Below, in pieces: positions 1 to 64,000 of a DNA stretch of 64,000 bases. How positions within the stretch are numbered: position 1 is the stretch's first letter; every line of letters begins with the position of its first letter. The stretch lies in contig CAIWTU010000057.1 of NCBI GenBank assembly GCA_903915655.1, forward strand, positions 1 through 64,000, given 5' to 3'. The notes below the pieces were generated by a model that made no database searches, was not told the origin of the DNA, and saw only the letters and a list, made by a program, of their open reading frames with translations. A program made the translations under genes and the position numbers. This DNA is from an uncultured Geobacter sp. (GTDB lineage: Bacteria > Desulfobacterota > Desulfuromonadia > Geobacterales > Geobacteraceae).

Positions 1-141
1 CCCATTCCGGAAATCCCGAAAAAGTGTCCAGTTAAAACCGGAATCAGTGTCCAGTCAAAACCGGAATGACTGTCCAACCTTTTCCGGAATCGGTGTCCAG
101 TTCAAATCGGAATCGGTGTCCAGTTTACTCCGGATTTTGCA
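1..141. mobile_element. End of an insertion sequence with 23-bp terminal repeats (partial)
   Basis: Five copies of the core gtgtcca (one is ctgtcca) start at 24, 47, 70, 93 and 116, an exact 23-bp period. Each is preceded by a ccggaat-like block. Multiple short repeats at an element terminus are known for IS21-family elements. The last repeat runs into plain sequence near 141, so the element probably extends leftward out of the window and ends here. No transposase is visible, so the family assignment is inference. Confidence 0.5.
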
Positions 142-222
142 TCTTTTGCCTAACCTGTTATTATTGGTAAAAGGGTAAGGGGTGGGCAATAGTGTCTTAA
201 TCATTTTATCTGGAGGGTGTTA

Positions 223-1455
223 ATGATGAACTCTCGTACTAAGCTGCTGGGTAAAAATCCAATGATACCAAAGGTTTGTGAAGGGGCGGGGGAACCGGGA
301 CTGGTCACTGTTATCATCCCGACGTTCAACCGGGGGTATTTCATAAGTAAAACTATTGATAGCGTTATCGCTCAGACATATAGTCAGATCGAACTCATTG
401 TTGTTGACGACGGCTCCAGTGATGACACCCGCGCCGTGGTCGCAAAATATGGGCCACAAGTTCATTATATTTATCAGGAAAATGCCGGGCTTGCTGCGGC
501 CAGAAATACCGGCTTATCAGTGGCCAGGGGGGAGTTTATTGCATTCCAGGATTCTGACGATATCTGGCTACCCTGGAAAATTCAGGCCCAGGTGGCGTTG
601 ATGCGACGCCTGCCAGAACTGGCCTTGGTCTGGACGGACATGACAGCTGTAGACCCGGAAGGTGTAATCGTCCGAGAAAAACACCTGAGTACAATGTACG
701 CAGTGTATCAGCGGATTAATGTCAATAAACAGCTGCCTGCCACCGGGAAAGTCAATGATTACTGGCCTGATTGCCCCCCTGAGCTTCATCTGGTCTCCTA
801 TATGCACGGGGACATATATGCTTCTATGTTCCTGGGTAACCTTGTCCATCCCCCCACCGCACTGCTTCGTCGGCAACACGTCTGCCAGGCTGGGGGGCTG
901 GACTTGACCTATGCCTGGACCTGTGAAGACTATGAATTTTTCTGGCGGGTATCACAATTTGGTTCGGGTGCGCTCATAGATGCGTCGAGCATGCTCTATC
1001 GAGTCGATGCGGAAGACCAGCTTACCAAGCCTCATCTCCTTTTGCCCATTGCCCGAGGGAATCTTCTGGCTCTTCAACGCAGATTCCAGGAGTTCATGGA
1101 TGGCGTAAAATTGCCACATCAGACTATTCGGCATCATATGGCTGACGCTCATGAGTGGGTCGCAGTCGAGGAGTTGAAATCCGACCATGGAAGCCGTACC
1201 AAAGCGTTCAGGCATCTCTGCAGCTCCCTTGCCCTGAATCCATACAAAAAGAGGGCGTATGCCAATGTTGTCTGCCGCTTGATTCTTCCCAAAACCATCC
1301 TTACCCTGCTCCGCTCGACCAAAAGACTTTTACGGCCAGCGGGGATAAGTTTGTTGATCAATATTCATCCAAATGGAGAACTGTTAAATTCTTTGTCTGA
1401 TTTCAGTGAAGAGCTTGCTGTTATCTCAGACTTGGCGCCGTTTCTGGTGATATAA
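223..1455 (+). CDS. Family 2 glycosyltransferase
   Basis: Cytoplasmic GT-A glycosyltransferase, likely adding a sugar to a lipid-linked exopolysaccharide precursor. The N-terminal catalytic domain shows VTVIIPTFNR (about residues 28-37), VDDGS (61-65) and the metal-binding DSDD (110-113). The C-terminal half is family-specific and of unknown role. ATG 223 is preferred over the upstream GTG 217 because GGAGG at 212-216 sits 6 bases before it. The gene lies just inside the IS end and 18 bp before a paralogous glycosyltransferase. The two share the second-half pattern of an N-L-V-H block followed by LLRR and E-D-Y, which suggests tandem duplication. Acceptor and donor sugars cannot be told from sequence. 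Confidence 0.85.
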   Translation: MMNSRTKLLGKNPMIPKVCEGAGEPGLVTVIIPTFNRGYFISKTIDSVIAQTYSQIELIVVDDGSSDDTRAVVAKYGPQVHYIYQENAGLAAARNTGLSVARGEFIAFQDSDDIWLPWKIQAQVALMRRLPELALVWTDMTAVDPEGVIVREKHLSTMYAVYQRINVNKQLPATGKVNDYWPDCPPELHLVSYMHGDIYASMFLGNLVHPPTALLRRQHVCQAGGLDLTYAWTCEDYEFFWRVSQFGSGALIDASSMLYRVDAEDQLTKPHLLLPIARGNLLALQRRFQEFMDGVKLPHQTIRHHMADAHEWVAVEELKSDHGSRTKAFRHLCSSLALNPYKKRAYANVVCRLILPKTILTLLRSTKRLLRPAGISLLINIHPNGELLNSLSDFSEELAVISDLAPFLVI

Positions 1456-1473
1456 ACTAAATAAAGGGACGAT

Positions 1474-2556
1474 ATGCCAGGCAATGTTTGCCTTGGCTAT
1501 GGTGAATCTATGGGAGATGGCTACGACTTGGTGACTGTTATAATCCCGACCTATAACAGGGCTATCGAATGCAAGCTTTCCGTCGAGTCCGTACTGTCTC
1601 AAACGCATGGCAATGTTGAGGTCATTGTTGTTGATGACGGCTCGATAGACAACACCAGAGAACTGATTTGCGGTATGGATGAAAGGGTCAAATACATCCG
1701 CCAAGCCAATGCCGGCGTTTCTGCTGCCAGAAATACCGGCATTGAGGCCGCTAGAGGGGAATATGTTGCCTTCCTGGATAGCGACGATGCCTGGTTGCCA
1801 TGGAAACTGGAAGCGCAGCTATCAGTTCTGCGTGCGTTTCCGGAGGCCGGCATGGTATGGTCGGACATGAAGGCGGTTAACGAGAAAGGTGCAATATTAC
1901 ACGAATCATACCTTAAATTGATGTATGGATCTTACGCATTCTTTGACCGTGAAACCGTCTTTCGAACAAGCCGGTCGCTTTCCGATATATGGAAAAGCTG
2001 CCCCGCAGCCTTCGCCGACAGGAAATGTTATACGGGAAACATCTTTTCATGGATGTTCATGGGTAACCTCGTTCATACCTCGACGGTTTTGCTCCGGCGT
2101 GACTGTCAGAAAAAGGTTGGCCACTTCGATGTCTCCCTGCAGAAAAGTGGTGAAGACTATGATTTTCACTTCCGAACTTGCAGGGTTGGAGAAGTTGCAT
2201 ATCTGGATCTGCCTACGATCCACTATCGTGTTGGAGCGAATGACCAGCTTACGGAGCAAAGGTATATGGTCTGGATTGCCCGTAACAACTTGAAAACCAT
2301 CAATAAAATGCTCTCTGTTGCCGGGGATGAGATCCGCTTACCGCGCAAGATGATTCGCGATCGTCTTGCGCGGTCCTATGCATGGGCAGGTCTGACGGAA
2401 TTTGAAGAGAACCCGTCAAAAGCCCGGACCTGTCTTTTTCGCAGCCTGCAATATTCGCCTCTTCAGGCAAGGGTTGCCGCTTATCTGCTCCTTGCCTTCC
2501 TGCCACCAAGAGCAGCGATATGTATCAGAAAGTTAATAAGAAAGATGATCAGGTAG
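1474..2556 (+). CDS. Family 2 glycosyltransferase (paralogue of the preceding gene)
   Basis: GT-A fold glycosyltransferase with VTVIIPTYNR (about residues 20-29), VDDGS (53-57) and DSDD (102-105). The C-terminal half matches the upstream gene in its order of motifs (GNLVH, LLRR, GEDYDF). It is about 50 residues shorter than its neighbour, mostly at the two ends. ATG 1474 follows an AAAGGGAC stretch; an internal ATG at 1510 is also possible. It is probably co-transcribed with 223-1455 in the exosortase-associated polysaccharide locus. Substrate is unknown. Confidence 0.85.
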   Translation: MPGNVCLGYGESMGDGYDLVTVIIPTYNRAIECKLSVESVLSQTHGNVEVIVVDDGSIDNTRELICGMDERVKYIRQANAGVSAARNTGIEAARGEYVAFLDSDDAWLPWKLEAQLSVLRAFPEAGMVWSDMKAVNEKGAILHESYLKLMYGSYAFFDRETVFRTSRSLSDIWKSCPAAFADRKCYTGNIFSWMFMGNLVHTSTVLLRRDCQKKVGHFDVSLQKSGEDYDFHFRTCRVGEVAYLDLPTIHYRVGANDQLTEQRYMVWIARNNLKTINKMLSVAGDEIRLPRKMIRDRLARSYAWAGLTEFEENPSKARTCLFRSLQYSPLQARVAAYLLLAFLPPRAAICIRKLIRKMIR

Positions 2557-2561
2557 AGATA

Positions 2562-2642
2562 ATGGTTAAGCACTACCCCCTCTCTCTTGAATTGATGAAC
2601 AATGAAAGAGAAGAATTAAGAGAGGATAAGAGATCAGCGTGA
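2562..2642 (+). CDS. Candidate 26-residue small ORF coupled to the next gene
   Basis: A short open frame (MVKHYPLSLE...) begins at ATG 2562 after AGGTAGAG. It ends in a TGA that overlaps the GTG start of the following gene in a GTGA arrangement, the usual sign of translational coupling. The peptide is highly charged in its second half. Nothing about its function is recognisable. It may be a leader that delivers ribosomes to the weakly preceded GTG 2639, or chance. Confidence 0.25.
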   Translation: MVKHYPLSLELMNNEREELREDKRSA

Positions 2643-3724
2643 GTGATTATAGGATAGATATAATTAGCAATCTGAACGATTGGGCGCTGATTCGAGAGCC
2701 CTGGAACGATCTTTTGGGGAAATCGGCTTCCAATAATGTCTTTCTGACGTGGGAGTGGCTGCATTCGTGGGCCGACTGTTTCCTTCATGACCAGAGAGAA
2801 CTCTTTATCGTGGTTGTTTACGAGGATGAAGCAATTGTGGGGATTGCCCCCTGGTACATACGTAAGATCACCAAAGGGATATGCACTATTCGTCAGATAG
2901 AGTTTATCGGAACACCGGAAGCAGGTTCCGACTACCTGGATGTCCCCATGAAAAAGGGGAGAGAAAAGGGGGTGGCCCGCTTCCTTTATGACTTTCTTCT
3001 CGGAGATGGGAGAGACAGGTGGGACCGGTTAAGGTTGGAAGATATCCCGTCCAATTCTCTCTTTCTGTTGCATTTTCTTAACAGAATCAGAGAAAAGGGG
3101 AAGTATGTTGCTGTTGGAGAGTCCTCGTTCTGCCCGGTTTCAATCCTCCCCTTGACGGAGGAAGAATTCATTGCAGGCCTTTCTACGAAAAGGAGGGAAC
3201 TTCATAGACGACACCTGAAAATTTTGAACAAACTGGATGCCATAGAGCATATGACCTTTTCGTCGGGCAATCTCGAGCAACCAATCAAAGACTTCTTTCG
3301 CCTCTACACCGAGAAGGCCGGTCGTCCCGGTGACGATCTGCACCGCCTTATCCGCAAGTTTGTCGACAAAAGGGGGGACGAAAGTGTTCAGATTGATTTT
3401 CTTTCCGCAGGAGGAGAATATATAGGGGGCCTTCTTCACCTTATGCACCGGGATACTTTGTATATGTATCTTATGGCCATAGATAAGACATACAGCCCGA
3501 AAGTCAGTATCGGTAACCTCTTTGTGGGGCTCTGTATAGGCAATGCCATCCGTTCCGGCTTATCATGCTACGATTTCCTGAAGGGAGCTGAGGAGTACAA
3601 GTTCCATTGGACGAATTGCGGCCGGAGATCAAGCAGCATTCTCTTTCCCCAGAGAAATCTTGTTGCAGTATGTGCCACCCTTGCTGACATTGCCAGGTCG
3701 GCTGCAAAGCTGCTTCTACGATGA
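2639..3724 (+). CDS. CelD/FemAB-like GNAT-family acyltransferase
   Basis: A 361-residue protein of the GNAT/FemAB-like superfamily often called CelD or BcsL-like, found in polysaccharide loci and thought to transfer acyl or aminoacyl groups to a glycan precursor. The recognisable pieces are the N-terminal block around W36-W40 (LTWEWLHSW) and the C-terminal signature DFLKG at 312-316 followed by EEYKFHW, typical of this family. The start is GTG 2639; AGGAT at 2622-2626 is a rather distant ribosome site, and a short ORF ends across the start. It lies in the same direction as the glycosyltransferases. The substrate is not evident. Confidence 0.75.
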   Translation: MSDYRIDIISNLNDWALIREPWNDLLGKSASNNVFLTWEWLHSWADCFLHDQRELFIVVVYEDEAIVGIAPWYIRKITKGICTIRQIEFIGTPEAGSDYLDVPMKKGREKGVARFLYDFLLGDGRDRWDRLRLEDIPSNSLFLLHFLNRIREKGKYVAVGESSFCPVSILPLTEEEFIAGLSTKRRELHRRHLKILNKLDAIEHMTFSSGNLEQPIKDFFRLYTEKAGRPGDDLHRLIRKFVDKRGDESVQIDFLSAGGEYIGGLLHLMHRDTLYMYLMAIDKTYSPKVSIGNLFVGLCIGNAIRSGLSCYDFLKGAEEYKFHWTNCGRRSSSILFPQRNLVAVCATLADIARSAAKLLLR

Positions 3725-3740
3725 CGGCACACCACAGCAA

Positions 3741-4712
3741 ATGGTTTTTCTTATGAAACTTATTGTCACCATAGACACTGAAGAGGATAACTGGGGCCAG
3801 TACGATCTTACCGATTATACCCTCGAGAACATCGAAAAAATAGATGTGCTCCAGGAATTGTTTGATCGGTATGGAGTGACCCCCACGTACCTTGTTACCT
3901 ATCCGGTAGCCACCGATAATGGCGCGATATACCGGTTGCGACGAATCATGGAGGATGGCAGGTGCGAAATCGGAACACACTGTCATCCCTGGAACACCCC
4001 CCCATTCGAAGAGGCGAGGAATGACCGGAACAGCATGCCCTGTAATCTAGCAGAGGATCTTCAGTATAAAAAAATTGGTACCCTTCATCAGGCAATTACC
4101 CGTAATTTCGGTGTAGTGCCCACGTCATTCAGGGCTGGAAGATGGGGATTTGGAGAAAGTACAGCCTGCTGTTTGAGCCAGTTGGGTTACAAGGTCGATT
4201 CATCCATAATGGCTTTTCAGAACTGGAAGGTTTATGAAGGTCCTGACTATTCAGACCTCTTTCCCAGGGCTTTCACTTGGGAAAAAAATGAGGGATTGCG
4301 TATAGGCCCATATGCCGGGTTGCTTGAAATGCCGGCTACTGCGGGTTTCACCCAAAGGAACTTTAAATTATGTAATCAGGTATGGCAACTACTTGGCGGA
4401 GAACTCCCTTGCAAGTTGCATCTAAGGGGCTTCTTGGATAGGCTTGGGATGCTGAACAAGATCTGGCTTTCACCGGAAACTTCCAGTGCAAGACAAATGG
4501 TAAAACTTACCACTTCAATGATGCATCAGGGTTACGATATAGTAAACATGTTCTTTCACTCCACTGCATTGAAAGCAGGCTTAAGCTCCTTTGTAAAAAC
4601 AAGGGAGGATGAGGACCGTTTCCTGCGTAGGATTGAGGAGTTTCTCCTTTTTACCCGAATCGCCGGAATCGAATCGATCAAGTTATCTGCTGCGCCGGCA
4701 CATTTGATGTAA
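3741..4712 (+). CDS. Polysaccharide deacetylase family protein
   Basis: Carbohydrate esterase of the NodB-homology superfamily, expected to remove N-acetyl groups from a polysaccharide or its precursor. The N-terminus has TIDTEED (catalytic-type Asp12) and a His-Cys-His-Pro-Trp block with H80 and H82 as likely metal ligands, followed by the FRAGRWG motif. No signal peptide is visible, so it may act on cytoplasmic lipid-linked intermediates, as the WalW-like branch is thought to do. The longest frame opens at 3660 inside the previous gene. ATG 3741 or 3753 gives the natural N-terminus (MKLIVTIDT), and neither has a strong ribosome site. Deacetylases are standard members of exosortase-type polysaccharide loci. 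Confidence 0.8.
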   Translation: MVFLMKLIVTIDTEEDNWGQYDLTDYTLENIEKIDVLQELFDRYGVTPTYLVTYPVATDNGAIYRLRRIMEDGRCEIGTHCHPWNTPPFEEARNDRNSMPCNLAEDLQYKKIGTLHQAITRNFGVVPTSFRAGRWGFGESTACCLSQLGYKVDSSIMAFQNWKVYEGPDYSDLFPRAFTWEKNEGLRIGPYAGLLEMPATAGFTQRNFKLCNQVWQLLGGELPCKLHLRGFLDRLGMLNKIWLSPETSSARQMVKLTTSMMHQGYDIVNMFFHSTALKAGLSSFVKTREDEDRFLRRIEEFLLFTRIAGIESIKLSAAPAHLM

Positions 4713-4795
4713 GGGAGATCCCATTACTCAATCAGACTATGACTCAGAGACGCCAATTGCCGAAGAGGCTCAACTACCCCCGGGAATAGAACGCC

Positions 4796-5689
4796 ATGAA
4801 TAACAGGGATCAAAAGACTATCTCGCAATCAGTAGATATTGAGAGCTTCTTCCATGACACGGGGAAAGGGCGCATATTCTGTACCCTTATCGGTACGCCT
4901 CATCCCTCAAAGGAGTGCGTGGTCTATTTCTCCCCCCTCTTTGAGGAGAGGATGTGGTCTCATCGGATCGCCTTCAACTTTGCACTGGAACTGGCAGCGC
5001 GAGGTAAGCAGGTCGTTCTTATGTTCGATTATCATGGATACGGAGAGAGCGACGGGGAGCCCGAAAGTTTTACTTTGGCTAGATGCCGCGATGATATGGA
5101 ATCCCTACTTGCACTAATGGGGACACTTGGATTTACCCGCTTCTCCTGGTGGGGCATTCGAACGGGATGTGCTGTCTCACTTGCCGTACTGCCACCTCAC
5201 CTCCTCATATCTTCGGCCTTTCTCTGGGCGCCTGTCTTGAATTTGCAGGAGTTCATTTACGACAGTCTGCGGGCTACGATAGCGGCCCAGTATATGATTT
5301 TCAACAAAGCCGTGGTGACACGGGACATAATCCTGGAAGAACTTGCCGAATTCGGCCAGTGTAGCCGTGATGGATACTTACTCAATTATATTGAAGGTTA
5401 TCGCTTTGGCAAAACCTTTTACCAAGAGACACAGAATTTGGAGCATCTACTGGACCTTAACCTGCTCACCTTCCCGAGCCTTGTTCTGGAACTGCTCCGT
5501 CCTGGCATGAAAATTGCGAAAACAGATATTAAGCCGTCAAAGGTTCGCGAGGCTTCGCGTGCTAATCAGAACATATCGTACCTGCAGGTCACCGACAGGC
5601 AGTTCTGGCTCATAGGCAAAGATTATTCACAGAGGGCCGAGGCACTTTACAGAGCCACGGCCGGATGGCTGGATGAACGGAGTAGTTGA
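4796..5689 (+). CDS. Exosortase-associated alpha/beta hydrolase, type 2 (nucleophile lost)
   Basis: An alpha/beta-hydrolase-fold protein resembling the hydrolase 2 family that accompanies exosortase A polysaccharide loci. The strand-turn VLMFDYHGYGES and the nucleophile-elbow region at residues 118-124 are clear. The elbow reads G120-I-R122-T-G124, so Arg replaces the usual Ser in G-x-S-x-G. As I recall, this family typically lacks the serine, so a non-catalytic or altered role is likely. It is followed by the type 1 partner with a 17-bp overlap, indicating translational coupling. Function in the pathway is unknown. Confidence 0.75.
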   Translation: MNNRDQKTISQSVDIESFFHDTGKGRIFCTLIGTPHPSKECVVYFSPLFEERMWSHRIAFNFALELAARGKQVVLMFDYHGYGESDGEPESFTLARCRDDMESLLALMGTLGFTRFSWWGIRTGCAVSLAVLPPHLLISSAFLWAPVLNLQEFIYDSLRATIAAQYMIFNKAVVTRDIILEELAEFGQCSRDGYLLNYIEGYRFGKTFYQETQNLEHLLDLNLLTFPSLVLELLRPGMKIAKTDIKPSKVREASRANQNISYLQVTDRQFWLIGKDYSQRAEALYRATAGWLDERSS

Positions 5690-6689
5690 TGAATATCAAA
5701 GAGATAGTATGCGGAATCATTTTCACCTGATACGAAATCCGGTAGAACTGGAGCAGAGCAGTATGGAGTCGATCATCCAATTTCCAAACGAGCGGGGAGA
5801 AATGCTGCGAGGTGTTCTTCACACGTCCGAATCACTCAACCCCGCAGGTACAAAACAGCTTGTGATCTTCCCTAATGGAGGCGTCATGGGGAGCGAGGGC
5901 GATTACCGGGCTCACGTCTCGATGGCCAGGCACCTTGCAAAGGGGGGCTATCACGTTATCCGCTTCAGCCCTGCGGGCTTGGGATACAGCGAAGGGCAAA
6001 TCTCGGACTGTGGTCAGAAGAACCTCTACAATCAAATAGAGAACGGACTCATGGTTGCCGATATCAGGGCTGCGGTCAACTTTGCCGGGACATTAGATAG
6101 TTTCTCATCAATTACCCTGTCGGGCATCTGCGGAGGCGCCATATCCTCGTTTCTTGCAGCCGCAGAGATAGACGAGGTGGGATATGTAATCCCTATAGGC
6201 ATACCGGTTATTCTTGATGACGACTGCTACGATTACAATAAAAGGTTTTCGGCCCTTGATAAACATGTTGTGATCAGGACGTATCTCGATAAGATTACAT
6301 CTATTAAGGCATGGTTGCGTCTATTCTCAGGGACAAGCGATGTCACAAAGATAAAGTCGGCCATCCTGGCTTTTTTCCGCGGAAAGGGGTCGTACATCGG
6401 CGGAGAAAATGATAAAACAAAATTTCTTACAAATCCGCTGTTTTCCATAGCCGCCAGGAAGATCTTTAGAAAACAGAAGAAGGTCTTGTTCGTCTTTGGC
6501 GATAGCGATGGCTTCTGGTGGGAGTTCCAGAAACTTTTTCTGAAAAAGCATTACGATGGGGTTAGAGAGAGACCTTTTGACCTCTATATCTCTCACCGCT
6601 CAAACCATATGCTTAATATTCCGGAGATGCAGCTTGATGTGGCCCGAACAATGTTGTCCTGGATGGATAAACATCATGGGCAGGCATAA
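5673..6689 (+). CDS. Exosortase-associated alpha/beta hydrolase, type 1 (Cys at nucleophile position)
   Basis: A 338-residue alpha/beta-hydrolase resembling the hydrolase 1 family of exosortase A loci. The oxyanion-side motif FPNGG (about residues 65-69) and the elbow G151-I-C153-G-G155 are visible. Cys occupies the nucleophile position, as in dienelactone-hydrolase-like enzymes. A C-terminal HRSNHML stretch may supply the catalytic His. The start overlaps the preceding hydrolase gene by 17 bp; downstream in-frame ATGs at 5709 and 5763 are alternatives. The stop overlaps the next start by one base. The substrate is unknown, perhaps a thioester or ester on a glycan or lipid carrier (inference). 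Confidence 0.75.
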   Translation: MNGVVDEYQRDSMRNHFHLIRNPVELEQSSMESIIQFPNERGEMLRGVLHTSESLNPAGTKQLVIFPNGGVMGSEGDYRAHVSMARHLAKGGYHVIRFSPAGLGYSEGQISDCGQKNLYNQIENGLMVADIRAAVNFAGTLDSFSSITLSGICGGAISSFLAAAEIDEVGYVIPIGIPVILDDDCYDYNKRFSALDKHVVIRTYLDKITSIKAWLRLFSGTSDVTKIKSAILAFFRGKGSYIGGENDKTKFLTNPLFSIAARKIFRKQKKVLFVFGDSDGFWWEFQKLFLKKHYDGVRERPFDLYISHRSNHMLNIPEMQLDVARTMLSWMDKHHGQA

Positions 6690-8221
6690 TGAGCTACTTC
6701 AAGGTAATAATGAAAAACGTTGTCTCTAACTGGGCCAATATGGCCACTTCCTTGGTCATTTCCTTTTCCCTTGCGCCATTCATTCTTCACAAAATAGGAA
6801 ATACTTATTACGGCGTGTGGGCTGTTGCCTCCCAGGTTACCGGTTATCTCTGGCTGATGGATTTCGGAGTGAGGGACTCCGTTGTCAAGTACGTGGCGGA
6901 ATACCATGAAAAAAAGGACGACGGGATGCTTAACGATATCATCAATGCATCCCTGAAGCTCTATTCCATTGTCTGCTGCGCTTGCCTGGTGCTTACTTTC
7001 ATTCTTGCCTTTTTCTTCCCTATGATTTTCAGCGGGTTGCGGGGGACAGCTTCCACGGCCCAGCTTCTGGTGATTATAACCGGCATTGATATCGCCCTGA
7101 CCTTTGTGTTCAACGTCTTTATCGGTATATTGATGGGGCTGCAAAGATTTGATGTCTTCAGCAAGATTTCCATTGCCCTCACCATCGCCAGGGCTCTCCT
7201 CACCGTTTTCTTCCTGAGCAAGGGGTATGGCGTAGTGGCGATTTGTCTGATCCAGTTTCTTGCCAATTGTTGCATGAATATAATGGTGTACGCCGTTTCC
7301 AGAAGGCTGCTCTGCTACCGGTTGAATTTCCGGAGATATGGGAGGGGGAGAGATATTTACAAGTTGCTCCTCAACTACAGCTTCTTTGTATTCCTGAATT
7401 GTATTGCCTTGCAGGTCTTCTCCTTCAGCTCCAACTTTATTATCGCAATCTTCCTCCCCGTATCCTCGGTGACCTTTTTTGCCATAGCGGCCAGTCTCAT
7501 CGAGTATATGAGAAAAATTATTTGGGCCGGAACCCAGGCCTTCAGCCCCCTGACCAGCCAGCTGGACGCCAAAAATGACGCTTCCAGGGTCATTCTGTTG
7601 CTGGTCAAAGGGTCCAAGTTTTCTCTCCTTCTCGGTCTTCCTGTAGGTACGGTCTATCTGATTATGGGAAAGCAGTTCATAGGATTATGGATGGGTTTCG
7701 AGTATGCGACCATCACCGGAAACATTCTTGCCGTATTAACGGTTATGACTCTCTTTTCGCTCCCACATTACACCATTAGCGGCATCCTCCTGGGGCTGAA
7801 CAAACACCATTTGATGGCATACTGCCGTGTAGTTGAAGCCATAGCCAATATCTGCCTCAGCCTCCTGCTGATCAGGCATATGGGCCTTTTGGGCGCTGCC
7901 CTGGGGGTCGCAATTCCACACCTGATCATGGTGATCTTTGTCCTGCCGGTTCTTGTTTCAAGGGCGTTAAATATAAAACTTTTTTATTATTTCAGGTTTT
8001 CGTACTGCGGCCCACTTATCTCTATAATCCCTTTTGCCCTTGCGTGTCTATTAGCCCATCACTTTTTCACACCACGATCGCTTATTACCTTTTTTGCCGA
8101 GATATTGCTCCTGCTTCCTGCCTACATAGCTGCGGCCTGGTTTTTCGCCATTTCAAAGGAGGAACGACAGCACTGTAAAGAAATGATCTTTGCATTGGCC
8201 CCCGCCGCGTTGGGGCGATGA
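6689..8221 (+). CDS. Oligosaccharide flippase family protein (Wzx-like)
   Basis: A 510-residue integral inner-membrane protein with about 12-14 hydrophobic segments, in the MOP/MATE polysaccharide-transport superfamily. It is expected to flip the undecaprenyl-linked repeat unit from the cytoplasmic to the periplasmic face. Family-like features are the short N-terminus entering the first membrane helix (SLAPFILHKIGNTYYGVWAV), the W-L-M-D-F-G-V-R motif near residues 52-59, and paired helices throughout. The ATG overlaps the stop of the hydrolase gene by one base, so it belongs to the same operon. Together with the Wzy-like protein at 12318 it suggests Wzx/Wzy-type assembly. Confidence 0.85.
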   Translation: MSYFKVIMKNVVSNWANMATSLVISFSLAPFILHKIGNTYYGVWAVASQVTGYLWLMDFGVRDSVVKYVAEYHEKKDDGMLNDIINASLKLYSIVCCACLVLTFILAFFFPMIFSGLRGTASTAQLLVIITGIDIALTFVFNVFIGILMGLQRFDVFSKISIALTIARALLTVFFLSKGYGVVAICLIQFLANCCMNIMVYAVSRRLLCYRLNFRRYGRGRDIYKLLLNYSFFVFLNCIALQVFSFSSNFIIAIFLPVSSVTFFAIAASLIEYMRKIIWAGTQAFSPLTSQLDAKNDASRVILLLVKGSKFSLLLGLPVGTVYLIMGKQFIGLWMGFEYATITGNILAVLTVMTLFSLPHYTISGILLGLNKHHLMAYCRVVEAIANICLSLLLIRHMGLLGAALGVAIPHLIMVIFVLPVLVSRALNIKLFYYFRFSYCGPLISIIPFALACLLAHHFFTPRSLITFFAEILLLLPAYIAAAWFFAISKEERQHCKEMIFALAPAALGR

Positions 8222-8260
8222 TGACGGCAATCCTACTGATGGGGATCGGTTTGATTTGCA

Positions 8261-9328
8261 ATGTGGAAAAGAGTCATCCTGCGTGATACAGCCATGGAAA
8301 TGACAATTGATCATTATAACGAAGATAGCTCTACCTGGGACGCCTTTGTTGCCTCCCATAATGACAGCACCAATTACCACCGGTATGGCTGGCGAAAGGT
8401 AATAGAAAAGAGCTTTGGCCATAAGACGTATTATCTCACTGCCAGAGACGGTAATGGCGAAATTCAGGGTCTATTGCCGCTTACTCATATGAAAAGTAGG
8501 CTTTTCGGGAACTTTCTGGTTTCGCTTCCCTTTTTCAATTACGGCGGACTGCTGTGCAATGATGATGAAACCGCCTCAGCCCTGCTGGATGAAGCCGGCC
8601 GGATACTTGGTGATGTAAATGCAGACTATGCTGAGCTGCGTCACTTGAACGTCCGCAGGCAAGAGCTTGCGACTAAAGAACTCAAGGTCACGATGATCCT
8701 TCCTCTCCAGAATGATGATGAGGCCCAGTGGAAGGCACTGGATGCCAAGGTGCGGAATCAGGTGCGCAAGGCGGAAAAGAGCGGGCTGGAAACCGTTTCC
8801 GGGCATCTGGATCTTCTAGACGGGTTTTACGAGGTGTTCTGCCGTAACATGAGGGACTTGGGTACGCCTGTATATGGCAGGAATTTCTTCCAAAACGTTC
8901 TGGAAACCTTCCCTGAAACGACACGGATCATTTCTGTGATGCTGGGAGACAAGGCGGTTGCTTCCGGTATCCTTACCTGGTTCAGGGATTCTCTGGAAGT
9001 ACCATGGGCATCATCTATCAGTGACCACAAGAATAAATGTCCGAACAATATGCTTTACTGGGAAGCAATACGTTTTGCTATCAGGAACGGCTCAGCTAAA
9101 TTCGACTTCGGCCGTTCAACACCGGGAGAGGGGACCTTCATCTTCAAGAAACAGTGGGGAGCCAAACCGGTGCAGCTTTACTGGCAGTACCTGCTCAAGG
9201 ACGGAGAAAGAGTGCCGGAACTGAACACAAAGAACCCGAAGTATGAGTTGGCCATAAAGGTCTGGCAACGGTTGCCGATCACACTGACCAAGGTCCTCGG
9301 ACCACGGATCGTGAAAAACATTCCATGA
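8261..9328 (+). CDS. FemAB-like protein of the exosortase/PEP-CTERM system type
   Basis: A GNAT/FemAB-fold protein matching what is known of the FemAB family found with exosortase A. Visible features are AWDAFV-like TWDAFVASH near the N-terminus, FFNYGGLL, the ARNxxRKAEKSGL-type basic helix (VRNQVRKAEKSGLE) and FDFGRSTPGEGTFIFKKQWGA near the C-terminus. The last motif is characteristic of this group. The longest frame starts at 8261. ATG 8294 or 8300 would align better with the usual short N-terminus, and none has a convincing ribosome site. Proposed role: transfer of an amino-acid or acyl group to the exported polysaccharide (inference). Confidence 0.75.
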   Translation: MWKRVILRDTAMEMTIDHYNEDSSTWDAFVASHNDSTNYHRYGWRKVIEKSFGHKTYYLTARDGNGEIQGLLPLTHMKSRLFGNFLVSLPFFNYGGLLCNDDETASALLDEAGRILGDVNADYAELRHLNVRRQELATKELKVTMILPLQNDDEAQWKALDAKVRNQVRKAEKSGLETVSGHLDLLDGFYEVFCRNMRDLGTPVYGRNFFQNVLETFPETTRIISVMLGDKAVASGILTWFRDSLEVPWASSISDHKNKCPNNMLYWEAIRFAIRNGSAKFDFGRSTPGEGTFIFKKQWGAKPVQLYWQYLLKDGERVPELNTKNPKYELAIKVWQRLPITLTKVLGPRIVKNIP

Positions 9329-9472
9329 CCCGAACAGGCAGAGCAATTGGATGCAGGTAAACGCAGATTGCCACAGATTGAGTCTATAAGAGTTTTTGAG
9401 AATTATTGATTTTAAAATCCGCGTGGATCAGATCTGATCCGTCTCCAATTAAGGTTTTTATCCGGGGTCTAC

Positions 9473-10678
9473 ATGGCATTTCGTATAGGAAGAACACTCC
9501 CCCCGGCGGCATCGCCTATTTACCTCAAGGATATCGTCTCCGGGATAACCGGACTATTCCGGGGTGGGAAAACTATCACAAAGTTCGAAGAGGAACTGAG
9601 GGAGTATTACCAGGTCAGGCACTGTTTTGCTGTTTCATCTGGAAAGACGGCGTTGACAGTCATACTCCAATCCCTCAAGGCGATGTTTCCTGAGCGGGAC
9701 GAAGTGCTGATTCCCGCCTTTACCTGCTATTCTGTACCATCAGCAGTAATCCGCGCTGGTCTCAGGATAAGGTTGTGCGATCTGGATATGGAGACATTCG
9801 ATTTTGATCATGCGCAGTTGTCACGTATCTTATCCGGGGAGAACCCCCGGCTGCTTTGCATCCTTCCTGTCCATCTTTTCGGTCTACCGGCCGATGTAAC
9901 CCGCATCAAAAATATGATCTCAGGCAGGGATATCGTAATCGTCGAAGACGCTGCGCAGGCGATGGGGGGTAATTCTGAGGGGAAAAAACTCGGAACCCTT
10001 GGAGACGTCGGTTTTTTCAGCCTCGGGCGAGGGAAGGCGCTTTCCACCGTTGAGGGCGGCATCATTTTAACCGGGCGTGATGATATTGCTGGCCAATTGC
10101 GAAGGAGTATGAATGAAATAGTAAATTATGGCACTGTCGAGGTCGTTCAAATGCTTTTTTATGCGGTTGCCTTGATGTTACTGCTGCGGCCCCCCTTGTT
10201 CTGGCTTCCCAGGGCACTTCCCTTTTTGAGGCTCGGAGAAACAATCTATGACCCGAACTTTAAAATGAGAAAGATGTCCGAGTTTCAGGCGGGATTGGCC
10301 AGAGGATGGGAGGGCAAATTGCGAATCCTGCAAAAGACCCGTTCCGAAAATGTCCGGGGATTGCTGGAAAGACTGGAAAGAATACCCCTCTGGCTTGAAA
10401 AAGGCGCTCTTCCTGATATCATAAGGTTACCCTTGAGAATGGATTCAATTACGAGGAGGAGATCCATATTGAGAGCAAGTGAACAATCAGGACTCGGAAT
10501 CGCCGGTACATATCCCGATTCGGTTGACAGCATCCCGGAGTTGAAGACCCATTTTACGACATTTGATTTTCCGGTTGCTAGAAAAAACGCCAAAGAGCTT
10601 CTGACACTGCCAATACATCCGTATATAACCAGTAATGACATGGACCGGATTGCCGAACTGCTGAAAAGCGAGGAATGA
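9473..10678 (+). CDS. DegT/DnrJ/EryC1/StrS-family PLP aminotransferase
   Basis: PLP-dependent sugar aminotransferase fold, 401 residues. The internal-aldimine lysine is K188 in SLGRGK, followed by TVEGG, and VEDAAQA carries the PLP-ring-binding Asp. Members convert keto-sugar nucleotides to amino sugars, or act in related roles in polysaccharide loci. It is preceded by a 144-bp gap and overlaps the exosortase start by 4 bp (ATGA), so the two are translationally coupled. A strongly hydrophobic segment around residues 222-245 is unusual for a soluble aminotransferase and may be a membrane-association patch. The substrate cannot be told. Confidence 0.8.
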   Translation: MAFRIGRTLPPAASPIYLKDIVSGITGLFRGGKTITKFEEELREYYQVRHCFAVSSGKTALTVILQSLKAMFPERDEVLIPAFTCYSVPSAVIRAGLRIRLCDLDMETFDFDHAQLSRILSGENPRLLCILPVHLFGLPADVTRIKNMISGRDIVIVEDAAQAMGGNSEGKKLGTLGDVGFFSLGRGKALSTVEGGIILTGRDDIAGQLRRSMNEIVNYGTVEVVQMLFYAVALMLLLRPPLFWLPRALPFLRLGETIYDPNFKMRKMSEFQAGLARGWEGKLRILQKTRSENVRGLLERLERIPLWLEKGALPDIIRLPLRMDSITRRRSILRASEQSGLGIAGTYPDSVDSIPELKTHFTTFDFPVARKNAKELLTLPIHPYITSNDMDRIAELLKSEE

Positions 10679-11514
10679 TCACCCTGATGAAACCCGATAC
10701 AGCAAAAATATCCTTACTGATGCTTCTCTGGGCGCTGATCTTCTATCCGGTATATCCCGGCTTGATTGAGGCGTGGTTCGGAATGGCCAATTCCGACAAT
10801 TCCTATGGGTTGCTGGTCCCGTTTATATCCCTTTATTTCATATGGCAAAGGAGGGAAGAGCTGAAATTGGCTGCATTTTCAACCTCGATTTCAGGTCTGA
10901 TCATCCTGATTGCAAGCGCATTGATTTATCTCGTGAGTTATGCCGGCGGAGTCGTTTTTGTCCAGCGCCTGATGATAGTTCTTTCATTGATCGGCCTGGT
11001 CCTTTATCTTTTCGGACCGGAAATATTCAGGATCGTGAGATTCCCCCTGCTGTTTCTCTTTTTCATAGCGCCTATCCCAGAGTCGATGGTTAATATCCTT
11101 TCATTCCCGCTGCAAACCTATGCTACGATCATTTCGTCCAAGATAATCGAGTTATGCGGCATCCCGGTATACAGGGAGGGTCACATGCTCTACTTTTCCC
11201 AGACACAACTGGAGGTGGCCGAGGCTTGCAGCGGCATTCGCTCGGTTTCGGCAATGTTGATGCTCTCGGTGGTATTCATGCATCAATGCGAAAATAATCG
11301 CCTGCGAAAAGTAATCATCATATCGTCTTCCATTGTTATTGCATTGTTAGCAAACATCCTGCGTGTAAGCGGAACTGGTATCCTCGCACATTTTTTTGGG
11401 GACAGGGTGGCCAAGGGGTTTCTGCATGAATTTTCCGGCATAGCTGTTTTTGCAGTAGGTTTTGCTATGCTGTTTGTTGAATACAAACTGCTGAACAGAA
11501 AATGGTTTCAGTGA
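10675..11514 (+). CDS. Exosortase (EpsH/XrtA-like transpeptidase)
   Basis: An inner-membrane cysteine transpeptidase that, by family knowledge, cleaves PEP-CTERM sorting signals of exported proteins and links them to an envelope component. About eight hydrophobic segments are visible. The catalytic triad is intact: C185 in EACSGIRS, R230 in NILRVSG and H251 in FLHEFSG. It overlaps the aminotransferase by 4 bp and the EpsI gene by 13 bp. At 279 residues it is a stand-alone exosortase without a fused EpsI domain. No PEP-CTERM protein is seen in this window, so its substrates must lie elsewhere. The exact exosortase subtype is inferred from the neighbourhood only. Confidence 0.9.
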   Translation: MITLMKPDTAKISLLMLLWALIFYPVYPGLIEAWFGMANSDNSYGLLVPFISLYFIWQRREELKLAAFSTSISGLIILIASALIYLVSYAGGVVFVQRLMIVLSLIGLVLYLFGPEIFRIVRFPLLFLFFIAPIPESMVNILSFPLQTYATIISSKIIELCGIPVYREGHMLYFSQTQLEVAEACSGIRSVSAMLMLSVVFMHQCENNRLRKVIIISSSIVIALLANILRVSGTGILAHFFGDRVAKGFLHEFSGIAVFAVGFAMLFVEYKLLNRKWFQ

Positions 11515-12194
11515 TAGACAGTTTTATGACAACGAACTTCAAAATATCGATGCACTCTTTTTTTATAGCCCTGGCAATCTTGACATTGACCTTATTACTT
11601 GCTATCGCAATAACTGCACGCGGAAAGCCGGTTGTCGTCAAGACGAACCTTGAAAACCTCCCGATGCTAGTCAACGGCATGCAGGGGGTTGAAGATTTTT
11701 ATTCTGAGTCGGTTTACTCGGCATTGAATGCGGACAGCCATGTTTACCGCCACTATCTGACCCGTGACGGCAGACGGCTTGATCTTTATATCGGTTATTA
11801 CGGGACAGCCAAAGGGGGGAGGACGGCACATAATCCGATAGGGTGTCTCCCGGGCCAGGGATGGGGTTTGCTTGAATCGAAGGAGATCATTCTTAAGCCC
11901 AGCTATTATCCTGGGGGGATTCCGGTAAACTTTCTCCTCTCTTCCAAGGGGGACACGTTTGTTACAACAATCTACTGGTACCAGTCGGCTGGTACAAAAG
12001 TCATCTCGAACGGAATCAGGCACAATATCCAGCGGTTTATGGGGATGGTCTTACACAACAGAAATGACGGGGCCTTTGTCCGGATAACGATCCTTTCTGA
12101 TAAGTCAGATGCCGGAGCCGCAAAAATGCTTGCGGAGACCTTCTCTGTCGGGATACTTAACCTGTTGCCAGACTATTGGCCTGTAGAAAAATAG
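11502..12194 (+). CDS. epsI: Exosortase-associated protein EpsI (DUF3485)
   Basis: A 230-residue protein with one N-terminal membrane anchor (about residues 17-37) and a periplasmic domain of the EpsI type. The diagnostic block is YYGTAKGG followed by HNPIGCLPGQGW (about residues 97-125), which matches the family pattern of HxPxxCLPGxGW. EpsI is nearly always next to or fused with an exosortase; its biochemical role is not established. It overlaps the exosortase gene by 13 bp. The first Met may be at 11502 or at the in-frame ATG 11526. It is the last gene before the AT-rich block. Confidence 0.85.
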   Translation: MVSVIDSFMTTNFKISMHSFFIALAILTLTLLLAIAITARGKPVVVKTNLENLPMLVNGMQGVEDFYSESVYSALNADSHVYRHYLTRDGRRLDLYIGYYGTAKGGRTAHNPIGCLPGQGWGLLESKEIILKPSYYPGGIPVNFLLSSKGDTFVTTIYWYQSAGTKVISNGIRHNIQRFMGMVLHNRNDGAFVRITILSDKSDAGAAKMLAETFSVGILNLLPDYWPVEK

Positions 12195-12230
12195 TTCCCC
12201 TTCAGACCCCCTGTTTCCAGGAGGCGGACG

Positions 12231-12305
12231 ATGGAAGAAGATCTGAGACTCAGACGTCGAATCAAGAGAGGCTATTACTGTGAATTATCATTATCAGTCG
12301 GATAG
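12231..12305 (+). CDS. Candidate 24-residue small ORF
   Basis: In the 123-bp gap between epsI and the polymerase gene, ATG 12231 is preceded by AGGAGG with a 6-base spacer, a better ribosome site than those of most neighbours. The frame encodes a short, Arg-rich peptide (MEEDLRLRRR...) ending at TAG 12303-12305, 12 bp before the next gene. No function is recognisable. It could be a remnant of a larger gene at the junction to the AT-rich block or a leader ORF. Confidence 0.25.
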   Translation: MEEDLRLRRRIKRGYYCELSLSVG

Positions 12306-12317
12306 TTATTTGTCGAT

Positions 12318-13559
12318 ATGACGACCTCGGCAGAATTTACTAAAAAACAGGATGAAACCGGACTGTTATTCATACTGTTTTGTATATGGTCAGTTGTACT
12401 TATATGCCGACCACAAGATTATCTATTGTTTTTGGGACCATTGAGGCCAGGGTTAATATTATTCATAATCACAATTAGTTGTTATTTGATAAATCACAAA
12501 AAATTAAAGGCAAGTGTATCTAATATTCAAATCAAGCTTTACCAATATCTTATTATCATGATAGTTGCGAGCATTCCTTTTTCATATTATCGAAGGCTTT
12601 CATTTAATGAATTATTTTTATATTGCAATGTTATCCTCTTTTTTTTCTTGTTCTACAAAACGGTTGATTCAGTATCAAAATTACGCATAGTATTGTTCGT
12701 TTACTCTCTAGGCAGTTCAATCTACGCGATATTCTGTTTGCGCTTTGGGAAATTTTCTGCAGAGAGATTGGGTTTTGGAGAGACATTAGATCCAAACGAC
12801 ATTGCATATTTTATGGTTAGTTTTTTAACATTCAATCTATTGTTTTTGCGCAAAGATAATAATGTTTTATTGCGGTGCGTATCTTTTGCAAACATATTGC
12901 TTTGTTCTCTTGCGCTACTCAAGACCGGTTCACGGGGTGGTTTGCTCTCTCTCTTATTGGTAATTATTGTATTGTTGTTTGGGAGATCCTTAACATTAAA
13001 TCTATCTTTTATAAAAAAAATAGCAATTTTTATTTTAACTCTACTCTCTCTTCATTTTGTGGATATGAATACAGAGCGTTACAAGACACTTTTGAGCCCT
13101 AAAACTGACTATAATTTTAATGATGAAACAGGGAGGGTTGCTCTCTGGAAAATGGGAGTTGGCTTGATGCTATCACATCCATTAACTGGAGTTGGTTTAA
13201 GCTGTTTCAATGAAGGCATTGGCCGAGAACGTGAGAAGCGAGGATTGCCGCCCAAGTGGCAAACTGCTCATAATAGTTTGATCCAGATAGGTGCTGAAAC
13301 AGGATTGATTGGATTCTTCCTTTTCGCCGTACTCAGTTTTAACGCATTCAAAATTTTCGGGGAAATTGTCAAAAAATCTAAGGTTGAAGATTTGGCTAAA
13401 ATTGGAGAGTTGGCTAGAATTGGGTTCATAGGGCATTTTGTTAGCGCAATGTTTCTGAGCCAAGCCTACTCGGTTTATTGGGCATTCTATATAGTTTTAT
13501 CAGCGGTACTAAAACAGATGCTGGATAATGAATCAATAGCAACGGTAACAGTATCGTGA
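12318..13559 (+). CDS. O-antigen ligase/polymerase family membrane protein (Wzy-like)
   Basis: A 413-residue polytopic inner-membrane protein with about 10-12 hydrophobic segments and a large periplasmic loop. The Wzy_C/O-antigen-ligase pattern is visible: KTGSRGGLLSLLL, then in the long loop HPLTGVGL and HNSLIQIGAETGLIG. Such proteins polymerise repeat units or ligate glycan to an acceptor in the periplasm. It begins the visibly AT-rich block (codons ending in A/T, long T runs), unlike the genes before it. The ribosome site upstream of ATG 12318 is poor. Confidence 0.8.
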   Translation: MTTSAEFTKKQDETGLLFILFCIWSVVLICRPQDYLLFLGPLRPGLILFIITISCYLINHKKLKASVSNIQIKLYQYLIIMIVASIPFSYYRRLSFNELFLYCNVILFFFLFYKTVDSVSKLRIVLFVYSLGSSIYAIFCLRFGKFSAERLGFGETLDPNDIAYFMVSFLTFNLLFLRKDNNVLLRCVSFANILLCSLALLKTGSRGGLLSLLLVIIVLLFGRSLTLNLSFIKKIAIFILTLLSLHFVDMNTERYKTLLSPKTDYNFNDETGRVALWKMGVGLMLSHPLTGVGLSCFNEGIGREREKRGLPPKWQTAHNSLIQIGAETGLIGFFLFAVLSFNAFKIFGEIVKKSKVEDLAKIGELARIGFIGHFVSAMFLSQAYSVYWAFYIVLSAVLKQMLDNESIATVTVS

Positions 13560-13647
13560 GCTTTCTGGAGACATTTGAGCGTGAACTGAATTTATTGTGA
13601 ATCCCGGGATGGGGATAATAACCTGAATATCTAAATGGAGGATTTTA

Positions 13648-14538
13648 ATGGACCAAGGACTAGTATCTAAGTTAATTTGCCCGCCATGTAAGGAAAAGCT
13701 TTTATATCGAGAATCAGGCTTGATTTGTCATAAATGTGGTCAGGTATATAACTTCGTTAGTGGTATGCCAAATTTTCTTCCGGATAACCTTATGGATAAA
13801 TACAATTCCGAACTGAAATTTCAGGATTTGCACGAAGAAATGAATTTTTATCAAAACATGTACGAAAATCTGAAAGGGATAGATGATGGACATTGTGTCG
13901 TATACGGTTACGAGGAGATTTATAATTTCATGTCAGATATCCCTAGAGGTTCTCTCCTCGATGTCGGGTGCGGTGCCGGACATCATAGTAAGGACCTGTC
14001 TTCTTTAGGTTATGAAGTCACTGGTATCGATATATCTGTCAATGGGCTCCTGCAAGCACAGAGTGTAAGCAAAGCAGATGATCAAAAAATAAATTTTGTG
14101 ATCGGTGACGTCGAAAACCTGCCATTTGATGATGATTCTTTTGATGTTGTCTTCTGCAGCCTTATACTGCATCACTTTCCCAAGAGAAACAAACTCCTGA
14201 AAGAAATTAGCCGAGTATGTAAACGGTATTTTGTAACTTTTGAAGTAAACTCTTACGATCCAATATCCTTTATCAGATTTAATATAGTAAATCCTACTAT
14301 AGGCATAAGCACTATTACAAAGAACCAGCGTACGGTTTCTCCAGACAAACTCAGGAATGAACTTTGTAAACTCGGACTGAAAAACAGTAGCATCAAGTAT
14401 GTTGATGTTCACAATTATACGGGAAGAAATCCGGATAGTATTAAAGCTAAAATGCTGAACGTCTACAAAAAGGTATCCAACTTGCTCCCATACAAATGCC
14501 GTTTTAATTTATTTATCATGAAAGCTACAAAATTATAA
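13648..14538 (+). CDS. SAM-dependent methyltransferase with N-terminal zinc ribbon
   Basis: A 296-residue class I methyltransferase. The N-terminus carries a Trm112-like zinc ribbon (C11-x2-C14 and C27-x2-C30, ending GMPNFLPD). The Rossmann core shows LLDVGCGAG (D105-G111), the acidic strand GIDIS and the FDVVFCSLILHHF motif. It probably methylates a sugar or lipid intermediate of the surrounding glycan pathway (inference from neighbours). GGAGG precedes the ATG at good spacing. Base usage is AT-rich, like the flanking genes. Confidence 0.8.
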   Translation: MDQGLVSKLICPPCKEKLLYRESGLICHKCGQVYNFVSGMPNFLPDNLMDKYNSELKFQDLHEEMNFYQNMYENLKGIDDGHCVVYGYEEIYNFMSDIPRGSLLDVGCGAGHHSKDLSSLGYEVTGIDISVNGLLQAQSVSKADDQKINFVIGDVENLPFDDDSFDVVFCSLILHHFPKRNKLLKEISRVCKRYFVTFEVNSYDPISFIRFNIVNPTIGISTITKNQRTVSPDKLRNELCKLGLKNSSIKYVDVHNYTGRNPDSIKAKMLNVYKKVSNLLPYKCRFNLFIMKATKL

Positions 14539-14550
14539 GTGGATAATATC

Positions 14551-15729
14551 ATGGTAAAAATCGCATATATTCTCACCCCCATAGAATTCGGGGGGTTGGA
14601 AAAAGTCAGCCTAACATTCCTCAAGAATGTAAACAGGGAACAGTATGACATACATTTAATACTTCTGATTCGACCTTGGGAAGAAGACAACACTTTTATA
14701 AATTTTATAAAAAGTTACGATTTTTCTATCACAACAATTCCAGTTGCCAGATGGTCTCCAACTGAAAGAAGAGATTATCTGAGAGTGGCAAGATGCGTGG
14801 TGTATTTGTATCGGATATTATCTAAGGGATCGTTCGACGTTGTTCACTCCCATGGGTATTTTGCCGATATTATTACAGCATTGGCATGTAAATTTCTGAA
14901 AATTCCGCATATAAGCACCTGCCACGGATTTATTGCCAATGATAAAAATTTGAAAATATACAATATTTTGGACAGATTTATGCTTCGTTCTTGCGGTAGG
15001 ATTATAGCCGTTTCATCAGGGATAATGAGTGAACTGGTGAGAAACGGTATCAATGCTTCACGGGTCACTGTTATCCAGAATGCTGTCGACTGTTCCGACA
15101 AAGACAAACAGATTGATGAAAACAGAATAGAAAAAAGAAATTTTCTTTCTATAGATAAGAACAAGTTTTTAATTGGTTATGTTGGTCGGCTAAGCGAAGA
15201 GAAGGGGGTTAATTATTTGATCGAAGCAGCCTCCATGTTGAAGCAATTAAATGAAACTTTTAACCTGGTAATCCTGGGTGATGGTCCAAAGAAAAGTGAA
15301 TTATGCAGTCAAGCTAATTCTAAAGGCCTCGATAATGAAATTATTTTTACAGGATTTCAAAAGGATATTGATAGATGGTTGCCTGCACTGGATGTTTTTG
15401 TTTTACCTTCTTTAACAGAAGGCACTCCCATGGCACTGCTCGAAGCAATGTCCATGGGGATACCCGTTATCGCGTCTGCTGTAGGAGGAGTCCCGGGTAT
15501 AATAAAAAATGGAGTTAACGGGTTTCTTCTGGATCCTGGTGATTATAAGGGGTTGAGTGAAACAATAACTCTTTTAATAAATGATCCCCCCCTTCGCAAA
15601 AAGCTGGCGGCTGAGGGTGTTCATACTATTAAAGAGATGTTTGATGTTAATAAGTGGTGCAGAAAGATTGAAAGTGAATATAACTCGCTCCTGCGAAAGG
15701 AGAAGAGAGGCATGATTTCATGTGGTTGA
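14551..15729 (+). CDS. Family 4 glycosyltransferase
   Basis: GT-B retaining glycosyltransferase of the GT4 family. The N-terminal domain has the glycine-rich PIEFGGLEKVS loop and HSHGYFAD. The C-terminal nucleotide-sugar domain has GYVGRLSEEKG, ILGDGPKK and the E-x7-E motif region SLTEGTPMALLEAMSMG. ATG 14551 is chosen because its N-terminus (MVKIAYILTP) matches the family; a GTG at 14539 would add four residues. It overlaps the next gene by 10 bp. Likely cytoplasmic and acting on lipid-linked sugar; donor unknown. Confidence 0.85.
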   Translation: MVKIAYILTPIEFGGLEKVSLTFLKNVNREQYDIHLILLIRPWEEDNTFINFIKSYDFSITTIPVARWSPTERRDYLRVARCVVYLYRILSKGSFDVVHSHGYFADIITALACKFLKIPHISTCHGFIANDKNLKIYNILDRFMLRSCGRIIAVSSGIMSELVRNGINASRVTVIQNAVDCSDKDKQIDENRIEKRNFLSIDKNKFLIGYVGRLSEEKGVNYLIEAASMLKQLNETFNLVILGDGPKKSELCSQANSKGLDNEIIFTGFQKDIDRWLPALDVFVLPSLTEGTPMALLEAMSMGIPVIASAVGGVPGIIKNGVNGFLLDPGDYKGLSETITLLINDPPLRKKLAAEGVHTIKEMFDVNKWCRKIESEYNSLLRKEKRGMISCG

Positions 15730-16919
15730 CTGCTTTTAATATCTTAATAGTGTTGCTCATGTTATACGCGGCTTTTGCCACGCTTTACCTCCTGGTTTTA
15801 GCTGGGGCATATTTTATTTTACCCGAACCCGAGAAGATAGATCATTATAAATTTAACCGCTTCGCCGTTATAGTTCCCGCACACAATGAAGAATTGCTTA
15901 TCTCCAGGTTATGCGAAAGTTTGTCACATTTAGATTACTCGGGGTCATTATATAAAGTTATTATTATTGCCGATAATTGCACTGATCATACGACTGAGGT
16001 TTGCTCCAAATACAGCTGTGAAGTACTGATCCGGAGTGATGAGTTGAAACTAGGAAAAGGCCATGCTATAGCCTGGGCATTAAATCAGATCCCCTTGGAT
16101 GATTATGATGCAATTTTGATTATAGACGCTGATAATTATGTGGATTGCAATCTGTTGCACGAATTGAATAAAATATTAACTAATGGCGAGCATGCAATAC
16201 AATGTTGCAATTCTGTGGGTAACAGGAATGACAGCTGGTTTACACAGCTGCTTTTTGTTACGAGAACCATCAATAATCTTCTTTATCATCACTCCAAATA
16301 CAAGTTGGGCCTCTCATCATATCTGATGGGGAACGGAATTTGTTTTACCACGAAACTGATCAAGGAAAAGGGGTGGACAGCTTTTACTATCGGCGAGGAT
16401 TGGGAATATTATGCGCAACTTCTTGATGAGAAGATAAAAATAGCATTTGCGCTGCATGCAAAAGTTTTTCACCAGGAGTCTAAGTCACTGGACCAGGCAA
16501 CCAGTCAGCGATTACGGTGGTCCAGTGGCAGATTCCATGTGGCAAAAGGTCTTGGACTTCAAATATTAATTAAGGGGATTCGCCGTTTTGATGGCATGTT
16601 AGTAGATGCTTCATTGCCGTTGCTTTTTCCGAACTACTCTTTATTGCTTAATCTCTCCTTAATTTCACTATGCGCCGTCTTAATTATTGCTGTTCCCCCG
16701 TATCGCAATCTTATGATTTTCTCCTTTTTATCTATTTTGTTTGGGCAATTTATACTTTTATGTCTCGGCATAATTTTGAGTGGCGAAGTTATTAAGGTTA
16801 TAAAAGCGCTTACTTATGCGCCGGCGTTTTTAATTTGGAAAATTGCAATAGATTTCATCAGTTTTACAGGTATTTATAGAGGTAAGAAATGGATAAGGAC
16901 TAAGAGGCACATATCGTAA
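15720..16919 (+). CDS. Membrane-bound family 2 glycosyltransferase
   Basis: A 399-residue processive-like GT2: one N-terminal membrane segment (about 5-30), a cytoplasmic GT-A domain with VIVPAHNEE, IADNCTDHT and IIDADN, a Q-x-x-R-W-like motif (SQRLRWSSGR, about residues 261-270) and three to four C-terminal membrane helices. The layout resembles N-acetylglucosaminyltransferases and cellulose-synthase-like enzymes that elongate or export a polymer, but single-sugar transfer is equally possible. The start lies inside the end of the GT4 gene (10-bp overlap). Confidence 0.8.
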   Translation: MWLTAFNILIVLLMLYAAFATLYLLVLAGAYFILPEPEKIDHYKFNRFAVIVPAHNEELLISRLCESLSHLDYSGSLYKVIIIADNCTDHTTEVCSKYSCEVLIRSDELKLGKGHAIAWALNQIPLDDYDAILIIDADNYVDCNLLHELNKILTNGEHAIQCCNSVGNRNDSWFTQLLFVTRTINNLLYHHSKYKLGLSSYLMGNGICFTTKLIKEKGWTAFTIGEDWEYYAQLLDEKIKIAFALHAKVFHQESKSLDQATSQRLRWSSGRFHVAKGLGLQILIKGIRRFDGMLVDASLPLLFPNYSLLLNLSLISLCAVLIIAVPPYRNLMIFSFLSILFGQFILLCLGIILSGEVIKVIKALTYAPAFLIWKIAIDFISFTGIYRGKKWIRTKRHIS

Positions 16920-16950
16920 TCGCAGCATAAGTTTTTACAATCATATATTC

Positions 16951-18105
16951 ATGAGTAGGCATATGGGATCTGATTCCAAAATAAATTTGATGCATACCGT
17001 TCTCAGTCTCGAAACCGGGGGGTTGGAACGGATGGTTGCTGAGAGTGCTCTGGCCATCGACAAGAAGCTGTTTAAGGTTGATATCTGCTGTTTCGACAGA
17101 CTCGGAGATTTTGCAGACAAACTTGAGAGTAACGGTGTTGGCGTGACTCTCCTCCCAAGGAATCAGTATCAATATGATTATCTGTTCCCAATAAAATTAA
17201 AAAAACTATTAATAGAAAATAAAACTCACATAATTCATATGCATACTGGGACTTTTTTCCTCGGTACACAGGCTTCTATCTTGGCAAGGACGCCAGCGAG
17301 GATCTATACGGAACATGGAAGAAAACTGGTTGAACCCAAAAAACATCTCTTAATGGATCGCGCTTCTGCCATCTTTGTTGATAAGATTGTTGCCGTTTCC
17401 AAAGAGCTTGAAGACTTTCTTGTAAGTGTCGTAAAAATCCCTCACAAGAAAACCATGACCATTATCAATGGAATTGATACGAATAAATACACATTTCGCG
17501 CCAAACCCCTTGCCTTGCTAAAAGAATTTGGTATTGCTGAAAATGCTAAAGTAGTTGGAACCGTTGGAAGGTTAGCTGAAGTCAAGGATCAGGTAAGCTT
17601 GATTGAGGCTTTCAGTATAGTTAATCATAAATTCCCCGATAGCATTTTGATGCTGGTGGGGGATGGACCTATGAGATCCGCATTGCAGGAACTGGTTATG
17701 GCTAAAGGATTGGATGATAATGTCATATTTGCGGGAAATAGAATGGATGTTCACGAGCTGTTAAACCTACTAGATGTCTTTTTGTTGACCTCACTGTCGG
17801 AGGGAACCTCAGTAGCTTTGCTTGAAGCAATGGCCTCCGGGATTCCCTCTGTTATTACGGATGTTGGCGGGAACCCATCTGTTGTCACGAATGGAATAAA
17901 TGGCTTATTGGTAAAGCCCAAGGATGTAGCCCGCATAGCTGACAGTATATTTTATATATTGAATAATGAAGCTGCCAGTATATTAATCGGTCAAAATGCT
18001 GCTAATACCGTTAAAGCTGACTATAGTATTGAAATTATGTTGAAGAATTACACTGAGTTGTATCGCGGATTAATAAAGTACCAGTTTGAGGAGTTGATAG
18101 CGTAA
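16951..18105 (+). CDS. Family 4 glycosyltransferase
   Basis: GT-B glycosyltransferase related in layout to the gene at 14551. It shows the N-terminal LETGGLERMVAESA loop, HIIHMHTGTF, YTEHGR, then GTVGRLAEVKD, LVGDGPMR and SLSEGTSVALLEAMASGIP with the conserved glutamates. There are two possible starts, ATG 16951 and 16963; neither has a strong ribosome site. It lies in the same AT-rich glycan cluster and probably adds one sugar to the repeat unit. Confidence 0.85.
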   Translation: MSRHMGSDSKINLMHTVLSLETGGLERMVAESALAIDKKLFKVDICCFDRLGDFADKLESNGVGVTLLPRNQYQYDYLFPIKLKKLLIENKTHIIHMHTGTFFLGTQASILARTPARIYTEHGRKLVEPKKHLLMDRASAIFVDKIVAVSKELEDFLVSVVKIPHKKTMTIINGIDTNKYTFRAKPLALLKEFGIAENAKVVGTVGRLAEVKDQVSLIEAFSIVNHKFPDSILMLVGDGPMRSALQELVMAKGLDDNVIFAGNRMDVHELLNLLDVFLLTSLSEGTSVALLEAMASGIPSVITDVGGNPSVVTNGINGLLVKPKDVARIADSIFYILNNEAASILIGQNAANTVKADYSIEIMLKNYTELYRGLIKYQFEELIA

Positions 18106-18156
18106 TCTCTATATATTCTAATGTGTTGTGTCTGCCTATAAAAGGGATCGAGAAAT

Positions 18157-19428
18157 ATGGTTGCAACTATAAGTGATTCCAGGTTGTTTCGAAACAAATT
18201 GCTTTGTTATCTGATGATTATCTTTGTTCTCGGCACGCTGTTAAGAATTGCGCCAATAATTTATATGGAAATTAAATCACCTGGATGGCATGAACAAAAC
18301 ATAAACGAGATTGAGTTCTATTATGACGATGTTGCCAGGAGTTTACTGATCGGAAAAGGTTTTGTACATTCCGTCAATCCTAGAATTGATAATTACAAGT
18401 ATAAGTTTGAACCTGGGACACCATTTAACTTTGTTCCTCCTTTGTATGCATGGTTATTGTATTTGGTATATTCAGTTGCAGGTCCGAGTGTCTTTGTCGC
18501 AAAGCTGTTGCAATCTGTTATGGATGCGACCGTGATTTTTTTATTATACCAGTTGGGGAGCAAAATATTTAATGACAAACGAATAAGTGTGTTGGCCGGA
18601 ATATTATATGCCATCTACCCGCTGGCAATTGTGATGTGTTCAACATTGTATTACCAGATACCGATGAACCTTGTCTTATGTTGGCTGGTTATCTGTTTCA
18701 TGTCGGTTCCCACTATTTATAATGGAATCTGGACTGGAATTGCTCTTGGTGTAGCTACTCTGGCAAAACCTGTTACGTTACCACTTATCGTTGTTATGCC
18801 GTTTGTGCGGTTGATTGAGACGATATTCGGTAATAAAGCGTTCATGCAAACATTCAAGTGGGTCGTTTTTTTTCTGCTTGCTGTTATTTTGGCATTAACC
18901 CCATGGACAATTAGAAACTATAAAGTATTTAATGAATTTGTTCCAGTACAAAAAGGTGCAAACGCACCTTTATTGCAGGGTTCTCGAGAAGATTTTATCG
19001 ATTTGGATGTAAATAGCCTACGAGTAAAATATGGTCAAACTTTTGGGATTGATCCAAAAGATTACACCAAGGTAGCCATATATAATCACTTAAATCATTT
19101 TAAGAATAATCCGTTAGATTATTTCAGACTCTTGGGTAAAAAGTTTTTTTTGTCATGGTATAATACTGAAGGGAAGAAGAAAAATGGTGTAGTTTTGTTG
19201 ATTCAGATCCCGTTCCTCTCTTTTGCCTTGGTTTCTCTATTCCTCTCAGGAAAAACGTGGTGTTGCAAATCAAACTGGTATGTCCCTGGCATTATCGTAT
19301 TTATATGTGGAGTTGAAGTAATATTTTTCCCCCTCATGAGATATACTTTGGTTGTAATGCCATTCGTAATGCTTATGGCAGCTCATGGGGCATATATCGT
19401 ATGGAATAAGCTTACAGGCAAAGTCTAA
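18157..19428 (+). CDS. GT-C membrane glycosyltransferase (GT39/GT83, ArnT/PMT-like)
   Basis: A 423-residue polytopic protein with a first-loop acidic region (EFYYDDVARSLL, about residues 51-62, where GT-C enzymes place a catalytic acidic residue), then about ten membrane helices. The LTPWTIRNYKVFNEFVPV segment (about residues 247-264) is characteristic of the PMT_2/ArnT superfamily. Such enzymes use polyprenyl-phosphate sugars in the periplasm. The two genes that follow (a DPM-like GT2 and an SMR-like carrier) are just what is needed to make and flip such a donor. An AAGGGATCGAG ribosome-site region precedes the ATG. Confidence 0.8.
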   Translation: MVATISDSRLFRNKLLCYLMIIFVLGTLLRIAPIIYMEIKSPGWHEQNINEIEFYYDDVARSLLIGKGFVHSVNPRIDNYKYKFEPGTPFNFVPPLYAWLLYLVYSVAGPSVFVAKLLQSVMDATVIFLLYQLGSKIFNDKRISVLAGILYAIYPLAIVMCSTLYYQIPMNLVLCWLVICFMSVPTIYNGIWTGIALGVATLAKPVTLPLIVVMPFVRLIETIFGNKAFMQTFKWVVFFLLAVILALTPWTIRNYKVFNEFVPVQKGANAPLLQGSREDFIDLDVNSLRVKYGQTFGIDPKDYTKVAIYNHLNHFKNNPLDYFRLLGKKFFLSWYNTEGKKKNGVVLLIQIPFLSFALVSLFLSGKTWCCKSNWYVPGIIVFICGVEVIFFPLMRYTLVVMPFVMLMAAHGAYIVWNKLTGKV

Positions 19429-19477
19429 TTTCTGATCAAACAGAACCCCTGTTAATTATCTTATTTTCGAGGGCAAG

Positions 19478-20401
19478 ATGCTAAATGGGAAATATGTCGT
19501 CGTTGTTATACCAGCTTATAATGTGGGTCTGCAAATCTCCGGCACAATTGAGGGTATTAAGCCATTTGTTGATCATATTGTTGTTGTTGACGACTGTAGT
19601 TTTGATAACACTTACGATATAGTCAAATCTCTGAATAACAATAGAGTTACTTTGCTGCGAAACAGTGAAAACCAGGGGGTTGGTGGAGCGACCACGGAAG
19701 GATTTAAAAAAGGATTGGAACTCGGGGGCGACATCTTTATTAAATTTGATGGAGATGGTCAGATGGACCCGGAAAGGATGGAAGATCTTATCACGCCAAT
19801 CTTTGATGGGTATGATTACGTTAAAGGTAACAGGTTTATTCATACAGACGCATTGAATAATATGCCTTTGTTCAGGCTATCGGGGAATTTCCTGTTGACA
19901 TTCTTGACTAAGCTGGCGTCAGGGTATTGGAAAATATTTGACCCACAAAATGGATATGTGGCGATCACCAGAGAAGCTCTTATGACGTTACCTTTAGGCA
20001 ACTTATATAAGAGGTATTTTTTTGAAAATGACATGCTTGTTAATTTGAATATTAATAGATTAAGAGTAATTGATGTCAGTATGCCGGCGAGATACGGTGA
20101 TGAAAAATCTTCGTTAAAAATAAGGAAAATTATTTTTTCTTTTCCAAGCCTGCTTTTAGCCCGGTTTATACGGAGGATTTACAAGAAGTACATTTTATAT
20201 GATTTTTCAGTTATAGGGTTCTTTTATGTCATTGGGTTTTTTCTGATGCTATTTGGTTCGACATTTGGAGGTTATCATTGGATTAAATCAGTTTATACGG
20301 GTTCCGTTGCAACAACCGGGACGGTTATGATTGCTGTCCTGCCAATAATTCTTGGTTTCCAAATGTTTCTGCAGGGAATTGTCCTTGAAATTGAGCAATA
20401 G
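19478..20401 (+). CDS. Polyprenyl-phosphate glycosyltransferase (DPM/ArnC/GtrB-like GT2)
   Basis: A 307-residue GT2 with VVVIPAYNVG, VVVDDCSFDNT and FDGDGQMDPE (the DxD-like motif of dolichol-phosphate mannose synthases). A soluble catalytic part of about 230 residues is followed by two C-terminal membrane helices, the GtrB/ArnC layout. Expected reaction: transfer of a sugar from NDP-sugar to undecaprenyl phosphate at the cytoplasmic face. Neighbours supply the flippase and the periplasmic GT-C enzyme. Sugar identity is unknown. Confidence 0.8.
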   Translation: MLNGKYVVVVIPAYNVGLQISGTIEGIKPFVDHIVVVDDCSFDNTYDIVKSLNNNRVTLLRNSENQGVGGATTEGFKKGLELGGDIFIKFDGDGQMDPERMEDLITPIFDGYDYVKGNRFIHTDALNNMPLFRLSGNFLLTFLTKLASGYWKIFDPQNGYVAITREALMTLPLGNLYKRYFFENDMLVNLNINRLRVIDVSMPARYGDEKSSLKIRKIIFSFPSLLLARFIRRIYKKYILYDFSVIGFFYVIGFFLMLFGSTFGGYHWIKSVYTGSVATTGTVMIAVLPIILGFQMFLQGIVLEIEQ

Positions 20402-20453
20402 CAAGGCAAATCCTTGAATTATCAATGTCTTAATAAGTAGGCAGGAATATCAT

Positions 20454-20807
20454 ATGACTCTCTGTAAAATAGTATGGGGTTTGACCTGTGTTGTATCTAT
20501 ATCGGTTGGACAAATATTATTCAAATTGGCCTCCAGAAAGATTGTCTTTAACGACTATTCACAAGTTATTTTTGATTTAGTTCGCAACAAATATTTAATT
20601 ATTGGGCTTGTGTTGTATGGATTAACAACTATGCTCTGGATTGGTTTGTTGAGAATAGTTGATTTGAGGTATGCCTATCCATTAATGGCGTTAGCATTCG
20701 TTATTGTTCCAATTCTAGCAAAATATTTTCTTGGCGAGGAATTGAAATTCAACTCTGTTTTGGGGGGATTAATTATTATTGCCGGGGTTTTTGTCAGTGT
20801 CAGATAA
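20454..20807 (+). CDS. SMR/EamA-family four-helix carrier (ArnE/ArnF-like flippase subunit)
   Basis: A 117-residue protein with four membrane helices. SVGQILFKLAS in helix 1 and IVDLRYAYPLMALAFVIVP in helix 3 are typical of the small multidrug-resistance-like ArnE/ArnF branch, which flips undecaprenyl-phosphate-aminoarabinose. In context it probably flips the polyprenyl-phosphate sugar made by the preceding GT2 gene for use by the GT-C gene at 18157. ArnE/F form a pair, so a single copy here would need to be a homodimer or have a distant partner. It is the last gene of the AT-rich block. Confidence 0.75.
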   Translation: MTLCKIVWGLTCVVSISVGQILFKLASRKIVFNDYSQVIFDLVRNKYLIIGLVLYGLTTMLWIGLLRIVDLRYAYPLMALAFVIVPILAKYFLGEELKFNSVLGGLIIIAGVFVSVR

Positions 20808-20983
20808 TAAAGGAACGAACGCAACCTGAGATCGACTGGATTGCTCATCTGGAATGATGTTTACCACCTGTGACCGGACCTTTTACTCTTTATTTTTATT
20901 TTTGTGCGTTGTTTGGTGATTAAAATCACAACACCAATATTGCATGACCATTATACTTGAACCAGTTATAACTACATTGGTGT
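20808..20983. other. Untranslated stretch before the riboswitch
   Basis: Non-coding sequence between the SMR-like gene and the riboswitch. It contains a palindromic element, GTGATTaaAATCAC (about 20917-20930), inside the wider inverted pattern TTGGTG...CACCAA, a possible operator. TTGAAC at 20957-20962 is a possible -35, but no convincing -10 is spaced from it. No open frame of note was seen. Confidence 0.4.
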
Positions 20984-21059
20984 ACACGATAATACTAAAC
21001 CATTCGTGAGAATGGGGCGGAAAGCCTAAAGGGTCTCAGTGAGATAGCCGGGTTGCCGA
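20984..21059 (+). promoter_or_regulatory. GEMM-I class riboswitch aptamer, likely the cyclic AMP-GMP (GEMM-Ib) subclass
   Basis: The sequence fits the GEMM-I fold. A 6-bp helix CCATTC/GAATGG (21000-21005 with 21010-21015) is closed by the GNRA loop GTGA. It is followed by GGGGCGGAAAGCC, a second hairpin TCTC-AGT-GAGA (21034-21044), and the conserved AGCCGGGTTGCCG ending at 21058. The 5' element reads ACTAAACC instead of GGCAAACC of typical c-di-GMP aptamers, putting A at the ligand-contacting position that is G20 in Vc2. From memory, this ACUAAACC...GGCGGAAAGCC form is that of Geobacter GEMM-Ib RNAs that bind 3',3'-cGAMP. The ligand is an inference. Confidence 0.8.
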
Positions 21060-21098
21060 AATACCCAATTTTGGTATTAAGGATCCGGCTATTTTTTT
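21045..21098 (+). terminator. Riboswitch expression platform: intrinsic terminator
   Basis: TAGCCGG (21045-21051) pairs with CCGGCTA (21085-21091), with an inner AATACC/GGTATT helix, and is followed by seven T (21092-21098). The 5' arm is the same AGCCGGG strand that the aptamer needs for its last helix. Ligand-bound aptamer and terminator are therefore mutually exclusive, predicting ligand-activated read-through into the gene at 21348. Confidence 0.85.
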
Positions 21099-21347
21099 GT
21101 CTAATAGATATGCAACAAGAACAAATATGATTTTTGTGGTGCAAATTATTACTGATTGTTAGGAATGTTTTGATGTATACAAATTAATAGTGGAGATAAC
21201 TGGATTGAAGAAAGGTTAACTCGATATCAGAGGCGGTCATTGTTAAACATTGTAAGAGAACCGGGATTACAACAACTGTGGGACTAGCAGCGGATTTCTA
21301 TCTGAACACACCCTATATCCTAGATTTAAAAGCTTAAAGGGGGAAAA

Positions 21348-23618
21348 ATGAAACGGTTAAATAGTTTATCATCGCTTTTTACAACTCGGGCTTTCTCGTT
21401 ACGCATCAGTTTGTTTGCCTTAGTGCTTTTGATCACCTCAACAAGTTATGCAGCCGTGTTATTTAGGGAGAATTTTGATGCCTGGCCAACAGGATGGACT
21501 TGTTCCACTGCTTCTCCCAACGCTTTTATGCAGGTGTGGAATTGCGGGGATATAGCAGCCACATGTAACGGTTCATCACGCCCATTTCAGAAAGGACAAG
21601 GGATCAGTGCGAATGGTCGTTCGGGGAAAGCCATGCAATACCCTCGAAGTTCATGTGATGCCAACGGTTATCTGGGGGATTTGCACATGGATCTTTACGG
21701 TAATTTTGGTGGTCCCTACAAAGAACTCTATTTCAGATGGTATGTGAAATTCGAGGAGGGTTTTGATAAAGCAATATCTGAGGGATTCAAGTTCATGGAC
21801 AGGATAATAATTCGTACTCCGTCAGGAGCGGAAGATGACCTCTATCCAAGTCTGCATGGTAGTAAATTGAGCAGTGCAAACTTAATGTTATATGGTGGTT
21901 GGCCCAGCGGTTACTTCGCAACATGGCGGAATATTGCTGATAATGCTTCATTTTATCCTGACCATAATTGGCACTCGATGGAGTTGCGAATAAAACTGAA
22001 TTCACCTGGCCTTGCTGACGGAGCAGTACAGACGTGGATTGATGGGGTGTTGGCTTATTCCTATGAAAACATACTAATAGAAAGTAGCGGAGATTATTAC
22101 TTCAAAATCTTCAGCTTTGGGTTAGGGAATGTGTCTGATTCGTCGTGGGACCAGACTACTTTCAAGTCAATGTATTATGATGATTTTGTTATTAGCACTA
22201 CCTATATCGGTACTGAAACTGTTTCAGTTACCGCTCCCCCTGTTATATCTGGTGGAACTCCATCTGGAACACTGGCTTCCGGGACGACTTCAACCTCAAT
22301 GTCAGTTGCCACGAATGAATCTGCAACCTGCAGATACGGTGCTTACGATGTTGCCTACGCTTCCCTCCCTAATACCTTTACGACAACGGGGGGCACTTCC
22401 CATTCACAGACCCTTTCTGGCCTGACAAATGGTGCCGCATATACCTACTACGTTAGGTGCATTAGTGCCAGCGAAAACGCAAATACTTCAAGCACGGCAA
22501 TATCGTTCAGTGTTGCAAGCAGCGTAACCGTGGTGAACGGAGCCTGTGGGACGGCCAGTGGGAGCTCCTACACTGCTCTTACTTCAAGCAGTGCGAACCT
22601 CTGTGCAAAAGGAACGGTTGCTTCCTTCAGCGGGACTGGCCCGTGGACTTGGGGATGTGATGGATCTGGTGGTGGGACTAGCACGGCTAGTAATGCCTGT
22701 ACCGCTTCTCTTTCAACTTCCACACTCCTGTTCTCTGAAGACTTTGAGAATACGAGTTTCACCTCAAGGGGGTGGTATGATGGGGGTACCTGCAGTATAA
22801 CTACTTCCGAGTACCAATCGGGTACCCATTCAGCCCAGTTTGTATTTACCGCCGGTGCGTCAACTCCCTCGTCACCCTACGCGGGTGCTATGAGAAAACT
22901 ATTTACTGCGTCAGATGGGGTTTATCTCGATTACTATATTAAGTACCCAACCGGTTGGCAAGAGCAGAGTGGTAACTATGGCCACCATGAACTCTATGTG
23001 GCATCGGACGCTGATGATACATATACAAGCCTTGCTTTTGCGCACACGATGGCCTACATAGAACATTGGGGTACATCCGGCTCATCAACAGCTTTAACTC
23101 CTCATATGACAATACAAGATGGAGCAAATATAAACCAAAGCCAGATAGGCGTTGATTTGACAGCTACAACAGAAAACCGTTCTGCTAATGGATGTAACGG
23201 ATTGCTGGATAGTTCTTTTTTCTCCTATCTAAATTGTTATGATTCTGGCAGCGGAACATATTGGAACGGTAAATTAAAGGGTGCAGCTACAGCTTCCATG
23301 TCGCTCAATAGTTGGCATCATGTTCAAGCCTACTTCAAGATGAATAGCGTTACAGCCAATAAGGGGAATGCTGACGGTACAATGGCCTATTGGCTTGACG
23401 GAGTTCAACAATTCCGTTCTGATGCAGTATTGTTCAGAACAAACCAACATGCCACTATGAAGTTTAACCAGTTCATAATTGCGCCGTTCATGGGGAACGG
23501 TGCTCCAAGGGCACAGACGTTTTATATTGACAACCTTAAGGTATGGAGCGGCATCCCTTCGAGTTCCGCAGTCGGCGCAGTAGGGGGGGTCACCGTTAAA
23601 TCGGTAACAAATCCTTAA
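21348..23618 (+). CDS. Secreted protein with two jelly-roll-like domains and Cys-rich linker repeats
   Basis: A 756-residue exported protein. Signal peptide about residues 1-35 (hydrophobic core FALVLLITSTSYA). Domain A (about 37-285) and domain B (about 462-745) both begin L-F-x-E-x-F-[DE], contain WH(S/H) plus an inner WxDGV or YWLDGVQ strand, and end YYDDFVIS or YIDNLKVW. This pattern is seen in concanavalin-like/polysaccharide-lyase jelly rolls. Between them lie an Fn3-like segment (about 297-390) and a repeat with NGACGTASG...GPWTWGCDGSGGG, common in large Geobacter exoproteins. No PEP-CTERM tail or lipobox. AAGGGGG precedes the ATG. It is controlled by the riboswitch above; polysaccharide binding or cleavage is inferred. 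Confidence 0.75.
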   Translation: MKRLNSLSSLFTTRAFSLRISLFALVLLITSTSYAAVLFRENFDAWPTGWTCSTASPNAFMQVWNCGDIAATCNGSSRPFQKGQGISANGRSGKAMQYPRSSCDANGYLGDLHMDLYGNFGGPYKELYFRWYVKFEEGFDKAISEGFKFMDRIIIRTPSGAEDDLYPSLHGSKLSSANLMLYGGWPSGYFATWRNIADNASFYPDHNWHSMELRIKLNSPGLADGAVQTWIDGVLAYSYENILIESSGDYYFKIFSFGLGNVSDSSWDQTTFKSMYYDDFVISTTYIGTETVSVTAPPVISGGTPSGTLASGTTSTSMSVATNESATCRYGAYDVAYASLPNTFTTTGGTSHSQTLSGLTNGAAYTYYVRCISASENANTSSTAISFSVASSVTVVNGACGTASGSSYTALTSSSANLCAKGTVASFSGTGPWTWGCDGSGGGTSTASNACTASLSTSTLLFSEDFENTSFTSRGWYDGGTCSITTSEYQSGTHSAQFVFTAGASTPSSPYAGAMRKLFTASDGVYLDYYIKYPTGWQEQSGNYGHHELYVASDADDTYTSLAFAHTMAYIEHWGTSGSSTALTPHMTIQDGANINQSQIGVDLTATTENRSANGCNGLLDSSFFSYLNCYDSGSGTYWNGKLKGAATASMSLNSWHHVQAYFKMNSVTANKGNADGTMAYWLDGVQQFRSDAVLFRTNQHATMKFNQFIIAPFMGNGAPRAQTFYIDNLKVWSGIPSSSAVGAVGGVTVKSVTNP

Positions 23619-23640
23619 ATCAATTTTTCTGATAGTTTTA

Positions 23641-23686
23641 AATAAAGATCCAGATCGCACTGTAAAAAGTGATCTGGATCTTTATT
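23641..23686. terminator. Bidirectional intrinsic terminator
   Basis: AATAAAGATCCAGATCgCAC (23641-23660) pairs with GTGATCTGGATCTTTATT (23669-23686) with one bulged G, and has T/A flanks on both sides. It ends the 21348 transcript. The following 230 bases up to asnS show no convincing gene. Confidence 0.85.
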
Positions 23687-23920
23687 CCTCCACCCTGTTT
23701 TTTTACCATTCAAGTTAGACAGCCGTCTGGCCTCTGCTCTATAAAAATCGACGCAACCAATAAAGCAATCGGAGCTGTTCGAACGTCCGACCAGACAGCA
23801 ATTGTCACTCCTGATCAAGGTTAATCTCTGTTGAACCCCTTTTTTCATGATTATCTATTTGATTTCTTGCCGATTATATTTCACTATTATGAAAAATGAA
23901 ATGTGGAGATCTGGAAACAT

Positions 23921-25309
23921 ATGAAGAGTGGACGAATGAAGATTAAAGAGGTACTGGCGGCTGGCAAAGTCGGCAGCGAGCTGGTTGTGAAAGGCTGGGT
24001 ACGTTCTGTCCGTGTCGGCAAGAACGTGACCTTTATCGCTCTGAATGACGGTTCATGTCTGGCCAGTCTGCAGGTTGTTCTCGATCCTGCCGTTCCAGGG
24101 TATCGGGAGATCTGCGGGCTCGGCACCGGCAGCGCCGTGGCGGTCAGGGGTAGCCTGGCGGAATCTCCGGCAGCAGGCCAGAAGCGTGAACTGCGAGGGG
24201 TGGAGTTGATAGTAGTCGGGGTAGGCGATGAAAGCTATCCGCTGCAGAAGAAGCGCCATTCATTCGAATATCTCAGAAGCATTGCACATCTGCGGGCGCG
24301 CACCAATACCTTCGGAGCTGTTTTCCGGGTCCGGTCCTCGCTGGCCCAGGCGATCCACCGCTTCTTTGCCGAACGGGGTTTTCTCTACGTGCATACCCCG
24401 ATCATCACCGCCAACGACTGTGAAGGGGGAGGGGAGATGTTCCGGGTTACGACTCTCGATATGGCGGGACCGCCACTCGCTTCTGGCAAGGTCGATTACT
24501 CGGCCGACTTCTTTGGAAAGGCAACCGGGCTGACCGTCAGCGGCCAGTTGGAAGGAGAGCTGTTTGCCCAGGCCTTCTCTGATATCTACACCTTTGGACC
24601 GACCTTCCGGGCTGAAAATTCAAATACCGCCCGGCATGTGGCGGAGTTCTGGATGATAGAGCCGGAGATGGCCTTTGCCGACCTTATGGCGGATGCAGCG
24701 CTTGCCGAAGAGTTCTTTCGCTATCTCTGTCGTCATGTTCTTGATAACTGCTGTGAGGATATGGATTTTTTCAATGATCATCTGGAAAAAGGACTTCTGG
24801 AAAGGTTGGAGGGGGTTGTTGATGCCTCTTTCGGCATGATGGAGTATGACAATGCTGTCGACATCCTGAAAAAAGCCAAGGCACCGTTCCGGTATCCGGT
24901 GGAATGGGGGTGTGACCTGCAGACCGAGCATGAACGCTACCTGACCGAACAGGTAGTCGGGGGCCCTCTCTTTATCCTCAACTATCCAAAAGAAATCAAG
25001 GCCTTTTACATGCGCCTGAATGATGATGGCCGGACGGTGGCTGCGATGGATATGCTGGTGCCGAAGGTGGGCGAGATTATCGGTGGGAGTCAGCGGGAAG
25101 AGCGCCTCGATCTCTTGGAGCGGCGTATGGTTGAAACCGGGATCGATCCCTCGAATCTCGGCTGGTACCTCGACTCCCGACGGTGGGGCTCATCTCCCCA
25201 TGCCGGTTTTGGTTTGGGGTTTGAACGTCTCGTCATGTATCTGACCGGTATGGAAAATATACGGGATGTCATACCGTTTCCGAGGACACCGGGGCATGCC
25301 GATTTTTAG
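23921..25309 (+). CDS. asnS: Asparagine--tRNA ligase
   Basis: Class IIb aminoacyl-tRNA synthetase charging tRNA-Asn. The N-terminal OB-fold anticodon-binding domain (VKGWVRSVRVGKNVTFIALNDG) is followed by the catalytic core with motif 2 (FRAENSNTARHVAEFWMIEPE) and motif 3 (GFGLGFERLVMYLTG). Length is close to the usual 460-470. The frame is open from GTG 23903; ATG 23921 or 23936 (MKIKEVLAAG) is more natural. GGAG at 23905 serves 23921 at a long spacing. It is likely co-transcribed with the DUF503 gene 23 bp downstream. Confidence 0.92.
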   Translation: MKSGRMKIKEVLAAGKVGSELVVKGWVRSVRVGKNVTFIALNDGSCLASLQVVLDPAVPGYREICGLGTGSAVAVRGSLAESPAAGQKRELRGVELIVVGVGDESYPLQKKRHSFEYLRSIAHLRARTNTFGAVFRVRSSLAQAIHRFFAERGFLYVHTPIITANDCEGGGEMFRVTTLDMAGPPLASGKVDYSADFFGKATGLTVSGQLEGELFAQAFSDIYTFGPTFRAENSNTARHVAEFWMIEPEMAFADLMADAALAEEFFRYLCRHVLDNCCEDMDFFNDHLEKGLLERLEGVVDASFGMMEYDNAVDILKKAKAPFRYPVEWGCDLQTEHERYLTEQVVGGPLFILNYPKEIKAFYMRLNDDGRTVAAMDMLVPKVGEIIGGSQREERLDLLERRMVETGIDPSNLGWYLDSRRWGSSPHAGFGLGFERLVMYLTGMENIRDVIPFPRTPGHADF

Positions 25310-25332
25310 CAGGAAAAGTCAGGAGGCATGGT

Positions 25333-25614
25333 ATGCACGTTTATTGCGCTTTGCTCCATCTCTACCTCCCGAGCCGCTCGCTCAAGTGTAAAAGGGGTAT
25401 TATCAAAAGCATACTGGCTCGCTCGCGACATAACTTCAATGTTGCCTCCTCCGAGGTTGGGATGCATGATGTTCATGGTGAGGCGCAAATTGCCTTTGTA
25501 ACGGTGAGTGAAAGCAAAATGAGGGCCCGACGTCTCCTTGAGCAGCTCGAGGAGTGGCTGGTTGAGGAACGGCCCGATCTGGAAATAGTCGAGTTTGATA
25601 TCGACGAAAGGTAG
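25333..25614 (+). CDS. DUF503 family protein (YlxP-like)
   Basis: A 93-residue protein matching the DUF503 family: LxLPxSxSLKxKRxxIKSIxxRxRxxFNVxxxEV is clearly seen in residues 9-41. Members are small alpha/beta proteins, in many bacteria encoded near rbfA/infB; the molecular role is unknown. AGGAGG lies 6 bases before ATG 25333. It follows asnS by 23 bp. Confidence 0.85.
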   Translation: MHVYCALLHLYLPSRSLKCKRGIIKSILARSRHNFNVASSEVGMHDVHGEAQIAFVTVSESKMRARRLLEQLEEWLVEERPDLEIVEFDIDER

Positions 25615-25773
25615 CGCTTCAGCGTGCAGTGCCCGTTAAGAGGGGAGGGGAAATAACTTCTCAGCAGATTTGCCAGCCCGCATTTATTAACGCTTTCGGG
25701 CCGTGACTGGTATGAAAGAGGATCTGGCGGCTTAATCAACCACGGTTCCAATGCTGAACAGATCCGTTTTTGC

Positions 25774-25801
25774 TTGAAATTGAGATGCAAAGTGCTACAG
25801 T
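25774..25801 (+). promoter_or_regulatory. Candidate sigma-70 promoter for the YihY-like gene
   Basis: TTGAAA (25774-25779), a 16-bp spacer and TACAGT (25796-25801). It precedes a short ORF and hairpin leading into the gene at 25893. Confidence 0.4.
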
Positions 25802-25825
25802 AAATGCGAAAAGCGGGGAGCTGTA

Positions 25826-25903
25826 ATGGGAAATATTTCTAATCACGTTATGAGGCCTGCCGACTCGAGTCGGTTTTTTACTTCAGGGGCGGATGCTCGG
25901 TAA
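25826..25903 (+). CDS. Candidate 25-residue leader ORF overlapping a terminator-like hairpin
   Basis: ATG 25826 is preceded by GGGGAG at good spacing and opens a 25-codon frame that ends at TAA 25901-25903, across the start of the next gene. The hairpin at 25860-25879 lies within it, so ribosome movement could affect the hairpin. No function is known; it may be chance. Confidence 0.25.
   Translation: MGNISNHVMRPADSSRFFTSGADAR
25860..25879 (+). terminator. Terminator-like hairpin upstream of the YihY-like gene
   Basis: CCGAC-tcga-GTCGG is followed by TTTTTT (25874-25879). It stands between the candidate promoter and the coding start at 25893, so it is either an attenuator or the end of the asnS-DUF503 transcript. 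Confidence 0.55.
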
Positions 25904-27260
25904 TCTACTGGTTATGAAAAATGCAGGGGAAAATAAAGCTGACGGCTCGGCCCCCCTTGCAGGGACCCCGGGGGGGATGGTTCAGGATGGTTCTTCCGGG
26001 TTGAAGCGAAAGTTGCTCGGAGTTCTCCGATTTGCCGGCCTGCTTATCAGGGATTTCCTTGAAGATCGCTGCTTTCTCCACGCCTCGGCGCTTTCTTTTT
26101 CTTCCCTATTATCCATCGTTCCCTTTTTTGCCCTTACATTTGCTGTGCTGAAAGGACTGGGGGTGCACAACTCCCTTGAGCCCTTTATCATTTCCAGACT
26201 TGCTGCCGGTTCTCCCGAAATAGTTGACAGGGTCATCACTTATATCGATAACACTAACATGGGTTCAGTTGGCGCCATGGGCCTTGTTGCTCTTATCTTT
26301 ACGGTTATCACCCTTTTGTGTAACATTGAGGAATCTTTCAACGACATATGGGGTGTCAAGGAGACCCGATCCCTCAACAGAAAGTTCAGTGACTATCTGA
26401 TTGTCCTTCTGATTGTCCCGCTCCTCCTTTTTGCCGCCACCAGCGTTACCTCCAGCCTGCAGAGTCAGGATCTGGTTCGCTGGCTGATAAACAGAGAATA
26501 TTTAGGCGGTTTCATCCTCTTTCTCTTCAAGCTTCTCCCATACCTCAGTATCTGGATTGCCCTGATATTCCTTTACATTATTGTGCCGAACACCAAGGTC
26601 CGCTTCTCGTCCGCCCTTGTCGGCGGAATACTGGCTGGCACTATCTGGCAAATCGCCCAGTGGGGGTACATACACTTTCAGGTAGGGGTTGCAAGATACA
26701 ACGCGATCTACGGAGCCTTGTCCGCACTCCCTGTATTCATGGTCTGGATCTATACCAGCTGGCTGATCGTCATGTTGGGCGTTGAAATTGTCGCTGCCCA
26801 TCAGAACCGCAATACTTTCATGAACGATGCTCACCATCCATTCATCAATCACGGGACTAAAGAAATGGCAACTTTGCTGATCTTGCATGCCGCAGCAGAA
26901 TCGTATTGCCATGATAAACCACCCTGGTCCTGTGAAAGGCTTGCCGGGGAGCTCGGTCTCCCGATCCGGGTTGTGCAAGAACTTCTGGTGCAGCTGATAG
27001 AAAAACGGTATCTCTTTCTGTCGGAAGGAGTGAGCCCTGTCTACTATCCAGCGCGTCCCCTGGAGCATATGGTGATTGCGGAGATTCAGGATGACATTAA
27101 GAATTATGGAATCTCTTGCCGGATTGAGGGAATGGTTGAAAGACGTGCAGTGCTGCAAGGATTGCTGGAACGGATGAAGAGCTCTGCTGCGCCGGAACTT
27201 GCCGGAATAACCATGAAAGATATAGTAGCCGGGGCCGCCATTGAAGATCGTCTCCTGTAG
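25893..27260 (+). CDS. YihY/BrkB family membrane protein with C-terminal winged-helix-like extension
   Basis: A 455-residue inner-membrane protein of the YihY (formerly called RNase BN/virulence factor BrkB) family, function unknown. Family motifs are HASALSFSSLLSIVPFFALTFA, NIEESFNDIWGV, and LPVFMVWIYTSWLIVMLGVEIV. After the last helix, a cytoplasmic tail of about 150 residues carries a helix-turn-helix-like stretch (CERLAGELGLPIRVVQELLVQLIEKRYL). Typical YihY is about 290 residues, so the tail is an added domain. The start could also be ATG 25914 (MKNAGENK). See the leader ORF and hairpin upstream. Confidence 0.85.
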   Translation: MLGNLLVMKNAGENKADGSAPLAGTPGGMVQDGSSGLKRKLLGVLRFAGLLIRDFLEDRCFLHASALSFSSLLSIVPFFALTFAVLKGLGVHNSLEPFIISRLAAGSPEIVDRVITYIDNTNMGSVGAMGLVALIFTVITLLCNIEESFNDIWGVKETRSLNRKFSDYLIVLLIVPLLLFAATSVTSSLQSQDLVRWLINREYLGGFILFLFKLLPYLSIWIALIFLYIIVPNTKVRFSSALVGGILAGTIWQIAQWGYIHFQVGVARYNAIYGALSALPVFMVWIYTSWLIVMLGVEIVAAHQNRNTFMNDAHHPFINHGTKEMATLLILHAAAESYCHDKPPWSCERLAGELGLPIRVVQELLVQLIEKRYLFLSEGVSPVYYPARPLEHMVIAEIQDDIKNYGISCRIEGMVERRAVLQGLLERMKSSAAPELAGITMKDIVAGAAIEDRLL

Positions 27261-27525
27261 TCTGCTTACCTTTTGCCGTAGCGAACTTGAGCGCTGGTCT
27301 GCACCGTGATTGACAAAGAGTGCAGATTATCATATAGTGTCGCAAAAATGTCTTTCAGATAGTTTCCTACCGGAATTCGGCCTGGCCTGCTACTCCTGCA
27401 GAAGCAATTAATCCTGTTTGAAATCGTAGATTGGTTTCCAACTCCCCTTCGGGATGGCGTGGGTGAAGTGTAATTCAAGGTTTCCGACATGGACAGAATC
27501 TAAAACAGTATATAAGAACCTAACT

Positions 27526-28872
27526 ATGCGCGATATAAAACATTTAACACGAAAAAAGCCAGGGTTCACCGCTCCCCTTTTCGGTCGGAGTAAAAGGCGT
27601 CTCGGGAATTCCTTCAAAACTGTTAACCCGCCAAAAAGGCGGGCCAGACTCTGTTACCTCTTGCCTTTCATTGCACTTTTACTGGCAGCCTATCCGGTGC
27701 ATTCCATACTTACATCTGTAAATTTGTATAAACCAGCCAGAAAGCCGGTTGCGGAATCAAAAGTTAACCCGTCGCCCATTGGCGCTCTCAATGGATTACA
27801 GGCATTTCAACTTGCCGTCTCTTCCATGCAGAACTGGAGATCTGAAGGCGGCCGTCTTCAAGCGCCTCTTGCAGTCGGGGGTGTAGTCGATTATACCATT
27901 GATGAGGAAGTCCAAAACCGGGTGAAGAAGATAATGGAAGAGTATCAGGTCCCCTATGGTGTTTTCGTTGCAGTCGAGCCGAAAACGGGGAGAGTCCTGG
28001 CGCTGGTCGGTCACTCATCAGTAGCTCCGGAGTGGGGGCGAAATTCTTTTTTCAATGTTTATCCGATGGCGTCGCTTTTCAAGATTATTACCGCAGCATC
28101 GGCGCTTGAACAGAAAAAAATTGAACCGAATACGGTTTTTGCTTTCAGAGGGGGGGCCTATTCGGAAAACCCGAAGTACTGGAGCGTAAATCCGAGAGGC
28201 TCAAAACAGCATATGAACCTTACGGTTGCCATGGGGAAATCCATTAACCCGGTATTCGGGAGGCTCGCAAGCGATGTGGTAGGCAAAGATTCTATCATGG
28301 CATATGCGGGTAAGTTTGGCTTCAACCAGGTTCTGTTTCCGGGTATCACGGTTACACCCAGTAAAGCCGAGGTGCCGAGGAATGATGCCGAGCTGAAATT
28401 GATGGGTGCCGGTCTTGGCCGCGAAGTCAAGATCTCCCCGCTCCATGCTGCGACTGTCATAGCTGCCATTGCCAACCATGGGCAGATGATGTCCCCGGCC
28501 CTGGCCCAGGAGATACGTAACGGCGCCGGGAGTGTGGTCTTTTCGCAAAGTCCCCAGGCTCTTCGTCGACTCGTAACACCGGAGACTGCAGGGCAACTGG
28601 CGAAAATGCTCTCAACCACTGTAAACAGCGGAACTTCGCGGAAGGCGTTCCATGATCGCCGTGGCAGGCCGAAGCTGGCTTCAATCAATATCTGTGCAAA
28701 GACCGGTTCGATTAATGGCAAGGAACCGGAAGGGAGATACACCTGGTTTGCCGCCTATGCTCCCGCCGAGGATCCCAAAATCGCTTTGGTGGCATTGGTT
28801 ATAAACCAGGACAGGTGGAAAATAAAGGCTTCATACGTCGGCGAACAGGCTCTGGAAGCTTTTTTCAAATAG
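27526..28872 (+). CDS. Penicillin-binding transpeptidase-domain protein
   Basis: A 448-residue membrane-anchored protein with one N-terminal membrane helix (about 45-65) and a periplasmic transpeptidase fold. The active-site motifs are S183-L-F-K186, S239-I-N241 and K392-T-G394. It lacks the N-terminal dimerisation module of class B PBPs, so it is a compact single-domain enzyme that may cross-link or trim peptidoglycan, or be a beta-lactamase-like relative. The frame is open from 27454. ATG 27526 is preferred because it leaves a short basic cytoplasmic tail before the helix; its ribosome site is weak. Confidence 0.8.
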   Translation: MRDIKHLTRKKPGFTAPLFGRSKRRLGNSFKTVNPPKRRARLCYLLPFIALLLAAYPVHSILTSVNLYKPARKPVAESKVNPSPIGALNGLQAFQLAVSSMQNWRSEGGRLQAPLAVGGVVDYTIDEEVQNRVKKIMEEYQVPYGVFVAVEPKTGRVLALVGHSSVAPEWGRNSFFNVYPMASLFKIITAASALEQKKIEPNTVFAFRGGAYSENPKYWSVNPRGSKQHMNLTVAMGKSINPVFGRLASDVVGKDSIMAYAGKFGFNQVLFPGITVTPSKAEVPRNDAELKLMGAGLGREVKISPLHAATVIAAIANHGQMMSPALAQEIRNGAGSVVFSQSPQALRRLVTPETAGQLAKMLSTTVNSGTSRKAFHDRRGRPKLASINICAKTGSINGKEPEGRYTWFAAYAPAEDPKIALVALVINQDRWKIKASYVGEQALEAFFK

Positions 28873-29010
28873 AGCGACGTGGCGTATTTCGCTGCAGCAT
28901 CAAGCTCAGTCTCTCTGCCTCGATGAAATATCTTGAACGGTTGTTCTGATTGGATACAAATACTATAAGTATCCGGGTGTTAATAAAACTGTTAGTACCG
29001 GCCTTTTCAG

Positions 29011-29250
29011 ATGGAATGCTTGAGATGTAGTACCTGCTGTACTGCTCCGGATATAAAGTCATTGCTTAAGCCGTTGGCCATTCCCTGCCGCTTCCTGGAT
29101 AGTTCCGGTCTTTGCGCTATTTACGAGACAAGGCCTGATGTCTGCAGGAGTTATCGCCCGGATGAAATCTGTCTGCAGGTGGCTGCGCCGACACTGGCCG
29201 AGCGGGTGAAACGGTATTTGAGGCTGTTCGGGCTAGAGGGGGGGGGGTAG
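29011..29250 (+). CDS. YkgJ-type cysteine cluster protein
   Basis: A 79-residue protein with the metal-binding cysteine pattern CxxCxxCC (residues 3-10), PCRFLDSSGLCAIYETRPDVCRSYRP and a final Cys. It matches the YkgJ/zinc- or iron-chelating cluster family. It is shorter than most members. Function unknown. It runs convergent to the LpxH-like gene with only 4 bp between stops; a G-run lies just before the stop. Confidence 0.75.
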   Translation: MECLRCSTCCTAPDIKSLLKPLAIPCRFLDSSGLCAIYETRPDVCRSYRPDEICLQVAAPTLAERVKRYLRLFGLEGGG

Positions 29251-29254
29251 CGGA

Positions 29255-29995
29255 TCAGACCGGGTCTGGGGGGGTGAAGGTCCTGAGATATAACTTTCCG
29301 CCCACCCATTCGCCATAGGAGAACTGCTGCACCCAGTCCCCCAGCGAAAGAAGCGACTTCTCCTGGTTCTCTCCACCAGTGACCTTCAGAAAAGGTGTGT
29401 GGAAGTGGCCGACAATGACTACATCACAACCGGACTTGAACTTTGTGACGGCAAAATTATTAATAATTGTCTCATAGTTCCATTTTCTTTCTCTTCGTGA
29501 GTGATTCCCCTTGCTATGCCGCCCCAGTCGTTCGGCAATATAACTTGGGAGTCGGGATGGGACCAGCGGGAACAGCAGCTTTAAAAGGCGGTTATGTGTG
29601 AGGAATCTGTATAGGTTGTATCCATAGTCGGCATTTATCACCTGGTCTCCGTGGCAGAAATAGACCTTTTTGCCGTCAAGGAAAAGAACCTCCGGTCCCC
29701 GGTACACCTCCGCATGTATCGTTTTTTCAAAAAAGGGGCCCATATGGAAATCATGGTTACCCTCAAAGTAGACTATTGCGACGCCGCTCCGGTGAAGTTC
29801 CTCGAGTTTTTCCAGGACTGGCCGATAGTGCGGGAATGGGAATTTATCATGACCAAGCCAGAATTCAAAAAGGTCACCCAGAATATAAAGTGTATCTGTG
29901 TTGCCTTTCAATCCGGTCAAAAATTGCAGTAAAGTCCGGTAGTTGAAATCCTCCGGTTTTTTCAGGTGGGCATCGGCCAGGAAAACCTTTCGCAT
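29255..29995 (-). CDS. lpxH: UDP-2,3-diacylglucosamine diphosphatase-like metallophosphoesterase
   Basis: Calcineurin-type metallophosphoesterase of 246 residues. Metal-binding motifs in order: D8-A-H10 (usually DLH in E. coli LpxH), GDLFEFW, GNHD, CHGDQ and GHFHTP. The GDLFEFW block and length point to LpxH, which makes lipid X in lipid A synthesis at the inner membrane's cytoplasmic face. Because other LpxH-like enzymes exist in this phylum, the exact assignment is likely but not certain. Confidence 0.75.
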   Translation of the reverse strand: MRKVFLADAHLKKPEDFNYRTLLQFLTGLKGNTDTLYILGDLFEFWLGHDKFPFPHYRPVLEKLEELHRSGVAIVYFEGNHDFHMGPFFEKTIHAEVYRGPEVLFLDGKKVYFCHGDQVINADYGYNLYRFLTHNRLLKLLFPLVPSRLPSYIAERLGRHSKGNHSRRERKWNYETIINNFAVTKFKSGCDVVIVGHFHTPFLKVTGGENQEKSLLSLGDWVQQFSYGEWVGGKLYLRTFTPPDPV

Positions 29996-30095
29996 CTTCG
30001 AATTATATACGAAGTGCAGATAAAGGTAAAGGAAGAGTTCGGCACGACCTGCATCTGGCCTGCAGAGAGAGTTGTTTGCCTTGGGAGCGTTTTGA

Positions 30096-30533
30096 ATGGG
30101 TTTTATGCGGGATGTGGAAATAATATGGGAGGATCTCCTGGATGCCTTTCAGAATGAAGACCTTGAAACAATGTATTTTCTGGACAGGGAGACCGGAGAG
30201 ATATTTTCCGTCCCCATCGACTACGAAGATGATGAGTTTTGGGAAGAATTGGAACTCGACGATGAACGTTATCTGAAAATTCCTGATTTTGATTATGGGC
30301 AGGAGGGCTCTCTTCTGGGTGAGTTTGTTAAGGGGGTTGCAAATTCACAGTTGAAAAGCCTCCTGGAAAGGTCTTTGACAGGGAAATATCCCCATGGGAG
30401 ACTCGATGAAATTCTATCGTTTTATCCTGAGGAAGAAGACAGGTTGCACGCTCTGAAGGAGGAACTGATTGCCGGTAGAATTCGTAACTGGCTGGAGATG
30501 AACGATATTTTTCTCTCCGAGAACCTTATGTAA
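30096..30533 (+). CDS. UPF0158 family protein
   Basis: A 145-residue, strongly acidic protein. The N-terminal pattern (MYFLDRETGEIFSVPID, then a run of acidic residues and RYLKIP) matches the UPF0158 family. Function is unknown; members are cytoplasmic. ATG 30096 has GGGAG upstream; an in-frame ATG lies at 30105. It is transcribed divergently from the LpxH-like gene. Confidence 0.75.
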   Translation: MGFMRDVEIIWEDLLDAFQNEDLETMYFLDRETGEIFSVPIDYEDDEFWEELELDDERYLKIPDFDYGQEGSLLGEFVKGVANSQLKSLLERSLTGKYPHGRLDEILSFYPEEEDRLHALKEELIAGRIRNWLEMNDIFLSENLM

Positions 30534-30670
30534 CCGGCCGTGGCTATTTTCTTCCGTTCAGGCGCCACCCGTTCTCTCTTTCCCGTCCGGACGCTTATCT
30601 TCAGTGGAAATGAATGCTGTTCAGGCCGCTTGACTATTATATCCGACAGTGCCGAACCAGGGAAAGACAA

Positions 30671-31741
30671 ATGACCGAAAAAATGTCGTTTTTAAACAAG
30701 TTAGTCGCAGGAATGCTTCTGCTCAGCATTCTTGCAGGCGCGGGTTATGCTTTGCAGCATACCGTGTCACTCTTGCTCCTCTCCTTTGTGCTGGCCTACA
30801 TATTTGATCCTGTAGTGGTTTATCTCGAGGGGAAAAAGGTACGTCGTTTTTATGGTATCCTCCTCCTTTACACAATACTTGGCCTTTTTTCATTTTTTTG
30901 TTTCATATACCTCCTTCCCTTCCTTACCTTCAGATGGTATGCGCTTCTCCATGATATCCCCCTCTATCTCCAGAAGTTGAAGCAATTGGCAAGTTCTCTT
31001 GAAGCGAGGTTCACCCCATCATACGCTGCAGAGGAGTGGAACTGGCTTTTTGAAAGGGCAAAAAGTAATTTTGATGCGGTTCTTACCAAGCTTGGCGCTG
31101 GAGTCTATGCGGCGGCGGGCAAGGTGGTATTTAACCTGCTCAATGTACTCTTGTCGCCGGTGCTGGTTTTTTTCATGTTATTCTACAAACAGGATATAAA
31201 GGAAGGGTTGGTATCCTGGTTGCCCGAAGCGAGGCGTGATTTTATCCTTGCCATTGCCAGGGATATTAACCGGGGTATCGGCGGCTTTATCAGGGGTCAG
31301 ATTATTGTTTCAGTAATTGTCGTAATTTTGTCGGCCATTGCGCTTGTAGTACTTGATATAAACCATCCCTTTTTCTGTGCACTCTTTGCGGGGGTTGCCT
31401 CTATCATTCCCTTCATCGGGGTTTTCCTGGCCACCATCCCGCCCCTCTTTTTTGCCTATGCCGAATATCAGAGTGGAGTCGTCCCGGTGAAGGTTGCCGT
31501 CGTGTTTGCCCTGATTTATTTCCTCGAAGGTTATCTGGTGAAACCTCTGGTTTTCAAGGAATCCCTTGATCTCAACCCGTTGTTGACAATTATAATGGTT
31601 ATGGCGTTTGGTGAGTTGATGGGGTTCTGGGGCGTTTTATTGGCTATTCCTATTGCCGCTTCTCTGATAATAATTGTCGGGCATCTGAGAAGAATTGACC
31701 AGGCTGAGGAAACCAAAGAGAATGCTCCGGCAGGAGAGTAA
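30671..31741 (+). CDS. AI-2E/PerM family transporter
   Basis: A polytopic inner-membrane protein of the PerM/AI-2E transporter family (DUF20). About seven to eight membrane helices, with the family's central region LLNVLLSPVLVFFMLFYKQD and RGQIIVSVIVVILSAIAL and the later SIIPFIGVFLATIPP. The substrate is unknown; annotation as an autoinducer-2 exporter is family-level only. ATG 30671 has AGGGAAAG at good spacing and is preferred over ATG 30614. Confidence 0.85.
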   Translation: MTEKMSFLNKLVAGMLLLSILAGAGYALQHTVSLLLLSFVLAYIFDPVVVYLEGKKVRRFYGILLLYTILGLFSFFCFIYLLPFLTFRWYALLHDIPLYLQKLKQLASSLEARFTPSYAAEEWNWLFERAKSNFDAVLTKLGAGVYAAAGKVVFNLLNVLLSPVLVFFMLFYKQDIKEGLVSWLPEARRDFILAIARDINRGIGGFIRGQIIVSVIVVILSAIALVVLDINHPFFCALFAGVASIIPFIGVFLATIPPLFFAYAEYQSGVVPVKVAVVFALIYFLEGYLVKPLVFKESLDLNPLLTIIMVMAFGELMGFWGVLLAIPIAASLIIIVGHLRRIDQAEETKENAPAGE

Positions 31742-31798
31742 CTGGTCCAAGCGGTTCAGTAGAAAGCCCGTTAAAATTATAGGCTTGCTGTTTTGCTA

Positions 31799-32293
31799 CT
31801 ATTCAGCCCCTTTCAGCAGGTTGCCTATCTTTTTCAGAATGGTGGAAGGATGTAATCCTCCAGGGACGGCCACGCTCCCGGACTTGTTGACCGGAATCGA
31901 AATATTCCCCAGTGATGTCTCAAATGTCAGGTCTGCATGGAACTGGTACGGGATCGCATCCGGATCGGGAAAACGCTTCAGCGCCGCACCAAGGCCTTTA
32001 AAAGGAATTCTTGCCGCAACCGGAAGCTCCGTGGCCGATTTTGAGTAAAAGACAACCGTTTTTCGTGATGTTCCAGTTATCAGGGGGATATCCATGATTT
32101 TTACGTCATAACTGTACCCTGCCATTGTAAAATCAAAGGAATTGGGGTTGTTTACCGAAAGGAAAAAGTTCAAATCGACCCCACCGGAATCGAGACCGAC
32201 CAGTTTCACCTCTTTCAACGTGACTTCCGGCTTTTTAATATAAGAACTGCAGGCTGATATGAGTATAAATGAAAGTATGAGAAGGTGTTTCAA
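31799..32293 (-). CDS. LEA type 2 (LEA14-like) lipoprotein
   Basis: A 164-residue lipoprotein. Signal peptide with lipobox ISA-C15. The mature part fits the LEA14/WHy domain: VDLNFFLSVNNPNSFDFTMAGYSYDVKI is the diagnostic strand pair around an NPN motif. Such proteins sit in the envelope; their function is unclear (desiccation or stress protection in plants). It is convergent with the PerM-like gene and 73 bp downstream of the TIG-domain gene. Confidence 0.8.
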   Translation of the reverse strand: MKHLLILSFILISACSSYIKKPEVTLKEVKLVGLDSGGVDLNFFLSVNNPNSFDFTMAGYSYDVKIMDIPLITGTSRKTVVFYSKSATELPVAARIPFKGLGAALKRFPDPDAIPYQFHADLTFETSLGNISIPVNKSGSVAVPGGLHPSTILKKIGNLLKGAE

Positions 32294-32366
32294 GTTTTTC
32301 CTCCCTCGAAAATTAAAAGCGGAATCTTTTTGATCCTGTACTGTTACCAGAATGGTATTGATCTCC

Positions 32367-33278
32367 TTACGGCGCCGTGACCTGTATGACGGAACTCTCC
32401 GCTCCGCTTGAGTTGATAACCTGTACCCTGAAGTTCTTGGGTGCGGTGTCGTAAGGGTGCCTTTGATAAATTAGAATGCTACAGTCTACGTATACCAGCT
32501 TTTCCTGCTCGTTGGAATTTGTAGCCAGACCCGATAATCTCTTCCCGTCGACGATAAGAACTGAATTCTGCAGAAAATTTTTCCCGCTGATAATCAGGTT
32601 GTAATAGTTTACGAACTCGTCTCCCTGGGTGATGCTCAGGATTTCAGGTTTAGCATCAATTAGGAGCGCTATTGCCATGGATGAGGCCTCTTCGGAGTTT
32701 TTTACCTGGACCTGGTGCAGGCCGCCTGCAATATCCGGGACAGTCAAGCTGATCGCCTCTGATGTTATGAAGCGGCTTTTTATTACCGCGCCGTCAAAAA
32801 ACACCATGGAGTTTTCCTTGAAATGTCTGCCGGTTATCACAACATCGCGCTCTCTACCGCTACTGCAGAGATCGACTCTGTCCGGTTGCAAGGCAGTGAC
32901 AATCGGTTTTTGCGGCAACACGGTGAAGTTGTAAATTTTGCTGGTGCTGTTGTCTTCCCGCTTGAGAAAAAGCGCGTAAAGGCCGGGCGCCAGATTTGGT
33001 ATTTCAAAGGAAAGCTGCTTTGCGCCCACTATTCGTGCCGCAACTTCAAAATTGCCGAGGAATCCGGTAGTCTCCGAAGTGAAGCCGCCACCGTAGAGGG
33101 TCACGTTTCCCCCTGGTTCCCCCTGAGCGGGAATAATGCTGAGTACGGTTATCGGGGTAATATTTTCGGCCCGGTTCTGATCGGCCTGTGCCGGGAGAGG
33201 TTTGGCAGTGGCGCCGTAAGCTGCAACCGTCAAGGTGACAGCCAGCAAAATCGCTGAAATTGTGTGCCGGAACAGCAT
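32367..33278 (-). CDS. Exported protein with three IPT/TIG domains
   Basis: A 303-residue secreted or periplasmic protein. Signal peptide about 1-22 (AILLAVTLTVAAYG). Three tandem IPT/TIG immunoglobulin-like domains begin near residues 45 (SIIPAQGEPGGNVTLYGGGF), 135 (ALQPDRVDLCSSG...ITGRHF) and 215 (SITQGDEF...ISGKNF). Two cysteines (in domains 2 and 3) could pair. No anchor motif. Role unknown; such domains often mediate surface or polysaccharide interactions. Confidence 0.75.
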   Translation of the reverse strand: MLFRHTISAILLAVTLTVAAYGATAKPLPAQADQNRAENITPITVLSIIPAQGEPGGNVTLYGGGFTSETTGFLGNFEVAARIVGAKQLSFEIPNLAPGLYALFLKREDNSTSKIYNFTVLPQKPIVTALQPDRVDLCSSGRERDVVITGRHFKENSMVFFDGAVIKSRFITSEAISLTVPDIAGGLHQVQVKNSEEASSMAIALLIDAKPEILSITQGDEFVNYYNLIISGKNFLQNSVLIVDGKRLSGLATNSNEQEKLVYVDCSILIYQRHPYDTAPKNFRVQVINSSGAESSVIQVTAP

Positions 33279-33358
33279 GTCAGCCTCCCTTTCATCTGTC
33301 AGGGTATGAAAACTACCAGATTTTTATCCGAAAACGGCCCTTTACCGCCCCATCGATG

Positions 33359-34438
33359 TCACTCGTTGACTGTCATTGTAAGCCATATCCCTGACATTGC
33401 AAAAATAAAATTTGCCGCCCAGGCGGAGACAAAGGGGGAGAGTACGCCTGTCTGTCCGTATGACAAGAGGATAGAATTTATAACGAAATAGGAAAAGCCG
33501 ATTGCCATGCTCAAGGCGATACCAAACGCTATGCCGCTGGAGCGTCCACTCCGGAAAACAAAGGGTATCCCGAGGAATGCCATTATAAAGGAGGCAAACG
33601 GGAGCGAAATGGTGGCGTGCATCTGAGCGAGATACCTGGTGGGATCGTAGCCCCTTTTCCGCAGGTTTTCACAATAACGTTTCAGCCTGAAAAAACCGAT
33701 GCTGACGGCGTCTTTGTCCAGAACCTTCAGGTCGCCGAGCTTCAGGTCGAGTAAAACCGGCGCTTGGGCGAGGGTAACGGCATTGGTGATATTCCCGCCG
33801 CTAATATCACGTACCAGGACATTCTTCAAAAGCCACGATTTCCCGTTCCAGATGCATTTTTCCGCCTCGATTCGTTTTGTCGGCAACATTCCCCCTTCCG
33901 TCTGCCAGATGGTAATACCTTCAAGAGTTTTTTCTGAAGGATTAAACATCTTTGCCTGCAGAACGAGATTCTGTTCACGATACCAGATATTATTCTGTCG
34001 GAAAAAAGCGCTCGGGGTTTTCCCTCCAATCAGTACATCCTGGATGTATTTGGTCTGCTGTGAAGTTTTTGCTACAACCAGTTCGTTCAAAAAGAAAGAA
34101 AAGATGCTCAAGAGAAATGAAATAACAAGAATTGGTGCGGTTATCTTTTTTAGGCTTATGCCGGAACCTCGCATCGCGTTAATCTCGCTATTGCGTGAAA
34201 GGATGCCTAGTGAAAGCATGGTTGCCATCAGGGCGCCGAGGGGAAGTACCTGGGATATTATCTCTGGTATCTTGCAGATGAAAAAAAGCGGTATGTAATG
34301 CGGACTTCCTGCGCCACGGGTAAAACGAGTTATATTCTCCAGAAAATCTATTACCAGGTAGATTGCAACGAATGAGGAGATGCAGAGGCTCAGGATTTTG
34401 ATATATTCGGAGGCAATGTAACGAGTCAGGATGTTCAT
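33359..34438 (-). CDS. lptG: LPS export ABC transporter permease LptG
   Basis: Inner-membrane permease of the LptBFG complex that extracts lipopolysaccharide and passes it to LptC. 359 residues: three N-terminal helices, a periplasmic jelly-roll domain (about 115-260) and three C-terminal helices, the YjgP/YjgQ layout. SRNSEINAMRGSGISL is the typical coupling-helix motif. It overlaps lptF by 4 bp (ATGA). Assignment as G rather than F is based on gene order only. Confidence 0.85.
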   Translation of the reverse strand: MNILTRYIASEYIKILSLCISSFVAIYLVIDFLENITRFTRGAGSPHYIPLFFICKIPEIISQVLPLGALMATMLSLGILSRNSEINAMRGSGISLKKITAPILVISFLLSIFSFFLNELVVAKTSQQTKYIQDVLIGGKTPSAFFRQNNIWYREQNLVLQAKMFNPSEKTLEGITIWQTEGGMLPTKRIEAEKCIWNGKSWLLKNVLVRDISGGNITNAVTLAQAPVLLDLKLGDLKVLDKDAVSIGFFRLKRYCENLRKRGYDPTRYLAQMHATISLPFASFIMAFLGIPFVFRSGRSSGIAFGIALSMAIGFSYFVINSILLSYGQTGVLSPFVSAWAANFIFAMSGIWLTMTVNE

Positions 34439-35619
34439 AATGATTTCTTTATGTTCAGGGCCAGGATCCGGGTCCGGCGAGTAATAAGAGGGATAATTTC
34501 AAAAAGAAAGATTTTTTCTTCGTCGGCGGTTTTCTTGAACAGATAGATGCCGATAGTCAACAGGGTGATATTGGGCAACCACATGGCAACCGACGGAATG
34601 AGAATTCCTTTTTGCCCCAGGGTTTTGCCTATTGAAATCAGTATATAGTTGACAAGTATGACGCCGATGCTCATAGAAAAACCGACAGCTTTACCGGAGC
34701 GGTGATTCTGCATCCCCAGGGGGACACCTATCAATGCAAAAACAAAGCAGGCAAAGGGGAGCGATAGACGTTTATGGAACTCGAGCAAGAGATCCCGCTC
34801 AAGGATGCTGCCGGCAGGAGCACTCCTGATGTTTTTAAGAAGTTCAGCCAAGGTCATGTCAAGCCTGTCACTTTTCACTCCGCCGGCTGTCTTGTTAAAA
34901 TTTATGCTCAGATCGTAGCTGGCAAACTCGATGAGACGGTAACCGAACTTTTCCGGATTACGGTGGATGCTGCCGTTTTTCAGGCTCAGCCTCACCAGTT
35001 TTTTATCCGGATCGGTTACAATGACCCCGCTTTTAGCAAAAATAGTGGAGGGTTCATCGATATTCCTGTCGTCGTAAATAAGGATGTCTGAAATCAGATG
35101 ACGTTCTTTATCATATCGGTCCACGTATACAACCATTCCAGGGAACTCATCGTTGAAGGCCTTCTCTCTCAGGCTGATGGTTACCTTGGCTTTTATTGAT
35201 TCGTAAAGGAAAATCTTGAAAGAACGGTTTCCCCAGGGTAATGCGTAGACGGTAATGTACATTGTAGCGATAAATGTGAGTGTAGCGAAGATCAGTACCG
35301 GAGGGAGTAGGCCGTAGATGCTTATCTTACTGGTTTTCATGGCTGTTATTTCACAGTCTGCTGAAAGTCTGCCGAAGGCGAGTAATAGAGCCAGTAGAAA
35401 GGACATCGGTATGGTGACCACGCAAAAAGAGGGGAGCATGTATGCTATAAGGCGCAGGATGTCCGAAACGGGGACCTCCTTGGAGATGACAAGTTCCGCA
35501 AGGTTAAGCAATTTGCCCATCAAAAGTACAAGGGTGAAAACCGCAAAACCGAAAAAAAATGGTACGGCTATTTCCCTGAAAAGGTAGAGATGTATGATCT
35601 TTTTCATATAAAAAGGCAT
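34435..35619 (-). CDS. lptF: LPS export ABC transporter permease LptF
   Basis: Partner permease to LptG, 394 residues, same six-helix layout with a periplasmic jelly-roll middle. The coupling-helix motif reads SADCEITAMKTSKIS. The first residues before MKKIIHLYLFREI may be extra; an in-frame ATG lies at 35607. It is divergent from rpsB and 4-bp coupled to lptG. The ATPase LptB is not in the window. Confidence 0.87.
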   Translation of the reverse strand: MPFYMKKIIHLYLFREIAVPFFFGFAVFTLVLLMGKLLNLAELVISKEVPVSDILRLIAYMLPSFCVVTIPMSFLLALLLAFGRLSADCEITAMKTSKISIYGLLPPVLIFATLTFIATMYITVYALPWGNRSFKIFLYESIKAKVTISLREKAFNDEFPGMVVYVDRYDKERHLISDILIYDDRNIDEPSTIFAKSGVIVTDPDKKLVRLSLKNGSIHRNPEKFGYRLIEFASYDLSINFNKTAGGVKSDRLDMTLAELLKNIRSAPAGSILERDLLLEFHKRLSLPFACFVFALIGVPLGMQNHRSGKAVGFSMSIGVILVNYILISIGKTLGQKGILIPSVAMWLPNITLLTIGIYLFKKTADEEKIFLFEIIPLITRRTRILALNIKKSL

Positions 35620-35717
35620 GATACATGAGCATTGGCAGTATGTAAATAGATTCGCTTAAGCTTTCGTATCTGCGATGATTTTAGCGGTTTTTCACGATAT
35701 CGGGAGTAAAAATAACC

Positions 35718-35746
35718 TTGCCTAATTTAGGCTGTTATGATATGTA
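35718..35746 (+). promoter_or_regulatory. Candidate promoter for rpsB
   Basis: TTGCCT (35718-35723), a 17-bp spacer and TATGTA (35741-35746, followed by AT). Alternatively TATGAT at 35736-35741 is a better -10 but lacks a well spaced -35. Confidence 0.4.
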
Positions 35747-35765
35747 ATTAAGCTGTTTAAAATTC

Positions 35766-35820
35766 GCACGCCCCTTTTTCTGCCGGTGGTGCCCGGGTTT
35801 TCACCCGGATTCCGGTGTGC
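35766..35820 (+). promoter_or_regulatory. Structured leader of rpsB, possible S2 autoregulatory site
   Basis: Nested pairings are visible: GCAC (35766-35769) with GTGC (35817-35820), CCGG (35783-35786) with CCGG (35812-35815), and an apical hairpin CCGGGT-tttc-ACCCGG (35793-35808). It sits between the promoter and the AAAGGAGAG ribosome site. Ribosomal protein S2 operons are often autoregulated through leader RNA, so this is a plausible binding site (inference). Confidence 0.45.
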
Positions 35821-35857
35821 TTTGGAGGCGGAGGAAAAACCAAAGGAGAGAATTTAG

Positions 35858-36649
35858 ATGTCGAATATTACGATGAAAGAGTTGTTGGAGGCTGGAGTTC
35901 ATTTCGGTCATCAGACCAAAAGATGGAACCCCAAGATGAAACCGTACATCTTCGGGGCAAGAAACGGTATTTACATTATTGACCTGCAAAAAACGGTAAG
36001 ACTTTTCAAAAATGCGTATAGCTTTGTAAAGGGCGCCATACAGGATGGTGAGACCGCACTCTTCGTGGGCACCAAGAAGCAGGCGCAGGATTCGGTTGCC
36101 GAGGAGGCCCAGCGTTGTAACATGTTTTATGTGAACCAGCGGTGGCTGGGCGGGATGCTGACAAATTTTGCAACGGTAAAACAGAGCATCGATAAGCTGA
36201 AGCGATTGGATGCAATGTTCGCCGACGGTTCAGTGGAGGCCTATACAAAGAAGGAGATGCTGAGCCTGGAAAAAGAGCGTGGAAAGCTGGAAAAAACTCT
36301 GGGTGGAATCAAGGGGATGAACAAGCTTCCCGGTGTTATTTTCGTGATTGACCCGAAAAATGAGTCGATTGCCATAAGTGAAGCGAGGACACTCGGCATC
36401 CCGGTGGTAGCGGTTGTGGATACGAACTGCGATCCGGATCCGATTGATTATGTTATACCCGGTAATGATGACGCCATTCGCGCCATCAGGTTGCTTGCCA
36501 GCAAGATTGCCGATGCGGTCAATGAAGGGGCTCAGGCTAGAGAGTTGGATCTTCAGGCCAATAGTGATGATGACAGTGTAAAGTTGACAACGCCCGCAGT
36601 CGAGGTTGTAGCCCCCACTGCACCGGTGTTGGAAGAGTCGGTCGAATAG
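35858..36649 (+). CDS. rpsB: 30S ribosomal protein S2
   Basis: Small-subunit ribosomal protein of 263 residues. Signature stretches: [23 protein letters not shown], the [13 protein letters not shown] block, PGVIFVIDP and [14 protein letters not shown]. The acidic C-terminal tail (about 235-263) is longer than in E. coli. AAAGGAGAG precedes the ATG. It is followed by tsf, the standard order. Confidence 0.97.
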
Positions 36650-36746
36650 GCTGAGGGCGATTCCCTGTTTGATACTGCCCGGGGTTATGCGAGCTCGAGC
36701 CGGTAACGGCCTGCTCGGAATTAAATAACGCAAAAAAACAATTTAT

Positions 36747-36779
36747 CTATCGGGCCGACGCTCTCCCGGTCGGCCGATA
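36747..36779 (+). other. Hairpin immediately before tsf
   Basis: TATCGGgCCGAC pairs with GTCGGCCGATA around a short C/T-rich loop, ending just ahead of the tsf ribosome site. There is no T run, so it is not a classic terminator. It may shield or space the tsf start. Confidence 0.4.
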
Positions 36780-36792
36780 AGTGGAGGATAGT

Positions 36793-37443
36793 GTGAGCAT
36801 TACAGCTACGCAGGTAAATGAGTTGAGGAAAGTGACTGGGGCAGGACTGATGGACTGCAAGAGGGCTTTGACCGAAACAGGCGGAGACCAGGAGAAAGCT
36901 ATCGACTATTTACGTACAAAAGGACTTGCTGCTGCCTCTAAAAAGGCTGGCCGCATTGCCACTGAAGGTCTGGTAGGTTCCTATATCCATGCTGGTGGTA
37001 AAATCGGAGTGCTCTTGGAAGTAAACTGCGAGACCGATTTTGTTGCAAAGAATGAGGGGTTTCAAACGTTCGTCAAGGATGTTGCCATGCATATCGCTGC
37101 AGCTTCGCCTCTTTTTGTCCGTCGGGAAGAAGTCTCTCTCGAACTTGTAGAGAGGGAGAAAGAGATATACAGGGCAAAGGCTAAAGAGACCGGCAAGCCT
37201 GATAATATCATAGAAAAAATTATAGAAGGTCAGGTCAACAAGTATTATGCCGAAGTATGTCTGTTGGAGCAGTCTTATGTCAAAGATCCCGATAAAACGA
37301 TACAGACTTACCTTAATGAGACCATAACTGCCATCGGTGAGAATATGTCGATCCGCCGCTTTACCCGGTTTGCGCTTGGCGAGGGTCTAGCGAAAAAAGA
37401 GAGTGATTTTGCTGCTGAAGTAGCTGCAGCGGTCGGTTCGTAA
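36793..37443 (+). CDS. tsf: Elongation factor Ts
   Basis: Guanine-nucleotide exchange factor for EF-Tu, 216 residues. N-terminal UBA-like domain with [12 protein letters not shown] and the [12 protein letters not shown] signature. It has one core repeat rather than the two of E. coli EF-Ts, the short form common in many bacteria. GTG 36793 is chosen because GGAGG (36783-36787) lies 5 bases before it; the GTG at 36781 overlaps that site. Confidence 0.95.
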
Positions 37444-37451
37444 GATACCGG

Positions 37452-37482
37452 AAAGCCGGCCATTTCCGTGGCCGGCTTTTTT
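37452..37482 (+). terminator. Intrinsic terminator after tsf
   Basis: AAAGCCGGCCA (37452-37462) pairs with TGGCCGGCTTT (37469-37479), followed by more T. Read-through to pyrH may still occur. Confidence 0.9.
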
Positions 37483-37548
37483 GTCCGTTTTTGCATGGAA
37501 GCGAAGCTACGCTCTGAGATTGAAAAAGCAATCGGCGTCAAGCCGTAA

Positions 37549-38890
<1,342 letters not shown>

Positions 38891-38975
38891 TTGCTACTCT
38901 CCAGATGCCAATCCTTCACTGACGGCAGTACCTTTTTCCCTTGCGATATTTGGCGATCTATGTTTAAATTTTCAA

Positions 38976-38997
38976 CCCCTCTAGAAGGGGATTTTTT
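38976..38997 (+). terminator. Short intrinsic terminator after frr
   Basis: CCCCT (38976-38980) pairs with AGGGG (38986-38990), then A and TTTTTT. The stem is only 5 bp, so termination may be partial. Confidence 0.6.
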
Positions 38998-39050
38998 ATT
39001 TTAATAACTTCGTTAACGCACTTATCCCGTTTACCGGTGTTAGGATTCAT

Positions 39051-39791
39051 ATGCAAGCATTAGAACTGGAGAAGCTACCGAGGCACCTGGCCATTATCAT
39101 GGATGGTAATGGCAGGTGGGCGCAGGAGCGGATGTTGAGCAGGATTCTCGGTCACAAGAAGGGGGTGGAAACTGTCAGGACCATCGTCGAGGAGAGCTCC
39201 CTCCTTGGGATCCAATATCTTACCCTCTTTGCATTTTCTTCGGAAAACTGGTTGAGGCCGAAGAGTGAAGTGCGCTCTCTGATGGCATTATTGAAAAAAT
39301 ATATTGCCATGGAAACTCCCCGTATGATGCGAAATAATATCCGTTTCAACGTTATCGGCAATCCGGATGAACTTCCCGATGATATAACTAAGGCCTTGCA
39401 AACCGCAATGGCTAAAACGTCAGGTAACTCCGGGATGTTGCTCACCCTCGCCCTTTCGTACGGTTCCAGGCAGGAAATTTTACGGGCCGTTGCCAATCTG
39501 GCTGTTGACATGGTTGCGGGGAGGGTAAGTAAAGAGGATTTAACCGATGACCTCTTTTCCGGCTATCTTTATACAGGGGGCCTTCCCGAGCCTGATTTCC
39601 TTATCAGAACAAGCGGTGAAATGAGGATCAGCAACTTTCTTCTATGGCAATTGGCATATACAGAGCTTTATTTTACTCAAGTAAACTGGCCGGATTTCGA
39701 TAAGGGCCACTTTTACGACGCACTACGCAACTTTCAGGCACGGGAAAGACGGTATGGCCTGACAAGTGATCAGTTGCGAAAGGGGGAATGA
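39051..39791 (+). CDS. uppS: Isoprenyl transferase (undecaprenyl pyrophosphate synthase)
   Basis: Cis-prenyltransferase making the C55 carrier lipid used for cell wall and polysaccharide. 246 residues; signature blocks LAIIMDGNGRWA (catalytic Asp, about residue 19), GHKKGVETVR, TLFAFSSENW and LIRTSGEMRISNFLLWQ. It provides the lipid carrier needed by the glycan genes at the left of the window. Confidence 0.95.
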   Translation: MQALELEKLPRHLAIIMDGNGRWAQERMLSRILGHKKGVETVRTIVEESSLLGIQYLTLFAFSSENWLRPKSEVRSLMALLKKYIAMETPRMMRNNIRFNVIGNPDELPDDITKALQTAMAKTSGNSGMLLTLALSYGSRQEILRAVANLAVDMVAGRVSKEDLTDDLFSGYLYTGGLPEPDFLIRTSGEMRISNFLLWQLAYTELYFTQVNWPDFDKGHFYDALRNFQARERRYGLTSDQLRKGE

Positions 39792-40590
39792 AATCAAAAG
39801 GTTAATTACAGGACTCATCGGGCTCCCTTTGCTGATAGCGTTTGTTTCAAAGTCAAGCGTCTTTCAGTTTTCATGTTTTACGGTTATTCTCACAATGATT
39901 GGCCTCTTCGAGTTTTATCGGATGGCTTTGCCCGAAAGAAGGATTGAAGGGGCTCTGGCGACCCTCTCCGGAACCCTTTTATGCGTGGCAATCTGGTCAG
40001 AAGATTTCAAGTGGTTTGCGCCGTCTATTACCCTTCTGGTGCTCCTTTTCAGCCTTATATTTCTCTGGAGGATCAAGGATATAAAACATTCGGCCGGAGA
40101 AATCGGCATACTTTTTCTCGGCATTCTCTATGTTCCGCTCCTTCTGGCCCATCTGGCATTATTGAGGGGGTTACCCCACGGGGTGCAATGGATCTTCTTA
40201 CTGCTGGTTATTGTTATGTCAGGTGATACTGCCGCCTACTACACCGGTCGCTCCCTCGGAAAGAACAAACTCTACCCCTTGGTCAGCCCCAATAAAACCA
40301 TAGAGGGATCCCTGGGTGGTCTTGCTGGCAGCATCGCAGGAGTATTCATTGCACGGGCAACATTCTTTCCCGAACTCGGCGTTGTAGACGCCATTGTTCT
40401 GGCTTTCCTCCTTGGGCTCTTGGGGCAGGCTGGTGATCTTTTTGAGTCGATGCTGAAAAGAAGCTTCGGCGTAAAGGATTCCGGGGTAATTATTCCCGGT
40501 CATGGGGGGATCCTTGATAGGTTGGATAGCATCCTTTTTGCTGCGCCGGTTGCGTTTTTTTATGCGCAGTTCTTCTTTTTGCGCGGGTAG
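39766..40590 (+). CDS. cdsA: Phosphatidate cytidylyltransferase
   Basis: Inner-membrane enzyme making CDP-diacylglycerol from phosphatidate and CTP. About seven helices and the CDS signature [13 protein letters not shown] followed by [12 protein letters not shown] near the C-terminus. The reading frame has no ATG near the expected start. GTG 39766 lies inside uppS (26-bp overlap). The homologous N-terminus would be at [12 protein letters not shown], coded from ATC 39793, which has AAGGGGG 6 bases before it. It feeds pssA and psd further downstream. Confidence 0.93.
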
Positions 40591-40661
40591 GGATATATTC
40601 AGTCTCCATCCGGAAACTCGGGATGGGTTATCGGCATATTTACACGACAACGAGGGAAGAG

Positions 40662-41819
40662 ATGAAAAAACTTACGATACTTGGCTCCACCGGTTCCATT
40701 GGGGTCAGTACCCTGGAAATTGTTGCATCCCATCCTGACAAATTCGAGATAGTGGCTCTTACCGCTGGGAATAACCTGACTCTTTTGAAAAGGCAGATCG
40801 AACAGTTCTCCCCCCAGGTTGTATCTGTTATTACTGAAGAGTCAGCGCTTAAACTCAGTAAAATGCTGAAAGGGAAGAAACCAGAGATTTTACATGGAGT
40901 ACCGGGGTTGATAGCCGCAGCTACGGCACCTGATGCGTCGATGGTCGTTGCCGCCATAGTTGGGGCTGCCGGTCTTCTCCCCACGGTTGCAGCGATAAAG
41001 GCGGGAAAAGACATCGCCCTTGCAAACAAGGAAACGCTTGTTGCTGCCGGCCATCTTGTCATGAATCTGGTGAAGGAGCACGGGGTCAAGCTTTATCCTG
41101 TGGACAGTGAGCACAGCGCCATCTTCCAGTCTTTACAGGGACATAGGGCCGAAGATGTTAAGCGGGTCATTCTTACCGCCTCCGGTGGCCCTTTTCTCAA
41201 TTGCCAGCTGGAAAAACTGGCAAATGTTTCCGTCTCCGACGCCCTGAATCACCCTAACTGGAGCATGGGACAAAAAATCACGATTGATTCGGCAACCATG
41301 GTGAATAAAGGGCTGGAAATAATTGAGGCGCACTGGCTTTTCAACCTGCCGGCGGATCGGATCGATGTCGTTATCCACCCGCAAAGCATCATTCACTCCA
41401 TGGTTGAATATCTGGACGGCTGTGTAATGGCGCAGATGGGGGTTCCAGATATGAAGGCGCCCATTGCGTATGCGCTTACCTTTCCTGAACGGGTGACGAC
41501 AGGGGTCAAACCCCTCGACTTGACTGCGTTGACAGGGCTCACCTTTTTCAGGCCGGAGCAGAGCCGTTTTCCATCATTACGACTTGCTTACCGGGCGATG
41601 CATGATGGGAAGAGTATGCCGGCAGTGATGAATGCTGCAAATGAGGTGGCGGTCCACTCCTTTCTTTCTGGAAAGATCAGGTTCACTGAAATTGTTGAGT
41701 ATATCGAAAAGACAATGGAGTCCCACTCCCCGCATCCCCTTGATTCTGTAGAAGCGGTGCTGCGTGCCGACAGATGGAGTCGCGAAAAGACCAGAGAGTT
41801 GCTTTGCGAGGCCTTATAA
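40662..41819 (+). CDS. dxr: 1-deoxy-D-xylulose 5-phosphate reductoisomerase
   Basis: Second enzyme of the MEP isoprenoid pathway, NADPH-dependent, 385 residues. N-terminal [16 protein letters not shown] (NADPH loop), [22 protein letters not shown] (metal site), and [20 protein letters not shown] 40662 is chosen because of the AGGGAAGAG upstream; the longer frame from 40623 lacks support. Confidence 0.96.
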
Positions 41820-41902
41820 TTGATCCCCTGGAAGTTGTTTTTCTCTTATTTCCCGATTACCGCTTATTGGATGATTCTATCTAGATTCTGAAGAGGACTG
41901 AA

Positions 41903-42970
41903 ATGCTCAGCATAATATCTGCAATCGTTATTTTAGGTGTACTGATCTTTGTTCATGAACTCGGCCATTTCATTTTCGCCAAGCTATTCAAGGTTGGTGT
42001 GGAAAAGTTCTCCCTCGGTTTCGGCCCTAAAATTCTGGGGAAGAAAATCGGCGAAACCGAATATCTTCTTTCCGCTTTCCCGCTTGGCGGGTACGTCAAG
42101 ATGGTGGGCGAGGCAGGAGAAGACGATCTGTCGGAAGAGGATAAGGCTCGTTCTTTCAACTCCAAGTCCCCCCTGCAGCGGATTATTATTGTCGCTGCTG
42201 GTCCGGTATTCAATCTGGTTTTTGCCTGTCTGCTCTTTATCCTGGTCTTTATGGTCGGGGTTCCAATAGGCACCTCAAAGATAGGTACGGTAGTGAAAGA
42301 TAAGCCGGCAGCGCGCGCCGGACTCAAGGCGAACGATCTGATAACGGCCGTGAACGGTAAAGCGGTTTCCCAGTGGAATGCTCTCGTCAAGGCAATAATG
42401 GAGAGTGGCGGAAAGCCGCTGGAAATTACGGTAAAACGAGATAATTCATCTCTCACAATTCAGGTCATTCCTGAGTCTCGAACTCAGAAAAATCTGTTTG
42501 GAGAGGATGTTACATCACCGGTAATAGGGGTAGTCCCTTCCGGTGAGTTTGTAATCGAACGTCTCGGCCCAGTTGAAGCGCTGGTAAAGGGAAGCGGACA
42601 GACCTGGGATATGGTAAAGCTGACCCTCCTTTCCCTGGGGAAAATCGCGAGCAGGGCAATCCCGCTTGATACGATTGGCGGACCGATAATGATCGCCAAG
42701 CTGGCTGGCCAGCAGGCGACTGCCGGGTTGGCCAGTTTTCTCGCTTTTATGGCACTGCTGAGTGTAAATCTGGGCATCCTCAATCTCCTTCCCGTCCCTA
42801 TACTGGATGGGGGGCACCTCGTTTTCTTTGCATGGGAACTCGTATTCAGGAGACCGGTCAGTATTAAATCCCGGGAGGTTGCACAGCAGGTCGGTCTGGT
42901 TCTTCTCGTCGGCTTGATGGTGCTCGCCTTCTACAATGACATAGCCCGGTACTTTTTAGGACAGGGATAA
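41903..42970 (+). CDS. rseP: RIP metalloprotease RseP (site-2 protease)
   Basis: Inner-membrane zinc protease for regulated intramembrane proteolysis (anti-sigma factor release). 355 residues. H18-E-L-G-H22 is the HExxH zinc site in helix 1. One PDZ domain occupies about residues 125-200 (TVVKDKPAARAGLKANDLI). NLLPVPILDGGH carries the third zinc ligand. Only one PDZ is clear, whereas E. coli has two. Confidence 0.93.
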   Translation: MLSIISAIVILGVLIFVHELGHFIFAKLFKVGVEKFSLGFGPKILGKKIGETEYLLSAFPLGGYVKMVGEAGEDDLSEEDKARSFNSKSPLQRIIIVAAGPVFNLVFACLLFILVFMVGVPIGTSKIGTVVKDKPAARAGLKANDLITAVNGKAVSQWNALVKAIMESGGKPLEITVKRDNSSLTIQVIPESRTQKNLFGEDVTSPVIGVVPSGEFVIERLGPVEALVKGSGQTWDMVKLTLLSLGKIASRAIPLDTIGGPIMIAKLAGQQATAGLASFLAFMALLSVNLGILNLLPVPILDGGHLVFFAWELVFRRPVSIKSREVAQQVGLVLLVGLMVLAFYNDIARYFLGQG

Positions 42971-43056
42971 GCGGCTCTGTATAAGATCGCGTCCGATGAA
43001 CTATTGAAAGGACCAGGCCGCTTCAGCTACAAAAGTCTACTCGACACGGGGACTCT

Positions 43057-43740
43057 TTGAAATTACTGACTATAGACACCTCTACCACCACATGCAGCGT
43101 GGCGCTGACGGACGGCACCACCCTCCTGGCAGAATCTCTTTTTGACTGCGACAAGACTCTTTCCAGGCAGCTTTTGAGGAATCTGGATTTTCTTCTTCAT
43201 GGCGCAGGGCTCTCTATCGATGCTCTGGATGGTATCGGGGTCTCCCTCGGTCCCGGGTCGTTCACCGGCCTCCGTGTGGGTGCTGCAACCGCCAAGGGGT
43301 TGGCCCTTGCAGCCAACAAACCGGTGGTCGGTTTTTCCTCTCTTGCCATGCTTGCCATGAACCTCCCATGGGCAGCTTATCAGGTCTGTCCGATGCTGGA
43401 TGCCAGAAAGAAAGAAGTATACACTGCCCTCTATCGTTGTCGCGAATTGCCTGAACTGCTTCACACTGATTGTGTACTTTCACCGGACCTTTTTCTAGAG
43501 AAGATTACGAGAAACACCATCTTTGTCGGTTCCGGGGCGCTCAAATACCGTGATCTCATAACTGAAAAACTCGGGAGTATGGCCGTTTTTGCCCCCCCCT
43601 GTTGCCACTATCCGCGTGCTTCCGCAGGTTCGCTTCTGGCAAATGCCGCCTTTGCCTCTGCCGAAGATCTCCCGATCTCGGAGCTGAACCCGGTTTACAT
43701 CCGCTCTTCAGAAGCTGAAGTAGCTAAGCTGGCAAAATGA
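43057..43740 (+). CDS. tsaB: tRNA threonylcarbamoyladenosine biosynthesis protein TsaB
   Basis: Partner of TsaD in t6A37 modification of ANN-decoding tRNAs. 227 residues with ASKHA-type motifs LTIDTSTTTCSVAL, VSLGPGSFTGLRVG and CPMLDARKKEVYTALY. It starts at TTG 43057 with ACGGGGA just upstream; no ATG is available near the expected N-terminus. Confidence 0.92.
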   Translation: MKLLTIDTSTTTCSVALTDGTTLLAESLFDCDKTLSRQLLRNLDFLLHGAGLSIDALDGIGVSLGPGSFTGLRVGAATAKGLALAANKPVVGFSSLAMLAMNLPWAAYQVCPMLDARKKEVYTALYRCRELPELLHTDCVLSPDLFLEKITRNTIFVGSGALKYRDLITEKLGSMAVFAPPCCHYPRASAGSLLANAAFASAEDLPISELNPVYIRSSEAEVAKLAK

Positions 43741-43769
43741 CGAATAGTTCCTAAGGCGCCAACTCCGTA

Positions 43770-43798
43770 TTGACAGTTAGGTATCAATGTATTATTCT
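43770..43798 (+). promoter_or_regulatory. Promoter of the ilv gene cluster
   Basis: TTGACA (43770-43775), a 17-bp spacer and TATTCT (43793-43798). The -35 and the next four bases (TTGACAGTTA) are identical to those of the leuA promoter at 50575. Confidence 0.75.
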
Positions 43799-43871
43799 AA
43801 AAACTTGTTTCTAAAATTCGGGCGCCCTGTAGAAAGGGTACCGTTGTTTAAGATAATAGGGGTGTCTGTGC

Positions 43872-45548
43872 ATGCGTAGTGATTTGATTACAAAGGGACT
43901 TGAAAGAACACCACACCGTGCCCTCCTTAAGGGGGCAGGTGTGCCGCAGAGTCAGATGGATAAGCCTTTCATCGGGGTAGCTACCAGTTTCACCGATCTG
44001 ATTCCGGGTCATGTCGGTATGCGAGACCTGGAGCGGTACATAGAAAAAGGGGTTCACACCGGTGGAGGGTTTGCTTTTTTCTTTGGTATCCCCGGGGTCT
44101 GCGACGGTATTGCCATGGGGCACAAGGGGATGCACTATTCGCTTCCCACACGTGAATTAATTGCCGATATGGTGGAATCAGTGGTCGAGGCCCATCGGCT
44201 GGACGGACTTGTACTCCTGACCAATTGTGACAAAATTACACCCGGCATGCTTATGGCGGCTGCCAGGCTCGATATCCCCGCTATTGTTGTCACTGCGGGA
44301 CCGATGCTGGCCGGGCGCGGTGCCGAAGGGCGAAGGTACTCTTTTGTAACCGACACTTTTGAGGCGATGGCGCGGTACAAGGCAGGTGTGATTGACGCCA
44401 AAGAGCTGCAGGTATGTGAAGATAATGCCTGTCCCGGCATGGGGTCCTGTCAGGGGCTCTTTACTGCCAATACGATGGCTGTCCTGACCGAAACTCTCGG
44501 GATGAGCCTTCCCCGATGCGGCACTGCACTGGCAGTATCGGCACTGAAAAGACGTATAGCCTTTGCCTCCGGCGAAAAAATCGTGGAGCTTGTAAAAAAT
44601 AATGTTACACCCCGTCAGATACTGACCCGTGAGGCATTCGAGAACGCGATACGAGTCGATCTTGCCCTTGGCGGATCGTCCAATACGGTTCTCCATCTGC
44701 TGGCCATTGCCCATGAGGCGGAAGTGCCGCTCCCTCTTGAATTATTTGACGCACTGGCCAAGGTTACCCCGCAACTGGCTTCCATGAACCCTGCCGGGGA
44801 GCATTTTATGGAAGACCTTGACATCGCCGGAGGTGTCCTTGGTGTCATGAAACAGCTCGGCTCAGCTATCAATGACAATCCAACGGTTATGGGATTGTCT
44901 GTCCGGCAGCTGCTGGAGACTATTGAAGATGTAGATGAAAAAGTAATCCGCCCCATGTCGGATCCTGTAAAAAAAGAGGGTGGCATTGCCGTCCTGTTCG
45001 GTAACCTCGCCCCAAAGGGTGCGGTGGTAAAGCAGTCGGGGGTTTCTCCCGCCATGATGCAGTTTACCGGGACGGCACGCTGTTTCGATTCAGAAGAAGA
45101 GGCTATGGCCGCCCTGATGGAAGGGAGGATCGAGCCGGGTAATGTTATGGTTATCCGCTATGAGGGGCCAAAAGGTGGTCCGGGAATGAGAGAAATGCTG
45201 GCGCCGACTGCCGCTATCATGGGGCTTGGGCTGGGAGATTCCGTTGCCCTGATTACGGATGGACGTTTCTCGGGTGGTACAAGGGGACCATGTATCGGCC
45301 ATATCTCTCCGGAAGCTGCAGAAGGCGGTCCTATCGCACTCGTCGAAGAGGGTGACAGGATATTGCTGGATATACCTGCGCGCAGGCTTGAGTTGCTTGT
45401 TGATGAGGATCTCCTCCGGGAACGTCTCGAAAGGTGGCGCCGGCCCGAGCCTAAAATTAAAAAGGGTTGGCTGGCGAGGTATGCCAAGGTAGTAACTTCG
45501 GCTCATACCGGGGCCATTACCTCGGCGGAACCCGATAAAGGCCTATGA
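43872..45548 (+). CDS. ilvD: Dihydroxy-acid dehydratase
   Basis: Fe-S dehydratase of valine/isoleucine and pantothenate synthesis, 558 residues. Cluster and active-site motifs: [40 protein letters not shown] and [19 protein letters not shown]. It heads the ilvD-ilvB-ilvN-ilvC cluster, 73 bp after a consensus-like promoter. Confidence 0.97.
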
Positions 45549-45575
45549 TTTCAATATAAAAATGAGAGGTCCGGT

Positions 45576-47276
45576 ATGAAGCTCGCGGGAGCAAGAATCT
45601 TGCTCGAATGTCTTAAAATGGAAGGAGTCGATACCGTCTTCGGTTACCCCGGCGGTACCGTCATCAATATTTTTGACGAACTTTATTCTTTTAAAGAGAT
45701 AACAAATATCCTTCCACGCCACGAACAGGCGGCGGTGCATGCTGCAGACGGGTATGCAAGGGCAACCGGCAAGGTCGGGGTCGCTATCGCAACTTCGGGA
45801 CCAGGCGCCACCAATACCGTTACCGGAATTGCCACCGCCTACATGGATTCGATTCCGCTGGTGGTCATAACGGGACAGGTGCCAACTCCCCTCATAGGCA
45901 ACGATGCCTTTCAGGAAGTAGATATTATCGGCATTACCCGCCCCTGCACGAAGCATAATTTCCTGGTTAAGAATGTAAAGGATCTTGCTCTCATCATGAA
46001 GAAGGCTTTTTACATTGCCCGGACCGGGAGGCCAGGACCCGTGCTGGTAGATCTTCCGAAGGATGTACAGATTGCCGCAGCCGAGTTCAAATACCCAGAT
46101 TCGATTGAATTGCGGGCCTATAAGCCGACTATCGAAGGGCATCCGAGGCAAATCGAAAAGGCTGCTTCTCTCCTCCTTTCTTCGAAGAAACCGGTGATAT
46201 ATGCGGGAGGCGGTGTTGTCCTCGCTAATGCGGCAGAAGAGTTGTCTCATCTTGCGACGACCCTCCTGGCGCCGGTTACCACCACCCTTATGGGTTTAGG
46301 CTCTTTCCCTGAAGATAGCCATCTTTCGCTCGGGATGCTCGGGATGCACGGCACGTATTATGCCAACATGGCAGTCACCGAGTGTGATCTCCTGCTGGCC
46401 GTCGGGGCAAGGTTCGACGACAGGGTCACCGGCAAGATTTCCGAATTTGCCCCCCATGCCAAAATTATTCATATAGATGTCGATCCGACTTCCATTAAGA
46501 AAAATGTAAGGGTTGATCTGCCGATTGTGGGTGATGTTAAGGATGTACTTGCCAGAATGGTGGTGGTAATTGAAGGGGACTCCTCCGTACTTGATTTACA
46601 CAAGGAGGCCGTCAAGCCGTGGCTTGATCAGATTGATGGGTGGAAGAGCAGCCGGCCGATGCTATATTCGCAGGAAGAAGCTGTCATAAAGCCGCAGTAC
46701 GTAATCCAGAAGCTCAGGGAAATCTGTGATCAGGATGCAATAATTGCTACCGACGTCGGACAGCACCAGATGTGGACCGCTCAGTTTTTCAAGTTTACAC
46801 GGCCGAGAACATTACTGACTTCCGGCGGCCTCGGTACGATGGGTTTTGGTCTTCCTGCCGCCATGGGTGCGCAGGTCGCATTTCCCCAGAGACAGGTCAT
46901 CGCAATATGCGGTGATGGCGGATTTCAAATGAACCTGCAGGAGATGGCGACTCTTGTCCAGAATCGGTTACCGGTCAAGATATGCATCATGAATAATAAT
47001 TACCTCGGCATGGTGCGGCAATGGCAGGAGCTCTTCTTTGAAAAGAGGTACTCCCATACAGTGCTCGACCTGCCGATAGATTTTGTGATGCTTGCAAAGG
47101 CTTTCGGCGCAACAGGTTTTCTGGCAACGAAACAGGAAGAGGTCGAGGATACTATCAGAAATGCTTTCAATACTCCAGGTCCGGTAATCATGGAATTCAG
47201 GATTGCCAGGGAAGAGAAAGTATTGCCAATGGTTCCGGCCGGGGCATCGTTGAATCAGATGGTGCTTGCCTCCTGA
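45576..47276 (+). CDS. ilvB: Acetolactate synthase large subunit
   Basis: ThDP-dependent catalytic subunit, first common step of branched-chain amino-acid synthesis. 566 residues. VFGYPGGTVINIFDEL with the catalytic Glu in RHEQAAVHAADGYAR, the central FAD-binding part, and the ThDP motif GDGGFQMNLQEMATLVQ...NNN. It lies 27 bp after ilvD and pairs with ilvN. Confidence 0.97.
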   Translation: MKLAGARILLECLKMEGVDTVFGYPGGTVINIFDELYSFKEITNILPRHEQAAVHAADGYARATGKVGVAIATSGPGATNTVTGIATAYMDSIPLVVITGQVPTPLIGNDAFQEVDIIGITRPCTKHNFLVKNVKDLALIMKKAFYIARTGRPGPVLVDLPKDVQIAAAEFKYPDSIELRAYKPTIEGHPRQIEKAASLLLSSKKPVIYAGGGVVLANAAEELSHLATTLLAPVTTTLMGLGSFPEDSHLSLGMLGMHGTYYANMAVTECDLLLAVGARFDDRVTGKISEFAPHAKIIHIDVDPTSIKKNVRVDLPIVGDVKDVLARMVVVIEGDSSVLDLHKEAVKPWLDQIDGWKSSRPMLYSQEEAVIKPQYVIQKLREICDQDAIIATDVGQHQMWTAQFFKFTRPRTLLTSGGLGTMGFGLPAAMGAQVAFPQRQVIAICGDGGFQMNLQEMATLVQNRLPVKICIMNNNYLGMVRQWQELFFEKRYSHTVLDLPIDFVMLAKAFGATGFLATKQEEVEDTIRNAFNTPGPVIMEFRIAREEKVLPMVPAGASLNQMVLAS

Positions 47277-47366
47277 GAGGGGCTTTCAGCAGCTTAATTA
47301 CTTGTCCCGTTTACAGGGGTTGAGAGGCGCTTTTCCCCAACCATTTAATTCAACCTGGAGTTTGCC

Positions 47367-47858
47367 ATGAGACACACGATTACAGTCCTTGTCGAGAATG
47401 AATTTGGTGTTCTTTCCCGAGTTGCCGGGCTTTTTTCCGGTCGCGGTTTCAATATCGATTCCTTGTCTGTCGCACCGACCAACGATGAGTCAATTTCCCG
47501 AATGACCATTGTTACCCGCGGAGATGACCAGATTCTGGAGCAGATTACCAAGCATCTGAATAAGCTTGTTGATGTTATCAAGGTTTTTGATTTTACGGAT
47601 GGAAGTGCGATCGAACGGGAACTGGCGCTTGTCAAGGTAACTGCTGAAGATGCGGTCAGGGCGGAGGTGTTGCGTATTGTCGATATATTCAGGGCAAAGA
47701 TAATTGATGTGACACCCAAATCATATACTATCGAAGTGACCGGTTCACCGTCCAAGATCGATGCCATGCTGGAACTGCTTCGCCCTCTCGGGCTCAAGGA
47801 ACTTGTCCGGACCGGACCAACGGCCATTGGCAGGGGTGCAAAGGGGTGGAAGGCTTAA
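47367..47858 (+). CDS. ilvN: Acetolactate synthase small regulatory subunit
   Basis: A 163-residue regulatory subunit with an N-terminal ACT domain (TVLVENEFGVLSRVAGLFSGRGFNIDSL) that binds valine for feedback inhibition, and the C-terminal ALS_ss_C domain (VDIFRAKIIDVTPKSYTIEVTG). It follows ilvB by 90 bp. Confidence 0.96.
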   Translation: MRHTITVLVENEFGVLSRVAGLFSGRGFNIDSLSVAPTNDESISRMTIVTRGDDQILEQITKHLNKLVDVIKVFDFTDGSAIERELALVKVTAEDAVRAEVLRIVDIFRAKIIDVTPKSYTIEVTGSPSKIDAMLELLRPLGLKELVRTGPTAIGRGAKGWKA

Positions 47859-47916
47859 GTGTAATAACATGAAGGAAAATATTTTACGTCATTTTATAAA
47901 GACAAAAGATTATTAA

Positions 47917-48942
<1,026 letters not shown>

Positions 48943-48962
48943 TATAACTCTTATTTTTTCGC

Positions 48963-49034
48963 AGCTAACCCCAGCTAGCCCCAGCTAACCCCTCTAAAGC
49001 TCCCCTTATCTAAGGGGAGCTTTAGGGGGGTTAG
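48963..49034. repeat. Three 10-bp repeats and a long palindrome after ilvC
   Basis: Three near-identical 10-mers (agctaacccc, agctagcccc, agctaacccc) at 48963-48992 run into an inverted repeat: CTAACCCC plus TCTAAAGCTCCCCTTA pairs with TAAGGGGAGCTTTA plus GGGGGGTTAG (48985-49034). This could be a small dispersed intergenic element and may also end transcription after ilvC. Confidence 0.65.
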
Positions 49035-49081
49035 ATTTGTGGTACTAGAGGGCACTCTGCCTCTATTAAGGTAATCTTGAA

Positions 49082-49723
49082 ATGCGCAACAACCGTACGC
49101 TAGTAGCAGTCGAAGGGTATCCATTTATCGCCGTAGCCTTCATTATCACCCTGGTTCTGGTGCTCGCAGCCTGGAAAATTACGGCGCTAATTACGCTTGG
49201 AATCATGTTCTTTATCTGTTATTTTTTCAGGAATCCTGATCGGAAGATAACCGAAGTCAAAAATGCGGTGGTCGCACCTGCTGACGGTGTGATCATATAC
49301 CTTGGGAGTGCCTGTGAGGAGCATCTCGATGGGGAGATGCTGAAGATAAGTATTTTTATGTCGGTTTTTAACGTCCATATCAACCGGGTTCCTTGTTCCG
49401 GCCGGGTACTAGATACCTTCAGCAAGCGTGGAAAATTTCTTGACGCGCGAAGCGAGAGGGCAACATTTGAGAACGAGCAGAGCGGCATAATCCTCGAGAC
49501 CGAGAAGGGAAGCCGCCTTGCCTTTGTTCAGGTGGCAGGTCTGATTGCCCGCCGTATAATTTCTTATCCCGTTAAGGGAGAATTGCTCCAGCGGGGTAGC
49601 CGTTACGGTTTGATCCGCTTTGGTTCCCGAGTCGATCTCTACCTTCCGAAAGACATTGATCTGCGCGCAGCTATCGGTGACAAGACGATTGCTGGCGAAA
49701 CGATCCTGGGGTATTTACCGTGA
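49082..49723 (+). CDS. psd: Phosphatidylserine decarboxylase (short, Psd-A type)
   Basis: Membrane-associated pyruvoyl enzyme making phosphatidylethanolamine. 213 residues with an N-terminal hydrophobic hairpin (about 14-50), VVAPADGVI, FMSVFNVHINRVP and a C-terminal RFGSRVDLYLP. The G-S of the last motif is the expected self-cleavage point that creates the pyruvoyl group. It overlaps pssA by 4 bp. Confidence 0.93.
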   Translation: MRNNRTLVAVEGYPFIAVAFIITLVLVLAAWKITALITLGIMFFICYFFRNPDRKITEVKNAVVAPADGVIIYLGSACEEHLDGEMLKISIFMSVFNVHINRVPCSGRVLDTFSKRGKFLDARSERATFENEQSGIILETEKGSRLAFVQVAGLIARRIISYPVKGELLQRGSRYGLIRFGSRVDLYLPKDIDLRAAIGDKTIAGETILGYLP

Positions 49724-50487
49724 ATGCTGAAAAGATAGATATGGCAGAGGGGATGCGGAAGGGAATTTACATTCTCCCCAACCTTTTTACAACCGGATGT
49801 CTCTTTGCCGGTTTCTATGGCATAGTTTCCACCACCAATAGCGATTTCAGGACCGCAGCAATTTGGGTGCTGATCTCTTCGATCTTTGATGGCCTTGACG
49901 GTAAAGTGGCAAGGTTAACCGGCACTTCAACCAAGTTCGGAGTTGAATACGACTCTCTTGCCGATCTGGTGGCGTTTGGTGTTGCTCCAGGTCTGTTGAT
50001 GTACTGCTGGGCGCTGAAGCCCTTTGGAAGGTTGGGTTGGGTCGCGGCCTTTCTGTTCGTCGCTTGCGGCGCTTTACGTCTGGCTCGCTTCAACGTTCAG
50101 GTCAATACGGTGGAAAGCAAGCGTTTTGTCGGCCTTCCCATTCCGGCTGCCGCCAGCATGGTTTCAGCGACGGTCCTTTTATTCCATTATTTCGGCTGGC
50201 CCGGATCTTATAAAAAACATGCCATTCTGGTTCTGATTTTTTTGCTTGCCTTCCTGATGGTCTCCAATTTTCGCTATTATTCCTTCAAGGACCCCGAGGT
50301 GATAAAACGCCAGCCTTTTGCTTTTCTGGTCTTGGCGGTACTTATGCTGGTCATAATCGCAGCGGCTCCGGTTGTGATGCTTTTTATCTTATTTCTTGCG
50401 TATATTCTCTCCGGTCCATTAGCGTTTCTTATGACCTATCCGCGCAGGCGAAGGCTGGAGAAAGCCCTGCGTAAGGAAACTCCCTGA
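49720..50487 (+). CDS. pssA: CDP-diacylglycerol--serine O-phosphatidyltransferase
   Basis: Inner-membrane CDP-alcohol phosphotransferase making phosphatidylserine. 255 residues, six to eight helices. The signature DGLDGKVARLTGT followed by FGVEYDSLADLVAFG gives D-G-x2-A-R-x8-G-x3-D-x3-D. GTG 49720 overlaps the psd stop; ATG 49741 is an alternative. With psd it forms a PS-to-PE unit inside the amino-acid gene cluster. Confidence 0.93.
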   Translation: MNAEKIDMAEGMRKGIYILPNLFTTGCLFAGFYGIVSTTNSDFRTAAIWVLISSIFDGLDGKVARLTGTSTKFGVEYDSLADLVAFGVAPGLLMYCWALKPFGRLGWVAAFLFVACGALRLARFNVQVNTVESKRFVGLPIPAAASMVSATVLLFHYFGWPGSYKKHAILVLIFLLAFLMVSNFRYYSFKDPEVIKRQPFAFLVLAVLMLVIIAAAPVVMLFILFLAYILSGPLAFLMTYPRRRRLEKALRKETP

Positions 50488-50574
50488 TCCGTTCACCCGC
50501 TCTATTCGCGAATCAGCTGACGGTCGATTCCAATCTGGCCAGATATTTTCAGGAGCTGACAGAAAATCTAGTTC

Positions 50575-50603
50575 TTGACAGTTAAGAACCGATCTTTTAT
50601 TAT
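50575..50603 (+). promoter_or_regulatory. Promoter of the leuA T-box transcript
   Basis: TTGACA (50575-50580), a 17-bp spacer and TATTAT (50598-50603), close to full consensus. The -35 lies inside GTTCTT-N7-AAGAAC (50571-50589), a possible operator. Confidence 0.85.
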
Positions 50604-50951
50604 CAGATAAAATTTGAAAGGCTGGGAAGAGGAGTAGTAGTCAGGACTCTTTTCTGCAGAGAGCCGGTGGGTGGTGCGAACCGGTGAAAAGAGCTGGCGA
50701 ACTCGCCTTGGAGCCGCTCCGGTGAAACGTATGCTAGCTGGAGACGTTGCCCGCGTTAAGGGTTAAATAAGGTCCACTCAGACCGGCAATACTTGCTGTT
50801 GGATTCGTAGCGTGAAGGAGAGACCGAGATTAAAAGTGCGGGCGCTCTCCTGGTGCGGCATTCAGCCTGCGGCTTGCGGAATTGAGGGATAAATTAGGGT
50901 GGTACCGCGGAGACTGAGCCTTCGCCCCTAACCGGGGTTGAGGCTTTTTTT
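50604..50951 (+). promoter_or_regulatory. T-box leader upstream of leuA (probable leucine specificity)
   Basis: A T-box riboswitch that senses uncharged tRNA. The T-box proper, AGGGTGGTACCGCGG, is at 50896-50910. The terminator arm AGCCT...CCCC pairs with GGGG...AGGCT (about 50917-50945), followed by seven T. A stem I-like region spans about 50620-50725. In its 3' side CTC (50702-50704), within GAACTCGCC, is a plausible specifier codon for leucine, which fits the downstream leucine gene. Low charged tRNA-Leu should favour the antiterminator and leuA expression. Confidence 0.9.
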
Positions 50952-50977
50952 GTTTTTAAAATTGAGGGAGGTAAAGA

Positions 50978-52516
50978 ATGGCTAAAACGACTATTATCAG
51001 AATTTTTGATACCACACTGAGGGATGGCGAGCAATCTCCAGGTGCAAGTATGAACATCGACGAGAAACTGAGGATTGCGAAGCAGCTTGAAAAGCTGAAT
51101 GTAGATGTTATCGAGGCAGGTTTTCCGATTGCCTCCCAGGGCGATTTTGAAGCGGTCAGGAAAATTGCCCAGACAATAAAGGGCCCCGATATAGCTGGGC
51201 TCTGTCGAGCTCAATTAAAAGATATCGACCGGGGATGGGAGGCTTTGCAGTACGCCGGAGAGAGAGGGCGGATCCACACCTTCATCGCGACATCAGACAT
51301 ACATATGAAATACAAGCTGAAAATGAAGCCGGCCGAGGTGCTGGATGCGGCGGTAAAAGCGGTTAAAAGGGCGAAATCATATACGTCCAATGTGGAGTTC
51401 TCTTGTGAAGACGCCGTGCGGAGCAACCTTAAATTCATGGCGGAAGTTGTTGGGAGCGTAATCGATGCGGGGGCTACTGTCGTCAATATTCCCGATACCG
51501 TCGGTTATACAATTCCGTTTGAGTATTACAATATAATTAGATATCTAAAGGAAAATGTTGCCAATATCGACGATGCGATAATCTCCGTCCACTGCCATAA
51601 TGACCTGGGACTCGCTGTTGCTAATTCAATATCCGCCATACAGGCCGGTGCCGAGCAGGTAGAGTGCACAATAAACGGAATCGGCGAGAGGGCCGGGAAT
51701 TGTTCGCTAGAAGAATTTGTCATGATTCTTAAAACCCGGAGCGATATCCTCAATTTCAAAACGAATATCGTTACGGAGCAACTTACCCCGGCCAGCAGAC
51801 TTCTTTCAACTGTGACCGGTATCCATGTACAGCCGAACAAAGCGATTGTTGGCGCAAATGCCTTTGCACATGAAGCAGGCATCCACCAGCATGGAATGCT
51901 GATGGACAAATCCACCTATGAGATCATGACTCCCGAGTCGGTCGGGTTGAAGAATAATATACTGGTTCTAGGTAAGCATTCGGGTCGTCACGCCTTCAAG
52001 AACCGGCTTCAAGAGCTTGGCTATGAGATTGATGACGAAATTCTGAATAAGGCGTTTATCCGGTTCAAGGCATTGGCTGACCTGAAAAAGGAAATATTTG
52101 ACGAGGATCTGGATGCGATTGTTGCGGACGAGACATATAAAGGAGACGAAAAGTACAAGCTGAGTCATATCACTGTCACCTGCGGTTCGTTTGCCGTTGC
52201 TACGGCAACGGTTCAGATGGAAATAGATGATCACCCGGTGAGAACTGCCGAACTCGGGGATGGGCCGGTCGATGCGACAATGAAGGCAATCGAGAAGCTT
52301 TCCAAGACCAAGGCCAAGCTTCAGCAGTATACCGTAGGTTCAATAACCGGCGGCACGGACGCCATTGGAGAGGTGACGGTAAGGCTAACCGAAGGTACGA
52401 ATACGGTAATTGGCCGAGGTTCTTCCACTGATATCATAGAAGCCTCCGCAAAGGCATATATCAACGCGCTAAACAGGCTTCACTCGAAGAAAGAACGTTA
52501 CAGCGAAAGCGTTTAG
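50978..52516 (+). CDS. leuA: 2-isopropylmalate synthase
   Basis: First committed enzyme of leucine synthesis, 512 residues. TTLRDGEQSPGASM, the metal site HCHNDLGLAVANS, GIGERAGNCSLEE, and a C-terminal LeuA_dimer regulatory domain (about 365-505) for leucine feedback. Citramalate synthase is the main alternative, but the overall sequence and the leucine-type T-box favour LeuA. GGGAGG precedes the ATG. Confidence 0.95.
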   Translation: MAKTTIIRIFDTTLRDGEQSPGASMNIDEKLRIAKQLEKLNVDVIEAGFPIASQGDFEAVRKIAQTIKGPDIAGLCRAQLKDIDRGWEALQYAGERGRIHTFIATSDIHMKYKLKMKPAEVLDAAVKAVKRAKSYTSNVEFSCEDAVRSNLKFMAEVVGSVIDAGATVVNIPDTVGYTIPFEYYNIIRYLKENVANIDDAIISVHCHNDLGLAVANSISAIQAGAEQVECTINGIGERAGNCSLEEFVMILKTRSDILNFKTNIVTEQLTPASRLLSTVTGIHVQPNKAIVGANAFAHEAGIHQHGMLMDKSTYEIMTPESVGLKNNILVLGKHSGRHAFKNRLQELGYEIDDEILNKAFIRFKALADLKKEIFDEDLDAIVADETYKGDEKYKLSHITVTCGSFAVATATVQMEIDDHPVRTAELGDGPVDATMKAIEKLSKTKAKLQQYTVGSITGGTDAIGEVTVRLTEGTNTVIGRGSSTDIIEASAKAYINALNRLHSKKERYSESV

Positions 52517-52608
52517 CAATAATCCAGTAAGGAGGTTTCTCATCAGGAGCAGTTCGTTACCGCCAACCCGCCAAGGTGGTGTCGACAACGGGTTGTAAAT
52601 CCTCCAAA

Positions 52609-52639
52609 AAAAGGCCCACTTTATTAAGGTGGGCCTTTT
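52609..52639. terminator. Bidirectional terminator between leuA and the cold-shock gene
   Basis: AAAAGGCCCAC (52609-52619) pairs with GTGGGCCTTTT (52629-52639), with A and T runs on the outer sides, serving both convergent genes. Confidence 0.9.
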
Positions 52640-52659
52640 ACGGTGGTGGCGCTTAAATG

Positions 52660-52860
52660 CTAGATTTTTTTGACATTTGCGGCCTGCAGCCCTTTGGGGC
52701 CATTAACCACGTCAAAGCTTACTGCTTCTCCCTCGGCAAGCGATTTAAATCCGTCGCCTGTGATTGCGGAGAAGTGAACAAAGACATCTTCACCGTTTTC
52801 CTGTTCGATGAAACCAAACCCTTTTGCATCGTTGAACCATTTTACTTTACCCTGTGCCAT
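52660..52860 (-). CDS. Cold-shock protein (CspA family)
   Basis: A 66-residue single OB-fold nucleic-acid-binding protein. RNP1 KGFGFIEQ and RNP2 VFVHFSAI are intact, followed by [21 protein letters not shown]. The ATG at 52860 is set by AAAGGAGGCAGG just upstream; the longer frame to 52902 would run through this ribosome site. It probably acts as an RNA chaperone. Confidence 0.95.
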
Positions 52861-53088
52861 TTTCCTGCCTCCTTTCTTGCTTCCAGAACTACTGCCCCGC
52901 AATTTCCCATGATGCTGATTTTATGATTCCGGAGTCTTGGTACAGGAAAACAACAAAGGGAACTTGCCTCTTCAACTTGCTTTCTGCTGTCTGCAAAAAC
53001 TTCCGAAACTCGCTTTCTTCGAAAATTAGCAGGGAATGATATGAGTGTCAAGATATTTTAATCTCGAAAATATAATTCCCCATACAGT

Positions 53089-54117
53089 CTAGAACAGATT
53101 CAGCCGCAGTATAAAAGCTGTCAGGAAGCCGTAATGTTTGTGGTCGAAGTTCAGAATGAGGCGGTTAAGGCCGAGAAGGTCGGGTTCGTCCGCTTCTTCC
53201 GGCAAGGGTTGACAACGTGAAATCCTGGTGCCGGGGATCAATATTTCCGGGAACGCATTCTCGAGTTCAAGAAGATTCTCGTCGGAGAGTTTTTTCGTAT
53301 GTCGTATAACGAGCTGTCCGTTAATGAATCTCAGAGAGTGATAATTCTTGTAAAAGTCTTCAATAACCTGGACAGCTTCAACCTCATCCTGTGTAATCGT
53401 AAAAATAGAAAAATCTTCCTCCGAGATAAATCCTTTCCCAAGCATGAACGCTTTTACGAAGTCGAACCAGTGCCTCCAGTAATTGTCCGTGTCATCAAGC
53501 AGCACCAATGGTTTGGGAGAGGTCTTTCCTGTCTGAATCAGGGTGAAAACCTCCATCACCTCATCCATTGTACCGAATCCGCCAGGGAAAACAGCAATAG
53601 CATTGGTCTCTTTCACAAAGGCAACTTTACGGGTAAAAAAATATTTGTATGTAATTAGCCTGGGATTTGCCAGCATTACCCGGTTAGGCTGTTGATCATA
53701 GGGGAGACGTATATTTGCGGCAAAAGAGTTTTCGCTGCCGGCCCCCTCGTTTCCAGCCTCCATAATGCCGCCACCGCCACCCGTTATAATCATGAACCCT
53801 TTTTCGGCAAGCAACCTGCTGAATCTTACGCATTTTTGATAGATTGGCTCACTTCGCAGGGTTCTGGCCGAACCAAAAATGCTTACCTTCTTTCTTGTGC
53901 GGTAAGGGGCAAATACCTTGCTCGTATAACGCATTTCCTTCATGGTATTGTTAAACAATTTAAGGTCGGCCAGATAATCAATCTCCTGACCAGCCTTGAG
54001 GGCGGTAACCATAATTTCCCTGACCAGGTCAGGATAATTGGTTGCCCCGGATGCTCTTATGAGTTCGTCAATAAGATCATCAATTTTGCCGTTGGTTCTA
54101 GTAAAAGATAGTTTCAT
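53089..54117 (-). CDS. LOG/TIGR00730-family Rossmann protein, long form
   Basis: A 342-residue protein with a lysine-decarboxylase-like (LOG) core: VSIFGSAR, IITGGGGGIMEAGNEGA, and PGGFGTMDEVMEV (the PGGxGTxxE motif). Relatives hydrolyse nucleotide 5'-monophosphates to base and ribose 5-phosphate (cytokinin activation in plants). An extra N-terminal part of about 85 residues and a C-terminal tail of about 70 are not typical of the short family. The start is the ATG at 54117, since the longer frame adds a non-conserved stretch. Confidence 0.75.
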   Translation of the reverse strand: MKLSFTRTNGKIDDLIDELIRASGATNYPDLVREIMVTALKAGQEIDYLADLKLFNNTMKEMRYTSKVFAPYRTRKKVSIFGSARTLRSEPIYQKCVRFSRLLAEKGFMIITGGGGGIMEAGNEGAGSENSFAANIRLPYDQQPNRVMLANPRLITYKYFFTRKVAFVKETNAIAVFPGGFGTMDEVMEVFTLIQTGKTSPKPLVLLDDTDNYWRHWFDFVKAFMLGKGFISEEDFSIFTITQDEVEAVQVIEDFYKNYHSLRFINGQLVIRHTKKLSDENLLELENAFPEILIPGTRISRCQPLPEEADEPDLLGLNRLILNFDHKHYGFLTAFILRLNLF

Positions 54118-54361
54118 ATAACGCTCTTTCTGAAAGTAAAGTGATACTAACACTTAATTAGCCGAGTGGCAAATATTTACCGGAGTCGCCCTTAAATGGA
54201 TGTAATAATAGCACCCCAGACGAATCTGAAATTATTCGCTGTATGCTGAATATCGTCTCTGGTCACAGCTCTTCTCTTGCCCTCCCGTCGCGCAAAAAGG
54301 GGGCTTTCTTAACTGCCGCAGCCGGTTGCCAGTCAATAATAGTTTGCATTATTTACGAGTT

Positions 54362-54391
54362 TTGTTTAGATTAAGTGATCATTTTCATAAT
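54362..54391 (+). promoter_or_regulatory. Candidate promoter for leuC
   Basis: TTGTTT (54362-54367), an 18-bp spacer and CATAAT (54386-54391). An alternative pair is TTGCAT (54344) and TAGATT (54367) with 17 bp. The rest of the 54118-54415 gap shows no other clear signal. Confidence 0.35.
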
Positions 54392-54415
54392 GTTTGCGAG
54401 GAAAGGATCAGTTTA

Positions 54416-55702
54416 ATGGGAAAGACCACTGCGGAGAAGATTTTTACTGCTCATCTGGTTGATGAACCCTTTCCGGGGACCAAGGTTCTGCGGATCGATG
54501 TAGTTATGTGCCATGAAATTACCACTCCCATTGCCATTGCAGACCTTGTCAAGCGGGGCAAAGACCGGGTGTTTGACACAACAAAAATTAAAGCGGTAAT
54601 AGACCATGTTACTCCAAGTAAGGACACAAAGACAGCGACCCAGGCCAAAATCCTGCGCGACTGGGCAAGGCGCCATTCGATAAAGGATTTTTTCGATGTG
54701 GGCGCTAATGGCGTCTGCCATGCCCTTTTCCCCGAAAAGGGTTTTATACGCCCGGGCAACACGGTCATCATGGGCGATTCCCATACATGCACCCACGGTG
54801 CTTTCGGAGCATTTGCCGCCGGAGTTGGAACCACAGACCTCGAAGTCGGTATTCTGAAAGGGGTCTGCGCATTCAGAACTCCGAAAACCATTCGTATAAA
54901 CCTTAATGGCTCTCTCTCGAAGGGTGTTTATGCCAAGGATGTAATCCTGTACGTTATCGGTCAATTGGGAGTGAACGGGGCAACCGACAGGGTCCTCGAA
55001 TTCCGTGGGCCCGTTGTAGAAGCAATGACAATGGAGTCGCGGATGACCCTCAGCAATATGGCAATAGAGGCTGGTGGCACATCAGGCATATGCATGCCTG
55101 ATAAGATCACGGTTGATTATCTCTGGCCCTTTATCGGTCAGGATTATGCCTCAAAAGAGGACGCCCTTGCCGATTTCATGAAATGGTGGTCGGATACGGA
55201 CGCCCTGTACGACAAGGTCTTCGATTTTGACCTGACAGGGTTGGCCCCCATGGTTACTTACGGGTACAAGCCTGACCAGGTAAAGCCGGTTACGGAAATG
55301 GCGGGTACAGCGGTAGACCAGGTCTATCTTGGCTCATGTACCAATGGCAGAATTGAAGACCTCCGGATAGCAGCAGCGATCCTTAAAGGGAAAAAAATTG
55401 CCTCAACGGTTCGGGCGATAGTCTCTCCTGCCACCCCCAAAGTTTTCCAGGATGCCATGAAAGAAGGCCTTATCGACATCTTCATGGAGTCCGGTTTTTG
55501 TGTTACCAACCCAACCTGTGGGGCGTGTCTCGGGATGAGTACCGGTGTTATTGCTGAAGGTGAGGTCTGCGCTGCGACAACCAACAGGAACTTCAGCGGG
55601 AGAATGGGGAAGGGGGGCATGGTACATCTCATGTCACCTGCATGCAGTGCAGCGACAGCAATTGAAGGCAAGATAGCTGATCCTCGCAAATACCTGCCAT
55701 GA
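54416..55702 (+). CDS. leuC: 3-isopropylmalate dehydratase large subunit
   Basis: Aconitase-family [4Fe-4S] isomerase subunit of leucine synthesis, 428 residues (the shorter bacterial/archaeal type, versus about 466 in E. coli). MGDSHTCTHGAFGAFAAGVGTTD, YLGSCTNGRIEDLR and NPTCGACLG carry the cluster ligands. ATG 54416 is set by AGGAAAGGA upstream; the longer frame is unsupported. Confidence 0.95.
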   Translation: MGKTTAEKIFTAHLVDEPFPGTKVLRIDVVMCHEITTPIAIADLVKRGKDRVFDTTKIKAVIDHVTPSKDTKTATQAKILRDWARRHSIKDFFDVGANGVCHALFPEKGFIRPGNTVIMGDSHTCTHGAFGAFAAGVGTTDLEVGILKGVCAFRTPKTIRINLNGSLSKGVYAKDVILYVIGQLGVNGATDRVLEFRGPVVEAMTMESRMTLSNMAIEAGGTSGICMPDKITVDYLWPFIGQDYASKEDALADFMKWWSDTDALYDKVFDFDLTGLAPMVTYGYKPDQVKPVTEMAGTAVDQVYLGSCTNGRIEDLRIAAAILKGKKIASTVRAIVSPATPKVFQDAMKEGLIDIFMESGFCVTNPTCGACLGMSTGVIAEGEVCAATTNRNFSGRMGKGGMVHLMSPACSAATAIEGKIADPRKYLP

Positions 55703-55770
55703 TGCTCGACCTGAGACATACGGGTTTCGTAAGAGTTGCCCTTTAATTATTTATAGTGAGGAGTCGTTTT

Positions 55771-56298
55771 ATGAAAAATTTTGGTGGTCCTGTCCTCTTT
55801 CTCGACAGGAATGATATAAATACCGATGAGATTATTCCTGCAAGATATCTTACCGAAATAACAAAAGAGGATCTGAAGCCGTATCTTCTCGAAGATCTCA
55901 GCCTCACCGGTTTTGATCCAAAAGGAGCTGTAACCGGCTCTGCCAGGGTTATAGTTACTCGTGCGAATTTCGGATGCGGCTCTTCGCGGGAGCATGCGCC
56001 GTGGGTTCTGGAGGTAAATGGAATCAATGTGGTTATTGCCGAATCTTTTGCCCGTATCTTTCGACAGAACATGTTCAACTGCGGCCTGGCCGCCATCGAA
56101 CTCCCAAAGGAGACAGTTGATGCCCTTTTCCTCTACGCGGGATATCCTGATGTAACGATCGAGGTTAATATCGAAGCGCAGACGATCTCTGTTAACGGGG
56201 GTGGCAAGGGAGAGCTCTTTCCAGTTACCGTTTCACCTTTTGACAAAGCGCTGCTGCTGGCCGGCGGCTGGGTCGATTTCGCCGACAAGAAGTACTGA
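55771..56298 (+). CDS. leuD: 3-isopropylmalate dehydratase small subunit
   Basis: A 175-residue swivelling-domain subunit. DDINTDEIIPARYL-type stretch (NDINTDEIIPARYLTE), ANFGCGSSREHAPW and ESFARIFRQNMFNCGL are diagnostic. ATG 55771 follows GAGGAG at 55758-55763. It partners the preceding leuC. leuB does not follow, unlike in many leu clusters. Confidence 0.95.
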   Translation: MKNFGGPVLFLDRNDINTDEIIPARYLTEITKEDLKPYLLEDLSLTGFDPKGAVTGSARVIVTRANFGCGSSREHAPWVLEVNGINVVIAESFARIFRQNMFNCGLAAIELPKETVDALFLYAGYPDVTIEVNIEAQTISVNGGGKGELFPVTVSPFDKALLLAGGWVDFADKKY

Positions 56299-56490
56299 CC
56301 CGGCGAGAGTCGTTCATAGCAGCATGCAATCTTGACAAAACCCGAACTTTTGATTAACCGTCAGATCTTTAGGGGAAGGCTTTCCAGTCGTAAATTCAGG
56401 TACCATAGCTGTTTCGTGTAGGGTTTGAATACCGGTTTGCCGAAGGCGCATCCGTTACTTCCTTTTCATGGTACAAAGGATCTGTTCAAT

Positions 56491-57999
56491 ATGCCTCTTA
56501 AAGCTATCGTGGCTTTCCTGTTGATCCTTTTTGCAGGGACCTCTTCTCTCTCTGCCGAAGAGATAGCCGCCCCGAATCAGAGAGGTACAATATTTACTCT
56601 CTGGCCTTTTGTCGACTACAGGGAAAGCCCGAAGGAGGGGTACAGTAATCTCTCGATCCTCGGACCACTTTTCAAGTTCCAGTGGCGTGGTGAGGAGAGA
56701 GATATTGCCATTCGCCCCTTTTTCTATAACTCCACCAACAGTCGGGAGGAGAGATCGAAGACTACCTACCTATTCCCGCTTGCCTCCTCGGAAAAGTCCC
56801 CGAGTTCGGAATCGATACGGATTTTGAAGCTCTATCAGAGTAACAAGTATAGAACGGGTGAGGAGGAGGAGCAAAGGGACCAGATGCTCTTTCCCTTCTA
56901 CATCGGCGGAAAGTCTGCGAAATATGGCCCTTATACTTCAGTATTCCCTTTCTACGGAGATATATATGATAGATTCTGGCGGGACGAATATCATTACGTA
57001 ATGTTTCCGTTCTACAGCTGGACAGTGAAGAATGGAACTACTACGCGAAATTATCTCTATCCCCTGCTGTCGACAGTTGAGGGGGAGAAAGAGAGTGGGT
57101 TTCAGTTCTGGCCGCTCTACGGCCAGTCTGCAAAAGAGGGGGTCTACCGAAGGCGCTTCGCCATTTGGCCCCTCTATACGGATGAAGAGACCGGACTTGA
57201 TACCGACAACCCGACACGAAAGTTTACCCTATTCCCTTTTTATGCCTCTGTAACATCTCCGAATCGGACTTCACACCATTACATCTGGCCTTTTTTCGGA
57301 CATACCGTTGACAAGGGTAAAAAGAGTGAGGAATGGGACTATTTCTGGCCCTTTCTTGTAACCGTCAGGGGTGAGTCCAGGAGTATGGAGAGGTACCTCC
57401 CTTTTTACAGTGAAGAGAGGCGCAAGGAAAGTAACAAGCAGTGGTATATGTGGCCTATCTATAGCCACGAAGAGTTGTCTTCGCCCAGTTTCAGGCAGGA
57501 GCGTGACAAGATTTGCTATTTTCTCTACTCTGATAATGAAGAGACCTGGTCGATTGATGGGAAAAGTCGTCGAAGGGTTGCGCTCTGGCCACTCTTCACG
57601 TATAAAAGAGATGAAAAAGGGATACGCACTGTTACCTTTCCGGCCCCGGTCGAACCGATTCTGGACAAGGAAGAAATTGAAAAAGCCTGGGCGCCACTTT
57701 GGCGGATATACGTGCATAAGTGGAATGATAACGATGATTCGGCAGTATCACTCCTCTGGAACCTTTACTGGCACGAAAGACGAAAAGACGCCATCGCCGT
57801 TGAACTGTTTCCCCTCTTCTCGTACAGCTCAGAGCAGAGGGTTGCTGATTTTAAATTATTCAAAGGCCTGTTTCGTTATCAAAAGGGTGCTACCGATAAT
57901 AAAGTGAGCTTTTTCTGGCTTCCATTTGGGATCCACTGGGGCAAATCGGTCCCAGGTGGCGCCGAAAATGGTCAGGTAAATTCGAGGAGCAGACAGTGA
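56491..57999 (+). CDS. Exported protein of many W/F-P-[FL]-[YF] repeats, coupled to MlaE
   Basis: A 502-residue protein with a signal peptide (about 1-22, VAFLLILFAGTSSLSA). The mature chain is a series of short strands ending in an aromatic-Pro motif: LWPFVDY, RPFFYN, LFPFYIGG, VFPFYGD, MFPFYSW, YLYPLLS, FWPLYGQ, IWPLYTD, LFPFYAS, IWPFFGH, FWPFLV, YLPFYSE, MWPIYSH, LWPLFTY, LFPLFSY, with polar turns of roughly 15-25 residues between. This suggests an outer-membrane beta-barrel or long beta-solenoid. I know no assigned function. The stop overlaps the permease GTG. ATG 56491 has AAAGGA upstream; the longer frame from 56425 precedes the signal peptide. Confidence 0.65.
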   Translation: MPLKAIVAFLLILFAGTSSLSAEEIAAPNQRGTIFTLWPFVDYRESPKEGYSNLSILGPLFKFQWRGEERDIAIRPFFYNSTNSREERSKTTYLFPLASSEKSPSSESIRILKLYQSNKYRTGEEEEQRDQMLFPFYIGGKSAKYGPYTSVFPFYGDIYDRFWRDEYHYVMFPFYSWTVKNGTTTRNYLYPLLSTVEGEKESGFQFWPLYGQSAKEGVYRRRFAIWPLYTDEETGLDTDNPTRKFTLFPFYASVTSPNRTSHHYIWPFFGHTVDKGKKSEEWDYFWPFLVTVRGESRSMERYLPFYSEERRKESNKQWYMWPIYSHEELSSPSFRQERDKICYFLYSDNEETWSIDGKSRRRVALWPLFTYKRDEKGIRTVTFPAPVEPILDKEEIEKAWAPLWRIYVHKWNDNDDSAVSLLWNLYWHERRKDAIAVELFPLFSYSSEQRVADFKLFKGLFRYQKGATDNKVSFFWLPFGIHWGKSVPGGAENGQVNSRSRQ

Positions 58000-58772
58000 G
58001 CGGAACGCTAGAAAGACTGGGCAAAAGAATATTGAACTTCCATCAGACCGTGGGCGAGCTGCTGAAGTTGCTCCTGCAGACAGTCGGTTTTTTTCGAGAG
58101 GCTCCGAAGAACATTCCGAGCATTCTGGGCCAGATGGCTATCATCGGATATGAGACCCTCCCGGTCGCCGTTGTAATGGCTTTTTTTGTCGGGATGGTGC
58201 TGGCCCTGCAAACCGGTACCGAACTCCAAAAATATGGTACACAGGATATCATAGGGGCTATTGTAGGATTGTCGATGGTCCGGGAACTGGGCCCGGTTAT
58301 GACCAGTTTCCTGGTGGCCGGACGGGTAGGTTCCGCCATGGCTGCCGAGATCGGGGTCATGAAGGTCTATGAAGAGATCGATGCGTTGAAGACGCTCGGT
58401 ATAAACCCTGTGCGCTATCTAGCCATGCCGAGGCTTATTGCCTGTCTGATCTGTGTTCCCGCTCTCGTGGTTATCGCGAGCTCAATTGGCATGCTTGGGG
58501 GGGCACTCATCAGCCACCTCCATCCGAAGATATTTATTTCCTATTCGACCTATTATGAAAGTCTGAGAAGCGCGCTGCTCTTCAAGGAGATTGGGAAAGG
58601 TCTGGTGAAATCTTTTGTGTTTGGCGGTATAATAGGGCTGGTGGCCTGTTATATAGGGTTCAAAACGACCGGAGGCGCGAGAGGGATCGGCCAATCCACG
58701 ACTCGAGCGGTCGTTCTCTCATTCATGCTGATACTGGCGTCTGATTATTTCCTGACCAGGGTTCTGATGTAG
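57996..58772 (+). CDS. mlaE: MlaE-type phospholipid ABC transporter permease
   Basis: A 258-residue inner-membrane permease of the MlaE/YrbE family, moving phospholipid between the membranes. About five to six helices. Family motifs include MVRELGPVMTSFLVAGRVGSAMAAEIGVMKV (about 88-118) with the conserved E-I-D-A-L after it, and the end GARGIGQSTTRAVV. GTG 57996 overlaps the stop of the repeat-protein gene by 4 bp. No MlaF ATPase is adjacent. Confidence 0.9.
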   Translation: MSGTLERLGKRILNFHQTVGELLKLLLQTVGFFREAPKNIPSILGQMAIIGYETLPVAVVMAFFVGMVLALQTGTELQKYGTQDIIGAIVGLSMVRELGPVMTSFLVAGRVGSAMAAEIGVMKVYEEIDALKTLGINPVRYLAMPRLIACLICVPALVVIASSIGMLGGALISHLHPKIFISYSTYYESLRSALLFKEIGKGLVKSFVFGGIIGLVACYIGFKTTGGARGIGQSTTRAVVLSFMLILASDYFLTRVLM

Positions 58773-58879
58773 CCGTCTATGCGGGTTCCCGCCATCGTGG
58801 CTGAAATATCTGTCGTTATGATAGTATAATAAAACAGGAGATGCGCTGCTCTCAGGGTTTAAAACAGGAGGCATAACAG

Positions 58880-59929
58880 ATGGTAATGTCCGCTGAAAAA
58901 AAAGTCGGCTTCTTTTTTATAATCAGCCTTATAGTGTTCGCCATTATGCTGGAGATTGGCGAGCGGTGGAATCCTTTTGAGAAGGACATCCCTTACAAGA
59001 CCTATCTCTCCAGTGTTACCGGGCTGAAAATCGGCGACTCGGTTCGGCTCGCAGGGGTTGATGTCGGCAGGATTACCGGTGTCAAGGTCCTGGAAAATAA
59101 AATCGAGGTCCAGTTCGGAGTGAAACGGGATACAAAGCTGCGCGCCGATTCCATAGCCAGCCTTCGACTGACAAATCTCCTTGGCGGGCAGTTTCTCGGA
59201 CTGACTTTCGGCTCCCCGCAGGCTCCGCTCATCCCGCCTGGTGGTACCGTGATGAGCAAGGATTCGGGGAATATCGACATTATCGTGGATAATGTAAGCG
59301 ATCTTACTAAAGATGCCAAACTCCTTATCACTGACCTCAACAAAAACCAGGTTGAGCTGATGGGCAAACTAACCGCAATGCTTGATGAAAACCGCACTGA
59401 TCTGCGTAACACAGTGACCCATCTCAGCAGTATTACGACAAAATTTGATCGGGGTGAAGGATCGCTGGCTTTATTGCTGAATGACAAAAGCCTCTATAAC
59501 AACACCAACCAGACGACGGCAAACCTCAAAAGCATTACCGATAAGATCAACAGGGGTGAAGGGAGCATCGGCAAGCTGGTTAACGACGATGCCTTTTACA
59601 GGGATGCCAAAGGTGCCTTTGCCAATATAAATGAGAGTATGAAGGATGTTAAAGAGATTGCCGGCAAGATCAATAGCGGCCAGGGGACCCTGGGGCAACT
59701 GGTTAACGACAAAGTCTTGTATGTGGAATTGCGGGATGCTTCCAAGAACATAAAGGATATTTCCCAGAAGATAAACGATGGGAAGGGGACTTTGGGTAAG
59801 CTGCTAAATGAGGATACACTCTATCGCGATGCGTCAGCCACGTTGAAAAAAACGGAAAAGGCCGTGGAGGGCCTTGGCGATAGCGGACCGATATCGGTTT
59901 TGGGAAGCATTATCGGTACACTCTTCTGA
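58880..59929 (+). CDS. mlaD: MlaD/MCE-family substrate-binding protein with C-terminal repeats
   Basis: A 349-residue membrane-anchored MCE protein. One N-terminal helix (about 10-25), the MCE domain (about 40-118: YLSSVTGLKIGDSVRLAGVDVG, then LLGGQFLGL), a coiled helical stretch, then four repeats of a pattern like KIN-x-G-x-G-[TS]-[LI]-G-x-L-[VL]-N-[DE] with a following NIK-x-I helix (about 195-325). AGGAGG lies 8 bases before ATG 58880. Role: lipid shuttle with MlaE. E. coli MlaD is about 183 residues, so the tail is an extension that may cross the periplasm. Confidence 0.88.
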   Translation: MVMSAEKKVGFFFIISLIVFAIMLEIGERWNPFEKDIPYKTYLSSVTGLKIGDSVRLAGVDVGRITGVKVLENKIEVQFGVKRDTKLRADSIASLRLTNLLGGQFLGLTFGSPQAPLIPPGGTVMSKDSGNIDIIVDNVSDLTKDAKLLITDLNKNQVELMGKLTAMLDENRTDLRNTVTHLSSITTKFDRGEGSLALLLNDKSLYNNTNQTTANLKSITDKINRGEGSIGKLVNDDAFYRDAKGAFANINESMKDVKEIAGKINSGQGTLGQLVNDKVLYVELRDASKNIKDISQKINDGKGTLGKLLNEDTLYRDASATLKKTEKAVEGLGDSGPISVLGSIIGTLF

Positions 59930-60101
59930 TTCGTCGAGAATGGTCTCTACCCTGATTTTGTCTTTCACGGGGAAGTGCGAATGGCGCAGCTTCAAGTTGC
60001 GCCATTTCCTTTGACAGTTGGCCGATTACCGAACCGTTGAGAAAGTGACTATTCAGCCGGTCATGCCGCTTCTCTCGATAGATTAGACTCTGGAGCTCTG
60101 G

Positions 60102-60968
60102 ATGAAAGATTTCATGCAACTACTTGCTGGAACGGTGGCAATGCGACCATATGTCTTCGCATTCCTGCTGGCCTATCTGGTGGCCGCCGTATGCCATCTT
60201 GGTTGGCGCAAAACCATCATTTTTACGATTATTGGGTATCTTATTGCTTTTGTCTCGGAGTACAGTTCCATCCATACCGGGCTTCCCTATGGCTGGTATT
60301 ATTACATCGATACCACCAGCGGTAAGGAACTCTGGATTGCCGGCGTCCCGTTCTTCGATTCCCTCTCCTATGTCTTTCTGACCTATTGCAGTTATGCCAC
60401 TGCTCTTCTGGTAGTCTCTCCGCTCAAGATTTGGCGCTGGAATCTGGTCACTCTTGAGACCTGTCGCATACGTAGATCACTGTCGGTTCTTATTCTTGGC
60501 TCGCTATTCCAGGTTTTTCTCGATATCATTATCGATCCGGTGGCTCTGCAGGGGCGCCGCTGGTTTCTCGGGCAGATCTATGGCTATAAGGAGGCAGGGG
60601 CCCATTTTGGAGTTCCTCTCTCCAACTACTTGGGCTGGTTTCTGATCAGCCTGCTTCTGATTCTGGCTTTGCAAATAATTGACGGAAAGGTCAAGGGAAA
60701 GGGTAGTCAGCTCTCCCGCTTGACAACTCTTCCGTTTCGCTCCCTTTTTGGACCTGCGCTTTATATTTCAGTGGTTATTTACAACCTGGCCATTGCGCTC
60801 TTTATCGGAGAGCGCTTGATGGCAATAACCGGCATTTTTATCTACACGCTACCGGTTGCCATTGTCTCGGTCCTCCTGATCAGAAGGGCTAACCGTTACA
60901 GCAGGGACGAATTGGCGGAGCACCTGCACGATTACCCGTATTCACCCGCATCCGGACGGAAAATGTAG
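60102..60968 (+). CDS. Carotenoid biosynthesis family membrane protein (CruF-like)
   Basis: A 288-residue polytopic protein. The diagnostic region is FVSEYSSIHTGLPYGWYYY, then GVPFFDSLSYVFLTY, and FLDIIIDPVALQGRRWFLG...GVPLSNYLGWFL, which fits the CruF/carotenoid 1,2-hydratase-like membrane family. The reaction is not certain; other carotenoid genes are not in the window. About seven to eight helices. Stands alone between mlaD and mutL. Confidence 0.75.
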   Translation: MKDFMQLLAGTVAMRPYVFAFLLAYLVAAVCHLGWRKTIIFTIIGYLIAFVSEYSSIHTGLPYGWYYYIDTTSGKELWIAGVPFFDSLSYVFLTYCSYATALLVVSPLKIWRWNLVTLETCRIRRSLSVLILGSLFQVFLDIIIDPVALQGRRWFLGQIYGYKEAGAHFGVPLSNYLGWFLISLLLILALQIIDGKVKGKGSQLSRLTTLPFRSLFGPALYISVVIYNLAIALFIGERLMAITGIFIYTLPVAIVSVLLIRRANRYSRDELAEHLHDYPYSPASGRKM

Positions 60969-61065
60969 ATCCCCTGTTTTCAGTGCACTGTTATGACGAC
61001 CAGAATATCTTTAGTTTCCATTCGGAAGCTCCGGATGAGAAACTATTTATGACCACGAGGTAGAT

Positions 61066-62853
61066 GTGTCCCGACGTATCCGGATACTTCCGGAAAATCT
61101 GACGAACAAGATTGCTGCTGGCGAGGTGGTTGAGCGTCCCTCTTCCGTTGTCAAGGAATTGGTCGAAAATGCCCTGGACTCCGGATGCAGTGAGGTAATC
61201 CTCGAGATAGAGAAGGGGGGAAAGCGCCTCATCAGGGTTGTCGATAATGGCTGCGGCATGTCGCGGGAGGATGCCCTCCTTTCCCTGGAACGGCATGCTA
61301 CAAGCAAGATAGCGAGCGACGCGGATTTGTTCGAACTCTCCACACTTGGTTTTCGTGGCGAAGCGCTCCCATCCATAGCTTCTATCTCCCGTTTTACGCT
61401 GGCGACAAGGGAACGCGGCAAGATTGAAGGGACCGAGATTTATCTGGAAGGGGGGAGCATCCGTGAGGTCAAGGTCTGCGGCATGGCTGATGGGACGGAT
61501 ATTTCAGTCAGAAACCTCTTTTTCAATACCCCTGCGCGTCTGAAATTCATGAAAAGCAGTGAGACAGAGTCGGGGCATATCGGTGATATAATAACCAAGC
61601 TCGCAATATCCTCACCTGAAGTTCGCTTCACCTACCTGAATGACGGGAAGACGGTGTTCCGTGCCAATGCCGGTACTCTCCATGAACGAATTTCCTCTCT
61701 TCTTGGACTTTCCCTTGCGGGCGATCTTTTCCCTGTTTCCCATGACAGTCAATTTGTCAAGGTGAGCGGTCTTGCCGCCAAGCCGGACTGCAGCCGGTCG
61801 AATGGATCTCATCTCTACGCCTACGTAAATGGCCGTTTTGTCAGGGACAGGGTAGTTCAGCATGCAGTTCTCCAAGCCTACCGGAGCTCCCTGGCGCGAG
61901 GACGCTACCCGGTTGCGGTCCTTTTTATTACCGTTCCTGCCGGCGAGGTTGACGTGAATGTCCATCCTACCAAGCACGAGGTCAGATTCAGGGAGCAGGG
62001 GGTGGTGCATGATGCGATCATATCGGCACTGGAAACGGTCCTGCGCGAGACGCCCTGGATAAGGGGGACCCCGGTTCACTTTCCCTTCGTGATTCCAGTA
62101 GAGGGCAATTCCACAGGGGTCAGGAGGGTTGATGCGGTCAGGGAGGCGCTGGAAAGGTATATCCCCGCACCCCTGCCTCGACAGGTTTTTGAGCCGCAGG
62201 CAGATCCGAGAACTTTTCCCCCTTCCTCAGCCATACAACCGGAGACGTCTGCTGAAGCCGATCAGGCAGGTTACTTCTCTTTACTCAAGGTGATCGGCCA
62301 GTACCAGGCTGCCTATATCCTCTGCCAGGATGGGGAGGACCTGGTGCTGATTGATCAGCACGCCGCGCATGAGCGTATTGCTTTCGAAAGGCTGAAGAAA
62401 GAATTTGCCTCCTCCGCCGTAGAATCCCAGGCCCTCCTCTTTGCGGAAACGCTCGAACTTTCGTTCAGGGAAGTGGCCGCACTGAAAGAAAATCTGGGCA
62501 ACATCAGTATGCTCGGCTTTTCGATGGAAGAATTCGGGGGGAACACCTGGCTCCTCAATGCCGTTCCAGTGCTGCTGATCGGAAGAGACTATACCGCTGT
62601 CCTGAGGGATATTCTGGAAGAGTTGCTGACCATAGGCAAGAGTCGACCCTTTGATGACTTCATTGAAGCACTTCTTGCCAGGATCGCCTGCCATAGTGTA
62701 GTAAGAGGGAGCAGTTTGCTTTCCGGTCTGGAGATAGGCGCCCTTTTTGCCCAGATGGATGTTTCCGGGTTCTCCGCCAACTGTCCCCATGGGAGACCGG
62801 TAGTTTGTAAAATTACCCTTGCAGAGATAGCAAAGATGTTCAAAAGAGGATAG
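61066..62853 (+). CDS. mutL: DNA mismatch repair protein MutL
   Basis: A 595-residue GHKL ATPase of mismatch repair. N-terminal NKIAAGEVVERPSSVVKELVENALDSG, VDNGCGM, and GFRGEALPSIASISR; C-terminal dimerisation domain with D-Q-H-A-x2-E-x4-E (DQHAAHERIAFE), the metal-dependent nicking motif absent from E. coli MutL. Start GTG 61066 follows ACGAGG. First gene of the mutL-miaA-hfq set. Confidence 0.96.
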   Translation: MSRRIRILPENLTNKIAAGEVVERPSSVVKELVENALDSGCSEVILEIEKGGKRLIRVVDNGCGMSREDALLSLERHATSKIASDADLFELSTLGFRGEALPSIASISRFTLATRERGKIEGTEIYLEGGSIREVKVCGMADGTDISVRNLFFNTPARLKFMKSSETESGHIGDIITKLAISSPEVRFTYLNDGKTVFRANAGTLHERISSLLGLSLAGDLFPVSHDSQFVKVSGLAAKPDCSRSNGSHLYAYVNGRFVRDRVVQHAVLQAYRSSLARGRYPVAVLFITVPAGEVDVNVHPTKHEVRFREQGVVHDAIISALETVLRETPWIRGTPVHFPFVIPVEGNSTGVRRVDAVREALERYIPAPLPRQVFEPQADPRTFPPSSAIQPETSAEADQAGYFSLLKVIGQYQAAYILCQDGEDLVLIDQHAAHERIAFERLKKEFASSAVESQALLFAETLELSFREVAALKENLGNISMLGFSMEEFGGNTWLLNAVPVLLIGRDYTAVLRDILEELLTIGKSRPFDDFIEALLARIACHSVVRGSSLLSGLEIGALFAQMDVSGFSANCPHGRPVVCKITLAEIAKMFKRG

Positions 62854-62858
62854 GTCTG

Positions 62859-63788
62859 GTGACTTTTGAAAAGCAGATTCCGCTATTGATAGTTCAGGGT
62901 CCGACCTCGTCCGGCAAGAGCGATCTTGCCGTAGCTCTGGCTGAAAAATTTGACGGAGAGATCGTCAATGCTGACTCGATGCAGATATACCGGGGTATGG
63001 ACATCGGCACGGCAAAGCCTTCCAGGGATTTGCTGCAGCGTGCTCCCCACCATCTGATCGACATTATCGACCCGGATCAACCTTTCTCCGCAGCCGACTT
63101 TCGTAAATATGCAGGTATCGCCATCCGTGAAATTCATAGCAGGGGTAAAAGAGTTATTGTTGCCGGAGGTACGGGTCTCTATATCAAGGCGCTGATTAAG
63201 GGGCTTATCGACTCTCCCGAGGGCAATCCCTCGATCCGGGAAGAATTGAATGAAGCAGCAAGGATTTACGGGCGGGAGGAACTGCACCGGCGACTTGCGC
63301 TTGTCGACCCGGTAACCGCCGCAAAGCTGCACCCCAATGATCAGGTGCGGCTCGTCCGTGCCCTCGAGGTCTTCAGGCTGACAGGTCGCCCCATCTCCGC
63401 ATTGAGGGAGACACACGGTTTTCAAAACACCGATTTTCATGCCCTGAAGATTGGAATTACCTCCGACAGGGCCGAATTATACCGAAAAATTGACATCCGC
63501 GTTGATTGGATGATACAAAACGGCTTGGCAGAGGAGGTCAGGATGCTTCTTGCAAAGGGATTTACTCCCGACCTGAAACCTATGCGTTCTCTCGGCTATA
63601 GTCAGATATGCGCCTGTCTGTCTGGTGCATATTCATTAGAGGAGGCAATCCTGCTTGTCAAAAGGGATACAAGGCATTACGCCAAGCGTCAGTTGACCTG
63701 GTTTAAAAAAGATTCAGAAATTAAATGGTTTGAATATCCGTTAAATGTTGATATTATTTTTAACAATGTAATTGAATTTTATGTTTAA
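62859..63788 (+). CDS. miaA: tRNA dimethylallyltransferase
   Basis: A 309-residue enzyme adding a dimethylallyl group to A37 of tRNAs reading UNN codons. P-loop [42 protein letters not shown] and the C-terminal [17 protein letters not shown] 62859 starts 6 bp after mutL. The end sequence is AT-rich. Confidence 0.96.
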
Positions 63789-63799
63789 AGGAGAGGTGT

Positions 63800-64000
63800 A
63801 TGGCGAAGGCACCGTTTAACATCCAGGATCAGTACCTTAACCAGTCGAGAAAGGAACGTGTAAAAGTCATTTTATACCTCATGTCTGGTGAAAAAATGGA
63901 GGGGAACATTAAATCGTTCGATAATTTTTCAGTGCTCTTGGAGGGGAAGGGTGACATCCTTATTTACAAGCACGCAATATCCCATATTACTTCCGTGGAT
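63800..64000 (+). CDS. hfq: RNA chaperone Hfq (cut by the window end)
   Basis: The first 67 codons of Hfq. [19 protein letters not shown], the Sm1 part ([23 protein letters not shown]) and the Sm2 motif YKHAISHI are visible. AAAGGAGAGG precedes the ATG. Sm-like hexamer that pairs small RNAs with mRNAs. The C-terminus lies beyond the window. Confidence 0.95.

Follow-up and report, generated by a model that had tools for sequence, protein, structure and literature searches.

Riboswitches of the GEMM-Ib subclass are the closest described systems. The solved 3',3'-cGAMP riboswitch consists of P1 (G1–G8/C76–G84), J1/2 (A9–A14), P2 (C15–G40), J2/3 (A41), P3 (A42–U73), and J1/3 (G74–C75) (PMC6274999). 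The pilM riboswitch is an ON switch in which a G of the terminator captures C75, and its binding of c-GAMP has been shown (PMC9262584). Natural Geobacter aptamers with A at position 20 (A20, Vc2 numbering) are reported to be ~1200- to 1600-fold selective for cGAMP (PMC6456294, PMC8835794), and the A20G mutation makes a GEMM-Ib reporter selective for c-di-GMP (PMC6456294). The G20-equivalent has been described as a selectivity factor and no hard filter, and A20 alone leaves some c-di-GMP binding. On the enzyme side, Hypr GGDEF proteins carry Ser instead of Asp at the recognition site and a GGDEF, not a GGEEF, motif (PMC6456294). In the accessible literature, Geobacter cGAMP acts mainly via cytochromes, pili, and metal reduction. 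Here, we analyzed a candidate element in a 64,000-nt contig stretch of an uncultured Geobacter sp. (the window).

The window contains a GEMM-I aptamer

The window was searched with cmscan. An element on the forward strand matched RF01051 (c-di-GMP-I/GEMM-I) from model position 1 to 87 of 87, and its score exceeded the gathering score of 35 along the whole model (E = 2e-06, computed for 64 kb and 4227 families). This agrees with the family assignment of the original prediction. Folding of an aptamer-only transcript placed the start of P1 slightly upstream of the predicted position 20984. The boundaries of the solved riboswitch were mapped onto the sequence, with a numbering offset of 20980 as far as P3 and of 20981 beyond it, because the window P3 has one extra base. 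Features are listed in Table 1.

Table 1. Features of the riboswitch locus and of the rest of the window
Feature	Position	Strand	Basis
Exopolysaccharide/exosortase-type cluster	217..20807	+	ORFs, Pfam, TIGR03109, EpsI
Whole aptamer with putative P1	20976..21069	+	RNA fold of aptamer-only transcript
Putative P1 strands	5' ~20976-20983, 3' ~21061-21069	+	Paired in aptamer-only RNA fold
GEMM-I (RF01051) core: J1/2, P2, J2/3, P3, J1/3	20984..21060	+	cmscan, 48.5 bits, full model
ACTAAACC	20994-21001	+	Window sequence
A at selectivity position (A14 of solved cGAMP riboswitch = Vc2 G20)	20994	+	Boundaries from PMC6274999 mapped onto sequence
GGGGCGGAAAGCC	21014-21026	+	Window sequence
J2/3 adenine A41, stacks between two ligand bases	21021	+	PMC6274999 mapping
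Intrinsic terminator, start inside aptamer	21044..21098	+	-22.0 kcal/mol, z -4.1
Terminator 5' arm AUAGCCGG	21044-21051	+	Fold
J1/3 cytosine C75, Watson-Crick partner of ligand guanine; G-paired in terminator	21056	+	Mapping and terminator fold
Terminator 3' arm CCGGCUAU	21085-21092	+	Fold; U run to 21098
Target: secreted 756-aa protein	21348..23618	+	ORF; PF21294 39.8 bits (cut-off 27), PF14099 28.6 bits (below cut-off 29.9)
Aminoacyl-tRNA synthetase, D/K/N type (asparaginyl-like), right after lyase-like gene	23903-25309	+	
T-box leader	50615-50932	+	110.6 bits

The aptamer carries the GEMM-Ib selectivity residue

The window aptamer has A, not G, at the ligand-selecting position, as the original prediction held for its subclass. 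The contacts named for the solved structure (PMC6274999) were all kept: G8, A9, A11, A12, and C15 at 20988, 20989, 20991, 20992, and 20995, and G40, A41, A42, and C75 at 21020, 21021, 21022, and 21056. With A20 and all other named contacts present, the aptamer is GEMM-Ib by sequence, and the RNA is very probably a riboswitch sensing cyclic AMP-GMP.

The element resembles GEMM-Ib riboswitches such as that of Geobacter metallireducens pilM and the crystallised 84-nt aptamer in family, selectivity-position A, contact residues, and an ON layout with terminator-captured C75. It differs in the additional P3 base and in its target, which is polysaccharide-lyase-like instead of pili or cytochromes. 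The crystallised sequence is presumably ~90% identical to the window aptamer; it had no exact match among the loci examined. With c-di-GMP-I aptamers (GEMM-Ia, such as Vc2) the element shares the Rfam model and the three-helix fold, whereas A replaces G20 and a C–G pair replaces the consensus pair beside it.

Two core changes had been proposed as cGAMP markers. The G20-to-A change was diagnostic, but the GGCGGAAAGCC change, which forms the C15–G40 pair, was also present in the G20-type aptamers of the same genome. This GGAAAGCC feature was common to the A20 and G20 groups, and several A20 aptamers carried GGGACGG. Since the C-to-G change of GGGGCGGAAAGCC also occurred in G20-type aptamers (GACGGAAAGCC), GGGGCGGAAAGCC does not mark the cGAMP subclass.

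The genome contained 14 GEMM-I aptamers, 13 above the cut-off and one at 34.9 bits. Three were of the A20 type (ATACTAAACC): the window aptamer and those of loci L006 and L010. The other 11 were of the G20 type, mostly AAAGCCAAACC...GGGACGGAAAGCC.

Several of the G20-type loci (L001–L005, L007, L009, and L011–L014) had near-identical cores, and most preceded secreted or lipoprotein-like genes. In most of them the terminator began past the aptamer, and some terminator 5' arms had complementarity to the 5' strand of P3, as in GCCACGGGT. This layout is OFF-type, opposite to that of the A20 set, although L009 appeared to be ON-type.

A predicted GacA-like Hypr enzyme is encoded in the genome

The genome search returned four GGDEF matches. 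One, L136:586-2001, combines a receiver and a GGDEF domain, contains GHLVGS and GGDEY, and adjoins a hisS-like gene. It carries Ser for Asp at the nucleobase-recognition site (NDTHGHLVGSS) and a GGDEF-type motif (RYGGDEY). Its top solved match was 6d9m, over 162 residues with an E value of 4e-66 and with Ser at the same site. The deposited name of 6d9m is an endolysin fused to a response-receiver/GAF/diguanylate cyclase; we take it to be the GmGacA construct, which the name and the Ser fit. The Ser signature, GGDEY, the hisS-like neighbour, and the 6d9m match liken L136, known here from its sequence, to GacA (GSU1658-type). Thus, the Hypr-type GGDEF gene that was to be looked for is present. 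Another match (L135) is a canonical cyclase with GHQTGD and GGEEF. A further protein (L137, contig C57:64863-65180), ~0.9 kb beyond the window end, is HAMP-GGDEF-like; it has GGDDF, and its Hypr signature position is occupied by Ser. With only four GGDEF matches, two of them full-length, against 14 GEMM-I aptamers, the genome has many dinucleotide sensors and few synthases.

That the aptamer senses mainly c-di-GMP, or both dinucleotides, despite A20 is improbable. The aptamer does fall in the c-di-GMP-I family model, the genome has the canonical enzyme and 11 G20-type aptamers, and the G20-equivalent has been described as a selectivity factor and no hard filter. Against this stand the reported cGAMP selectivity of Geobacter A20 aptamers, the complete set of cGAMP-structure contacts in the window, and the presence in one genome of a separate G20 set and a Hypr enzyme.

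The aptamer and a terminator share one strand

None of 200 shuffles folded as well as the terminator. Its 5' arm, AUAGCCGG, overlaps the AGCCGGG strand of the aptamer. In the stem, AUAGCCGG and CCGGCUAU form the outer part, the middle CC/GG takes C75 and C76, and the top AAUACC/GGUAUU draws on the P1 3' strand. Because the terminator is built from the P3/J1-3 and P1 strands of the aptamer, the two folds are mutually exclusive, bearing out the predicted complete ON layout. As in the pilM type, the 3' strand of the aptamer contains the 5' arm of the terminator, which captures C75. The minimum-energy fold of the full-length leader was the terminated form (-43.7 kcal/mol), and the energy was -30.9 kcal/mol with the terminator 3' arm blocked. 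We infer that the window leader switches in a ligand-dependent manner.

Each of the genome's three A20 aptamers shared a strand with a terminator. Among 118 other A20 aptamers, 95 were followed by a U-tailed 3' arm with at least 6 nt of complementarity to the same aptamer strand; with single-base shuffling of the downstream flanks, the mean count was 0.4. A control strand, CGGAAAGCCT, scored 51/118 and was dropped, because GGCTTT tails resemble its complement.

The probable target is a secreted lyase-like protein beside an exopolysaccharide cluster

The target gene starts 249 nt past the terminator end. Its product has a signal-like N terminus, a lyase-like domain (~88-287), an fn3-like domain (~305-378), and a second lyase-like domain (~452-742). 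Compared with Polysacc_lyase (PF14099) and Polysacc_lyase_14 (PF21294), the whole protein passed the PF21294 cut-off, whereas most single-domain matches were below; the C-terminal domain alone scored 17.3 bits against PF21294 (cut-off 27). PF14099 was matched at E < 0.001 by 11 of 14 homologs of this domain. R, K, H, Y, Q, D, and N residues are conserved and would be compatible with lyase chemistry. No significant solved relative of the second domain was found in a PDB sequence-profile search. An AlphaFold model from a 4-row alignment had a pLDDT of 37 and a pTM of 0.34 and was unusable. The protein may bind or cut a sugar polymer, and we give it about an even chance of having lyase activity.

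The gene cluster upstream encodes glycosyltransferases, an XrtA-type exosortase, EpsI, a ligase/polymerase-like protein, and an EamA-like protein. Exosortase A (TIGR03109) scored 209 bits (cut-off 208), and EpsI scored 87.9 (cut-off 42.8). The exopolysaccharide neighbourhood is thus as anticipated. The synthetase gene at 23903-25309 marks the end of the polysaccharide cluster.

The aptamer–lyase link recurs in relatives

The pattern AYACTAAACC-N12-GGGGCGGAAAGCC was present in 76 of 97 related genomes, and the reversed pattern was in none among the matches listed. Seventeen relatives had a homolog of the target's second domain (E values of 2.2e-36 or better). For 11 of the 17, an A20 aptamer lay upstream on the same strand, and all of these aptamers matched RF01051 with an ACTAAAC core. 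The distance to the homolog was 59-255 nt in eight cases and ~1.2 kb, with one gene between, in three. By our estimate, the chance that a given gene has an aptamer at most 1.3 kb ahead of it is well under 1%, even at 22 aptamers per genome. The link was found in three families of the order. Glycosyltransferase genes were near the aptamer–lyase unit in all 10 relatives checked, and two loci (L165 and L170) had a glycosyltransferase resembling the product of window positions 16951-18105.

At locus L168, the intervening gene encodes a relative of the first, lyase-like domain, with 37% identity to the protein of locus L094 and 28% to the window protein (122 residues). The L094 protein has a two-domain layout like that of the window protein. 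Given the split lyase-like pair at L168, the window protein appears to be two neighbours fused into one.

Other A20 aptamers preceded PilM-like, cytochrome-like, and many lipoprotein-like genes, as read from the sequences; several aptamers of the same pattern were followed ~400 nt behind by pilM-like genes. These predicted targets are as in the described cGAMP regulon. A search for the cytochrome repeat PF09698 gave no signal, and its controls were silent too.

The A20 aptamers of L006 and L010 preceded secreted fn3/Big_7 proteins. In one relative (G020), three A20 aptamers within ~5.5 kb stood before two Big_7 proteins and a lyase-like pair, the Big_7 proteins being 62-65% identical to the pair of the window genome. 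The putative A20-linked trio (two Big_7, one lyase-like) is therefore found again in G020. The Big_7 genes of L006 and L010 (contigs C33 and C32), at 86% identity to each other, are each cut off by the start of their contig, which suggests that a duplicated repeat-rich gene broke the assembly.

It is very improbable that the riboswitch is real but mainly serves an unannotated RNA or a small ORF within 21099-21347, or that an independent promoter drives the 756-aa gene. The 249-nt gap leaves room for this reading, and a scan for the sigma-70 class found no promoter consensus upstream. However, the 756-aa gene is the first substantial ORF on the strand, eight of the 11 homologs follow their aptamers closely and the other three behind one gene, and pilM-like genes stand ~400 nt from their aptamers. 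A decayed or constitutive leader, with a non-binding aptamer and a merely attenuating terminator, is most improbable: a working ON switch would have the terminated minimum-energy fold as well, all binding-site bases are present, P2 and P3 are intact, and several genera and families retain the element ahead of homologous genes.

Proposed model and implications

We are confident that the best explanation is a putative GEMM-Ib ON switch binding 3',3'-cyclic AMP-GMP, with a GacA-like source and a secreted, lyase-like, exopolysaccharide-linked target; its ligand, switching, and protein activity are presumed. Without ligand, AUAGCCGGGUUGCC (21044-21057) would pair with CCGGCUAU and GG further downstream, ending transcription at the U run. 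With cGAMP, presumably supplied by the genome's own GacA-like Hypr GGDEF enzyme, the AUAGCCGGGUUGCC strand would be kept in P3/J1-3, where C75 would pair with the ligand guanine, and A14 would contact the ligand adenine. The P1 3' strand would be kept in P1, the terminator blocked, and the gene at 21348 transcribed. Its product would then act on, or bind, the exopolysaccharide of the adjacent cluster. In the simplest role, a cGAMP-induced secreted lyase-like protein would trim or remodel the polymer of that cluster.

The mechanism of the window riboswitch is unremarkable, and the element is a well-supported additional member of GEMM-Ib. The conserved lyase/matrix regulon might be the part that a specialist would not expect. 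All three A20 aptamers of this genome stand before secreted matrix-type proteins, raising the hypothesis that cGAMP remodels the exopolysaccharide matrix. The genome is also a natural setting in which three aptamers make up a small cGAMP regulon and 11 a large c-di-GMP-type one. A broader and rather doubtful proposal is that in Geobacterales cGAMP turns on an exopolysaccharide-linked secreted set (lyase-like, fn3/Big_7), while c-di-GMP, via mostly OFF-type G20 aptamers, turns off other secreted proteins. If true, two messengers would drive opposite matrix states in one cell, such as trimming of the matrix or loose attachment on one side and a sessile biofilm on the other.
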